In this document: positions 1 through 64,000 of the stretch, piece after piece
Numbering within the stretch: position 1 is the first letter of the stretch
Layout of the letters: the number at the start of each line of letters is the position of its first letter
NCBI RefSeq assembly: GCF_932294415.1
Contig: NC_065535.1
Location: 28,056,782-28,120,781 of the forward strand
Reading direction: 5' to 3'
Source of the DNA: Quercus robur
Lineage: Eukaryota; Streptophyta; Magnoliopsida; Fagales; Fagaceae
Length of the DNA: 64,000 nt
Translations under genes and position numbers: made by a program
The notes under the pieces: model-generated
What the model was told of the DNA's origin: nothing
Database searches by the model: none
What the model saw: the letters and a program-made list of their open reading frames with translations, nothing else

Positions 1-394
1 TGTATCAAAATGGGTCTAATATAGTGTTTTTTTTTTTTTTTTTGGTATGTATGATCATGAATTTGTGTTTGTAATATGAGATTTTTGGGGGTTTCAAGTT
101 TTATATGGCTATGTGTGTATGTTTGTGTTCTATGACACGATGTAGCCATGTAGTGTGATTCTTACAAACTTAAAGATCTTAGCATGAGCTAGGCATTCAG
201 TAAAGGAGAGAGAGAATGGGAGAGAAGAGGTAAGAGAGAGGAGATGCTAAGAATAACTAATGGGTTTAAACAGCATCTAGGGACTAAATGGTGTTCAAGG
301 ACTAAGTTGGTCACTTTTTAAAAGTTGTGGACTTAATTGGTATTAGCCCAAACCTCAGGATAGTTTAGTGTAATTTACCCTTTTTTTTTGGGTG
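1..394. other. AT-rich intergenic DNA
   Basis: I see no coding region here. The segment has T-homopolymers and a stretch near 270-360 with the 'ggactaaat' type of motif often found at the ends of small plant foldback elements, but no paired terminus is visible. Confidence 0.5.
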
Positions 395-1015
395 CCAAAG
401 ATTTAGATTGTGTTTACATGCCCTGAACTTTGCGGAAAGCATAAATTGGCCATGTATGCCATTGTGATTTTAATTGTTAGTCCTACAATAATCCCACTTT
501 TTGTATTCTTGAAAGGGAAAGGTTAAGGGGGGCCAAAGATTTAGATTGTCTTTACGTACCCTAAACCTTAACGAAAGCGTATATTGGCCATTTTTGCCAC
601 TGTGATTTTAATTCTCAATCCTACTCCAACCCCACTTTTTGTATTCTTGAAAGGGAAAGGTTAACGGGGGGACCAAAGTTTAGATTGTGTTTACTTGTCC
701 TAAACCTTATGAAAAGCATATATTGGTAATGTTTACCACTATGATATTAATTCTCAATCCTATCCCAACCCCACTTTTTGTAGTTTTGAAGGGGAAAGGT
801 TAACAGGTATCATAAGATGTTCATTAAGGATGATTTATTATGAGATTCAGCTAATAAAAATTGGTATAAATTAATGAGGGGACTGAAAAACCCCCACCTT
901 TTGTATTCTTGAAAAGGAAATATTAACGGGTATCGTAAGACGTTCGTTAAGGATGATTTATTATAAGGTCCAACTAATAAAAAATTGGTATAAATTGATG
1001 AGGGGATTGAAATAT
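395..1015. repeat. Tandem repeat array (about 138 bp x3, then about 121 bp x2)
   Basis: A unit beginning CCAAAGATTTAGATTG starts near 395, 533 and 673, giving periods of 138-140 bp. A second unit beginning GGTATCATAAGA-like sequence starts near 806 and again near 927. The end of the first unit (CTTTTTGTATTCTTGAAAGG) recurs within the second array, so the two arrays share sequence and probably come from one composite unit. No coding potential is seen. Confidence 0.8.
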
Positions 1016-3524
1016 TACTGAAATAGTAAGTGGAATTCAAAAAGTTAGTTTCATTGGCTCTACACCATATAAATCTAGTAAAATTTTTGATATAAAACAA
1101 AATTAATGTAACATAAAGTAAAGCTAGGAAAAATTTTGATATAAAACAAAATGATATAACATAAAACAATTTCTTAATGCACCTTATCTTACGATGCCCC
1201 ACTAATACTACCCATGTGTTGGATTTGATGGATGGGGATGTAGGTATTCTCTTTTCTTGCATTATTACGTAAGCATATCTTTTTAGTAAGTATCACATTT
1301 ATTTGTAGAATCAACAAGTTTTTCATCATTCACACGGGAATCATAATAATATACATTCAATAAGTTTTGGAATATGACAGTTTTTACATTTTATTTTTAT
1401 TTATATTTTTTTGTAATGGTTTTTATTTTTAATTTTTTTTCCATTTGATAGATTTTTTATTTTTTTTTTGTAATGGTTGACATAATTAAAATGATATAAG
1501 TAATTTCTTTATATAAGTGATGTTGGTCCAATGATAATTTATAACATTGATAACTATTAAAAAATTCCATCTCAAAAAAAAAAAAAAAACTATTAAAAAA
1601 TTTGTGAAAATTATTATGGATCTTGTATTGTAGTAAACCATCAATTGTAAATACATTTTATGAAAATTTATCAACTCTTCATACATAAAAGATGAATTTT
1701 GAAGAAAAATTGTATTCCAATTTTTGAAAGTATACAAGGTGACAAGTTTACTCTATAGTATATACATGTACAAACAAATATCCAAATAGCATGTTTCATT
1801 TATGTTATACTTGACGGCAATTTTTCTCATAATAAAATTGCTTTATTATTGTCTATATAGTAATATTTTGAAAATTTTTATTTTTCTCTATAAATGACCA
1901 AATTGTCATCAAAAATAGATAAAACATTTAATCTCAATAGAATAATGAAATTTTCAAAGAAAATTAAATTCAACATATGCCAATAAAAAAAAAAAATTCC
2001 TTGCCTTCATAGTCAATGGACTACACCATCATTTTCTCTATAGATGACTAAATTGTCTATCAAAAACAAATAAAACATTTCAATGGAATCAAAGTAAAAC
2101 AACACGTGTTTACCAAATAAAAATGCCATAATAATTTTTTTTTTTTTTTAAAAGAAGGTTCCTTACCTCTATAGTCAATGACCTAAATCATCAAATCTCT
2201 TTTGAGGGGAAGGGGATTTAAGGAAACCTCTTATTTTCGAGAACCCAAAATTTTAATGGATAAATTTGTAACAAATTTTGAGGCAACGCCCATAATTGCT
2301 TGCAAGAAAGAAATCAAGAATAATAAAATATGAAAATTGTTAATTTATTTCCCATACTTATTGTTACTTAAACAACGTTCCCTTGTGTGTTGATCAATCG
2401 TACCTCCATTAGTGTGATGGATGATTAAGCTAATTTAAAGAGTTGAAATAAGGTTGGTTTGGGTTAATTAAGTCTAAGGTTGGTTTGGATTTTTTTTTTT
2501 TTCTAAAAAAAATTAAGATATTTATTTGTTTAAAATTTTTTATAGTTTATTTTTAATACAATTATACTTTTTGTTAGTAATATTCTACCCAAGTACAACT
2601 TGCTACCAATTCATCTAATTAAGTCCAAGTAGTTAATTAGTTGGATTCATTAATACCGATAAACAATGAATAAGCACAAGAAGAACAACCACACAAACAC
2701 ACAAAGAAAAAAGAAAAAGAAGAGGAATTGTTCATGAAGTGAAAATCAAACCCCAAAAAATAAACACTGTGACCTAGCCCAATCTCGTCAAATCTACTAT
2801 GAATAGATTGTGATACAATTGAGACTTACATGACCTCCAATACATATAACCTGACTTGTATATAAGCTTCCAGCTTCTTATTGCAACCGCTTCCTCATAC
2901 TTTGTCTTCATAGTGATTTGTCATCTTAAGTTAAGATGTTGACCATTAAATCAAGCTCTCAGTTACTTTAAGGGCACTTGAAGATTTTTAGTAGTCTTTA
3001 TGATTTCAATGTCTCGCTCCAACAACACGAACAATGATCTTTGTGTTTTGAGTGATTTGATTATTATCTCAATGGTTTTATCGATTTAGTGAGGGTTGGA
3101 AGACACACTAGGGTAAAACAGTGTTTTCATTCGATTCTAGATGCCATCTTCCTTCTCTAGAGATTATAATTAAGGTATGGTTTTAATACAAATAGGGTTT
3201 GAGCTAAAGATTTGCACAAATCTTACTTTGGAAGCTTGATTAGCGCTCTTTCTCCAGTTCCAATTGTCGCATTCATTACCCAAAACTTGGTACATGTAAA
3301 ACCCCAAAATACATAAAAATTTACCAACACTAAATAAATATCCTAATAGTTTTTACATCCCAAAAAGTTACCAACACTAACTAATAAATATTTCTTGTGA
3401 TCTATCGGTGCGACTTGCGAGCATGTGTAACTACCAGTAAGATCTAGAATTGAACAAACAGTACAAACAAATTAAATACGAAACGTGGCATCACTATGAA
3501 CAGACAGCAGAATCTATCTCAAAA

Positions 3525-3555
<31 letters not shown>

Positions 3556-3770
3556 GCAGAATCACCTATTTTCTTCAACCTTTCGATTTTCCCAAACATT
3601 ATTAGTATTTTATAAATAAAACAAAAAATAGAGATTCTCAAATTTACTGCAGAAGAACCAGAAAAATTAGAAAACTATAAATTCGTATAGAATGTCGTCA
3701 CAGGTTCTATGTCAGAATGTGATGTCATTTTGATTGTGCGCGTTATATGTGTGTGTAACTGTGCATCCGT
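1016..3770. other. AT-rich intergenic DNA upstream of the dioxygenase gene
   Basis: This stretch has many A/T homopolymers, including a run of about 30 A near 3520-3548, and short repeated phrases such as 'ccttacctctatagtcaatg' at two places (about 2000-2030 and 2160-2190), which suggests small local duplication. No supported gene or RNA was found. Confidence 0.5.
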
Positions 3771-3773
3771 TAG

Positions 3774-3784
3774 TTTATATATAG
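3774..3784 (+). promoter_or_regulatory. TATA box of the dioxygenase gene
   Basis: TTTATATATAG lies about 100 bp before the ATG at 3881. This fits a transcription start near 3810 and a 5' leader of about 70 bases. It is inferred from sequence and position only. Confidence 0.55.
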
Positions 3785-3880
3785 GTTCACAATGTTCCCT
3801 TTCCAACTCAACTCACAAAATCAGTAAATTTGCATCATTATAGATAGCATTACGAATTGGCAATTAGCAATTAGCAAAAC

Positions 3881-4682
3881 ATGGCAGCCACCACCACCAC
3901 CACCACCACCACCACCGCCACCAAGGTACTTCTAACCGACCTTGCTTCAAGTGTGAACCATGTTCCCTCAAACTACATTCGACCCATTTCCGACCGACCA
4001 AACCTCTCTGATGTTCAATCCTCAGATGCCTCCATTCCTCTTATTGATCTCCAAGGCTTACACGGCCCCAACCACTCCAACATTATCAAACAGATTGCCC
4101 AAGCTTGCCAACAAGAAGGTTTCTTTCAGGTACTTACTCTCTAATCCTTTGTTATTATTGTATTTGAACTTTGTTCTTACATTAATATATATATTCTGCT
4201 GAACTTTTTGTCAGATTAAAAACCATGGAATACCAGAGACACTGATTAGTACAATTATGAACATAGCAAGAGAATTTTTCCGATTGCCAGAGAGTGAGAG
4301 AATGAAGAGTTACTCAGATGACCCAACAAAAACCACCAGGCTTTCTACTAGTTTCAATGTAAAGACTGAGAAGGTATCAAACTGGAGGGATTTTTTAAGA
4401 CTCCATTGTTACCCTCTTGAGGACTACGTGAACGAATGGCCTTCGAATCCTCCTTCCTTTAGGTATGGTGATTCATATGCGTCCTCGCGTTAATTATGTG
4501 TGCCTCTTACCATTACTTTACTTTCAGTTTATTAATCAATTTAAAACTTGGTTAAAACTTAAAAATATGATTTTGATCCTTCCCCACATGTGAAGCCATA
4601 GGTTTCGGACTAGCTTATGTCTGAGCATCCCTATATGATTTAATCCTTTTATCTCCTTCTTCTGTTATTTTCTTATTAAAAG

Positions 4683-4724
<42 letters not shown>

Positions 4725-7542
4725 TTAATTTCGTACCTAAAGTATATATTATATTAATTTAGTGTGGCTTTGGGAATTGGGACTGGTTGAAAATTTTTTT
4801 TTTGACATTATTTTATTTTTTCAAATAATTTAGGAACATATTAATAGAGAAGTTTGAGTAATGTTGTTTATATTTTTTTGAAATATATGTAAATAAAAAA
4901 ATGTATAAAAATGTATGTAATATTGTTTAAAAACTGAAAATGTGTTGTTTAACCACTCTACCAAAGGCTTTATATTTTAATTTTTTAAACACATTTTTAG
5001 AACACATTTAATATAAAAGTTATCAAAAAAATTATATTTTTAATAAATACCATGCAAATAAATGAGTGAAAACAAATAATTCCTAACATGCATTTTGTTA
5101 CTGCTTTTCACTTTTTGCTTTTTGTCTTTTTTTTTTTCTTCCAATAATTTAAATTTTAGTTTTTTTTTTTTTGGTGTGAGAATGAGCTAGATTTTTTTTT
5201 TCTTTTTGTTATACTTTAACATAAAACTTACTAAAAACTAGGATTGTAAAAAAAAAAAAAAAAAAATGTTTACACCTGATTGACCGACTGGAACAGTTTT
5301 CTGAGGTATCCAGTTTGGTTCTCCATTTAAAAAAAAAAATTCTGGGTTTTGATTTGGTATCAGATTTACAAAAAAAATAGTCCAAACCAAGCAAACCAAT
5401 TCTATATACATATATATATTTTTTTTCATATTATATTATATATATTTTTTAAAAACCCAAATAATCTAACTCTCTCATTCTATTTTAATAAAATTGAACA
5501 TATATTTGGGTTTTTAAAAATCAATTAGCTTCTTCTCCAAAAAAAAAAAAAATTCAATTAGCTTTTAAAAAAACAAAAAAAAAAACCCAAGATTATTTGC
5601 AAAAAACCGAAAAATTGGAAACCCAACAATACAGGCCCAAGATCAAAATTCGAACGAAATTGATCAGGACCAATTAGACTCGAACAAATTGAAACCGGTC
5701 AATTGTCTGGTCATTTTTTTTTCAAGCTTTTCATAGACCGAACAGACAAATTTGGTCGCAAAAAATGCAAAAAAATTAGACTAGACCATACCATTTTCAC
5801 CCTTACCAAAAACTATATATCTTTTAATAAATACAATGCAAATAAGCTTATAAAAACAAGCAAAAACTAAATGTAGTTGTGATGAATATTTTGAAAACTT
5901 TCCAATGTCACCCTATAGTCCTTACCATACGATATCCCTTTATTTCCTATTGGTCCTTGTATTGTGAAAATGACACTATTTTTCTTTTTTCTTTTTTATT
6001 AATAATCCAACGAGACACGTTTATTTTAGTAGAAGAACAAGACACGTTAAGTCACATAAATATAAATCCCCCAAAATTTTAAAACAGATAGCACTACCTA
6101 CGTAACCCACACGCATGTAGCAGTAGCACCACATGCGTAATCGGTGACTTCAATTTCTCTAATTTTGTCAAAAATACTGTGGCCACTGGCCAACACGGTA
6201 CATCAACAATACAAGGTCGGTGAAAAAATACCCGTCACATCAAAACCTTTGCACAGTAAAATTAATAGAAACATTTTTCAAATGGCCACAAGGGTTATAC
6301 AAGGCTAACGAAGTACTAGTGTACTGCCATGGTGCACCTTTTTTCGTTTATTAGAAGGAAAAGTTTGTTCTTATCAAAAAAAAAAAAAAAAAAAAAAAAG
6401 AAGGAAAAGTTTGTTAGTGTAAAAATTTTCACGATTTTTTGTCATAACTGTTATGTGATAAAGTGTGATGGATGGAAAAAAAAAAAAAAAAAAATAGTGT
6501 ATTCATGTAAAAGTGATGGTTAGTCATTCATAACCTACCACATTAAAATTGTGGCATAAAAGTTATGAAATAATTTGTAATTCTAGAATTACTCTTATTA
6601 TGATGACTATATTTTAATTGAAAGTTCTAAAGAATATTCCATAGTGTGAAAAAAAACCCTTTATATTTTTAGATTTTGATTACAACTGATTATGTTGTTT
6701 TTTAATTTTATATAGGGAGGATGTGGCTGAGTATTGCACCAGTGTTAGAGGATTAGTGCTAAGGTTGCTGGAGGCCATATCAGAGAGCCTGGGCCTAGAA
6801 AGAGACTGCATTGAAAAGGCTTTAGGCAAGCAAGGTCAACATATGGCATTGAATTATTATCCACCTTGTCCACAGCCAGAGCTTACTTATGGGTTGCCTG
6901 GTCATACTGATCCTAACTTAATCACAATTCTTCTTCAAGATGATGTGCCTGGATTGCAGGTCTTAAGAAATGGCAAATGGATTGCTGTCAATCCTATTCC
7001 CAATACCTTCATTGTCAACATTGGTGACCAAATGCAGGTACAATTATACCCTTAGCTACTTTCTAAGACCATTGTTATTATTTTATTACATGTTTGATTG
7101 AACTTATTTTCATCTCGAAAAGGAATATATACTTTTTTTCTAAGTATCAATTTTTTCGAGGGATATTTTTATACAATAAACAAGATAAACTAATATGCGT
7201 CATGCTCTAAAAGGATTAAATTAATTGAGTTATAATTGAGGTTTCTCGTAGTTACTCAAATAATAAACAAGAAACTTTTCATTGCATCAGGTACTTAGCA
7301 ATGATCAATACAAAAGTGTGCTTCATCGAGCTGTTGTGAATTGCAACAAAGAGCGAATATCAATCCCAACATTCTACTGTCCATCAAATGATGCTCTAAT
7401 AGGACCTGCTAAGGATCTTATTGATGATGATCATCCTGCAATCTATAGAAATTTTACATATGCAGAATACTTTGAGAGATTCTGGAACAGAGGACTTGCA
7501 ACTGAATGTTGTTTAGACATGTTCAAAACATCTAGTGCTTAA
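3881..7542 (+). CDS. DLO: DMR6/DLO-type 2-oxoglutarate- and Fe(II)-dependent dioxygenase (salicylate hydroxylase family)
   Basis: Four exons, 3881-4129, 4215-4462, 6716-7037 and 7291-7542, join in phase through GT-AG introns to give 356 residues, close to the usual length of about 340-350. The protein opens with a poly-Thr stretch encoded by an ACC microsatellite. It then has the DIOX_N domain (SDDPTKTTRLSTSFNVK and NWRDFLRLHCYP are near-identical to Arabidopsis DMR6/DLO) and the 2OG-FeII_Oxy domain. The iron ligands are His229 and Asp231 in GHTDPN, and His285 in VLHRAV; RIS at 295-297 is the 2-oxoglutarate-binding RxS. NYYPPCP is present. Family members hydroxylate salicylic acid at C3 or C5 and so damp immunity, acting in the cytosol. 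Which position this enzyme attacks cannot be read from the sequence. Intron 2 is large (2253 bp) and holds a MITE and A-runs. The gene looks intact. Confidence 0.93.
6413..6606. mobile_element. MITE-like repeat inside intron 2 of the dioxygenase gene
   Basis: Phrases such as TTTTTTGTCATAACTGT, GATAAAGTGTGATGG, GTGATGGTTAGTCATTCA and GAAATAATTTGTAATTCTAG are repeated in the same order at about 19895-20065 (with variations). The two stretches are therefore copies of one short dispersed element. An internal A-run of about 20 interrupts this copy. Terminal repeats are not clear enough to assign a superfamily. Confidence 0.6.
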
Positions 7543-7550
7543 CCTATAGT

Positions 7551-7802
7551 GCCGGTTTGGATAGAGATTATTGTGCGTCTACGTTTTCTATTTCACGTTT
7601 CCATCCTCAGTAAAATCATATGGATTTACTGTGCAGGAGACAATTATTATTGTTCACGCACTGTAGCAGCACTGTAGTAGCACTGTTCATGCATTTAAAA
7701 ATATTAAAAATGGGTCCCACGGTACTATTCACACATTTAAAAATTATTTTGCTACAGTGTTTTCAGTTTCAGCAAAAATAAGTTGTATTCAAACGGACCC
7801 AT
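7551..7802. mobile_element. MITE family M1, copy 1
   Basis: The ends read roughly GTGCCGGTTTGGATAG and TTCAAACGGACCC, which are inverted relative to each other (GGGTCCGTTTG). The interior has ACGGTACTATTCACACATTT followed by a 'TTTTGCTACAGTGTTTTCAG' block shared with copies near 7805, 13051 and 62021. It lies directly after the stop codon of the dioxygenase gene and may supply its 3'UTR. Confidence 0.7.
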
Positions 7803-7945
7803 AATGGGTCCGTTTGGATTGAGCTTATTGTTACTGAAACTGAAAATACTGTAAGAAAATAATTTTTAAATGTGTGAATAGTATCATGAGACCCATTTTT
7901 AATACGTGAACAGTACATGAACAGTACGTTACTTTTCACGTGCAG

Positions 7946-7993
<48 letters not shown>

Positions 7994-8036
7994 TGGAACT
8001 GAAAACACAAGAATAAGCACAATCCAAACGCTCACA
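7803..8036. mobile_element. MITE family M1, copy 2, inverted next to copy 1
   Basis: It opens TGGGTCCGTTTGGATTGAGC and ends near CACAATCCAAACGCTCAC, so its termini are inverted. Its interior carries the reverse complement of the copy-1 block (CTGAAAATACTGTAAG-AAAATAATTTTTAAATGTGTGAATAGT). It abuts copy 1 head to head. A run of about 48 A (7946-7991) sits in the middle. Confidence 0.7.
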
Positions 8037-8331
8037 ATGTACAATTCCTAGAACATGCTTGTCTTTGTTGGAATGTTGATTTAATTACTTAAATTTATCA
8101 TTTCTTATTAGTTTCAAAATTTTAAAATATGTAGTATTTATCATGTCATTGGCCTGATCTTTTGATTATTAGATAAAGTTGTAACGGCTCTCAAAAATGA
8201 ATAAATTCCTTCTATCTTTCGTCTATTTGTTTGTTCAGTTTTAAAAGGTTGATCTTAAGTTCAGTTTTTAAACCGTTTATATTTCTAGTGCAAATCTACT
8301 AAATTGTACCTACGATACATCTGAGTTATTA

Positions 8332-9465
8332 GAGCACTCACATTAGCTCTCTCAAATGTGCCAAATGTCAAATATTTGGTACATTTGACACACCAAACAC
8401 AAAAACAAACCCTCATCAGCTGTGTTAAATGTCTTAAAATTTTGAGACATGCTATAGTACGCTCTCAAATATGAGAGCGTATGGACAGCAATGCCATTTT
8501 GGTTTAATGTTTTTTTATTCTCTTTTCTCTCTCCGTCACTCTCTATCTCTTCCCTCTCAGTCCGCTCAAGATCTCTCTCATCCTTGCTCAAGATCTCTCG
8601 CCGCCTCACCTCGCCGTCAACCTCCACAGCCAAAGTCGCCGACCTCCATAGCCAGAGCTGCCGACCTTCAGATCTCTTAATCGGGTTGTGGGTGTGAGAT
8701 TTGGGATGGGTTTTGATGTGTGGGTTTTGGGTCATTGATTGATCGTTTGGGTTGAGATTTTGGGCTGGTGGTGGTGTCGTGGTTGTGGCGGTGGTTGGTT
8801 GAGTTTTGGGCCGACGATGTTTGTGGCTGTAGTGGGTTTCGATGTGTGGGTTTTGGGTCATTGATTGATTAGTTGGGTTGGGATTTTGGGCCGGTGGTGG
8901 TGTCGTGGTTACGGCAGTGGTTGGTTGAGTTTTGGACTAGCGATGTTTGTGGCTGTAGTGGGTTTCGATGTGTGGGTTTTGGGTCATTGATTGATCGATT
9001 GGGTTGGGATTTTGGGCCAGTGGTGGTGTTGTGGTTGCGGCAGTGGTTGGTTGAGTTTTGGGCCGGCGATGTTTGTGGCTATAGTTGGCTGGCAGTGTTT
9101 GTTGAAGATTTTGAGTTTCTTTTTCTTTTTCTTTTCTCTTTTGTTGAGGTTTTTGGATTTGGAATTTGTTGGAGATCCAGTGATTGTGATTGTAGTTTGT
9201 GGAGGTTGGTTTGCCGTTGGTGGTGATTTGCCGTTGCCGTTGCTGTTGTCATTGGTGGTTTGTGGAGGTTGATTGAGATTGTAGTTTAATGTGTTGGAAT
9301 TTGTTTAATATTATTTAATGTGTTAGATATATTATTTTAGTGTATAGAATTGAAAAATAAAAGATGTGATAAATGATGAATTGTAAAATGATGTGTTAAA
9401 ATGATAAAGTAGGTTTTTAGTATGTTAAAATGAGATTTTTTATGAAAAAGCTGATGAGAATGCTC
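8332..9465. mobile_element. Non-autonomous Harbinger-like element with GTGG-rich interior
   Basis: The left end GAGCACTCACATTAGCT pairs with the right end AGCTGATGAGAATGCTC as an imperfect terminal inverted repeat, and TTA flanks both sides (8329-8331 and 9466-9468), as expected for PIF/Harbinger. It is about 1.13 kb long with no transposase. The interior is a GGTGGT/GTTGTGG-rich tract with an internal tandem repeat. Long open frames across the tract are composition artefacts. Confidence 0.7.
8705..9085. repeat. 125-bp tandem repeat inside the Harbinger-like element
   Basis: The phrase GTGTGGGTTTTGGGTCATTG starts near 8718, 8843 and 8969, a period of 125-126 bp over about three units. The units also share GGTTGGTTGAGTTTTGG and a GATGTTTGTGGCT phrase. 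Confidence 0.8.
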
Positions 9466-9468
9466 TTA

Positions 9469-9951
9469 GTTCACCAAAGTTAAAATATCTGAGTCATTGA
9501 CTAAAAGCTGAACTAATAACCAATATATCATGAGTCATTGCTTAAACCCAACTTTTTTTCTCACCTGGGAGAAACAAAAAAAAAAAAAAAAAAAAAGTTG
9601 CGAACTTCTCGTAGATGTGTACTGTAGCTCAAAAAAAAATACTATATTATATTGCGTTCACACTGATAAGAATATTTTAGTATTATTTTTATCTTTTTCA
9701 TTTCTTTGCTGCTCTTTTCCATTTCTGCCCGTTGCTCCTCTCTACTCAGTCCTCTCCATCATCAACGTTCAAGGCAATCAACCATAAATCCGGCTACAAT
9801 CAACCATCGCCATGTGTAGGGCCGCCCAGCAAAAACAAATTCAATACCTTTTTTTTTTTCCCAATTTCAACAAGGAAATCATACGAGATATTGCTTTGAA
9901 AAATGCCTTTACATTAATATCAAATCTGATTTACATTGGAAAAAATCCACA

Positions 9952-9993
<42 letters not shown>

Positions 9994-10096
9994 AAAATTA
10001 TATCTGACATTAACAAGAAAAATAGATGCTACAGTTGAAGCTTTTTTAGTAACCACTTCCTCCGTGCTGTGACATCCATGGCCACGAACATCTTGG
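9469..10096. other. Intergenic, A/T homopolymer-rich
   Basis: It contains A-runs near 9578-9596 and 9953-9990 and a C/T-rich patch near 9690-9760. I see no gene. Confidence 0.45.
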
Positions 10097-10104
10097 CCTT
10101 TCTT

Positions 10105-11090
10105 CAGTGGCGGCTTCAGGAATATTTTTCAGGGTGTTCCTGGGTGGCCTTGCTCTATTACAATTTTTTCTTTTTTAGATTTTAGTTCAATTTTTTTTTT
10201 TTTAGCTTTTTCTTTTTGCTTGAAAGCAATGTTATGAATACTGTTTTGGACACTGTTTCGATTTGTTTAGTGGAACGAAATATTTCGGTACTGATCTATT
10301 TTGACGTACCATTTCAGGGTATTTCGGGGTTTCTAAAAAAAATTAAAAATAATATATATTTATATTTATATTTTCTTATACAACATAAAATTATTGATCC
10401 AAATAAGTAAATCTCAAATAAAACAAATCATTTAGTTTTTCTTTATTGACACTCAGATCATTTAGTTATTACATAACAATTACTATTTTATAATATTAAA
10501 ACATAAATATGTAATTAAATAATAAAAAACAACAACCAAAAATAGTACAATAAGAAGAAGTAGGGGCGACCTTTGCGATGGCTGGATTTGTTTTTTAGGC
10601 ATTCGACGCAGGTAATGACATGTTGTGTTGACGAGTTTGTCCGTTTAGGGATTTTTCTTTTTTTCTTCTAAAAACTGGTATCGGCCGAAATGTAACAAAT
10701 AATCCACCAAAATTTAATTTTGAGAAATGATATGTCCATGGCATTTTTACAATATTTTTACAATAAATCCTAAGTGATAGGTTGTTACTGGTTATTATTG
10801 TTGTCATAAAAAAGTAATCTTAGTACTAGGTTCAAATTTGAACTAATAACAACTAACCACTTGTGATTTGTTATGAAAATATTGTAAAAATGTTGTGAAC
10901 ATAGCATCTCTCTTTAATTTTATTGGCATAAAAAAATTTTGAGGGTGTTCCTAATTTTTTTGAGGGTGTTCCTATTTTTTTTTTAAGGGTAAAGAAATAA
11001 AAAATATTTAATTATTACATATAATTTATTTTTTTTTTCAGGTCAGGGTGGTCCTAGGACTACCCTGACCTCTATGTGGCGCTGCCACTG
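10105..11090. mobile_element. Non-autonomous hAT-like DNA transposon with perfect 8-bp target duplication
   Basis: The termini are CAGTGGCGGC at the left and GCTGCCACTG at the right, inverted with one mismatch. They are flanked by identical 8-bp direct repeats CCTTTCTT (10097-10104 and 11091-11098). Such TIRs plus an 8-bp duplication define the hAT superfamily. The element is 986 bp and encodes no transposase. Inside the right end lies a small palindrome GGTCAGGGTGGTCCTAGGAC. A second foldback element is nested at about 10717-10917. Confidence 0.88.
10717..10917. mobile_element. Foldback MITE nested in the hAT-like element
   Basis: The left arm (GAAATGATATGTCCATGGCA, then TTTTTACAATATTTTTACAA) is inverted relative to the right arm (TGAAAATATTGTAAAAATG, TTGTGAACATAGCATCTC). 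The arms also carry GTGATAGGTTGTTACTGG and its imperfect inverse ACTAACCACTTGTGATTTG. A piece of the same family recurs near 11405-11465 (AAGTGATAGGTTATTATT). Confidence 0.7.
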
Positions 11091-11399
11091 CCTTTCTTTC
11101 ATCTTCTAAAAGTTCACAAACCTCCAAGAAGATCTCATCATCCATGTTAGGAACTGTCTGTTTACAGTGTTTTCCAATGTGGCTGTTGTGGGGCGGCGGT
11201 GAAGACACAGTGAAAGAGAGAAAAAGACACAGCTGAAGTACTAGAAAAACAAAAAGGCAAGTAAAGATAAGAAAGTATATGTGTGTAGAGGGAAAAAAAA
11301 AAAAAGGACAAAAAAAGAAAAAGAAAAGAAAGAAACGTATATTTGGATGAAATCAAATAAGATAATTGGAAAAATAAAATAAAGAATAATAAGAAATTA

Positions 11400-11762
11400 A
11401 AATTAAGAAATGTTATTACAATATTTTTATAATAAATTTTAAGTGATAGGTTATTATTATCTAATACTAGTGAGAAAAAAATAAATTTTTTGATGATGGC
11501 GGTTGTGGTGGTGGTGATGGCGGTGGTGGTTGTGACAGTGGTGGTGGCAATGGCTGTGATTGTTGTTTATTGTAGAAAATATATTATTTTATTGTAATTG
11601 ATATATAATTTTATTGTGTTGAAAGCTGAAAGAGATTCACTGCTGCAGCATGTGAGTAGGTAAAATAGATAAAGTAACTTTTTGTGGTACTAAATAGCTA
11701 AATTTTTAGCTCCACTGCTGTAAATGCTGTAAAATAACAAGTTGTGATTGGAGCAAGATTAG
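11400..11762. mobile_element. Degenerate GTGG-rich MITE, related to the 60.4-61.3 kb element
   Basis: A GGTGGT/GTTGTGG tract (11497-11575) is followed by TTTTATTGTGTTGAAAG, AAAATAGATAAAGTA and TAGCTCCACTGC-type sequence. The same order is seen at 60955-61254 in a better-preserved element. The termini here are eroded. Confidence 0.5.
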
Positions 11763-12152
11763 TCTAATATCTATTTCTCATAAGGTTATCATTTATCAAT
11801 GAAATCATTTTTATTATGCACTAACAAGTCAAATCAACTAACTGTGAAAAACTTTGTATCCATGACTTTTTGATATGTTATTCAATTGATTGTGATTTTC
11901 TTCTTCGATTTGCCATCCAATAAGCCTTGTCACCACATATTTTAATTAATTTTGAAGATTAAAAAAGAACCTGGTGCAAGTCAAGCCGCCCAGCGGAAGG
12001 GGTCAGAGCTGTGATTTTTTGAACACTAAGTTCTGATTTCATGGTTATCAATTAACAAAGTTACAGTGGTCTGGTTTTATCAAACAAGATCCTGCAGCTA
12101 CCTAGCATACTCGACCTGGTTCACAAGTTCTGTTTGACAACAAAACCACATC

Positions 12153-14708
12153 ATGAGCTCCAAGGAAAGCCAGATTGGTGCATCCACCAATGAAGAGGAC
12201 AGTCTTTCCCAGTATGCAATGCAACTAGCAACTGCATCAGTGTTGCCCATGGTATTGAAAGCAGCAGTAGAGCTTGGTGTGCTTGAGATTTTGGATAGAG
12301 CTGGTCCTGGAGCACTTCTTTCTACTTCCCAAATAGCATCTCAGCTCCCCACTCACAGCAATCAAGACAAGTCTTTGCTTCTTGATTGTATGCTCAAGCT
12401 TCTTGCTAGCCACGCTGTACTCACTTGCTCTATTGCCACCCATCAGCATGATGGCCAGGTTTCAAGGCTCTATGGTTTGGCACCTGTTTCCAAATACTTC
12501 ATCAAAAACCAGGATGGAATTGGAGGATCACTTGCACCCTTGTTAGATTTGTTCCAGGACAAGGTCGAGACGAATACCTGGTATTACTATCTAAAGCTAA
12601 CAATAGGCTAAAACTTTCCTTAAGTTTATCATCAGTACCATCTTCTATTTAGTTCGTTGACTTTTACTTCAATAATCAAATTAGTCTTTAAATTTTAATT
12701 ATTGTCAATTCAGTCCAACGTTTTATCAAAATAAATTAATCTAGTCATTTTTGTCCAAATATGCTAGTTAATGGAAGTGTTTAAATATTATTATTATTTT
12801 AAATAATATTCATCAAACAACAAGACCTATTACATGGAGCATCTCATAAATGTTGTCATTTAAAAAATGTTTAAACAGCATTGCTTGTTAACAAATTTGT
12901 GGGGAAGGGTCAAATTGATTTATTTTCACAAAGTGGAAGACTATATTTATGAAAATTAAACATTATGAACTAATTTGACAATTGAAATAGAAGTCAAGGG
13001 ACTAAATTGAATTTTTGCAAAATTTTAATGTTAGGTATCACTTTAAAAATGTGTTTGGATACCACTTATTTACTAAAAAGTGAAAACTTATTACTGAAAA
13101 CACTGTAGAAAAATAAATTTTAAAAGTGTGAATAGTACCGTGAGATCCAAGAATGCATTGGTACGCGTGTTTTTGTATTTTTGGCTAGGTTGTGAATAGT
13201 GTCGTGGGATCCAACCAAAAACGCAAACGTTGGATTACACACTGGAAACATGCAATCCAAACGCACACTAAGTGCTTAACAAAAGGCTAAGACTTTCTTT
13301 ATTATCATTATCATTTACCATCTTTTATTTTTTCTTTTTTTCATCTTGTAAAAATTGTCATGTTAAGTACCATCACAACAGGTACCATTTGAAAGATGCA
13401 GTTCTGGAAGGAGGACTTCCATTTTACAGGGCTTATGGAATGAATGCAGTTGAGTACATTGGGAAGGATGACAAATTCCGTGAAATTTTTAAGGGCTCAA
13501 TGAAAGATTTTAACCCATTAGTTATGAAGAAGATTCTTGAGAAATACAAGGGTTTTGAAGGTCTGAAATTGCTGGTGGATGTAGGAGGTGGTGATGGCAC
13601 CATCCTTAACATGATCATCTCCAAGTACCCTACCATTAAGGGTGTCAACTTTGACTTGGCCTCTGTTTTAGAAAAGTCACCCTCCTATCCTGGTATGAAT
13701 TTCAATGTTTGGGTTTCATCAAATAACCATCTCCTTCTTTAATAGGAAAATGCTACTTCAGATCAAAATTTGATAGAAAATTGTGCATTTTTGTACTATA
13801 AGAGCTTGGGAACCTACTTGTGTCATGCTTTGATTTAAACCAAACCTAAAGTGGATTAATATGGAGTATGGAGTCTATGGACTTCATGGTGTACCAAAGC
13901 TATTCAGTGAGTGACCCATAGATGTTCCTGCTTCATGGCAAGGCTAGCCCAAGACTAGACTAGCTCCATTTTAATACTAAGGGGTCATGTTAGGCTCTCA
14001 ACCTTTAGTCAACATAAAAATAGAAAAATGGATTTGAAGTGTCAATTGAAACAATCAGGAGTCACTAGTATGGCATCTGCAATTTTGCTCTTAAATTAAT
14101 TCACTTCCATAATTTTCTCTGTTAATTCCTGGGAGGTTACTTTTGCAGGTATCAAGCACGTTGCAGGAGACATGTTTGTAAACATTCCAAAAGGAGATGC
14201 CATTTTCATGAAGGTAATCAAATCTAACAAATATTGTCTATATCCCTCTCAGTGACACCGGTTTTTGAAGGTTTTATTCCCCCCCATAAGCACTAGTTAA
14301 TGATGTATAAACTGAGTAGATTCTGGACAACAAACATAGATTACTAATTCTTTGGTTGTAGATTCTGGACAGTTTTCAACTGACATTGTGATTTGTATGA
14401 GACAGTGGATAGTTCATGGTTGGGATGACAAATACTGCTTGAAGATACTAAAAAACTGCCATGAAGCACTACCAGACCAGGGGAAAGTGATACTAGTAGA
14501 TATGGTGATTCCAGAAGCCCCTGCAACTACCGGTGCTGATAAAAGCTTGTTTCAGTTATATTTGTTCCTGATGAACACAAACCCGGATGGTAAAGAAAGG
14601 ACAGAAAGAGAATTCGAAAGTTTGGCAAAAGAAGCAGGATTTTCCAGCATTCAAGTGGCATGTTGTGCTTATAATTTTTCCGTTGTGGAGTTGTACAAAA
14701 ATATGTAA
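12153..14708 (+). CDS. COMT-like SAM-dependent plant O-methyltransferase (class II)
   Basis: Four exons, 12153-12580, 13382-13692, 14149-14213 and 14406-14708, join in phase through GT-AG introns to a 368-residue protein, the usual length for caffeate/flavonoid O-methyltransferases. The dimerisation domain is at the N-terminus ([23 protein letters not shown]). The SAM-binding glycine motif is [11 protein letters not shown] in exon 2, followed by GVNFDL, HVAGDMF and GDAIFMK. The catalytic His is His272 in WIVHGWDD, and ERTEREF is near the end. Two active-site neighbours differ from classic COMT: Gly273 stands where HDW has Asp, and Asp300 (VDMVIPEAP) where COMT has Glu. Small phenolics are the expected substrates, in the cytosol; the exact acceptor is unknown. 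Intron 1 is mostly two MITEs. The gene looks intact. Confidence 0.9.
12647..13007. mobile_element. Foldback MITE in intron 1 of the O-methyltransferase gene
   Basis: The left arm ATTTAGTTCGTTGACTTTTA (continuing CTTCAATAATCAAATTAGT) is inverted relative to the right arm ACTAATTTGACAATTGAAAT (continuing AGAAGTCAAGGGACTAAAT), matching about four in five bases over about 40 bp. No coding capacity. Confidence 0.65.
13051..13268. mobile_element. MITE family M1, copy 3, in intron 1 of the O-methyltransferase gene
   Basis: It starts TGTGTTTGGATACC and ends CAATCCAAACGCACAC, which are inverted. The interior shares GAAAACACTGTAGAAAAATA and GTGTGAATAGTACCGTGAGA with the other M1 copies. It lies about 115 bp before the exon 2 acceptor. 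Confidence 0.7.
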
Positions 14709-15005
14709 CATTTAGTCATCACATGTTCTGCAATTGCATCAGTAAAATGTTCCCTAAAACAGGTCCAGTACAAGCAATAAAAATGCATAGAATATCTGCT
14801 GAGACTCTGTTACAAGCAAAAGTAGCAGGATTTTAGGGTATTCAAGTTGCATGCTGTGCTTATAATTTTCCAGTTGTGGAGTTCTACAATAATATGTAAC
14901 ATTTAGTCATGACATGTTCTGTTCTTGCACCAACAGAAGTCAGTAAAATGTTCCCTAAAGCATGTACCATATGAATGATAAAAATGCAGATAGAACCTCC
15001 CCTAA
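14625..15005 (+). repeat. Tandem duplication of the O-methyltransferase 3' end (about 191 bp x2)
   Basis: The last coding segment plus 3' flank (from GCAAAAGAAGCAGGATTTT at 14625) is repeated from GCAAAAGTAGCAGGATTTT at 14816. The repeat includes GTGCTTATAATTTT, GTTGTGGAGTT, AATATGTAACATTTAGTCAT and CAGTAAAATGTTCCCTAAA. The second copy cannot extend the protein because the real stop (14706-14708) precedes it, and it has an in-frame stop (GGATTTTAG) of its own. It is best read as transcribed or untranslated debris from a local duplication. Confidence 0.85.
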
Positions 15006-15512
15006 GACTCTGTCACTGGTGGATACTAGATAAGAATAAGATGATCATGCCACAGCATACTACAATACTAACCAGTATACAGGTATCTATTTAGTGATCC
15101 CCCGCTAAAGCCCCATTTCAGGGTTACAAACTTCAAATAAACAGCCTATTTTATTTATCCAAAAAAAATACAAAAAACAAAGCAGCAGGCCCACAACTTA
15201 TTAGTTCTACTTTTGAACAATTCAAACCATTCATTTCAATAGCTCTTAATTTTGATGGCTATAGAAGAATAAAAAAGATCTATTTCAGCAACTGATAATA
15301 AAGGCAAATGTAGAGAGATTGAAATTGTTGCACGAAGAGATATACTAAATAGCAATTCTCCTCTCTGCAATGTACAGATACTAAAAGAACCAGCCATACA
15401 GCAGACACAATCTTGAATATATAGAAGGAAATTTTTTTTTGAAACTTTCAAGACATGTCCAAACCCACCAACTGCAACATGCTACCTATATCATCAATAA
15501 CTCTCTCAGTAC
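15006..15512. other. Intergenic and 3' UTR of the zinc transporter
   Basis: No gene is seen. The part next to 15512 should be the 3'UTR of the minus-strand transporter. The two genes converge with about 0.8 kb between stop codons. Confidence 0.5.
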
Positions 15513-16817
15513 CTACTGGCGTTCTATCTGAATAGTCACGTGACTGATCTTGTACTCTCTCCTGATATAGTCTATAACTTTGTCCAGTACCATATCAGCA
15601 TCAGCATCGGGCTTAATTATAACATGGCAAGCCAATAAGACTTTCCCTACGGTTATGGCCCAAATGTGCAGCTCATGGATAGCAACTACCTCATCCATCT
15701 CACAGAGACCTTTCTCAAGCTTTGTGGCATCTATTTCTCTGGGTGTGCTCTCCATCAAAACCTCCAGAATGTTCCGCAGCATCCTGATTGTTGTGACCAA
15801 CACAATTGCAGAGAATACAAGGGTACATATCAGATCAATAATCTTCCATTCAGGCTTATACCATATAATTGCCCCACCAATCATCACCCCAACACTCTGA
15901 ATGGAATCCCCAAGTACATGAAGATAAGCCCCCTGTACGTTAATATTCCGTTGCTTCTTCTGTTTAGCTTCATCCTTTGGCTTCTTTTCACCTTCACAGC
16001 ATTTCTTCAGTAGAGGCTCGGCGTGATCAGCTTTGTGATCATGATGGTGTTCATGGTCATTTATGGAGTGCCCCTCGTCATGATGATCATGATGTTCAGA
16101 GTCCCCCTCATCATGATGATTGTGATGATGATGGCGATGATGGGTGGTAACAGTTAAACCATGGTTATGCAATTCATCATGACCACCATGGCTATGACCA
16201 TGATCACCATGGCCATGAACATGTCCACCATGTCCATGATCATGTCCATGGCCATGACCATGACCATGATCGTGTCCCAACAAGAGAGCCATGGCAATAT
16301 TAACCACTAAACCAAATGCAGAAACTACAAACATGAGAAAGCCCTGAACTTCACCAGTATCATTGATAATTCTAGCAATAGCTTCATAAACAAGGATCCC
16401 AGCAAGAAGCCATATCATCTGTATGGAAACAAGAGCACCCAATATTTCAATTCTGAAGAAACCGTATGACTGACGTGGTGTTGCCTCCCATCCTGATGCC
16501 CAAAGTGAGAATAAAGAAATTGCAAATGCAGCAACATCGGACAATAGATGAGCTGCATCAGTCAAAATTGCAAGACTGTTGGCTTTAATACCTCCAACGA
16601 CTTCCACACTCATGAAAATGATACACAGTACAACAGCAATCAAAAGTTTCCGCATAGATGCTGACCGTTCCTTGGCATCTTTGGAACTGGCTTTAGCATC
16701 TGAAAATCCACATGGTGCTTCCCCACAAATCTTACTCCCTGTGAAACTCGTTGCTGCAGCTTGCACATCTCCACACACTTCAATTATATGACCATGTTCA
16801 GAATTTTGCACTTCCAT
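15513..16817 (-). CDS. MTP1: MTP1-type vacuolar Zn2+/H+ antiporter (cation diffusion facilitator)
   Basis: A single exon encodes 434 residues from [15 protein letters not shown] chose the ATG at 16817 because the bases just upstream read TTTATTTACAG, a splice acceptor, so the eight in-frame residues above it are intronic. The CDF fold is complete. TM1 ([19 protein letters not shown]) leads to the first zinc-site motif in [13 protein letters not shown] (HxxxD). Then come TM2-TM4, a very His-rich cytosolic loop at roughly residues 181-266, [14 protein letters not shown] (second HxxxD) with TM5-TM6, and the C-terminal CDF dimerisation domain ([18 protein letters not shown]). Plant MTP1 loads zinc into the vacuole against a proton gradient, and the His loop senses or limits cytosolic zinc. 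The intronless CDS with a 5'UTR intron matches Arabidopsis MTP1 as I know it. The gene looks intact. Confidence 0.95.
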
Positions 16818-18338
16818 CTGTAAATAAACGAAAAATGACAAACATGAATTCCTTTTCGGATTTAGTTAAAGCACATGCAAGCCTATCATTTTGCTATATA
16901 CAAGATAAAACAACATCATAAATCTAATGCATCATTGGATTACTTATTAGAGACCGTGCAGAACACTGCAGCAGAAACAAGCTTATGCAGTATGATAGGA
17001 ATCCATCAATGGAACCAATAATTCCTTTTCAACTTTGCACGTGAACTTCAGCAATGTAAACCTTTGAATTGTCCCATTATAGAAGCAACCAATAACGCCT
17101 AAGACAACATGTTTCCTCTGCTAATAGCTGGATGAAGGAATAGCTCTTGAATGGGTAGCGTATTTACTTTTCTTTTCTTTTTTTCACCAGATTTTACTCC
17201 TTTTCTTTACTTCATTTTATTGTAATCAATCACCATAATAATTGCATTTACTAATAATTTAGTCCTGGATAGGACCAACAAATAAGCAAGTACAAACAGA
17301 CATCCCTACAACATATTCAGAGCCCTACAACGCTACTGTATTGAAAGCAAACAACAGTTTCACTTATTTTTCATGTTGATTGAAAGGTGTTTTATGCAGC
17401 TCAAACATATCCATCATCCTATGATGAATCTGCTACAATCAGTGACCCAGCATTATAATCCATTCATAAAACTAAGGTTAGAAAACTAATCAGCACAAGT
17501 TAAATCTTGAGCAAAACAAACTCTCAGAACAGTAAAATCAAAACTGACAGTGATTGCATATTACTAAACGAAACACAATACAACCAATTACTTAATTAAT
17601 TTGTTCAAAATTCTCAAAAGGAGATTGGGGATCACATATTTTGCACTCTAAATTTTCACGCAGAACTCAATGATTTAAAACAAACAAAAACACCCATTAT
17701 CCTATATCAACAGGTATGAAAGATGCATAGAATAAATATTAATATGGGTCCATCCGCACTGTGTTATCAACTGATTGCATGTTTATCAAAAATAAATAAA
17801 TAAATAAACAACAGAAACAAAAATTAACCAATCACGGAAAGCTATTCTCAGCCAACAAGATCAATCCCACAAACAAATCAAGCATTGAACACACACATAT
17901 ATACATACCTCAACTATTCGAAGACCTCCAATTACAGTCAATAAATAAGACAAACACAAAACCAGCCAAAACCCACTAATCCATAAACGAACTAATTCCA
18001 AATATCCCCCACAAGAATCCAAAAATCACGAAACTCATAACGCATATAAAAACTTCATATCACGTTAATTATCAAACAGCCCAAAAAGGAATACAAAGCA
18101 ACATGCTTTTTCCTATCAATGCATTAAAGGCACAATTTTTTCTTCTAGAAAAGGATTTCAAAGGGTTTTATATTATATTATAAAAAAGAAAAAAAAAAAA
18201 AGAAAAAAAAAAAACATACAGCGTCATGAATCATTATCTTGAAAACCCAAAAGGCATTGGATTCCAATGGATACACTGAAATAAAACAAAAAACTTAACA
18301 GAGAGAAAAAAAGAAAAGAAAAGAAAAGAGAGAGATAC
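16818..18338 (-). other. 5'UTR intron of the MTP1 gene
   Basis: On the minus strand an exon-like leader ends CAGG, followed by a donor GTATCT at 18338. The acceptor TTTACAG ends at 16818, directly before the ATG. The 1521-bp span holds no coding signal. The upstream non-coding exon would lie at about 18339-18460. Confidence 0.65.
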
Positions 18339-18469
18339 CCTGAACCTTCAGTCTGCAAAAGCAAAAGATTGAAACAACACAAAGCAGCTTTTGGGTATCG
18401 ATTGGATGTGGTTGGTGGTGGTGGTGGTCCCCAGATTCTCGGAGTATTGGAATGAAAAGAAAGCAAAGT

Positions 18470-21325
18470 TACTCCTAAACTACACTACGTTATTTGTGTA
18501 TTTAAAAGACAAAGGTAAAGACTATTACTCCAAGGCAAAACCTCAAGGGCTCAAGCAGATTCTAGATTTATGTTCTGAGAGGAGTTTGTTTGGTACTAAA
18601 TCAATGTCAATTAAGGACTCTGCAATTTTACCTTTTCACCCTTTTCGGCTGCCAGCGGTACCTTTATTAGTCGTGAGCAATCATTAGAAGTGTCAATTTT
18701 AATACTAATAGAATAGTAAGTACCTTTTTTGTGTGATTAAATTACTACTAATAGAATATACTTTAACCACTTTTAGGTACAATTCGAGGTTATAATTTTA
18801 TTTTTTATATAACATTATTATTTATTGTTGATTCTCAAAAATAAAATATTTATTTTTTATTAGGTCGGTGATTCTAGGAAGAACAAACCATATTAATCCC
18901 ACGACTTGAAAATTAGAAATATTTTATTAGAAAAAATAATTAAATTTTTTGACAATTTTTTATATCTCTCATGAAAATAGTGTTAAAACTTTCCTAATTT
19001 AGTTTGCTAACAATTACTTTAAGGGTATTTGTTAATATGACCCTAAATATTTTACTTTATATGTTGTTTGAGGAAAAAATTGCTTAACGAAATATTGAAA
19101 ATGTTAAAACTATAAACTATTTTATAAATTTTTTTGGTACTTGACACTAACAAATTAATACATACACCCCTCTGGTGCATGATGAGTATTTACTATATAT
19201 TTAGCTAGCATTAAAAAAAATATAATAATAAAAGAAGAAGAAGAATAAGTAGTAAAAGCTTTAATAAGGAATTCGTATTTTTGAGCTTTGATTAGTTTAC
19301 ATCCAACAGTATTCATAGTTATATACTTATTTACATCATTTGTAAAATTTTGACATTCTTAAAAAGGTGAATACATAACTTTAAAAAATATAAACATCGT
19401 AAAACAATAATTTCTCATTTCTTTCTACTTGCACATACTACATGAGCATATTGGGAATTATCTCTTACTTTGAAGTGTTGCAATGCAATAGCCCTTCTAA
19501 TTGTCAGTACAACTCACAATCCAAAAACATAAACTTGGCAATGTGACATTCCATATATGACTAAAATTACCCAATGTGCATCCACTATGCCAAACATAAA
19601 TCATTCGCTTAAATTTAGAGAGAGACAAGAGATATGACGTGGTTTTATGCTTAAAGGTCCTAAAAAGCAATTCTCTTAGCATCACATAGTTTGCCACACA
19701 CCTTGTCATAACCAGCATATGGACCATCATTGATACTTGGTGAAAAATAATCCAATCATCATTTGATATATGTGCAAATTACAATAAAGTGTGACAAAGT
19801 GTGTCCCTAAATTTTTTGATCATAAAAACGTGTGACAAAGTGTTCTTGTCTGTTGTTTTTTTTCATAATAATTATAGGAAAAGTCTAGGACCATCAAATT
19901 TTTCATAACTTCTTGTCATAACTGTAACGTGACAGAGTGTGATTGGTGAAGAAAAAATAATAAATCTATATGTAAATGATAGTTAATCACTCACGGTCTA
20001 CTATATCAGAACTGCGCAAAAAAAATTTGAAATAATTTGTAGTCCTAAAGGTTAGAACTACTCATAATATATCTCACTAGATATAATAAATGAGAGTTTT
20101 TGCCTTGTTTGTGGTGTAATAACACTCAGATGAGTCAAGAGTATTGTGGCGTACGCCTTCTGAAGTTTCCGTCGGTTTAAATCTCCCCTCTTCCATTGAA
20201 ATTATGGAAATAAAAATCAATTGAAGAGCTTAAACGACTCGGTGTAGAGAGGGTATTTTGGCCGAAAGTCTTGGCTGGTCTTTTATACCTACAAGGCTAC
20301 AATAGGTCAGAATCCTAAGGAATATGAAGACAATTGAAAATTTGTCAAGGAATTAGAAAATTTTACGGCGAGAATGATGAAAAAACAAGCAAATAAGCAG
20401 GATATTCCAGGAGCAACTCAAGAATCTTGTTACTTGGATGTGGTTCAAACTTTACTGGATATATGGAGAAAAATAATTTTAATATTTGACCAGAGAACTG
20501 TCCATGTTAACATTTCATTGTACAAAACGATTTTACTTCATAAATAAAATAACTATCGCTTTTATCAAACAATATATATATATATATATACACACACCAT
20601 GCTAAGTGTGTCCAGCCTTAATAATTAAATACTAATATAGTGCTAAACTTGAAAAGTATTTATATTTACGTGTATTTATTGACAAAAATAGTGCAGTGAA
20701 GTGGGTTACAACTTAAAAGTATGATTTCCATTAAGAAAAGGCTATCATTGTCATTCAAAATGATGTTCCTAGTTGTGTCACATTTTCCATGTTTTCGCTG
20801 CCGTCCACTAAACTCCAAACCTCATAATTGGTATTGGTATTTGGTAGTAAAAATAAGTCAAGGTCTCCATTGACGCCCTGAAGATGTTTTCTACGGATAA
20901 TAATAATTTAGAACCCGACCATGGTTCCTTCGTCAGACCAAAAACGACTTGTCTTTTTTTAGCAGAATTGACCAAAACCTACTAGCACGCTCGGCCTTTT
21001 CCATGTTATGCGTAATCCATAGAACGATGCATGTGTCATTTCTACATCAGCATCAAGACTGGTGCCTTCTCTCTGTCTCTACTCTCTAGCATGGGAAGCT
21101 GTCAACTTCAAAGCATAGCTGATTCTTTAGTCCTATGATTTCACTAAGCCCAAAATGGTAGAAACGTGTTCCATTTACATGAACCGGTTGGGATTCATAC
21201 AAGTGTTGACAAAGTTTAGTGTCAAAATGTATCAAATTTGGATTGCATCAATAGAATTAAATTAGGATTTAATTTGGTGCAAAAATCAAAAGTCGTTCAA
21301 AGACAAAAAGGTTATGATTTATGAT
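18470..21325. other. Intergenic, AT-rich
   Basis: Contents seen: a MITE-like copy at about 19872-20065 (the same family as in the dioxygenase intron) and a TA microsatellite near 20572-20590. The rest shows nothing I can assign; 20100-20460 is less AT-rich but not open on either strand for a useful length. Confidence 0.5.
19872..20065. mobile_element. MITE-like repeat, second copy
   Basis: It shares ordered phrases with 6413-6606: CTTGTCATAACTGTAACGTG, GTGTGATTGG, ATGATAGTTAATCACTCA and GAAATAATTTGTAGTCC. It is flanked by AT-rich DNA. Confidence 0.55.
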
Positions 21326-21809
21326 GAATTGCAAATCGTCAATCTTTGTAAGTGCGTCCAGATGAAGCTGAGTTTTTGTCCGTGTCTCTGCAAATATAGT
21401 AAGATGGCTCCCTTGAGATGGTCACCAGTGTGGTGCCTACCACAACACCTCCAATACCAAAATTAGTATAAGGAAGCTTTTAAAGAATAACACAGAATAT
21501 CAGAATAACTATGAGTGCTTTTTAGGTGTGTCTATATACCTGGTTTGTCTCTAATCAAAGTATATATATACAGTTTCATGGTTCCTAGTTGTTGGAGGCC
21601 TTAATTGTGGCTTTAGTGCCCTTTTTGTAACGCCTCAGGGTTCATGAATATGGGTTTTGATGAGGCCCCAACGGCCTGCCTACTATTTGATAACTAATCG
21701 AGGTATTAAATGCTTTAATTAATGGCTCTCCTGTGTTCATCCATGTCGCGTCGAGGTGGACGAGTATATTTGGCGAGATCGTCCAAGGAAGTTAAACTCG
21801 TCAGTCCCA
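21326..21809 (-). repeat. 3' LTR of element B
   Basis: It is a direct repeat of 32862-33347. Its inner edge (21810 on) reads TTGGCTGCCCCCC, the reverse complement of a polypurine tract, as expected beside a 3' LTR of a minus-strand element. A TATATATAC box lies near 21560 on the minus strand. Confidence 0.85.
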
Positions 21810-22344
21810 TTGGCTGCCCCCCAGGTTCTGTGGTTGTCATAATGTGCTATGATGACCATCAAAAGGTGAAAGGTTTTCTGACCTGGACATGGCTTTTGGG
21901 ATTTTGCTCCACATTTAATGCATGGTGGTGGCGCCACACCCATCGTGGCCACGTGGCGTATTCTGATTAATGGAGTTAATACTCCAATTGTGTAACTCTT
22001 GAATTTCCCGTTGGATTTCAGTTTTTGTGCCTTGGTTTTAAAACTTCTCTTCTTTTCACTTTCCCTTTCACTTTCTCCAACTCTCAATCATTGCTCTGAG
22101 CCTTTTCTTCTCCAACCTTTCTCTGCGATTCTTCTCAGAGCTGGTGTGTGGCTGAGCTTTCTACATTTTTCTTTTGAGGTATGCTTTTCTTCCTTCTTTC
22201 TACTTCTTTTTTCTTTTTGGTGTAGATATAAACTATGATAAATTTCTGATTTTCTCTCCTTTTTTGTGTTTGTTTTTGGTTTTCGAGGTTTTTAGTATTC
22301 ATCTATTTCCCTCTGTTTTCTTTTTAGTTTTCATGGTCAATAGC
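21810..22344 (+). promoter_or_regulatory. Probable antisense promoter and leader next to the 3' LTR of element B
   Basis: This stretch lies between the polypurine tract of element B and the inserted element A. On the plus strand (antisense to element B) it looks like a plant leader: C/T-rich (22045-22130), then a possible donor (GAGGTATGC, about 22176) and a T-rich stretch ending TTTTTAG before an ATG at 22333. Element C has an antisense ORF region with a TATA box in the same relative place, so I read this as the matching start region in B. Inference; no transcript evidence. Confidence 0.4.
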
Positions 22345-23301
22345 TCTGAGGTTAGGGTAGTGATGGAGATCAAGGCACCGCTTCGAAGGATCTCGTTCAA
22401 GTACCAATTGGGTCGGTTACAAGAGCACGAGCAAAGAAGTTCAAGGATGTACTCAACGGACTCATCCAAGAGTTATGGGCTCAAGCAAACTCATGGAGGC
22501 CCGTTGAGCATGATCCACGTGGGCAACAAAAAATCGTCACCTTGATTCAAGTTCTAGAAGGATCCGGTCAATGCTAAGAGTTGGCATGAAATATTTTGGG
22601 TCTATGTAAAAAATGTTATTCTAGGTTTAAGTGATTTATTTCCTTGTTTTTAGGTGCATTTAATGCTTTTTAGGTCAAACTTTATTCCTAATATGGTTAG
22701 GTATCAATTAGGAGTTATTTTAGAATATATTTTCTTGTCTGTCAAGTTTTAAGGAGCCCTTAAATAGTTATCTAAGTCTGTAAACGTTTTTCATATATTT
22801 TTTGATAAAAACTTGTGAGGTTTATTCTCTTTGGTTCTTTGAAGAACTACTCGAACTTATCGGGAATTCCCGTGGCGTTCATCTCGACTTATCAAACGGA
22901 GTTTCCACCACCGTTTGTGGCGTCTTTCTTATACCGAGGTTCTTGTTTGTCATAAACAACAGGTCGAGGTCTCCTATTTGAATCTGTCCATAGAACGATC
23001 TTGGGTTCCCTTTCGTTGTTGGGTCTCGTTATTCTTGATGGAGTTCACATCATTTGGTATCAGAGCAAGGTTTCTAGTTCAGGTTTGCTTATCCTTTAAC
23101 ATATTTATCTCTTCTTAGCCGAATTTCCTTTACCCTATCTGTTCAATCTTTGTTTGTCTTGTTGATGTCTAAACTATTGGTCTGGTCTCACATCTCTTAG
23201 TTATTTCGAAATCTTATTTCATTATTCTCTCATATAAAAAAAAATAAAAAAATAAAAAAAAGAGAGAGAGACTCGAAGAAGAAGACAAAAAGGAGTCTAA
23301 A

Positions 23302-23340
<39 letters not shown>

Positions 23341-23637
23341 CTATTCTGTGCTTCCAAAATTCCAAAACTGCCATATTCCTTCTAATTCTAATCTGAAAAT
23401 TTCCATATTCCTTACGTTCAAATTTGAGATTCCTTGATTAGTTCTTGGTGAATTGTTACTGGAAATTTTGAGTTGTTTGTTTAGTTTCAAAAGAATTGAA
23501 AGAGAATTATCAAGTGGAAAAAGGCAATAGTGGTGAGAACATCAGAGGGTAAAAGCCATATTATTTTGAGTGAAACACGAGTGGAGAGTGATCCACATTC
23601 TTGAGTGTAAACACGTAAGGGAGTGATTTGTGAGGTT

Positions 23638-23686
<49 letters not shown>

Positions 23687-26600
23687 CTTCTAACCTTTGT
23701 TTTGCAGCAATCATGTCTCACGATAGTGGTAAGAGCATTGCCGAAAATGATACAAAATTGGCTGATCCGAAAGCGTTTTTGGAGGCCATGATGAGTGAGA
23801 TGAGGCATGTGATGAAGATAGAGATGATGCAAGTTCACGAACGGATAGATCAAATGGAGAATAGACGTGAGGAGCAACCACAAAACGGTCGTAATTTGCG
23901 TAGAAGGGAAAGAGTTCCACCGAGGGAGGAGGATGAAGAGCGTTATGGGTCTGGTTTTGATGAAGAAGAAGATCGGGATTCCATTGTTAGCAATAGGAGA
24001 CCTGGAGGAAGATTTAAAGAAGCTAGGAATTGCGAAGATAACAACTTGGGTGGTATTAAGATGAAGATTCCGTCTTTTCAAGGTAGGTCTGATCCTGAGG
24101 CATATCTTGAGTGGGAGAAGAAGATGGAGTTCGTGTTTGATTACCACAATTACTCCGAGGCAAAGAAGGTAAAATTAGCTGTGATTGAATTTTCTGAATA
24201 TGCTATTACTTGGTGGGATCAGCTTGTGATAAACAGGAGGCAGAACAAAGAACACCCAATAGACACATGGGAGGAGATGAAAGTAGTGATGAGAAAGCGA
24301 TTCATTCCAAGTTACTACTACCGAGAGTTGTACAAAAAGCTACAAGGTTTTAGACAAGGGAGTCGAAGCGTAGAGGACTACTACAAGGAGATGGAGATTG
24401 CTATGATCCGCGTTAATGTAGAGGAGGATCGGGAGGCTACAATGGCTAGATTTTTGCTTGGCTTAAATCGGGAGATCTATGATAAGGTAGAGATGCAGCA
24501 TTATGTGGAATTGGAAGATGTGGTGCATATGGCTATTAAAGTGGAACAATAACTCAAGAGAGGGAATGGGACACATGCAAGCCATAACTCTAGTTCTACC
24601 TCTTGGAAATCGAGTCATGCTAAGCCGCTGGACAAGTCACAAACGCCCAAACTCGAGCCTAAATCCTTGACCACCAGCCACGTTCCTCAAGGTAAAACTG
24701 AAGCCTCTACCTCTAGGAATCGTGATATTAAATGTTTTAGATGTCAAGGCAGGGGCCACATAGCAAGTCAATGTCCAAACAAGCAACTCATGGTGTTGTA
24801 AGCCAATGGTGAAATTGTGACCGATGATGAAGATTCCGACACCGACGACATGCCGCCATTAGAGGATGTTTCCGAGGAGGAGTATTTAGCCCCTGGCGCA
24901 TTGACATTGGTGGCGAGGAGAGCATTGAGCTTGCAAGCAAAAGGAGTTGATGAAATATAGCGGGAGAACATCTTTCACACTAGGTGCTACGTTAAAGACA
25001 AGGTATGTAGTATGATTATTGATGATGGTAGTTGTACTAATGTTGCAAGCACAATTATGGTGGAGAATTTGGGATTGCCCATGGTAAAGCACCCTAGACC
25101 GTACAAGTTGCAATGGCTAAATGATAGTAGTGAGATCAGGGTGAACAAGCAAGTGTTAGTTGCATTTCGAATCGGTAAATACGAAGATGAAGTGTTGTGT
25201 GATGTAGTACCGATGCAAGCGGGACACTTATTGCTAGGGCGTCCATGGCAGTTCGATAGGCAAGTAAAGCATGATGGCTTTACGAACAAGTACTCTTTTG
25301 TACTTAATCAACGATCAATCACTCTTATACCATTGACATTGCAGCAAGTATACGAGGATCAAGTAAGATTACAAAAGAAGAGTGATCAAAAGAAAGAGAG
25401 TGAGCAAAAGAAAAAGAGTGAAAATCAGAAAGAGGCCAAGAAAAATGAGGGAGAAAAAGAAAATCAAAGTTCGGCCCTTGAGAGAAAATCAGAGAGAAAA
25501 CAAAAGAATTTCTATGCAAAAGTGAGTGAGATCAAGCGAGCAATGTTTTCAAATAAGCCGATGATTGTACTTTTGTTCAAAGAGGCACTTTTAAACACTA
25601 ACAAACTTGACCTTACTTTGCCTAGTTCTATTATTTCTCTTTTGCAGGAGTACGAGGATGTCTTCCCCGAGGAAACACCATATGGGTTACCTTTAATCTG
25701 AGGGATTGAACATCAAATTGATTTTGTTCCCGGTGAAACCATTCTAAACCGACTAGCTTATAGGAGCAATCTCGAGGAGACAAAGGAGCTTCAACGGTAG
25801 GTAAGTGAATTGTTGGAGAAAGGGCACTTGAGGGAGAGCATGAGCCCATGTGCAGTTCCGGTCTTACCTGTACCTAAGAAGGATGGGACATGGAGAATGT
25901 GCATTGATTGCCGAGCCATCAACAACATAACGGTAAAGTATCATCATCCTATCCCACGCTTAGATGATATGTTAGATGAGCTGCATGGTTCTTGCATATT
26001 TTCTAAGATTGATTTAAAAAATGGTTATCATCAAATTAGGATAAAAGAAGAAGATGAATGGAAAACCGTCTTTAAAACAAAATATAGTTTGTATGAATGG
26101 TTAGTTATGCCTTTTGGTTTGACTAATACTCTGAGCACCTTTATGAGACTTATGACCATGTTTCATGTGCATTTATAGGCAAATTTGTTGTTGTCTATTT
26201 TGATGATATACTCATTTATAGCAAAAACATAGACGATCATGTAGTACATTTGAAATCCATTTTAGATGTGCTAAGGAAAGAAAGGTTGTTTGCTAATTTA
26301 AAGAAGTGCACTTTTTTCACCAATAAGTTTTTATTTTTGGGATTTGTTGTTAGTGCACAAGGTATAAAGGTTGATGAAGAGAAGGTACGTGCAATCCAAG
26401 ATTGGTCGAGTCCCACAAGTGTAGGTAATGTTCATAGTTTTCATGGACTTGCTAGTTTCTACCGGCGGTTCGTGAAAGACTTCAATAGCTTAGCCGCACC
26501 GCTTACCGAAGTGATCAAGAAGAACATTGGATTTCGGTGGGGAGAAGAACAAAAGAAGGCATTTCAATTAATTAAAGAGAAGCTGACTAACGCACCTTTG

Positions 26601-27254
26601 TTGTCTTTGCTCAACTTTTTTAAAACGTTTAAAATTGAATGTGATGCTTCAGGTATTGGTATAGGAGCCGTTCTTATACAAGAAGGACGACCAATTGCTT
26701 ACTTCAGCGAGAAACTCAGCGGGGCACCTTAAACTATCCAACTTATGACAAGGAGTTGTATGCATTGGTTCGGGCTTTAGAGACGTGGCAGCACTACCTA
26801 TGGCCTAAGGAGTTCGTGATTCACACCGATCATGAGTCCTTGAAACACTTGAAAGGCCAACACAAGCTAAACAAAAGGCATGCGCGATGGGTGGAGTTCA
26901 TAGAGACATTTCCATACGTCATTCAGTACAAGCAAGGTAAGAAGAATGTAGTCGCCAATGCACTTTCTCACAGGTATGCCTTACTCTCCACACTTGATGC
27001 AAAATTGCTTGGTTTTGAACATATTAAAGAATTATATGCTGAAGACCACGAATTTTGTGAGGAATATCGAGCTTGTGAGAAAACCGCCTCTGGTAAGTTC
27101 TTTAAACTTGATGGATTCCTATTTCGAGAAAATAAGTTATGCGTACCTAATTGTTCTATGAGGGAGTTATTAGTGCAAGAATCACATGGTGGGGGATTAA
27201 TGGGACATTTTGGAGTTGCAAAGACTTTAGCTATTTTGCAGGAACACTTCTATT
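22345..27254 (+). mobile_element. Ty3/gypsy LTR retrotransposon fragment (element A), nested in element B
   Basis: The order on the plus strand is unusual. The last part of a gypsy pol reading frame (about 22376-22560, with TRARAKKFKDVLNGLIQELW) precedes an LTR (about 22565-23052). Then come the primer site TGGTATCAGAGC at 23055 (initiator-Met tRNA type), gag from 23713 with a CCHC knuckle (CFRCQGRGHIASQC, about 24733), protease (about 25000, IIDDGSCTNVA), RT (about 25850-26250), RNase H (about 26640-26980) and the start of integrase (about 27150). It stops at about 27254 against the tandem array of element B and has no 3' LTR. It is broken by about half a dozen interruptions. A 48-T tract lies just before gag. 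Confidence 0.8.
22565..23052 (+). repeat. LTR of element A (only one copy in the window)
   Basis: It ends ...TTCACATCA directly before TTTGGTATCAGAGC. The left edge is approximate because no second LTR is present for comparison; a TG at about 22573 is the likeliest start. Confidence 0.6.
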
Positions 27255-27570
27255 ACTTAGCCAATTTTATGTTTGACTTACACCCAAGGGATCTCGTCAT
27301 TTTTGGCTTTGTCAGTAACTTATATCCGTCTAGGTAGAATCTTGTTACTTAGCCAATTTTATGTTTGACTTACACCCATTTAAGGAATATTGTCATTTTT
27401 GGCTTCATCAGTAACTTACATCCATCTAGGCTGAATTTTATTACTTAACCAATTTTATGTTTGACTTACATCTATTAAAAGATCTTGTCATTTTTGGCTT
27501 CGTCAGTAACTTATATTCGTCTAAGCGGAAACTTGTTACATAGCCAATTTTATGTTTGACTTTTAAGTTG
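27255..27570. repeat. About 95-bp tandem repeat (3.3 units) in the 3' region of element B
   Basis: Units start with TTACTTAGCCAATTTTATGT-like sequence near 27253, 27345, 27440 and 27536. They share TTTGACTTACA, TTTTTGGCTTCGTCAGTAAC and CCGTCTAGG. In element B orientation they lie directly downstream of integrase, a place where Tat/Ogre-group elements are known to hold variable tandem repeats. Confidence 0.85.
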
Positions 27571-30500
27571 CTAGGTTCGCTTACATTAAGACATTGGCTG
27601 AAAGGTTTTTTTATTACTTTCAAGAATGAATACAATCATTTGTTACATCTATTGGTGGTACTTCTTCAAGTGCTCAATGTTCCATGGTTGTGGAAGCCTC
27701 TGTCCGTCTAAGGTCTCCAGGTGGTAACTGCCTTGTTTGGAGTAATGGACAACCCAGTACGGTTCTTCCCAGGTTGGGCCAAGTTTCCCTTAGGCAGGGT
27801 TCTTAGTTGTCGGGGTGACTTTAAGTAGGACAAAGTCTCCTATGTCAAGTCGTCTGAGCTTCACTCTCTTGTTGTAATAATCGGTCATCTTTTGCTGGTA
27901 CTTCGTCATCTTGTTAGAGGCTCCATCTTTGACTTCGTCCAGGCAGTCCAGGTTGACTCTTAATTGGTCGTCATTGCTGTCCTCATGGAACATCTCTCGT
28001 TTGATACTACTCATTCCCACTTTGACCGGGATTACTGCCTCAGTGCCGTAAGTGAGTTTGAAGGGGGTTTCTCCTGTTACGATTCTTGTTGTGGTCTTGT
28101 AAGCCCACAAGGCATTGGGCAATCCTTCTGGCCAGGCCCCCTTAGCGTCATCCAACCTGGCTTTGATAATCTTGAGTAGTGTTCGATTAGTTATCTCTGT
28201 CTGTCCATTTGCCTGTAGATGTCCCGCAGATAAGAACTGGTTCTTGATCCCCAGACTTGAACAAAATTCCCTAAAGCCCTGATTGTCGAATTGCTATCCA
28301 TTATCTGATATGATTGTCTGTGGAATTCCGAACTTGCAAATTATGTTCTTCCATGGATTCTTGCTTCGGTGATAGTTACTAATGCCTTCGCTTCAACCCA
28401 TTTTGTGAAGTAATCAATATTGACTAGTAGAGACTTTACTTGTCATTTACCTTAGGGCAACGAATCAACGACGTCGATTCCCCATTGTGCAAATGGCCAA
28501 GGGGAGGCTATCGTCGTCAGTCTCTCGGCTGGAAGGCGTTAGACATTCCCAAACCTCTGGCACTTATTGCACTTCTTAACGAGCTCCTTTCTGTCTACTT
28601 GCATAGTAGGTCAAAAGTAACCTATTCTGACAACTTTACTTACCAAGGATCTGGGGCCTGCATGGTCTCTGCAAACCCCTTCATGAATCTCTTCTAGAAT
28701 ATACTTGGCTTCCTCTTCATCTACGCACTTCAGGTAGGGCATGGAAAAGCCTCTCTTGTACAGGGTGTCATTCAGGATCGTGAATTTGGCTGCTCTCTTC
28801 CTAACCTTTTTGGCCTCCTTGACATCTTGTGGGAGGTGTCCGTCTTAGAGGAATGATATGATCGGGGTCATCCAGCTACCTATGCTCTGGATTGTAAATG
28901 TAGAGAATTCTTCAATGCTAGGGCACTTTTGAACTTCCATCTCCGAGTCCATGCTCGTTGATCCTTCTTCTGAGGATGCTAGCTTCGCAATTTCGTCTGC
29001 TATCATGTTTTGGCTCCTGGGAATCTGCACAAATTCCACCCTATCAAACTCCTATGTCAAATGCTTCGTCAACCTGTGGTATTTTTGCATTCTTTCGACC
29101 TTTGCTTCATACTCCTTCTTTATTTGCCCTATTACCAGCTTAGAATCACTTTAGAGGAGTAACTTTTTAGCTCCTAGAGCTTTTCCGACCCTTGGCCCCA
29201 TCAATATTCCTTCGTACTCGGCTTCATTATTGGTGACCGAGAAATTTAGTTGAACTCCATATTTAAGCATTTCTCCATCTTGGGTGGTGGTGACGACCCT
29301 TACTCCTCCCTTTTTTGGGCTAACAAACCATCGGTTTATATCATCCACTGCTCTGTCTCATCGGTAGGGCTATCCTCGTCTAGAAGAGTGAACTCAGCGA
29401 TGAAGTCTGCCAAAGCCTACGCCTTAATGGTTGTCCTAGGGTGGTACTCGATGTCGAACTGGCTAAGCTCGATCACCCATTAGACCATTCTCCCTGTTGC
29501 CTCGGGCTTGTTCATGGACTTCTTGATGGGTTGATCTGTCATTACCAAGATAGGGTTCGCCTGAAAATAAGGTCACAGCTTGCGCGAAGCTACTATCAGC
29601 ACAAACGTAATCTTCTCAATCCTTGGGTCCTTGGCTTCTGCCGCTTGGAAAGCTTGGCTAACGTAGTAAACTGTGAGCTTTTTTTTGTCCTCTTCTCAAA
29701 CCAAGGCTGCACTCACAGCAATAGCTAAGACTACCAGATACAAATACAAATTTTCCCCCTCTTTGGACGGACTTAGAAGGGGTGGATTGCTTAGGTAGTG
29801 TTTGAGCTCTTGAAAAGCTATCTCACATTCATCAGTCCAAGCAAAAGCTTGCTTCAACGTCTTAAAGAAGGGTAAGCATTTATCCGTCACTCTAGAGACA
29901 AACCTGTTAAGTGCTGCTATCCTTCCTGTGAGCTTTTGAACTTCCTTGACGGTCTTTGGTGATGTCATATCGAGTATGGCTCGCACCTTTTCTAGGTTTG
30001 CCTCTATCCCCCTTTGGGACACCATGAACCCCAAGAACTTCCCCGAGGCTACTCTAAACGCACACTTACTGGGATTCAACTTCATTTGGTATTGCTTGAG
30101 TGTCTCGAATGTTTCTCTGAGGTCGTCCAGGTGAGCAAGCTCTTCTTTACTCTTGACGAGCATGTCATCCATATATACCTCTATATTTCTCCCGATCTGC
30201 TTGCTGAACATTTCACTAACCTCTAGTAAGTTACTCCTGCATTTTTCAATCTGAAGGGCATTACCTTATAGCAATAGAGCCCTTGGCTTATGATGAAAGC
30301 AGTTTTCTCCTGGTCTTCTTCAGCCATCTTTATCTGATTGTATCTCGAGAATGCATCCATGAACGTCAGTAATTTATTCCCTGTTGTGGAATCTACTAGC
30401 TGGTCTATCCTTGGTAGAGGGAAACTGTCTTTTGGGCAGACTTTATTCAAGTCTGTGAAATCTATACACATCCTCCATTTTCCATTTGCTTTCTTCACTA

Positions 30501-32861
30501 GGACGACATTGGCGAGCCAATCTGGGTAGTAGACTTCTCGAATAAAACCTGCTGTCAGCAGCCTGTTAACCTCATTTGTAATTGCTTGATTCCGTTTTGA
30601 AGCGAAGACCCGTCGTCTCTACTGGATGGGTTTCTTCTCGGGGTCCACATTTAAGTTGTGTTGGATAACCTTCGTGGATAAACCTGGCATATCCTCGTGA
30701 CTTCATGCGAAGACGTCTAAGTTCTCTTTAAGGAATTGGACGAGTCTCATCCTCATCTTGGGACTCTGTCGTCCCTATTCTAGTCATCCTTATTCTAGTC
30801 GTCCTTGTTGTTTCTCCTTTAACCAGCTCCATTGTCTCTAGGGCTTTCAATTTATTTTCTTCCTTCTCCTCTATCATCCATGTATGGTTTTTTTGGCAGC
30901 TAGCATGGCCTGGTAGCATTCCCTGGCCAATACTTAATCTCTTTTTACCTCGCCCACACCGTTCTCTGTTGGAAACTTTACCTTCAAGCAGTAAGTGGAC
31001 ATGGCTACTTTCCAACAGTTGAGCATGGGTTTCCCGATGATCACATTGTAAGATGAAGGACAGTCTACCACCAAGAAGTCCAATTGATGAGTCAGTTGCC
31101 TCGGGTGAGTCCCCACTATAACCATCACTGTTACTATGCCCTTGGGATATACCCTGTCTCCACTATAGCTGACGAGGGGGGAGTCAAATAGGTGAAACCT
31201 TCCTGGATCTAGTTTCAACTGCTAAAAAGTGGAGAGGTAGATGATGTCTATAGAGCTGCCATTGTCCATGAGGATTCTCTTGGTATAAAATCCTTCTATC
31301 GTGAGCATTATGACTAGGGGGTCGTCATGAGGCTGCTTCACTCCTCTAGCATCCTCTTCCAAGAAAAACATGTCACATCTATCCGTCTTTGCTTAAATGG
31401 GGGCATCCTGTGGACACTGTTCACCTGCCTCTAGCATGCTTTCCTGAGGGATTTGAATGACCTACCTGTGATCGTCTTTATCTCCCTAATCACACTTGGT
31501 GGGCGCTAGGACGTGTGATCCTCGTCACTAGGTGAAGATTCGCGCTGGTTTTTGTTGTCACCTCTGAATCTACTAGATTCCCCATTTTTCACATACTTCT
31601 ATAGTTTTCCTTTCCGTATAAGCTCCTCTATTTGCTCCTTTAGGTCCCTGCAATCCTCTGTGTAGTGGTCGTGATCCTTGTGAAACCGGTAGTACTTCTT
31701 TTTGTCACGCACGTTGGGTGACGAATGTAATGGCCTTGGCCATTTAAGGTAGTGCTCATCCTTAATCTACAACAAAATTTTGTCAACAGGCATAACTAAA
31801 GGAGTGAATTTTACCGCTCAAGGAGTTTTTTCGTCTTTCCTTTTACTCCCATCACTAGTTCGATGATATGGATGCTCCCTTTTTCGTCCTCTGCGATCAT
31901 CCTACTTCTTTCCCTTGTCTCCTAGCTTTTCCATGTCCTTTATGGCGACTAACGCATCTTCAACATTCATGTACTTCTGTGCCTTTAGGAGCATCTCTGC
32001 CATCATCTTAGGAGGATTCTTCGCGAGTGAAACCATGAACTCTTTGGACTTCAACCTCGCTTTAAAGGTCGTCAACTACATCTTATCGTTAGCTTCGTCT
32101 ACCTCCAAAATCTCCCGAGTAAAGCATTTTACGTACGACCTCAGGGTTTCTTTTTCCTCGTCTAATGGTGAGTAAATGGTCTACTGGCCTATTAGGGCGT
32201 TGTCCCCCGATGAAATGGTGCAAAAAGGTGTTGCTCAACTGCTCAAAGTTGTCGATAGATGATGTTGGTAACTTTGTGAACCACTCCTTTGCAGCTCCTT
32301 TGAGAGTGGTGGGGAAGGAACGACACAGTATTTTGTCAGGAGGCTGTTAAAGGCCTAGTGTCATCTCAAAGGTGTTGAGGTAGTCCTAGGGGTCTTTAAG
32401 TCCGTCAAATGGCTCAAGCTGAGGCAATTGAAATTTTGATAGCAAAGGGCATTACAAGATTGTCGTGATGAAGGGCGAATCTATTGCCCTGACCATTCTA
32501 TCCAGGCTTCGATCTATTTTCCCCTTAATGGCATTCTTCAGCTTGTCCATCTCCTTTCTCATCTCCCGGAGAAGATCTGAGTTTTGTTTATCTAGGGTAG
32601 TTAGTCCTCGACGGTTGCTCCTTTTATGGCTATCTCCCTCATCCTCTTGATTGGCTCTAGACCAGTTCTCCTCCTATTGAAGTCGTAGCCTCATTTCCTA
32701 ATTCTGTCTAGTGAGCTCTTCAATGCTAGCCGCAAGAGCCTGGACTTGCAGAGCTAATGTTGCAAAATCCTGGTTGGACTCCATCTGAATGTAGAAATTA
32801 ATTGGAAACTACGCTTTCAAACTTAAGTACAAAAATGTCGTCCCCACAGACGGCGCCAAAC

Positions 32862-33347
32862 TGATTAAGTGCAAATCATCAGTCTTTGTAAGTGCATCTA
32901 GATGGGGCTGAGACCTCGTCTGTGTCTCTACAAATATAGTGAGATGGCTCCCTCGAGATGGTCACTGATGTGGTGCCTGCCACAACGCCTTCAATGCCAA
33001 AGTTAGTATAAGAAAGCCTTTAAAGAATAACACAGAATATCAAAGTAACTACGAGTGCTTTTTAGGTGTGTCTATGTACCTGGTTTGTCTCTAATCAAAG
33101 TGTATATATACAGCTTCATGGTTCCTAGCCGTTGGAGGCCTTAATTGTGGCTTTAGTGCCCTTTTTGTAACGCCTCAAGATTCATGAATATGGGTTTTGA
33201 TGAGGCCCCAATAGCCTACCTACTGTTTGATAACTGATCAAGGCATTGAATGCTTTAATTAATGACTCTCCTGTGTTCGTCCGTGTCGCATCGAGGTGGA
33301 CAAGTATATTTAGCGAGATCGTCTTGGGAAGTTGAACTCGTCAATCC
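32862..33347 (-). repeat. 5' LTR of element B
   Basis: It is the direct repeat partner of 21326-21809. The reverse complement of TGGCGCCGTCTGTGGGGA lies just inside it. About 54 differences to its partner were counted by eye, nearly all of them transitions. Confidence 0.85.
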
Positions 33348-34187
33348 CATCAATTTACTCAAAGACGATGAGTTGATGATCTTTTTACCCACGTCTTTTC
33401 CATCGTAACAAATTTTTTAGTGACATGTGTTTCATCAAAAAATTAAACATCTACAATTTCAAAATATGGACACAAATTTAACCCAATTTGAATTTGAAAT
33501 TAATGAAATATGACCATTTGAAGTTCAACACAAATGTGCATCTCCAAGAGTTTGATTGACTCTTTACTCAATTCTCGTTCAAGCGAATTGCGACAATTTT
33601 ATCTTTGATTTTCTCTTTTTGAATTTAACCATTTGTCTAAGATTTTTTAAGTTTCCACTTTTTTGTATTAGTTCAATTACTTCTCACAACCTTTAACTTT
33701 TACCATCATTCTTTGTTGCTTGGAGGATATTCCTAGTCAATAAGGTAGGGGAAAATCGGAAAAAGAGTGGGTGGGGGAACCTTAGTGCATATTCCTCTCA
33801 TTCTATTCTTAAAGTAAAAAATTATTGAATCCCAATTTGCACAACAGGCTGAAAAATCACTTCTAGTCGATCAATTAAAGCATCTGATTCTTTTTTACTC
33901 CTTGCCAGGCTATGAATAATGAACTTCAGGAAAACAGTAGGATTAGGGCTTGGTGGGAGCATATCCCTCATGAGAGATTGAGCGGTACTAGAATAAAGGC
34001 GCTCTCCCTATCCGGTCAACTTCATTCAAGAAAAAGGAAAGTTAGTTTTCAGTCAAGAATTTTATGCCCAGAAGACCAAAATAGAAGGTATAGTTTAATA
34101 AAATCAAGAATTTATTGATCTTCTTACACAAATATGATTCCTAAATACAATTAAGAAAAAAATCAAGCAAACAAAGAACAATGGGAT
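33348..34187. other. Intergenic; one unassigned ORF
   Basis: A 68-codon plus-strand ORF at 33912-34118 (starts MNNELQENSRIRAWWEHIPH) has balanced, non-repetitive composition but matches nothing I recognise. The remainder is AT-rich with no gene signal. Confidence 0.35.
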
Positions 34188-36328
34188 CTACACAAGTTCC
34201 TCCTTCTTTTTGGGTTCAAGAACTGGAGGGTCAATATCAATTCCCATGTTAGCTGCAGTCCCTGCTATAATTCTCATTGCTGATTCAATAGTTGTGCAAT
34301 TTAAGTCTGGCAGCTTCTCAGCGGCAATTGTGCGCAATTGCTCGATGGTAACCTTGCCTACTTTCTCCATCTTTGGGTCTTTAGAACCTTTCTCTACGCC
34401 TACATATCAATCAGCACAATAAGCTATCACTATTCAATAGTGGAATTTATACGAGGGAAGAAAATTCTCTAATTTTTTAAACCTAATAAATAGTCACCAT
34501 CAATAGTTTATTCATAACATCATAATAACAAGTCATTATAAAGTATAAACTTTCTACGCATGCCAGCAATACATATATCATCAGGAACCAGGGTAACCAC
34601 CTTGAAGCTGAATTCTCTAGAAAACTAGAATTTTTCTCAACAAAATAGCAAGAAATATAGCACGTGGCATAGACAATCAAAACCAATACATAGTAGAAAA
34701 AGGAAAACTAGCCACCTAGCCTTAAGTTCTGTGTTGAGTTTGCGAAAAAGTCTAAGATGGTTTAATCAAAACTTATCACAACATATTTCATTCAACATCA
34801 TAGCTATTAGAACACCCTCAGAGTCACATCTGCTCTTCTCCTGCAATTACTAATTAGTCACTCTGAGTTTCTTCGTAATTATACGAACTTACTTCTAATG
34901 TTTTCAACCATGGTACTGAAAATCAAACTTAAAAGGTTGATACAAGGACAAGAGCCAATAACAATATGACACCAGGATCGAGCACTTTTTCCACCTCAAA
35001 TTAATTGTATAGAACACAATCAAATTATTCCAAACTCTCCCCTTTTAAAGTTTTTCATCATATTTGTAGTTCATTAGGATTTAAGCATCTCAAAAGTTAT
35101 GGTCTGGAACTGTCAGGTGCTCGCTTGTTATGTTTGTAGATGAGTATTTCATTTAAGAGGCCTTTCAAAATGCGTAATTAACTTTCCGCACAATTTCTCC
35201 ATTCTGAGTATTCTAATGAGCCCTTAGCAAGATAATAATGAATTCACTTTTCATCTAGCACAATCAGAGTCAACGCCGAAATCAAATAGAAGATGCTCCA
35301 CTTTTTCAAATAAGTAAATTTTCCCATATGAAAACATCAGTGATGGAAAAATTCTAGTTTTCTAGATTCTACTTGTAAGCTATAACATTACATGTTGGAT
35401 GTATTAAAACGAAGCTTGATTCAAGTAATAAACACTCAATAAGTTACTACATCAAATTGGTAATAGCCCCGAAACACACTGTTAAAATCCAGGAATTTAG
35501 GTGCTTAATTACATTCAGTAAATGCCAAACAAACGAAGGGTAAAACAATCAAACACATAATGGGCATTGTTAAAGAAGCATACCTGCGGCTTTTAAGAGC
35601 AGAACTGAAGCAGGGGGTGTCTTCAAAATGAAAGTAAAGCTTCTATCCTGGAAGAAAAAAAAAAAAAAACAATAACAATGATAAGAAAAATACTAATAAC
35701 ACAAGCAAATTACAAAAGAAATAGAACCAAGGAATGGAATAAAAAGAACTTACATCATAGACAGTAATTTCAACAGGAATAACGTAACCAGGCTTGTCAG
35801 CTGTCCTGGCATTGTAGTCCTTACAGAAAGCCATGATATTCACACCCTTGGAACCCAGTGCCGGCCCCACTGGCGGCGCCGGTGTCGCCTTCCCTGCCTC
35901 TAGAGCCAGCTTTATCATTCCCACCACTGCAATTCATCACCACACAAATTAACCAACTTCTCAAACTCCTACAAATCCTCAATACGTTCGGATATTCCTA
36001 TAATAAAAACATATTGAAATAATACTACAGTGGATAGTGTGAATTATGGTATCATTCTAAAAAAAAACTTGCCTTTCTTGGATTTGCCACCGGGCTTAGG
36101 AGGAGCCATGGCGATGACAGAGAGACGCCTTGGAGTGGGAGAAACAAGTTTGTTGTTGAGGAAATGGAAAGTGTTGTTGGGGTTTGAAGAGAAGCTGGAA
36201 ATGGAGATGGGTGAAGAGAAAAGAGAAGAAGAAAGCTTCTGAACATTGTTGTTGGTGGAAGAAGAAGAAGAAGAAGAAAGGGTTGTTGGAGTAGTGAGAT
36301 GAAGAGTGGAGAAGGAAGAAGACGCCAT
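34188..36328 (-). CDS. PRPL11: Plastid 50S ribosomal protein L11 (uL11c), nuclear-encoded
   Basis: Four exons on the minus strand, 36328-36073, 35926-35754, 35647-35584 and 34399-34188, join in phase to 234 residues. Residues 1 to about 72 are a Ser/Thr-rich, acid-poor chloroplast transit peptide ending near RRLSVIAM. The mature part carries the N-terminal L11 domain ([61 protein letters not shown]) and the C-terminal rRNA-binding domain ([20 protein letters not shown], then [11 protein letters not shown]). L11 builds the GTPase-associated centre of the ribosome together with L10 and L7/L12. The first intron begins with GC rather than GT: the exon ends AAAG and the intron starts GCAAGT. The last three introns' junctions are GT-AG. 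Only this GC choice gives the conserved KKVVGMIKL junction. The gene looks intact. Confidence 0.95.
35927..36072 (-). other. GC-AG intron 1 of PRPL11
   Basis: The donor is AAAG/GCAAGT and the acceptor ATTGCAG/TGG. Both lie on the minus strand, and the intron is 146 bp. GC donors with an otherwise perfect U1 match (AG/GCAAGT) are the accepted minor class of U2 introns. Confidence 0.8.
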
Positions 36329-36859
36329 TGACTGAGTCTGTACCTATGGGTTCCGATTTGAGTCACCTCTCCTCTGCAGTCCACAGCTAGCTCTCAAAGT
36401 GGTTTTCTTTTTGGATAAAACTCAACCCCAGTACCAGTAACCATACTCCTCTCTTTTTTTGTCAATGAATCAAATGCCTATTTGAACGCTGTCGTTTTGC
36501 TTCCAACCTTTTGTTCTTAAACGCTGCCCGTTTTATATAAGAGTTCAAGTTACACCGTTTTTTAATAACCATCGTTTTAAAAGCCCAAACCGTCAAAAAA
36601 AAAAAAAAAAGAAGGGAAAAGTGTCTCATTCCTAGTTTTTACGGTTTTTATTGGACTGGTTGAGAGTTCGATTTTTGGGTGAATCAGCCCGTTCGATTTA
36701 GTTTTTAAAACCACGATAATAACTAGTCACAAACTTATGCAATGTGTAGGAAAATGTAATATAATTACTTTTATAAGAATATAATATAATATTTGTAAGT
36801 TAAATAGTGCATGTGCTACTTAAAAGTATTTTGTATTTTTATAAGTTTTATGTAATGAA

Positions 36860-36905
<46 letters not shown>

Positions 36906-36972
36906 GATTTAAGTTACATAATTATAATATTGTTTTATAAAATATATCATAATCGGTTGACTAATTTGAATA
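36329..36972. other. Promoter region of PRPL11 and AT-rich spacer
   Basis: No clear TATA box is visible within 150 bp upstream of the ATG. Around 36640-36720 there is a stretch with GGTTTTTATTGGACTGGTT-type sequence similar to stretches near 5270-5790, 46110-46270 and 61690-61780, so a dispersed repeat fragment is likely. A TA microsatellite lies at about 36863-36898. Confidence 0.45.
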
Positions 36973-37731
36973 TGTGGGGCCCAATAGTTTATGGGCCCGG
37001 CCCGCTCGCTTACGGGGAGTCCACAGGTCCAAACTCCAAACCGAAGGAGGCCAGGGCCCAAGCTCAAAAATAGTAAGCCCAAAGTGGCCCGAAAATACAG
37101 CCGAGGACAGCTTAGTCCTCGGCAGGCCCAAGATCCCTTTGACGAAAGTGGAATACAAGCATACTTAAAAAATCAGAAAATATATCGGGAAAATAGTCCT
37201 TAATACCCTTCATTGATATGACATTGCACCTAATAGAACCGAATTTCCAAGCTTTATTGATCATCTCCCACAATTTCAGGATTAGACTGATGGGACAAAT
37301 CTCTGTCCTGGAAAAGTCGACCCTACACGTGGACGAGGGACAACGAACGTAGGCTAGTATAAAAGAAAACGTAAGGTAACAAAGTGGAGGGGCTCCCATC
37401 TCACTTCCTGAGAAAAACTTCAGAAAGGAGAATGCCCGGATAATATATGCGCATCATCCCGAAAAACTCACCGTCGGGTAACGGGAGAAAACTTTAGTGC
37501 TCCTCGGACATGATCCGAGGAGCCAAATCCCTTAAGTTACAAAGGTGTAAGGCCTGAATATCCAGACTAAAGCCTTTTCTTGTCTTGGTTCATCTAAAGT
37601 CCGGCCTGTACCAACACCTCGTGACCCAACGCTGGCCTTTCAAGCCCACTCTCTACAAATGTTATTGTAAGGGATTTTCTGTAGGCGAGCCCAACATCGT
37701 TGTTGGGCCGCTAGAGATTCGTGTCCTTACA
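36973..37731 (+). mobile_element. Solo LTR of an LTR retrotransposon with perfect 5-bp target duplication
   Basis: It begins TGTGGGGCCCAATAG and ends GTCCTTACA (TG...CA). It is flanked by identical GAATA at 36968-36972 and 37732-37736. A TATAAAAG box near 37358 (plus) sets the orientation. At 759 bp it has a normal LTR length and no internal domain. Its composition (GC-richer than its surroundings, with TCCTCGG/CCGAGGA phrases) resembles element C but the sequence is a different family. Solo LTRs arise by recombination between the two LTRs of one copy. Confidence 0.88.
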
Positions 37732-37736
37732 GAATA

Positions 37737-39022
37737 TATCCAAGAATTTTTTTTTTTTTTAAATGTACTCCTCATTCCATGGAACACATGTAATATGTTA
37801 TTAAATTCAAATTATTATACAAGTTTAGAATTGTAGCATTTTTTTTTCTTCTTTCCAAATACAGGTATAATGTATACTATTGAAACTTGAATTTTAAGGT
37901 AATATTGTGAATATTTATCATTTTTATTGCATTTTAGGTGTCCATCTCTCTAATTTCTAGTTTTTTTTTTTTTTTTTTTTTTGGTATTTTTAGCCAAAAA
38001 CTAAATAGTTTGGCCCAAATAAAATAAAATTTCATACTTTTTAACCCAAAAATTAAAAAAAAAAAATTGGGCCCAAAACTAAAAGGCAATCTACAAAAAA
38101 TATTAATTTGAGGCCTAATTAGTCCAAAATAGATCAAAATGAACCAAAGTGGAACGAATAAACCAATATGAACTGAAATGAACCATATGGATCAAACTGA
38201 ACTAAAATGTCACTTAATAGAAGTGTAGCATTTAGCTTTTAAATATTATATAGATATAGATTATTGTTAGAGTAATCACTCACATTCACATATGGGTTAT
38301 CTTCGGACTAAAAATTGCCTCCTCAAAAGGTCAATGTTTCTACTTTCTAGTTTAGCAGTAGCTCACTTTTAAAGTACACTCTACATTTCACCCTCTATTC
38401 TTTTATCACTCATATATATATATATATATATATATTATCTTCTTTTTTCACCACTGGACCGTTATCAACCAGCTCCTACTATCTCAATGCATTATGCTTG
38501 AACTGTTACTCACAAACATCTAGTCCTGTTTCGAGTCCATGGTTGGGACCTAAATTCTGTTTCAAACAAAGCATTCCACAGTTTGCAAAACTCAGACCAC
38601 GTAGCATAACACAAAAACCATCAAAATCAATCCAAAGTTCCAAACAACAGTCTCACAAAATCACCTAGCGAGTAGTTAGGGTGAGTGCATTGGTGTCCGC
38701 ATGAGATGTGTAATCACATTTCTTAGGACAGGCACAATACCACTTAAAAGCAATGGAAGTCATTAAACATAAGTCATTTAATAAGAATGGTATCAAATAG
38801 TAGGTTTAGTGATTGAAGAACAAAGTCAAAAGACTCAAAACAACCAGTATAGTGAACCCTCATAGAAGCCACCTTCATAAAAATTAAAAAAAAAAAAAAA
38901 AAAATCAAAGCCAAAGCAGAAAATTAAATAACAATGCCTTCTTATATCAAAACTTCCACTGAAAAAACTACATCCAAAATTCTCAAGTATCTTTCAATCT
39001 TCAACAAGCCTGCATTAACCTC
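37737..39022. other. Intergenic, AT-rich, including eS19 3' flank
   Basis: There is a 26-T tract near 37960, a TA microsatellite at about 38411-38434 and an A-run near 38885-38904. No gene is seen. The part from about 38940 on is probably the 3'UTR of the minus-strand eS19 gene. Confidence 0.5.
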
Positions 39023-41746
39023 TCAATGGGCAAGTGCAATCCGTCCAGCAACTTGATCCAGATCTCGCCGGCCACTGGATGTGATTTTCCTCCCACTGGC
39101 AAACAAGAATAGAACAGTTCTAAGTATCAAGTATATGTGATGATATATGTCGATGAAAAACAGTCATCACATGATGTCTCCAAAATTGACAAAGTAACAT
39201 ACTAACATATCAAAGAACCAATATGTGATTGAGTCATGTTAATAAAATTCATTCAGAATCCATTTTAGAACAAAAAAAGTTCTAAAAACTGATCCACAAA
39301 CTAAGAACAGTGAGAACAGCAGAAACAAACTGAGATTCAATTTAGAAAGAATTCTTTCTTGTGTGACTATAAACCCAAGAAATAACTTCCTTAATTTCCT
39401 TGGGTAATTAAAAGCTGTTTTCTTAATGCTTAACTTTCATTGAGCAAGAAATTGAAGGAAAAGTTGCCATGTCTTTTTAAGACATATCCAATAAGGAATC
39501 CCCTTCTGCACAAAATTTTACTTTTTTTTTTTTTTTTTAATATCAGCAATTGGGGGAGGGTGAATTTGAACCCGTGACATCTTTGAAACAACAAGAAGTG
39601 TCAGTCGAGCTACAAGGCTCTTGGCACAATATTACATTTATCAGCAAGGAAATAAAAAAAACTTCCTTGGATATATTTTATCCAGGTAAATGGAGCCTTA
39701 ATTTTGATACGAAGAAAAGAACCATGTCAGAAGCCTTACTTTTTTCCAATGAATAATTGAGGTAATGTAGGAAAAAGAGCAGGGCAAAGGGAGTGTTGAA
39801 AAATTATATATTAAATTGGAAAAAATGCCATCTAATCATTTTTTCCATTCTTTAATCTTGAACCCGAAATGATGCCAAAGATACTCACCCCTTTGAGTCG
39901 ATCTCAACGATCTTCATCGTCTCCAATTGCTGAAGTATGTGACGAGCAATAGATCCACTGCTTTTACAGAAATGGGGTGGGCGACTGCCATTCCTCTTGC
40001 TTCCTCCATAGATCCTTCTGAAGGCACCAACACCAAGACCCCCCCTCAAGTAGATCTTCCTTGCCATGGAAGCTACAGTTCAAATTAAGTTAAAAATAGA
40101 AACCAAGATGCAAAATTCTACTATATATGTATTTGTCCATGTGTGTACATGATCCTTTATTTTGTTTTTGTTTTTTTTTTTTGGGGGGGGTGGGGGGGGT
40201 GGGGGGGAGGTGTTTTAGAGAGAAAAGAAAGGAAGGAGACACACCGGCTCTAATGTAGTACCAATCAGGGTCATATGGAGCAAGCTCCTTAAATGTTGCA
40301 GTCTTGACAAGATCAGTCCATTCAGGGAGCTCGACCTATTAAAAAAAAAGGAGATGGAGAAAGGAAACATGAGAACACCACCACCACCACCCAATAATGT
40401 ACAATTAAAATCTGGTGCATAGTCATGATTGATAAGTCAAGCAAGAAACTTCAGCATAAGAAAAGTAACCACAAAAGAGCCCATACATCCATATCAATCA
40501 AACATCTCATGTCAATAGCAAGGATTATGGAGATAGCATTGTCACCATTCATGAAATCACAGAACAATCAACACCAAAGTTGTTAATACCATACCAAAGC
40601 TGCCACTAAACCAGTGCGAATACCCTCTGAAACGTACTAAGTAAATTACTGGCCTGTACTTGGCTACATATATAGAAATAACCCAAAACAGTACACCTGT
40701 ATTAACTAGTACCAAAATATTTTGTTCCAGTGCAGTATTGACAACTTTGATCAGCACAGAGCAGATTCATATTTTGTCTCACAAAGGAAAAGGCAAATCT
40801 CAGAGTAGAAAGCTTCAGAAGTAATTATAATGGATAACCCATTAACTGAAGAATAGGAAAAGAATAGACATTGCCATAGTAGTTATATAACTTATAAAAA
40901 AATTCAAAAAATTAACTTACATCACCTAAAGTTTGGGTATAATAAAAAAATTTTGGGATTATACAACATATATGAGATGAGATTGCATAAGACAAATTTT
41001 GGCAGGACATTTTAAAAACCGCCATAAATGATTGCAACTTGTCAATTTTACAAAGCAAAAGAAACAAGCATAGCAGCAGGGCTCAAAACTGTTGCTCATG
41101 TCTTGACTAAAAAAACCCTTAATTCCCATGAAAGCCCACATGCTCTTGACAAAACAAAAGCCACAATAAAGCAAATTAAACACCTGACACAAATATGGGA
41201 ACAAGCAAGACCCTGATGGCATATAAACACACACAAAACTCCATTCACAAAGCACATAATAACAAATTCCCAAACCCTTTTTTTTTCTCTTTTTTTTTTT
41301 TTTAACTTGTAGAATCCCTAATCGTTTCTAAGAAACTTGACATCAAAATTTCCCAGTACACGAACAAAGTAGCTAAAGACATGACATGAGACAAACAAAC
41401 CAATAATAGAAAGCAGAATTGCATTTCCATATTATACAGAACTAATCAAAAATCAATAAAGTTTGTCAAATTTTGAGATTGCTTCACAAGTAAATCAAGA
41501 TTCCAAAAAAGCTATCTTTGAGTCGAGTACAAAAAAGGGTACTTGGGTTTCGTTGAAATAACACGCTTTGTTTAGAAGTGTAAATTTGTAGGCTCACAGA
41601 ACAAGAAATATAGAGATGTACATGTAAAAAAAGAGTTTATGTATAGAGAGAGAGAGAGAGACCCGGCCAGAGCGTTTGAGGTGAGCGGCGTAGGACTTGA
41701 CGAACTCGTGAGGGGAAACGTCTTTTACAGTTCTCGCTGCCTCCAT
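39023..41746 (-). CDS. RPS19: Cytosolic 40S ribosomal protein S19 (eS19)
   Basis: Four exons on the minus strand, 41746-41663, 40335-40245, 40072-39889 and 39095-39023, join in phase to 143 residues, the family's normal length. The protein is recognisable throughout: [20 protein letters not shown], then [77 protein letters not shown] and the C-terminal [15 protein letters not shown]. eS19 sits in the head of the 40S subunit and is needed for late 18S rRNA processing. All introns are GT-AG (1327, 172 and 793 bp). Intron 1 starts GTCTCT, a weak donor after CGG. The leader upstream of the ATG is C/T-rich (TTCTTCTTCTTCTG), typical of ribosomal protein genes. The gene looks intact; several paralogues are usual in plants. 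Confidence 0.95.
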
Positions 41747-41859
41747 CTTCTTCTTCTTCTTCTGTTTTTGCTCTAGCTGATGCTTCTGCGGCGGAGTGAG
41801 TATACGAGGTTTTGGGGAGAGCAGGACTAACCAAAATACCTATTTGCCCCAAATGTGCT

Positions 41860-44321
41860 CCCTAGTAAATCCCCCACTTTTTTTCTTTTTCTTTTTTTCT
41901 TTTTTCTTTTTTCTTTTTTTATTATTTATTTATTTTAATTATAATAATAGGAGATTGGATTTGAAACTCAAACCTTTGGGTTAGAAAAATTAGGAGTTTT
42001 TTTTTTTTTTTAATATATAGAAAGTTTTAACCTATGAAGTCTCATTTTAATGGTAGCTTTTTATCATTAGACCAAGAAGCCAATTAGTTTTTGATAAATG
42101 CGGGGATTGAACATCAAATCTCTTATTCAATCTCGAAGATTTTACCAGTTGAGTTAACTAAAACCTACAAAAAGATAAGAATTTAAGAAATGCTAATTGA
42201 GTTACAAAGTTATTGGCCAAACATAATGCTATGCTAACCAAATTGTAAATGTGTAATTGAAGCCTCACTCAATTTGGCTAAGAGAATAACATATTTAGAT
42301 ATATAAATATGGTACATTAGTGTGTGTGTATATATATATATATATATATGTGATAGTCCTAAAATAAAATATATGTATATATATAATTAATAAATTTAAT
42401 TAGAATCCAAATTCTTACTCTATTTATTGCAATCCCATGTTCAAATCTGTTTTTAAGCTTATACCCTAGCCCATTTGACTACAACAATAAAATAAAATAA
42501 AAATTAACACCACAAGCACATAACTTTGAAATTTGAAGCATGAAAATTTAATAAATAATAATAATAAACCAGAAGAGTGGCCCATTAGACAAGTTGTGAG
42601 CTTAAAGTCCATTCACAATTTTGTGCCAAGTGCCAACAAGCTCAAAGTCTGATAGTATTTCACAATTGTAAGATTTCAAAATAAACATTTTGTTGTACTA
42701 CTAATACCAAATAAAATTATTTCTCCTAAAAAAAACCATATGGACTGAAAAATATTTTTTTTAGATAGTTACAATATGCTGCTAACTCTGCAATTTAAAT
42801 TGTTTTTCTCCTAGACTCTAAGTATTTTTTTTTTTTTTTGGAGGGACAAAATCCCAAATACTTTATATATAGAGATGTGCCAATTTAAGCTGAAATATTG
42901 CAAATATTGCATAAGGGGTAAGTGTACTAGATTGGTGACCAATAGGAAAAAGATCAGCCAATACAATACAATATTAACATCTTTAATGCTAACTCTACTT
43001 AACCATAATAAAAGACATTCAATTTTCTTTTGGCTAAATTGCAACATGAAAAGGTCTTTCATTTTTTTTTTTTTTTCTCTCTTTCTTTTAATATACGCCC
43101 TAGATACTAGCCTCTATCTTTCACATATATACTATGCTAGGAACATAAAGGCTTTAAGTCTAAGATACTACCTTGATGTAAAAGAAAAGCAATTACATTT
43201 CATTATTATATCTTCATTATTATTATAAAAAAAATAATGAAGATATAATAAAAATAATTTTTTTTAATCTTCATTAAAAAAAATAGCCTCTATCTTTCAC
43301 AACTCCATAAAAATAATTTTTATTATATCTTCATTATTTTTATCCTTTCTTTGCAATAGTTAAATCAAGCAAAGTTAATATCACCAAACACCCCCTCCCA
43401 AAATTTTAAACAATAAAATTTAAAATTTCTTACTATCACAACAAATTCTAAGGACAAAGTAAAGTAGAATTCAGTATATGCATTTCCACAACCAAAAGCT
43501 CAAGATCATTATAATCCAAAACAAACCAAATTATTAAAAATAATCTTTACATACATTTTTTTAGCCAAAAAAATAAAACCCCCAAAATTTCTCAGTATGG
43601 AGTATCATAATACACCGAGTCCACGCAAACACTATCTTTTAATTTCTCTTGCTATATATCTATCCATGGCTACATCTGTAAAATTCATCTCTCTTCTCTT
43701 CATCCCAATTCCTAACTCTCTCGCATTTAATTTTTCTTTCCCAAACTCTCTACATGGCAAACCCACAAAAGAGTGGAAAAAATATCCAAACCCATCTCAG
43801 TAAAACCCACATAACACACATCGGATACCCACTACCTGAACTTAGTTAATTAGATAGATAGTTAGTTATAGTTATAGTTATAGTTTTTTTTTTTTTTTTT
43901 TCCTTGAATTGTTTACTTGGATTCTTTTTGATACAAAGTAGCAAGCATTCCCAACTATTTTTCTTTTCCTTTGTAGGATACAAATATATATAAAACCAGA
44001 GATTTATTAGTTTCCAAGATTCCATTTCCTAAGGCGTCACTTCATCCAAATTTGGTCTGACATATTCATTTTCAAAGATTAGTTCATTTTCATTTCATGG
44101 CAAAGATCACAGGATTTCCACTACTTCCAGTTAGGTATAGGTTTTCACCTATATACAGACAATGAGTTGGTCCGTGACTAGTGTTTTATTATTGTTTGGT
44201 TTTTTTCTTTCTCCCTCAAGACAGTCTAATATTACTCTTACCCATGTGTTGTATTTGGTCCATCTTTTCTTTCAATGAATCATTTATTCAGAAAAAAATA
44301 TGTTTATATCTATAGTGGTGT
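41860..44321. other. Intergenic, AT-rich
   Basis: TA/TG microsatellite at about 42320-42350, T-runs, and a local inverted pair around 43200-43340 (repeated TCTTCATTATTATTAT and its inverse, with the phrase TAGCCTCTATCTTTCACA-type present near 43110 and 43285). No gene could be supported. Confidence 0.45.
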
Positions 44322-44850
44322 AGCCCAAAGGAGTGAAGTTTTTGGGCTAATTCCCCCAATTTATTTGTATTGTGGGTCAAGAATATCCAATGATAGGAGG
44401 CCCAAAAGATGGCAGTACAGCTTCTATGATAAACATATGAGAGTTACCCTTTCAAAAAATGTAACTAAAACGTAACAATGTGACCAACCCCCTTTTACTT
44501 GTTATGATGGTAAAACTGACTCGGTAGAGCATGTGAGCCACTTTGCTCAACTCATGGCCCTCTATTTGTAGAACGACGGACTTATGTGTAAAGTGTTCCT
44601 GTCTAGCCTCGGACCCACGACAATGAGATGGTTCAATAGTCTGAAGAAAGGAGTCCAGTCCGGATTTCTTTAAAAGCCCAAAGGAGTGAAGTTTTTGGGC
44701 TAATTCCTCCAATTTATATGTATTGTGGGTCAAGAATATCCAACAATAGGAGGCCCAAAAAATTGCGATACAGCTTCTACGAAAAATAAATGAGAGTTAC
44801 CCTTTCATAAAACATAACTAAAACGTCACAATGTGACCGACCCCCTTTTT
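44322..44850 (+). mobile_element. Retrotransposon gag fragment between two 175-bp direct repeats
   Basis: Repeat copies at 44322-44496 and 44675-44850 share AGCCCAAAGGAGTGAAGTTT, TATTGTGGGTCAAGAATATC, AGGAGGCCCAAAA and GAGAGTTACCCTTTCA. Between them, 44497-44674 encodes a stretch similar to the gag core of element C near 49548-49700 (YDGKTD, LMCKVF, SSLG). It is a fossil of a Tat-type element. Whether the repeats are short LTRs of a deletion derivative or a duplicated target is unclear. Confidence 0.65.
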
Positions 44851-45260
44851 AAAGAAAACTGGACTAGACTACTTTCTTCCCGGGAAGCTTTTCTCCTTAC
44901 TACACTCGTGTCTCTCTCCCCAAATTTTTCCAACCTCCAACCCTCTACCCATCGGTCTCTATTTATAGACTTTCCTTAATGGGGTCGTCATGATGAGAGT
45001 TTCCCATGTTGGTGGGTCTCTTTGAGCTATATTCTTGACCAAATGGGACCCACTATTTGTGACAAACATGACTCTCTTGGAACTTGCACCAGGTGCCAAT
45101 AATTGCTTGGCATGCAGATTCTCCCGTCGGGAGCTCGAACCAAAGCCCATATTGGGAGTAGGGTAGGTGCTCGATTAGGAAGCAACTGAGATGGGCCCAT
45201 TTAGGAAACTGTCATGAGCTCGATGCAAACCAATAGCCATGGACCGTACAATATCAAAAA
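44851..45260 (-). mobile_element. Possible LTR remnant
   Basis: The minus strand carries a TATAAATAG box near 44960, with a GC level above the neighbourhood and no reading frame. It directly follows the gag-fragment structure. No TG...CA ends with a target duplication were found, so this is a weak call. Confidence 0.3.
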
Positions 45261-45639
45261 AAAATTTTGCCTCTTTTTGCAGTGCAACGTGAAGGATAGG
45301 AATTGATCAATATAGAAAGAGGAAGTGATAACAGTAGCCGTTTCTAGTGTCGCCCACTTAACTATTGTATTATTCATTTTTGGAGCTTGGTAACCATTGC
45401 TGGGTTTTCATGATTAGTATGGAGTTTCAATAACCGATTCTATTCTGCATGGAATGACATCTAATGATTCACGGGAAGGAAGGCCAACTCTATTTGAGTT
45501 TTTATATATATATTCACCCATTCAATACTTTCATTACCTTGAAATAAGATTACACTAGGCTACATCGATTTGAATTTGATCAACAATTTTGGGCGGAGTA
45601 TCTTCTACCCAAATATTACATTCATTCAGAAATTTGGCT

Positions 45640-45900
45640 TACCTAGCCAAGATGTGAGAAGCTTTGTTGCCATTCCTTCGAGTGTGGGACACCTCCCATG
45701 CATTGAATCTCTTTAGCCCCTCCCTAATTCCTTCCACATCCAAACCGATGGAACTCGGAGGTACACTCTACTTTCCTAAAGACTTAACCACCAGCTGTGC
45801 ATCGCATTCTATTATGATGTCATTTAGTCCGAGGTCCCCGGCTAGCACCATGCCTTCCTCAACAGCTCTGGTCTTAATTTCTAATACTCCCAAGTCCCCA
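45640..45900 (-). pseudogene. RNase H-like (RVT_3 type) fragment of a LINE-type element
   Basis: Read on the minus strand, about 85 codons resemble the C-terminal RNase H domain found in plant LINEs and related genes: [46 protein letters not shown] and RRNGNKASHILAR. One in-frame stop lies mid-domain and another follows the LAR end, and there is no RT or endonuclease nearby. The long plus-strand open frame in the same place is its antisense shadow. Confidence 0.65.
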
Positions 45901-46705
45901 ACTCTATTTGAGTTGTTGAGTTGCATAGGAAGGCACACAGGTTTTTAATATGCCATATGTGAAAATACATGAAAGTGTTAACTCTCTAAGCAAAATATAT
46001 TTTTTTTATTCAAAGAAAAATAAATGATGTTGCTGTCTTGCTATATATAATGCTATATAATACATAAATTGATTCCATAGTAATGGTCGGCAAGGCAATT
46101 GTTTTAAGTATGGTTTTAAAAACTGGACTTAATCGACTGGTTCAACTAAAAACTGGACCTTAATTCGGTCCGATTATTATTAAAAACCGAAAATAAGAGA
46201 AAAACCGCAAAAAACTGGAAACCTCCAATTCAACCATCAAAACCGAAAATTGGTACGGTTAACCCGATTTTAAGAAATTCTTCATAAAGACTTCTGCTGT
46301 TGTGTTTTTTAAAAAAAATTAAAATTAAAAGAGAGAGATCTTGTTTCAAATTTAAGGAGAAGATAGATTTTTATTTTGAAAATGCTCCTAAGTCTGAAGT
46401 GGTGAAGCCTAAAATGGCCACAATGACCCCAAAAAAAGGCAAAAACATTAGATTTATTATTTTTGTGTTGAGGAAGAAGCCCAAAGATGAAGCTAATTTA
46501 CAATTTTACAATGACATGATATGTGCTTCAGTTGAAGCCTTTTTTTGCTGCTCTTGTCTACTTCAGTGTGCTTCACTTGGGGCATTGTTTTTGCTGCTCT
46601 TGCCTGCACATGCACATATTGACGAGAGAGGGAGATAATATTGAAGAGAGAGAGAGAGAGAGATGAAAATTTAGCAAAAAGTGAGATAGGAAAAGTGGAA
46701 AACTA
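45901..46705. other. Intergenic; degenerate repeat fragments
   Basis: 46110-46270 contains AAAACTGGACTTAATCGACT-type sequence also seen near 5270-5790, 36640-36720 and 61690-61780. A GA microsatellite lies at about 46626-46662. A plus-strand ORF at 46300-46638 has no recognisable domain and I do not support it. Confidence 0.4.
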
Positions 46706-46708
46706 TTA

Positions 46709-47554
46709 GGCTGTATTTGGTTCATGTAAAATATTTTCCGGAAAATATTTATTTTCCGGAAAGGAAAATATTTTCAAGTGTTTGGTTGGATTCCAAAAAA
46801 TGCTTTGGAAAATATTTTCTAGTGTTTGGTTGTTTTGCTGAAAATGCTCTAGAAAACCCATTTTTATCATGTTTCTCACATTTTCTTAGGATCCAAACAT
46901 ATATTATTACAAAGAATCAAAATATATAAACAATCAAAGAATCAAAAATCAAAACAAAAAAATAAGAAAAGCAACGAAGCGTGAGAGAGAGAGAAAGATC
47001 GGCGGCGACCAGTGGGGGTTTGAGAAATGGGTTTGCGGAATGGGTTCGTTGAAGTGGTGGGTTCGTCGTAGTGGGTTTGAGGAATGGGTTTTCTGGGTTT
47101 CTGGGTTTCGGGAATGGAGGGGACGACTCGCCGGTGCTTTGGGCATTGCTCGACGAACGAGCTTAGTCTTGGGTGGGTCGAGGACAAGATTGGTTTTGGG
47201 TGGTGACGATCTAGATGGTAGCGACAATGGGTGCGATCTCGCCGGTGCTTCTGGTGGATCGGTCTTGCTCTCTCTTCTTTCTCTCTCTCTCTGCCGTTCC
47301 GCTGCGTTTGTGAGTCCTTCTTTCTCTCTTCTTTCTCCCTTTGTGCGTCTGTGAGTTCCTCTCTTTGCGCATTTGAGTTCCGAAAGTGATTTGAAGGTAA
47401 AATAAAAATGGAAATGCCTTTACAAGGTCAAAGGGCATATTTTACGGTCAACGGAAGTTATTTTCCGTTTGACCCAATTTTCCGGACCAACCAAATAGCC
47501 TATTTTACGGAAAAGCATTTCTGAAATTAGTTTGAAGCCAAAACAAACACAGCC
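46709..47554. mobile_element. Non-autonomous Harbinger/Tourist-like element
   Basis: The left end GGCTGTATTTGGTTC is inverted relative to the right end AACAAACACAGCC, with TTA on both sides (46706-46708 and 47555-47557). It is 846 bp long and has no transposase. The subterminal regions contain paired TTTTCCGGAAAATATTT and ACGGAAAA-type sequences. The centre (46980-47400) is GC-richer with GGGTTCGTTGAAGTGG repeats and C/T-rich stretches and could be captured host DNA. Confidence 0.72.
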
Positions 47555-47557
47555 TTA

Positions 47558-48222
47558 AGCACAAAACTATTGTTGAAAAGTGAAAACCAAATGTGTGGAT
47601 GTAGGGACAGACCCAGGGAAGGCCCAAAGGGGCCTGGCACCCTTAGCCCCCAAAAAAAAAAAGAAAAAAAAAATTTGGCCCCACTGCCCAAAGAAAAAAA
47701 AGAAATTTTTTATATTGGTTATATTTTTTTTTTCTAGAGTTGCGCCTCCCTCTTTCAAAAACTTAAATCCCATCCCTTTTAATTAGCCTAACCCAACTAG
47801 CAACTACTCAACTCAAAAACTTAACAAAAACAAAACTTTAAAATAAAAAATAAAAATCCTAGTCAGCCTAGTATTAGAGAACTAGTATCAAGTATTTTAA
47901 ATGCTAAATATTTAGTATTTAGAACACCAAAGACCGAAAACACTATTGTACGAGACATTTCAAATTCTATATTAAAGTAGAAAAAGTAACTTTTGGTTTG
48001 TGAAAATAAATTTCTTTTGCAATAGCTGATGCTCTTAAGAAACAGTATTATTTTGTGCATGTGTGTGTATTTTTTTTTTTTTTGGTCATTATTGGTAAAT
48101 GATTGCATCTTAATGTGTTAAAAAACAACGATTTTGTTTATTTATCTTGATTGATAGTTTGTTAATACTATATGGATACCTATTTGGTTTATATATTTAT
48201 ATATATATATATATATATATAT
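47558..48222. other. Spacer between the Harbinger-like element and element C
   Basis: 47600-47700 has GGCCCCACTGCCC/GGGGCCTGGC-type sequence with A-runs, resembling the end region of a degraded DNA transposon. It ends in a TA microsatellite (about 48188-48222) that was the insertion site of element C. No gene is seen. Confidence 0.4.
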
Positions 48223-48688
48223 TGTACGGCACCAAGGTCCTAAGACCCAGATGGGCCCTGGGCTTAGGCCCAATAGCACAACCCCATCGCCAATGCACGG
48301 CACCGAGGTCCCAAGACCCAGATGGGCCCTGGGCTCAGGCCCAATAGCACGGCCCCATTGCCCTAAGCTCTACTTGAAACTGCCTTCAAAGAATACGAGT
48401 TTTGGGCCTCGGCTCCTGAACTATGCTTGGCATAAAGCTTCCCGAACGGTCAGTGAAACCTTGTCCGGGCGTACCATAGGATGCTCGGGGAACATCACTA
48501 CCGAGCAAATTCACCTGAGTTGGAGCCAAGTTCCAAGGCCATAATCGTTACACTCCACTCTCACCTAAACATCCACTTATAACAGATAATATTGGACCTC
48601 CAATTGCACTAACAATGGCAGTAATTATGATCTCCCCACTAACTTAAAGCTATAAATAGAAGAAGTTGGGGAAGAAGAAAGGGTTCAG

Positions 48689-48719
<31 letters not shown>

Positions 48720-48863
48720 AGTCATTTAGAGAAAGGGGAGGAACATTATTTTGAGTCTCTGTACCGAGAACGACCCAAAGTAGGAAATCTTGAAGCCCAC
48801 TTTACAAATAAATTATGAGCCTAAGTGAGGTTGAGCCCAACAGTCTCATTTCAGGTTGGCACA
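48223..48863 (+). repeat. 5' LTR of element C
   Basis: It starts TGTACGGCACCAAGG and ends TTGGCACA. It is 641 bp, against 558 bp for the 3' LTR. The extra length is a tandem 71-bp duplication of its first bases (units at 48223 and 48294) plus a longer A-tract near 48689-48718. The TATA box TATAAATAG is at 48651. Confidence 0.9.
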
Positions 48864-51800
48864 ATTGGCGCCCACCGTGGGACTCTCCTACGAAGCTGTG
48901 GTTCGACTGAGGCTCAAATAAGAGAAATGTCCGAGGGACATTCGGGAGGGCGTGCTCAGAGCGGTTCCGTGGGATCTTCTCGGGGATCCACGTGGCGGGA
49001 AAGAAGACAGAAAGGGCGCGAGGACAGGGAGCGCCTACGAAGAGAGGAAGAGTCTGGCTTGGGAGAAGGGTCGGATCAGACCCGCCGAACGGTGTCGGGT
49101 GTCTCGAGACACAGGCAGTATGATGATAGAGACCGAGAGCTAAAGCGGTTGCGCAGACTGGTGATGGATCTAGAACTGGAAGCAAGGGGTCGACGCCAAG
49201 AAAGGGACCACCACCACCAGCAAAGGAGAAATGATAGCACGGGAAATCACGGCGAAGAGGGCTCTAGCCAATCCGGTACACAACGATTCCAAAACCGATC
49301 ACCCTCTCAAGAATCACACCGGCGTAGGAATCAGTCACACTCCCGAGAGACACGTCATCGACGAAGCCGTTCACGTTCACATGGATATGAGGACCGAAGG
49401 TCGGATTCGCCAGAAGAACGGCGACCCTACAATGCTGCCATGGACGCCATGAACCGAGCCTTACAAAGGGCTGCTCAGTTGCCATTCTCAGATGAAATTG
49501 AACGGGCCCCTATGCCGAGTAGATTTACAAGACCGCCATTCAATTCCTACGACGGGAAGACGGACCCTGTGGAGTATGTCAGTCATTTTATCCACATGAT
49601 GTCCTTGCATGCACACAATGATGCCTTGATGTGTAAGGTATTCCCTTCCAGTCTCGGCTCCACGGCCCTGAGATAGTTCAATGGGTTACGAAAAGGCTCC
49701 ATTCGTAGCTTTGCCGAGCTGATTCAAGAGTTCGGCAGTAGATTCATGACATGTAGCCGAGTGTCGCAGCCGATGGATGCGTTACTTTCCATAAAGATGA
49801 GGGTCGGTGAAACCCTTCGGAGTTACGCCAGCCGGTACTGGGAACTCTACAACGAGATCGATGGAGGAAATGAGAAGATAGCGGCAAGCACCTTCAGGAT
49901 AGGGCTCCCCAAAGATTCTGAATTACGGGAGTCGTTGACGAAAAGACCTCTCGAGGATATGAGGCAACTTATGAGGCGCATTGAGGAGTATAAACGCCTG
50001 GAAGATGATCGGCTACAAAATAAGGGGAAAGCCCCATTACTAGGGAGATCTCGGCAGGGCGTTATCCCGACAAGACCAAAAAAAGATTTCAGGATGCAAG
50101 AACCAAAGGCGCAAATTGAGGGAGTTATTGTGGCGTTCAAAGAACCTATGCACAAAATTCTAGATCGGATTAAGAATGAATCATTCTTCAGGTGGCCGAA
50201 CAAAATGGGGGGTGACCCATCTCGGAGGAACCAAAACTTGTATTGCACATACCATAAGGACAAAGGGCATACCACCGAGCAGTGTCGGGTACTAAAAGAT
50301 CATCTCGGGCAATTAGTAAAAGTAGGGTATCTGAAAGAGTTTGTAGTGGACTCCGCAAACCGGGATACCGGCCAGGGTGTTCAGCAAAAAAGGAATCCCC
50401 TCCCACCACCGCTGGGAGTGATCGAAGTCATCCACGCTGCCCCAAGGGTACAGCAGCAGCTAAAGGGGTACTGACAGTGGCTTGCACGGAAGGAGAATCA
50501 CCCGAGAAGAGGATGAAAGTTGGTTGGCTAACCATCTCTTTCGGTGAAGAAGACTTAGAAGGGACGATCCAACCTCATGATGATGCGTTGGTAGTAACAG
50601 CTCGGATAAGCGGGTTCTTGGTAAAAAGAGTGATGATAGACCAAGGAAGCGGAGTCGATGTGATGTACCTGGATCTGTTCGAAGGGCTCGGATTGAAGAG
50701 TCAGGACTTAGCGAAGTATAACACGCCACTGGTCTCGTTTGACGGAAGGGTCGTGGTTCCCGAAGGGCAAATTTCTCTCTCGGTGGACATGGAAGGCAAG
50801 GAAGTAATAGTGACCTTCATAGTAGTCCGGTCATTCTCACCGTACACTGCAATCTTGGGAAGGCCGTGGATCCACGCAATGAAGGCCGTTCCGTCCACCC
50901 TGCACGTGAAAGTGAAATTTCCCACCAAGTATGGAGTCGTCGTGGTGCGAGGGAACCAACGAGTGGCTAGGCAGTGTCTGGTCGCCACGGTCAGATGGAA
51001 GAGCGAACAGCTTGGACAAGCGGGGGAGACCGAAAAAGAAACTTTATAGCAATCACAGAAGCCTTGAGGGGAAACGGGGGCAGACGTTGCCGAGGAGGTT
51101 TTAAAGGTCAGAATTTTTCCGGACAATGACAGGTATTTCCAGATAGGAACGAGCATGAACAACCGAGAAAAGGTAGAAATGTTGTTGTTCCTTTTACAGA
51201 ACGTGGATGTCTTTGCCCGGAGTCCGTACGAAGTTCCCGGCGTAGATCCCGAGTTCATTGTCCACAAGCTTAACGTGGACCCATCATTCCCCCCGAAAAA
51301 ACAAAAACCGAGGAGAGCATCGAAGGAGCATGTTGACGCGGTGAACTTGGAAGTCCAGAGGCTAAAGGAAGCAGGGGTGATAAGGGAAATATTCTTCCCG
51401 AGGTGGTTAGCGAATACGGTGGTGGTGAAGAAAAAGAATAGTAAATGGAGAGTTTGTGTGGATTTCACAGACTTGAATAGGGCATGTCCCAAGGATCCAT
51501 TTCCAATGCCCAAGATTGACCAACTAGTAGACGCCACGTATGGGCACCCGAGGATGAGCTTCTTGGATGCTTTCCAGGGGTACCACCAGATTGCCTTGGC
51601 ACCCGAGGACCGAGAAAAGACAGCATTTATTTCCCCGAGTGCAAACTATCACTACGAAGTCATGCCGTTTGGATTGAAGAACGCCGATGCCACATACCAG
51701 CAGATGATGACGAGGATGTTCCGAGAGAAAATTGGGTGCACAGTGGAGGAATACATTGACGACGTGGTGGTAAAGAGCAAAAAGGAGTCGCAACATACGA

Positions 51801-54465
51801 AAGACCTCCAGGGAGTATTTGAGATACTCTGGCAGCACAAGTTGCGCTTGAACGCCGAGAAGTGTACTTTCGGTATGGGGGCTAGCAAGTTCTTGGGTTA
51901 TCTGATTTCTACTCGGGGGATAGAAGCCAATCCCGACCAGATAGATGTCGTGAGCCGCCTCAGACCGCCGAGCAATCCAAAGGAAGAACAAGTGCTAACC
52001 GAGATGTTAGCTGCCCTAAACCGATTCATCTCCAAATTCGCAGATCGCTGCAAACCGTTTTATCAACTTCTGAAGAGGTGGAAGGGGTTTCATTGGGACA
52101 AGGAATGCGACAAGGCCTTTCGAGAATTGAAGGAATAATTGGCAAAAGCACCAATGTTAACGGCCCCGGAGTCCGGGGAGGATTTGTTTATGTACCTCTC
52201 AGTGTCTGACCATGCCGTGAGTGCTATGTTACTAAGGGACCAAGGAGTACAGCAGCCAATGTATTACATAAGCAAAACCTTAGTAGATGCCGAGGCCAGG
52301 TACCTGCCCCTTGAGAAGCTAGTTTTGGCACTGGTGCACGCCACGAGGAAGTTGCCGCATTACTTTCAGGCTCATACGGTATTCGTCCTCACCGAGTATC
52401 CCCTGCAGTCGTTGTTAAAAAGATCGGACTTCACGGGCCAAATAGCCAAATGGGGAACTCGTTTGGGTTCGTTCAACATAAGGTACTGACCGCGAAGCTC
52501 GGTAAAGGGATAGGTTCTTGCTGATTTCATTGCAGAATTCACCCCTAAGAACGACGGGAAGATAATTTGTAATGCGAAACGTCGTCCGTGGAAAGTGTTT
52601 GTAGACGGCGCTTCAAATGCTATGGGGGCCGGAGCTGGTATTGTCATAATCACCCCGGAAGGCATACGATTAGAACACTTCTTCAGATTAGGATTCAAAG
52701 CCTCAAACAACGAAGCCGAGTACGAGGCCTTCTTGGTTAGGTGGAGGGCCGTATTGCGTTTGGGCGCGAAAGATGTTGAGATTTATTCGGACTCTCGGCT
52801 AGTCGTTTATCAAATCATAGGAAGCTTTGAAGCTCGGGACTCTCGGATGAAAGCCTATCTGAGTATAGCTAAGCAGATCATTGGCCGGTTCAGGACAGTG
52901 AAGGTAGCCCAGGTAGGTTGGGCACAAAACAGACATGCCGACTCGCTGGCCACGTTGGCTTCATCCTCTACCGAGAATATACCTCGGCTGGTCAAAATAG
53001 AGCTTATAAGGGAGCCGAGCATCGAGGTGAAAAGTGATGACAACCTGGCCGGGGTTGAGGTTGCCATGGTGTCAATGGCAAATCTGTGCTGGATGAACCC
53101 GATCATAGACTTCCTAGCCAAGGATAAAGTTCCGGATGATGAAAAGGAGGCCAAAAAGATTCGTCGGGTGGCTCCGCGGTACTGGCTGTCGGCAGATCGC
53201 AAATTGTACCAGAGGTCTTTTGCAGGCCCTTACCTTTTATGCCTTCATCCTGAGAAAGTGAACGAACTTCTGACCGAGCTTCATGACGAAGTGTGTGGTG
53301 GCCATGTCAGGGGACGGTCTCTGGCGCACAGGGCAATGACCCAGGGGTTTTGGTGGCCACAGATGCAGAAGGATGCCGCGGAATATGTCCGGAGGTGTGA
53401 ACAATGCCAGAAGCACGCCCCTCTGATCCACCAACCAGCAGGTCGTCTAAACCCCGTCAGCAGCCCATGGCTATTCGCACAATGGGGGCTAGACATCCTC
53501 GGCCCTTTTCCCCGAGCAACGGGTAATCGCCAATTTGTATTGGTGGCAGTGGATTACTTCACGAAGTGGGCGGAAGCCGAGGCCTTAGCCAACATCCGGG
53601 ATGTCGACGTGAAAAAGTTTGTATGGAAAAACATAGTCACAAGGTTTGGGGTACCGAACTCACTAGTATCAGACAATGGGCTACAGTTCGATAGCAAAGC
53701 TTTTCGGGCCTTCTGCAGCAATCTCGGCATTAAGAACAAGTATTCAACCCCGGTATACCCTCAAAGCAACGGCCAAGTTGAGGCAGTGAATAAGACGATT
53801 TTGAACGAGTTGAAGAAGAGGCTGGATGGGGCAAAGGGGAGATAGGTTGAAGAGCTGCCTAATGTTTTATGGGCCTACCGTACGACTCCCAGAATATCCA
53901 CGGGTGAGACCCCTTTCTCTTTGACATATGGGGCGGAGGCTGTAATACCAACCGAGGTGAGCTTGTGCAGTGCACGGGTCGCAGGATTTGACCTTGCCCA
54001 GAACGCCGACCTGATGATAGAGCGCTTGGACTGGTTAGAAGAATGCCAGGAGGCCGCAACCATACGGCTCGCGGAGTATCAGCAGAAACTGTCCCAGAGA
54101 TACAACCAAGATGTAAAGGGGAGGGAATTCAACGCCGGGGAATTGGTGCTAGGGAGGGTCGTGGGAAACATGCGAGACATAGCTACCGGGAAGCTTGCTC
54201 AAACATGGGAAGGGCCGTACAGAATTACTGCCATCGCTAGCGCGGGGGCTTACTACCTGGAAGATCTTGACGAGAGGCCGCTCCCTCGGCCATGGAATGC
54301 TCACAATTTAAAGAAGTTCTACCCGTGACCATCCATATAGTAAATGTAAGTCAAAACTTTGTACTTTGCAAAAGTCAAGATAATGATGAAGTTACTTGTC
54401 TAAGCTGTTTTCGATCCCGTCATTGCACATTAAGAGAATTGCATGTTTTGTAAAAAAAAAAAAAA

Positions 54466-54910
54466 AAAAAAAATTCTAAGGACAGAAGCCTCATCCTCGG
54501 TTCGATCAAAATCACCGAGCAGGTGGAAACCTTATCGTTAAAAAAAATTTTCTAAGGACAGAAGCCTCATCCTCATCCTCGGTTCGATCAAAATCACCGA
54601 GTGGGTGGAAACCTTATCGTTACAAAAAATTTTCTAAGGACAGAAGCCTCATCCTCGGTTCGATCAAAATCACCGAGCGGGTGGAAACCTTATCGTTACA
54701 AAAAAAATTTCTAAGGACAGAAGCCTCATCCTCGGTTCAATCAAAATCACCGAGCGGGTGGAAACTTTATCGTTACAAAAAAAATTTCTAAGGACAGAAG
54801 CCTCATCCTCGGTTCGATCAAAATCACCGAGCGGGTGGAAACCTTATTGTTACAAAAAATTTTCTAAGGACAAAAGCCTCATCCTCGGTTCGATCAGGTG
54901 GAAACCTTAA
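54466..54910. repeat. About 76-bp tandem repeat (6 units) in the 3' region of element C
   Basis: The unit contains CTAAGGACAGAAGCCTCATC, CTCGGTTCGATCAAAATCAC and GGGTGGAAACCTTATCGTTA. Starts of GACAGAAG lie near 54481, 54557, 54639, 54716, 54792 and 54869. One unit has a small internal CCTCAT duplication and the last is shortened. It begins about 140 bp after integrase ends. Confidence 0.9.
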
Positions 54911-55388
54911 CACCCTTACAAACACTAACTACAATTTCATTCTCGAATTATCCAAACACCGTGCAACAGGTTTTGGGGCATCATGTCATTTACGGTCGGG
55001 GAAACTAAATCCCATTGTTTAAACGCAATGTATTAAGGTATGATCTAACCGAGCAAGTAGCTCTCGGCCCGACCTACTACAAAATAAGAGACCACAAAAA
55101 TAGGTAAAGAAAGGCGGCACAAACATAATCTAAGCAAACACGCAACAAGTCAAGAGCAGAATTAAAAAGCAGAGTTAATATCTCATCGCCAAAACTCGGC
55201 AACCGTTTACGGAAAATCCCCGCGAAATGAGGAAATTGTTCAGTCACCACAACCCGGTGACATAGGCAAATATACCAATAATAAAACAAAATAAATGCTG
55301 TAAAAAAGAAGTAAAAGCATGAAAAGCTGGACGGCAAGTAATTTGATCAGATGGAGGGCCGAGTTGGATCTATCACTTCATGCTGCTG

Positions 55389-57297
55389 TTAGCCAGTCAC
55401 GGGAAAATGCAGGTCCTCACCGAGTAAGTCTTGCACAGTTGGGATGCTGGTGGCTTCTGTCTCATCCGGCTCTACATAAGCATCAATTTGTTCCACCAAC
55501 TCCCTCATGCTTGTCGTTTCTTCCTCCTCAACAGGCACCGTTGGGTCCTGCGCGGCAACAACAGGGCTCGGGAAAGGAATCTGGCCGGGGTCTCTCAGCG
55601 GGGAATCCTCGGGAACACCACCGGGCCTCAAAACCCAACCTCCGAGCTTGGGACACCACCGGTTCCGCAGATTTCTCGGTGTCCGCGAACCCCTCATTGT
55701 ACCACTTTTGCTCGCAGGCCTCCAAGGCTGCCCTCAGGTCAGTGAGTTCCTTGGCTTGAGAGGTAGTGAGGCTAATGGCTTCTGCTAGCTTCACATCTGT
55801 TTCGTTCTGCTTAGCCAAGAGCTCAGAGCATCTCTTCTCCGCCAGCGCCCTATTCTTCTCCGCGGCAACAGCCTTTTTCTCGGCAGATTCAGCTACCTTT
55901 AGTTTTTCTTTTGCTGTTTTGGCAGCTGACTCCCGCGCCCCCTTTTCACGATCAACTTCCTCGGCAAGATCCCTTGCACGGCCAGCCAATATGTGAGCCA
56001 GTTGAGCAGCCTGACAAACACAGAAGTTAGTATGGAAGTGAAAAGGAATGTACGGAAAGTAAAAGACAAACAAGGAGTTACCGCAATAGCATGCCACTCT
56101 AACCGGCAGCCCACAGACTCCTCCGACCCTTCCCCGAAGGCATGCACGTCGTCGGGAAGGAGAAGACCCTCGGCCAGGGTTTGGGCAATACGCCCGCCTT
56201 CACCTTTCTCCCACATCCGCACACAGGCGGTTGAAGGCAAAGGCTTGCCGTCCAGTAAAAATTTGGGCTTCCACGCTGGAGCAGTTTGAGAGGAGGACGC
56301 AACCCCCGGACCGACCTAGGTCTGCGGCTCGTGGATAACGATACCCCCTGTTGGCCGGGGAGGAGTCTGGACAGTAGAATCTCCCGGACCCGTAAATGGT
56401 TGATCGGCAACCCTTTGTTTTTTCCGGGCTCGTCCAGCTTGAGAAGGGGGTGGAGGGGGAGGCACCTGGACCTGACCTTGAGAAGGTGGAGGCTAGGAGG
56501 GTTGCCGTGAACCGGGCACGAATACCTCAAAACGGAGGATAAAGTTCAAGTCTTTTACGTGGACTGTTCTGATGTCCGGAACGAAGACCTTGTCGTCTGT
56601 AAAAAAAACAACAAATGTTATATCAATATCCGATAACCAAAATCTACTTCAGTAAAGAGGGAAGCGAAGGAAAAGGGGGGGGGGGGGAAGAACGGTTAGA
56701 TCAAGGGATCGGTACAAACCCATTTCATGCCGTGAAAGAGGGCAGGGGACCTCCCTGGCAAACCAGTTGCCGCGCACCCGGACAAACTCCCCGGCAGAAT
56801 TCCTATTCGAATCAGGTAGGCATGATATCAGCCGTACCCGATTATCTCTAGTTTTTAAGTAAAAGTTGGAAGCTTTGTTCCCACAGAGGCTATACATATG
56901 GTTAATATCATGATAATCTAACTGTAAATCAAAGGTATGGTTCAACCTACTAACGCAGCTAACTACCCGATAAAAGTTGGGGGGAAGCTGGTCGGGACAC
57001 AGCCCGTAGTACCTAAGTGTGTTTATCAAAAGTGGATCCACGGGGAACCTAACCCCACCCTCAAGAATTGCCATTAAAGGGAAAAAGGCCGTACCATGCC
57101 CTCGGTGGAGAGCGATTTCACTCTCGTGGCAATAAGCCACTTCCACGTCATCAGGAATATTAAACTTGCGCCTAAAGGTGGCCAAGGCTGTCGGGGCCTC
57201 TAAGAGATAAGAGTAACCCATCTATGATACTTAATGCTATGAAAAGGAACTCGAAGAAATAAGCTGAAGGAATAGGAAGGGGAAGAGAACTTACTTT
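55389..57297 (-). mobile_element. Antisense ORF region of element C
   Basis: Several open segments lie on the strand opposite gag-pol. The 57221-56649 segment (MGYSYLLEAPTALATFRRKF) has FNIPDDVEVAYCHESEI, GTAFFPLMAILEGGVRFPVD and LPPNFYRVVSCVSRLN. This resembles the 'putative gypsy-type transposon' domain (Pfam Transposase_28) known from antisense ORFs of plant Tat-type elements. The 56097-55528 segment is Ala/Lys/Glu-rich and looks like a coiled coil (AKEKLKVAESAEKKAVAAEK). It is part of the fossil element and no function is established. Grande-type elements of maize also carry an antisense gene here. Confidence 0.65.
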
Positions 57298-57415
57298 GGG
57301 TTCTAAGGGAGAAAGGAACTCTGGGCTGGTGAGTAAGCGCACAAGAAAGTGGTCGGCAGAGAGTATGCTCAAGAGATCAAAGGTGGAAAAAGTGAAAGAA
57401 TGTTCTGAGGAAAGG

Positions 57416-57423
57416 TATTTATA
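57416..57423 (-). promoter_or_regulatory. TATA box for the antisense ORF region of element C
   Basis: TATAAATA on the minus strand, preceded by GATCC and followed by a C/T-rich stretch (CCTTTCCTCAG), lies about 195 bp before the ATG of the antisense segment at 57221. A donor-like CCAAAGTAAGTTC follows at about 57297. Its placement suggests an internal promoter facing into the element, away from the 3' LTR. Inference from sequence only. Confidence 0.5.
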
Positions 57424-57712
57424 GGATCAGAAAGAGGCATGGGAGCGTTAAATAAAGCAATAAATGGGCACGATTCACGAACGACCCTGCGAATGCCAAA
57501 GCTAATCGACACGCGCGTCGCTTCGGCTTGCGAACCGTCAGGCAATAATGACAATCTGAACCTAACGCCCCGGAACAGCGCGTCTTTTGAGAAGAGCATT
57601 AATGAGAAGCCGAAACCGAATAAGTCCCTGACCATAGGACTTTCGAGACTAGAAGGCTCGGCTGGCTCCTTGATGCTTCCCGGTAACCGGATATGAATCA
57701 AGGGGGGGCTAA

Positions 57713-58270
57713 TGTACGGCACCAAGGTCCCAAGACCCAGATGGGCCCTGGGCTCAGGCCCAATAGCACGGCCCCATTGCCCTAAGCTCTGCTTGAAACT
57801 ACCTTCAAAGAATACGAGTTTTGGGCCTCGGCTCCTGAACTATGCTCGGCATAGAGCTTCCCGAACGGTTGTGAAACCTTGTCCGGGCATACCATAGGAT
57901 GCCCGGGGAACATCACTACCGAGCAAATTCACCTGAGTTGGAGCCAAGTTCCAAGGCCATAATCATTACACTCCACTCTCACCTAAACATTCACTTATAA
58001 CAGATAATATTGGACCTCCAATTGCACTAACAATGGCAATAATTATGATCTCTCCACTAACTTAAAGCTATAAATAGAAGAAGTTGGGGAAGAAGAAGGG
58101 GTTCAGAAAAAAAAAAGAGAAAAAACAGTCATTTAGAGAGAGGGGAGGAACATTATTTTGAGTGTCTGTGCCGAGAACGACCCAAAGTAGGAAATCTTGA
58201 AGCCCACTTTACAAATAAATTGTGAGCCTAAGTGAGGTTGAGCCCAACAGTCTCATTTCAGGTTGGCACA
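57713..58270 (+). repeat. 3' LTR of element C
   Basis: It begins TGTACGGCACCAAGG and ends TTGGCACA, with TATAAATAG near 58069. It lacks the 71-bp duplication seen in the 5' LTR. The polypurine tract ends 3-4 bases before it. Confidence 0.92.
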
Positions 58271-58312
58271 TATATATATTTATATATATATATATATATC
58301 ATATTATATATA

Positions 58313-58800
58313 ATAAAAGTTGGGCTTAGACGTCGTGGTTGCACCAAGTGGCTTCACCAAATTGCAGAAATTTTAATAAAATTTTAGATTTTAAGAATAG
58401 ATATATACATATTTTTTGGATAAATATGACAAATCAAGTAATGAAAGAAAATAGTATTTCATTTACAACTATAATAGTTGTGTCTATCTAAAATGTTATC
58501 AACAAAGTCTAAAATCAATAAAATAAAATTACGGATAGAATTTAAATAAAAAATAAAGATAAATAAAAGTTGGGTTTAGACGCCGTGGTTGCATCAAGTG
58601 GCTTCACCAAATTGTAGAAATTTTAATAAAATTTTAGATTTTAAAAATAGATATATACATATTTTTTGGATAAATATGACAAATCAAGTAATGAAAGAAA
58701 GTAGTATTTCATTTACAACTATAATAGTTGTCAACAAAGCCTAAAATCAATAAAATAAAATTACCTAAGGATAGAATTTAAACAAAAAAAGAGAGATAAA
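58313..58800. repeat. Tandem duplication of about 245 bp at the left end of the Helitron-like element
   Basis: The block ATAAAAGTTGGGCTTAGACG through GATAGAATTTAAA is present twice, from about 58313 and about 58563. The copies share AAGTGGCTTCACCAAATTG, GATATATACATATTTTTTGG and AAATATGACAAATCAAGTAA. They differ by a few substitutions and one short deletion (TGTCTATCTAAAATGTTA missing from the second copy). Confidence 0.85.
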
Positions 58801-58885
58801 AAAATGTAAAAGAAAAAAAAAATCGAATTTGCATTTTTTTTTTTCATACGTCTCTTTAAAAAATGTAAAAGGAAAAAAAATATAA

Positions 58886-59072
58886 ACTTGCATACCAAGC
58901 TCCCGCAGCTGAGCACATAATAAGTTGGCAAGAGAATTAACGAAACGAAGGATTTAAGCTTATCAATTATTGCTGATCCTAAGGGCCAACCATTTGGTAC
59001 AGCCAAGCCTAAAATCATAGGCCCCAACACGTAATGTAGCCCAGTGATCTCACCAAGGAGGGAACACGTCAT
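58886..59072 (-). pseudogene. Fragment of a CHX-type cation/H+ exchanger gene
   Basis: About 62 codons on the minus strand read EITGLHYVLGPMILGLAVPN, GWPLGSAIIDKLKSFVS and LILLPTYYVLSCG. This matches the pattern of plant CHX proteins (HYVLGPMILGLAVPxGPPLG, DKLxxFVSGxLLPTYFVLSG), which are membrane cation/proton exchangers of the CPA2 family. Only one or two transmembrane helices are present and there is no start or stop context, so it is a gene fragment. It lies wholly within the Helitron-like element, which suggests capture. Confidence 0.75.
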
Positions 59073-60240
59073 CTTTTTTTTTTTGGGTGATAAATTTGCT
59101 TCTTATGTCATCATTTTCCTAATAATAAAGTTAAAAAAAAAAAAAAAATATTTGACTTTCACTTAAACTACTTCTTTTTCTTCATATCATCTTCTTCGCA
59201 ACCTAAAATTCTCACTATATATACATAGAGTTTTTTAGTGTTTCATTATTTTTACTACGTACTTTACAATTATCTGTTATATTCTTCCTTTCTCCCCTCT
59301 GCCCTACCTACAACCTTGCAGGTAATTTTTTTTTCTTTCATCAAATTGAATAGATTTTGTGTATTTGTTGCCTTTTTATTATATATAATATGATTTTTAT
59401 CAACAAGTTTTATAGATAGGCTGAAATTCTATGTTTGATCACACTTTTTAGTGTTTTTTTTTTAAAGTCAATATAGCAAGCAATATATTTGTATTTTTTA
59501 ATTTCTTATTACATGATTATTTGTTGTTGACATCAATATTTTATAGTGGATTTAATTTGTTATGGCTTTTGTTTGGTGCTTTGTTCCATGTAATCTATAT
59601 TCTTTAATTAAAAGCAAAATTTGCTGTTAAATATGAAATTTGATACGAAAGAATCCATCCATCCAAAATTCTATGTAAGTTTATCTTTACTTAACTCCGT
59701 TTTTTTTAAGCTCAAAAATTTGGATATTTTTTAATTAATGAATTGAGGTTTTGGCTTAATTTTGTTTTCAACCATTTCAATTATTGAATTCATTATTTTT
59801 TCATGTGTAATATTAATATTTGTGTTTTTTTATGATAAAAAAAATAATATATGTGTTCTTAAAGGCTAAAACACAATACAATTACAAACATTACTTTAAA
59901 TTAGGATGTTATATTTATTTATTAGTAAGTTAGAATGTTACATTAAGTTAGAATATTATATTTTTATTTATTATTAATTTAGAATGTTACATATGGATAC
60001 ATATGCTGGTTTAGGGTTGATATAACTTATAACCATTTAAATGAAATCAACACTAAAACAAATGATTTAAATATCAAAATAAGAAATAAAAATTAAATTT
60101 CTTTTAAGTGTACAAGTACAATTTATTTTTTAATATTAAATTTTGAATTAATTCATTTTTCATTTTATTTGTTATTAAATTTAATTATATTATCAAAATA
60201 TTTTTTTATTAAGCCATGCATCGCACGGGCATAATACTAG

Positions 60241-60352
60241 TATATATATATATATATTTTTTTTTTTGGCCCCCTAACTTGAAATCTTAGGTCCACTCTC
60301 GTGTGGATGTAAAGATTTCAAAATTTGTGGTGGGTGGGATATCATATCAACG
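60241..60352. other. Spacer with TA microsatellite
   Basis: A TA run and a T run are followed by GGCCCCCTAACTTGAAATC, which resembles a degraded DNA transposon end. No gene. Confidence 0.4.
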
Positions 60353-60355
60353 TTA

Positions 60356-60563
60356 GAGCATCATTATTGGTGGAGGCATATAGCTATAATGCTATTTTTG
60401 CCTTCTCAAACTACAAAATATTGTGCACATTGGTGATGCCATAGCCAAAAAATTTTGGCTACATGCTACTATAAATAGGAACTAGTACATGTTTACTGTA
60501 GCAAAAAGCCAAATGCCTTTAATATATTTTATTCTTTTCTCCACTTTTTTATTCTTTTCTCTT

Positions 60564-60609
<46 letters not shown>

Positions 60610-61254
60610 GTTACTCACATCACAGACCATATCAAATCTCCTCTCTCTCTCTCTCTCATCCCTCTCTACCTATCTTCGCTGACCCAAGCCTCATCAACCC
60701 AAGCACCAAGCTACCAACCCAAGCCCCAAGCCGCCCATCTCTCTTCTCTCTTTACTGTGATTGAGGGTTTTTTTTTTTATGTGTTTTCATATGGGTTTGG
60801 TGGCTTTGGTGGTGGTTGATTTTGGCTATAGTAGTGGTGGTGGATGATTTTGGCAGTGGATTTGTGGATTTTGGTTGTGGTGGTGGTGGATAATTTTGGC
60901 TTTGGCAATGGGTTTTGTGGATTTTAGTTATGGGTTTCGTGGTTTATGGCTGCTGTTGTGGTTGATGGGGTTGTGGTTGTGGTTGTGGTTTTGTTTTTGT
61001 TTTTGTTTTCCTTTTTCTACATTGTGTTGTGGTTGCTAGAGTAGAGTGGTGGTTGTGGTCGTTGGTGGATGTGGCTGTGGTTGTGGTGTTTGTTTTTATT
61101 ATTTTATTGTGTTGTTTATGTTATTTTATTGTGTTGAAAGTTAAAATAAAACCACTGATATTGGGTGTTTTATAAAGTGAGATGGTAAAATAGATAAAGT
61201 AGCTTTTGGTAGAGTTAAATTGCTAAATTTATGACTCCACTAATGTGGATGCTC
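60356..61254. mobile_element. Non-autonomous Harbinger-like element with CT and GTGG tracts
   Basis: The left end GAGCATCATTATTGGTGGA is inverted relative to the right end TCCACTAATGTGGATGCTC. The flanks are TTA at 60353-60355 and TAA at 61255-61257. The interior has a (CT)n microsatellite (about 60560-60605) and GTGGTTGTGG repeats. It resembles 8332-9465 in layout and 11400-11762 in sequence. No transposase. Confidence 0.65.
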
Positions 61255-61479
61255 TAAGGGTAGGATATGTGGTGGGGAAAGAAAAAATCAAGTAGGCAAT
61301 GATATTGTCACCCATTGGTGCACTTACTTTTTGTTATTTGAAAAATTAAAAAATAACTAAAATATTTTGTAGTGGGCTTGTTGGTTGTGGCTGCCTATGT
61401 GTGTGTGTGTATATATATTTGTTTTTGTTTTGGTTGAATTTTGTTAAGTGATGTACAAAAGTTGGTAAGTTAATGTGTG

Positions 61480-61529
<50 letters not shown>

Positions 61530-62020
61530 TTTGTTTTTGTTGAATTTTGTTAAGTGACGTACAAAAGTTGGTAAGTTAATGTTTAATGTTTTACTATTAT
61601 TTAATTTTTTAGTTAAAATGATCAGTGATAAAACTATTTATTTATTTATTTTTATAATTATTTATTTTTTATTTATGGCATTATTGGTTCGACCATCAGT
61701 CCGACCCTGGTCCAACCATAAAACTGATAACTACTCTCTATTCCGGTTCTTTGACCGTACTGGTTTTTAAAACCATTAACTCATCTTTTAAATAGTTCAG
61801 TTGTCTAACTCCTTTGTTGTTGTTATTTTTATTATTAGTATTGTTTGATGTTTTTTGCAGCTAAAGTGTTGTACTAATTGATTTATGGTGTATGTTCATT
61901 TTCAGATTTGGTTGAATGATCCGCTAAGTGGTATACAAGATGTTTAAAGAAGTGACCAAAAAATATCCATATTATAATTTTTTTTTTCATTCATATTACA
62001 AATTGTTAATATACATAGTT
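61255..62020. other. Intergenic with TA/TG microsatellites
   Basis: TA runs at about 61484-61526 follow a GTGTGTGT stretch. The phrase TTTTGTTAAGTGATGTACAA is duplicated near 61438 and 61548 around the microsatellite. 61690-61780 is a copy of the dispersed GGTTCGACC/ACTGGTTTTT repeat. No gene. Confidence 0.45.
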
Positions 62021-62292
62021 GTGGTTTGGATAGCTAAAACGCGTTTAGCGTTTTGCATTTTCAGCGTTTCCCCTTCTTCTTCTTCTTTTTTTTTTTTTTT
62101 TTAAGCTGTAATTGTTGACTTTTCCCCCGTGAACAGTGCATGGATGCATTGTTCACGGAACCCACAAATTTCACTTTTCAGCAATTTTTTCATTAAAAAT
62201 AGGTCTCACGGTACTATTCACACATTTAAAAATTATTTTGCTACAGTGTTTTCAGTTTTTAGTTTTTAACTTTCAGTTCCAAACGGATCCAT
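62021..62292. mobile_element. MITE family M1, copy 4
   Basis: It opens GTGGTTTGGATAGC and ends TTCCAAACGGATCC. It contains CACGGTACTATTCACACATT and a following TTTTGCTACAGTGTTTTCAG block, identical in order to copy 1. Confidence 0.7.
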
Positions 62293-64000
62293 GAATTTCG
62301 TGTACTCATCTTTTTTATTCATTTAATTACTTATATTAAAAAATGTAAACAGTAGCTAACATACCTAAGAAACAAACAAAGGGCGGTCACGGGGCTAACA
62401 ATTTTGTCACTGTCAAGTGTCAAGTACGAGTATTCCAAAGGAAATCATACGTGGATGATAACTCTTGTGATAAGCACATTTAATATTTTAACCAAATATT
62501 AATATGTTTAAAAGGACTTTAGTGCATAATTAAATTATTGTTCTGTTTCTCAAAAAAATAAATAAATAAATAAATAAATTCATTGTTCTATGCTTTGTCA
62601 CTGTCAACAGTGTCAAGTACAGCGTATTATTCATTGTTCTATGCTTTGCATTGCTTATTCTAGGCTCTCAAGGACTTGTAAAAGCAAAATTGAATCCATT
62701 GGTTTTTTCATCAAAAAAAAATAAAATAAAATAATCCATTGGTTTTGGTCCTTTTGGACAATCAACATGGGGCTTTATATCTTCTTGGTTTTAATATTCT
62801 TAAATCGATAAGTTGTTATTCCCAGGACTTGGTTCCATGAGATCATCGCTCTTTTTTATTTTCTTTTGGGGATTCACTGCTCCTATATATACAAGTTGAC
62901 ATTTAACAAAAACCACTCTAAATAATAACTGTTTAGTTGCATGGAAGGGAAGTAAGAAGGACAGAAAAAAAAAAATAATAATAAAATAAAATAATTTGTT
63001 TAACCCATGTTTTTTAAGGGAAAAAAATGTGTGATTTTGATTGGCTCTCTTTATTAAAAAAAAAAAAAAAAAAGTACATGCATGTTAGGTTTCAATAAAT
63101 AAACAAATACTAAAACCTAATCCAAACCCACAAGCATGGGTATCGGCAAATAAAACATTTAGTGCATTTTTTTTTAAAGAATCCTTCTGGTTCGGTGCAA
63201 CTAAACTATAATGATTGAGAAGGGTGAACGCTCATAGACTCCTTAAACTTTGGAATAATTGACTGGACACTCTCCTAAACTTTTATTTCGGCCGATTTGG
63301 TACTGATGTGTCAAATTGTTACTTCCGTTTAATAAATTTATACGTCTACAGTGTGGATGAAAGTAGTATTTGCAGGTTCAGTTTTGAGAGAGGATCAAAC
63401 GAACTAGACCGCTTCATTCCTAGGCCCACCGAAGCCGGAATTTGGGGTTCCACTACTGCCGCTGCGTTCGTGGTTCTGCCGGATTTGGTTCAGTTTTCTC
63501 CCTTTCATGCAAGAGAGAGAAATCAAATTAAAACTTTTTTTTTTTCCAACTGTTTCTTTCTGTAGATTCTTCGTCAAATTAGCAAGATTAAAAAAGAACC
63601 TTTTGCTAGTTCCACCATTCAAAATTGTTTCAAACTGTTGTTTATGCTGACTTTTAATATATGTACTTTTTCTACCTTTTTAGGATTTTTAAATTTGATG
63701 AACACCATTCACTGGGTGTGGTAAAGTCCTTCCTCTCTTGGTCAAAAGTGATGAATATAGAAAGCTAGTTTGGTTCCTTGGATGTATTTGAGACTTTGAG
63801 TTGTACGAATTAAAATTTGGGAGAAAAAGAGTGGGTTACCAAGAAGTGTGTTTAGAGATGAATTGGAGACCATAATTTCTTCTGGGTTTCTTGATTCCAT
63901 GGATTAAAAATAAAACAAAAAGAGAGAGACAAATATAGAGACCTGAATAAGCTAAGGAATTTGGGGTGTGGTTCTGGTAGGTTCACCTAGACATGGCAAA
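62293..64000. other. Intergenic; possible leader of a gene beyond the window
   Basis: It is AT-rich with AAATAAAT repeats (62560-62580). 63375-63570 is clearly less AT-rich, with a TTTGCAG acceptor-like site and an 85-codon plus-strand open frame (...DRFIPRPTEAGIWGSTTAA). I do not recognise it and cannot show that it is coding. Confidence 0.35.

Follow-up and report, generated by a model that had tools for sequence, protein, structure and literature searches.

The question raised by this 64,000-nucleotide stretch of Quercus robur DNA (the window; NC_065535.1, positions 28,056,782 to 28,120,781) is whether the open segments that lie opposite gag-pol in one of its retrotransposons, here called element C, belong to a gene with a promoter of its own, as a preliminary description had proposed, or whether they arose in some other way. 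The reading favored here, to which we assign a probability of roughly 0.6, is that the locus holds a decayed copy of the antisense accessory gene of a Retand-type element, a gene that would have possessed its own TATA promoter, three introns, and a product of about 700 residues with a nuclear regulatory role.

Judging from its domain order, its antisense TRP28 (Transposase_28) unit, and the length of its pol-3' LTR region, element C is a Retand-type (Tat, Ty3/gypsy) LTR retrotransposon. Pfam searches returned RVT_1, RT_RNaseH, RVT_3, and then the integrase zinc-binding and core domains (RT_RNaseH at 52139-52486; RVT_3, Integrase_H2C2, and rve within 52514-53842), along with a gag match slightly below its cutoff. 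According to the portions of the literature available, a second RNase H between RNase H and integrase is the mark of Ogre/Retand elements (PMC6317226), an antisense TRP28 ORF is characteristic of Retand, and the Retand pol-3' LTR region measures 2,933-6,566 bp (PMC11963269). Element C possesses the second RNase H, carries an antisense TRP28 ORF between pol and the 3' LTR, and has a pol-3' LTR region of 3,384 bp (54329-57712); these features agree with the original assignment to a Tat-type element. Its LTRs align alike in 542 of 575 columns (12 are gap columns) and differ by 21 substitutions over 563 sites, or ~3.7%. As gag-pol is split over several frames and pieces, the element itself is dead. 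Two repeats were also observed at its margins, namely a 71-bp tandem duplication (48226-48362) that opens the 5' LTR and is missing from the 3' LTR, and a 250-bp unit in a tandem pair (58312-58803, 84% matches) directly outside the 3' LTR.

Table 1. Coordinates of element C and of its predicted antisense gene in the window
Feature	Position	Strand	Remarks
5' LTR	48223..48863	+	sense TATAAATA at 48651; 71-bp duplication at start
gag-pol, several broken pieces	48825..54328	+	order RT, RNase H, second RNase H (RVT_3), integrase
Tandem array, 77-bp unit, 5.6 copies	54465..54896	+	
3' LTR	57713..58270	+	sense TATAAATA at 58069
Antisense TATA box TATAAATA	57416..57423	-	exact in 38/40 copies
Predicted start-site motif TTCTTTCA	57393..57400	-	start site inferred from sequence
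Leader exon 1, untranslated, C/T-rich	57295..57393	-	inferred from signals
Leader intron 1, 58 nt	57237..57294	-	GT and AG in 40/40 copies; 58 nt in 37/40
Exon 2, ATG at 57221, TRP28 domain	56720..57236	-	ATG in 37/40 copies
Intron 2, phase 1	56597..56719	-	GT..AG in 35/40 copies
Exon 3, proline-rich with putative basic patch	56082..56596	-	this copy: two in-frame stops, 432-nt deletion at 56516/56515
Intron 3, phase 0, TACTAAC at 56032	56011..56081	-	GT..AG in 30/40 copies
Exon 4, coiled-coil-like stretch and putative acidic tail	55347..56010	-	23-nt frame-breaking deletion near 55617; own stop 55389

The 10-kb element contains three matches to TATAWAWA, one in the sense direction in each LTR and one antisense, the latter situated just inside the 3' LTR, between the LTR and the TRP28 ORF. 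The last A of TTCTTTCA (57393) falls 30 nt downstream of the first T of this antisense TATA box (57423). Between 57393 and the ATG at 57221, 120 of 175 bases are C or T (the ATG counted), no earlier ATG occurs in this leader, and a splice donor (AAA/GTAAGT) is found at 57294 on the minus strand. The TATA box (57423-57416), the C/T-rich leader, and the donor-like site consequently stand in the order first described.

Three predicted introns, one in the leader and two in the coding region, would join the segments downstream into a single gene of about 700 codons, a length that follows from a stop shared near 55349 (present in 19 of 19 other copies). The open antisense segments reported earlier between the array and the 3' LTR are indeed present; rather than separate segments, they are better regarded as probable exons that two further introns divide within a single gene, and the end previously placed at 55389 is the window copy's own stop, the family's shared stop lying beyond it. 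The call of a Transposase_28 domain was upheld, if narrowly, by the PF04195 profile search that had been suggested as its check: the 57221-56649 frame scores 26.4 bits (E=8.2e-6) and the trimmed TRP28 exon 26.7 bits, against a Pfam curated gathering cutoff of 26.2. The segment formerly described as coiled-coil-rich (56010-55642) has a 102-residue core with no prolines and 40% D/E/K/R, a composition in keeping with that description; its 3.5-residue periodicity is matched by 123 of 5000 shuffles and therefore lends only modest support. A TACTAAC with YAG after it, as in intron 3, was observed once, against an expectation of 0.048 per shuffled region. The terms branch point, basic patch, and acidic tail represent our reading of the letters.

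Other approaches to the gene model and its product were less informative. When codon usage was scored with gag-pol as the training set, exons 2 and 3 gave only a weak indication and exon 4 a clearer one. AlphaFold2 applied to the TRP28 exon alone (171 residues) gave a useless model (pLDDT 33.8), no PDB chain matched at E up to 10, no relative was found in IMG/VR by tblastn, and none of the NCBIfam profiles came near its cutoff. On the minus strand between the shared stop and 54328, no AATAAA was found. The leader acceptor first chosen, the proximal one at 57222, was abandoned in favor of the distal acceptor at 57237, as the last base of the former varies among copies while the latter is fixed.

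Parts of this arrangement might be produced by random open frames and random motifs. When the region was shuffled with its dinucleotides preserved, a TATAWAWA occurred in 232 of 3000 shuffles and an ORF of 190 aa or more that begins with ATG arose by itself in 13 of 3000, and a stop-free run of 190 codons is reached in 7 of 500; moreover, pol has a 314-aa frame on its opposite strand, and the Pfam score exceeds its cutoff by very little. The combination of a TATAWAWA with a first ATG opening at least 150 codons, however, was obtained in none of 3000 dinucleotide shuffles, and chance would predict neither that the intron GT and AG be kept among copies nor that constraint among the 40 copies described below fall in the predicted frame, so that an origin by chance has a negligible probability.

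To follow these signals through the family, the genome to which the window belongs (785.7 Mb in 42 contigs) was searched for copies, and of 689 first-look candidates the best 40 were scored; the 40 aligned copies include that of the window, and the copy number is a lower bound. Mean pairwise diversity ranges from 0.096 to 0.172 per region, as opposed to 0.0125 in TATAAATA, and the donor GTAAGT is kept in 38 of the 40 copies. The least diverse of 475 8-mers in the 5' region include the TATA box, the donor, and the predicted start site, as well as stretches near 57306 and 57278. Variants carried by at least three copies are absent from 19 sites of the gene model (TATA, donor, distal acceptor, ATG), compared with a presence at 30% of 475 other sites, and singletons occur at these 19 at the usual rate (seven seen; 0.33 per site elsewhere). 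Random sets of blocks equalled the TATA box, donor, and acceptor in 161 of 20000 draws, a count in which the distal acceptor had been picked after its conservation was seen. Conservation of the TATA box alone is unremarkable, because 1906 of 20000 random 8-base blocks are likewise devoid of a shared variant. Together, the sequence and the conservation of the TATA box, the start-site motif, and the leader intron support a promoter proper to the antisense unit and lying upstream of it, in agreement with the independent promoter envisaged at the outset.

Further conserved features were noted upstream of the TATA box. Minus-strand motifs at 57469-57459 and 57552-57541 are among the least diverse of the same 475 8-mers and are possible regulatory sites. 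A short minus-strand frame (57635-57451) has its ATG (57599) in 37 of 39 copies and its stop (near 57451) in 35 of 40, and is the sole non-coding control to display a synonymous shift (p=0.0019) in the selection test; possibly, it is a small upstream ORF, an earlier exon, or a product of chance.

In the selection test, singleton variants were taken as mostly post-insertion and variants in at least three copies as mostly dating from the family's spread, and variants in exactly two copies were left out, the comparison resting on the number of copies that carry a variant. In the predicted frame of exons 2 and 3, nonsynonymous:synonymous counts pass from 281:134 among singletons to 274:264 among shared variants (p=2e-7), and within exon 4 as far as the shared stop, in 20 sequences, they pass from 123:68 to 49:88 (p=4e-7). 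No such fall is seen in the shifted frames (p 0.72 and 0.88 for exons 2 and 3; 0.32 and 0.125 for exon 4). Among 12 non-coding control frames, one falls (p=0.0019, the frame noted above), and the remaining 11 give p values of at least 0.06. RT served as a positive control (nine sequences, one spanning only 157 nt, with variants in two or more copies counted as shared) and in frame went from 112:67 to 21:59, one of its shifted frames giving p=0.0009 in the opposite direction. On the same nine copies the antisense gene went from 226:177 to 86:134 (p=6e-5), and this comparison points to a constraint that is likely, albeit weaker than that on RT. Likewise, across the ~606 codons of the shared exon columns, no position holds a stop in the majority of copies; the most frequent one is present in 8 of 37. 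The protein was thus likely constrained by selection while the family spread. Given that the signals are conserved and that the synonymous excess is frame-specific, with the RT control behaving alike, it is very likely that the antisense unit was a spliced protein gene during that spread, and the suggestion that the element could make a protein from this strand is to that extent supported.

The same data bear on three other accounts of the locus. One of three sense-strand frames over exons 2 and 3 also falls (p=0.0003), which, together with the position of the region beside the 3' LTR and the two conserved motifs upstream of the TATA box that lie outside the gene model, would suit conserved sites serving the sense strand (in RNA packaging, priming, or LTR function), the antisense signals being coincidental; given that the fall in the predicted antisense frame is the stronger (p=2e-7) and that it is the GT and AG of intron 1 that never vary, this is very improbable. 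The minus-strand transcript may instead act as RNA, pairing with genomic RNA and either feeding small-RNA silencing or hindering reverse transcription, with the protein secondary. Conserved promoter signals among the copies are compatible with such a role, and roles for antisense retroelement RNA are discussed in the accessible parts of PMC7264820 and PMC12786077; yet constraint that tracks the codons of the predicted frame over three coding exons would be needless for RNA pairing, and we regard a primarily RNA-based function as unlikely, while recognizing that RNA and protein roles may operate together. Lastly, the coding sequence might be a passenger of ancient date, acquired from a host gene or from some other transposon and useless to the element, an idea that draws on the constraint being weaker than on RT, on the protein's role being deduced only, and on the absence of any fully open copy among the 40. 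Purifying selection during the spread would be unexpected of a passenger, as would the occurrence of TRP28 in almost every young Retand cluster of flowering plants (PMC11963269), and a captured passenger is accordingly improbable.

The antisense gene of the window copy is dead. It is missing 432 nt of exon 3 at a place where 38 of 39 other copies have letters (33 of them at the two commonest lengths, 18 apart), and it contains two in-frame stops. The frame change at about 55.62 kb proved to be a 23-nt deletion relative to the majority of 19 other copies, most of which retain these bases near 55617, and it breaks the frame. An alternative intron that would bypass both stops, for which an in-frame donor and acceptor were spotted by eye, was rejected, since other copies read through and no stop is found in most copies, so that plain decay suffices. 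Over 57221-55641, every one of the 40 copies has at least one stop or frame-breaking indel. The reading of an antisense accessory gene stands on the domain match, the order of the signals, their conservation among copies, and the frame-specific constraint; ranged against it are the lack of a fully open copy, the GT..AG of intron 3 in only 30 of 40 copies, the missing AATAAA, the weakness of TATA conservation taken alone, the falls in one non-coding control frame and one sense frame, and the lack of TATAWAWA within 900 nt upstream at the 30 other TRP28 loci considered next.

A PF04195 profile search of the same genome yielded 150 scored matches, all above the cutoff, among 4148 candidates, and no match in 14 control genomes. 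The best 30 of these 150 were taken as loci of other TRP28 families; they form seven clusters, none of which joins the element C family at 80% identity over 400 bases. In the element C family the TATA box lies about 350 nt upstream of the TRP28 domain. At the 30 other loci, neither TATAWAWA nor, with all 30 oriented by motif, TATA[AT]A was found within 900 nt upstream of the domain; the TATA layout is therefore family-specific as far as seen. The TATATATG motif recurs near -1200 to -1320 in other TRP28 loci, and TATATA, a palindrome, may there be the LTR's own box. Some other TRP28 genes have in-frame ATGs up to 924 nt upstream of the domain, and farther-out promoters in those families are possible. 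We tentatively propose, at somewhat less than even odds, that the element C family evolved a complete antisense gene, split like those of a host, with a TATA box, an initiator, a leader intron fixed at 58 nt, and two introns in the coding part, and that this own-promoter, intron-bearing version is lineage-specific and so far undescribed.

As we envisage it, RNA polymerase II would start a transcript opposite gag-pol from a TATA-type promoter just inside the 3' LTR, and the antisense orientation would permit expression independent of the LTR. In the family, removal of three introns from this transcript would leave a message for about 700 residues, with the TRP28 domain at the N-terminus, followed by a proline-rich stretch that includes a basic patch, then a coiled coil, and finally an acidic tail. 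Introns would be retained because the genomic RNA being copied carries them reversed and hence unspliced before reverse transcription; a split layout suits an antisense gene for this reason, as introns on the non-genomic strand survive reverse transcription, and intron reporters exploit the converse orientation principle (PMC12786077, in the part available). TRP28 is predicted to bind DNA (PMC11963269, in its available text), and the combination of TRP28, basic patch, and coiled coil fits a self-associating nuclear regulator. Most likely, the protein would enter the nucleus, self-associate, and bind nucleic acid, thereby regulating the transcription or integration of the element, a role for which we draw on the papers about its relatives and on our reading of the sequence.

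Additional elements were observed elsewhere in the window. Another LTR element occupies 21322-33350, with 489-bp direct repeats (21322-21810 and 32862-33350) that are 88.8% identical; its RT lies on the minus strand, plus-strand gypsy-like frames at ~23.6-27.3 kb are apparently nested inside it, and the antisense exons of element C found no match in it. At 8707-9085, a 126-bp unit, equal to 42 codons, is present three times, and long stop-free frames on both strands overlap these copies.

The element C family offers exact predictions, namely one start site, three splice junctions, and one reading frame, and its evolutionary evidence suggests that a protein, beyond antisense RNA alone, was maintained while the element spread. 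Surveys that look for single ORFs would miss or split spliced genes of this sort. The kind of gene is itself already published, both as antisense TRP28 ORFs and as the own-promoter gene23 of Grande, in keeping with the initial remark that antisense ORFs are known in the Tat group (PMC11963269; PMC7264820; both as excerpted). What appears to be new is the intron structure of the predicted spliced gene, the promoter footprint, and the family-wide signs of protein maintenance.

Several known systems, compared here through the portions of the cited papers that were available, place the unit in context. Antisense TRP28 ORFs occur in 97% of young Retand clusters of flowering plants and resemble that of element C in lineage features, antisense orientation, position between pol and the 3' LTR, PF04195 domain, and nearby tandem array (PMC11963269). 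Those units are described as ORFs, whereas the element C family presents a spliced model with a TATA box and a leader intron, conserved among copies; the word "intron" is absent from the text of PMC11963269 at hand, and in the limited literature searched, which is not proof, no description of introns in antisense TRP28 genes was found. The Retand ORF4 of Silene latifolia, likened by description, is also an antisense transposase 28 domain protein, with weak ubiquitous expression reported (Kejnovsky 2006, as cited in PMC7264820). HBZ of HTLV-1 is similar in outline, being an antisense gene close to the 3' terminus of a retroelement and having a nuclear product; the HTLV antisense promoter lies within the 3' LTR, unlike the one predicted for element C, and the likeness carries no claim of homology (PMC11963269; PMC7264820). 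A further parallel is gene23 of maize Grande, an antisense accessory gene of a Retand element, between pol and the 3' LTR, for which ubiquitous antisense transcription from its own promoter and a nuclear product have been reported (Gomez-Orte 2013, as cited in PMC7264820). Element C likewise has an antisense coding unit between pol and the 3' LTR, and its family bears the marks of a protein that was likely maintained by selection, with RT as the control; gene23, to which it is likened by description, is known from its transcription and nuclear localization, and the element C unit from its sequence.
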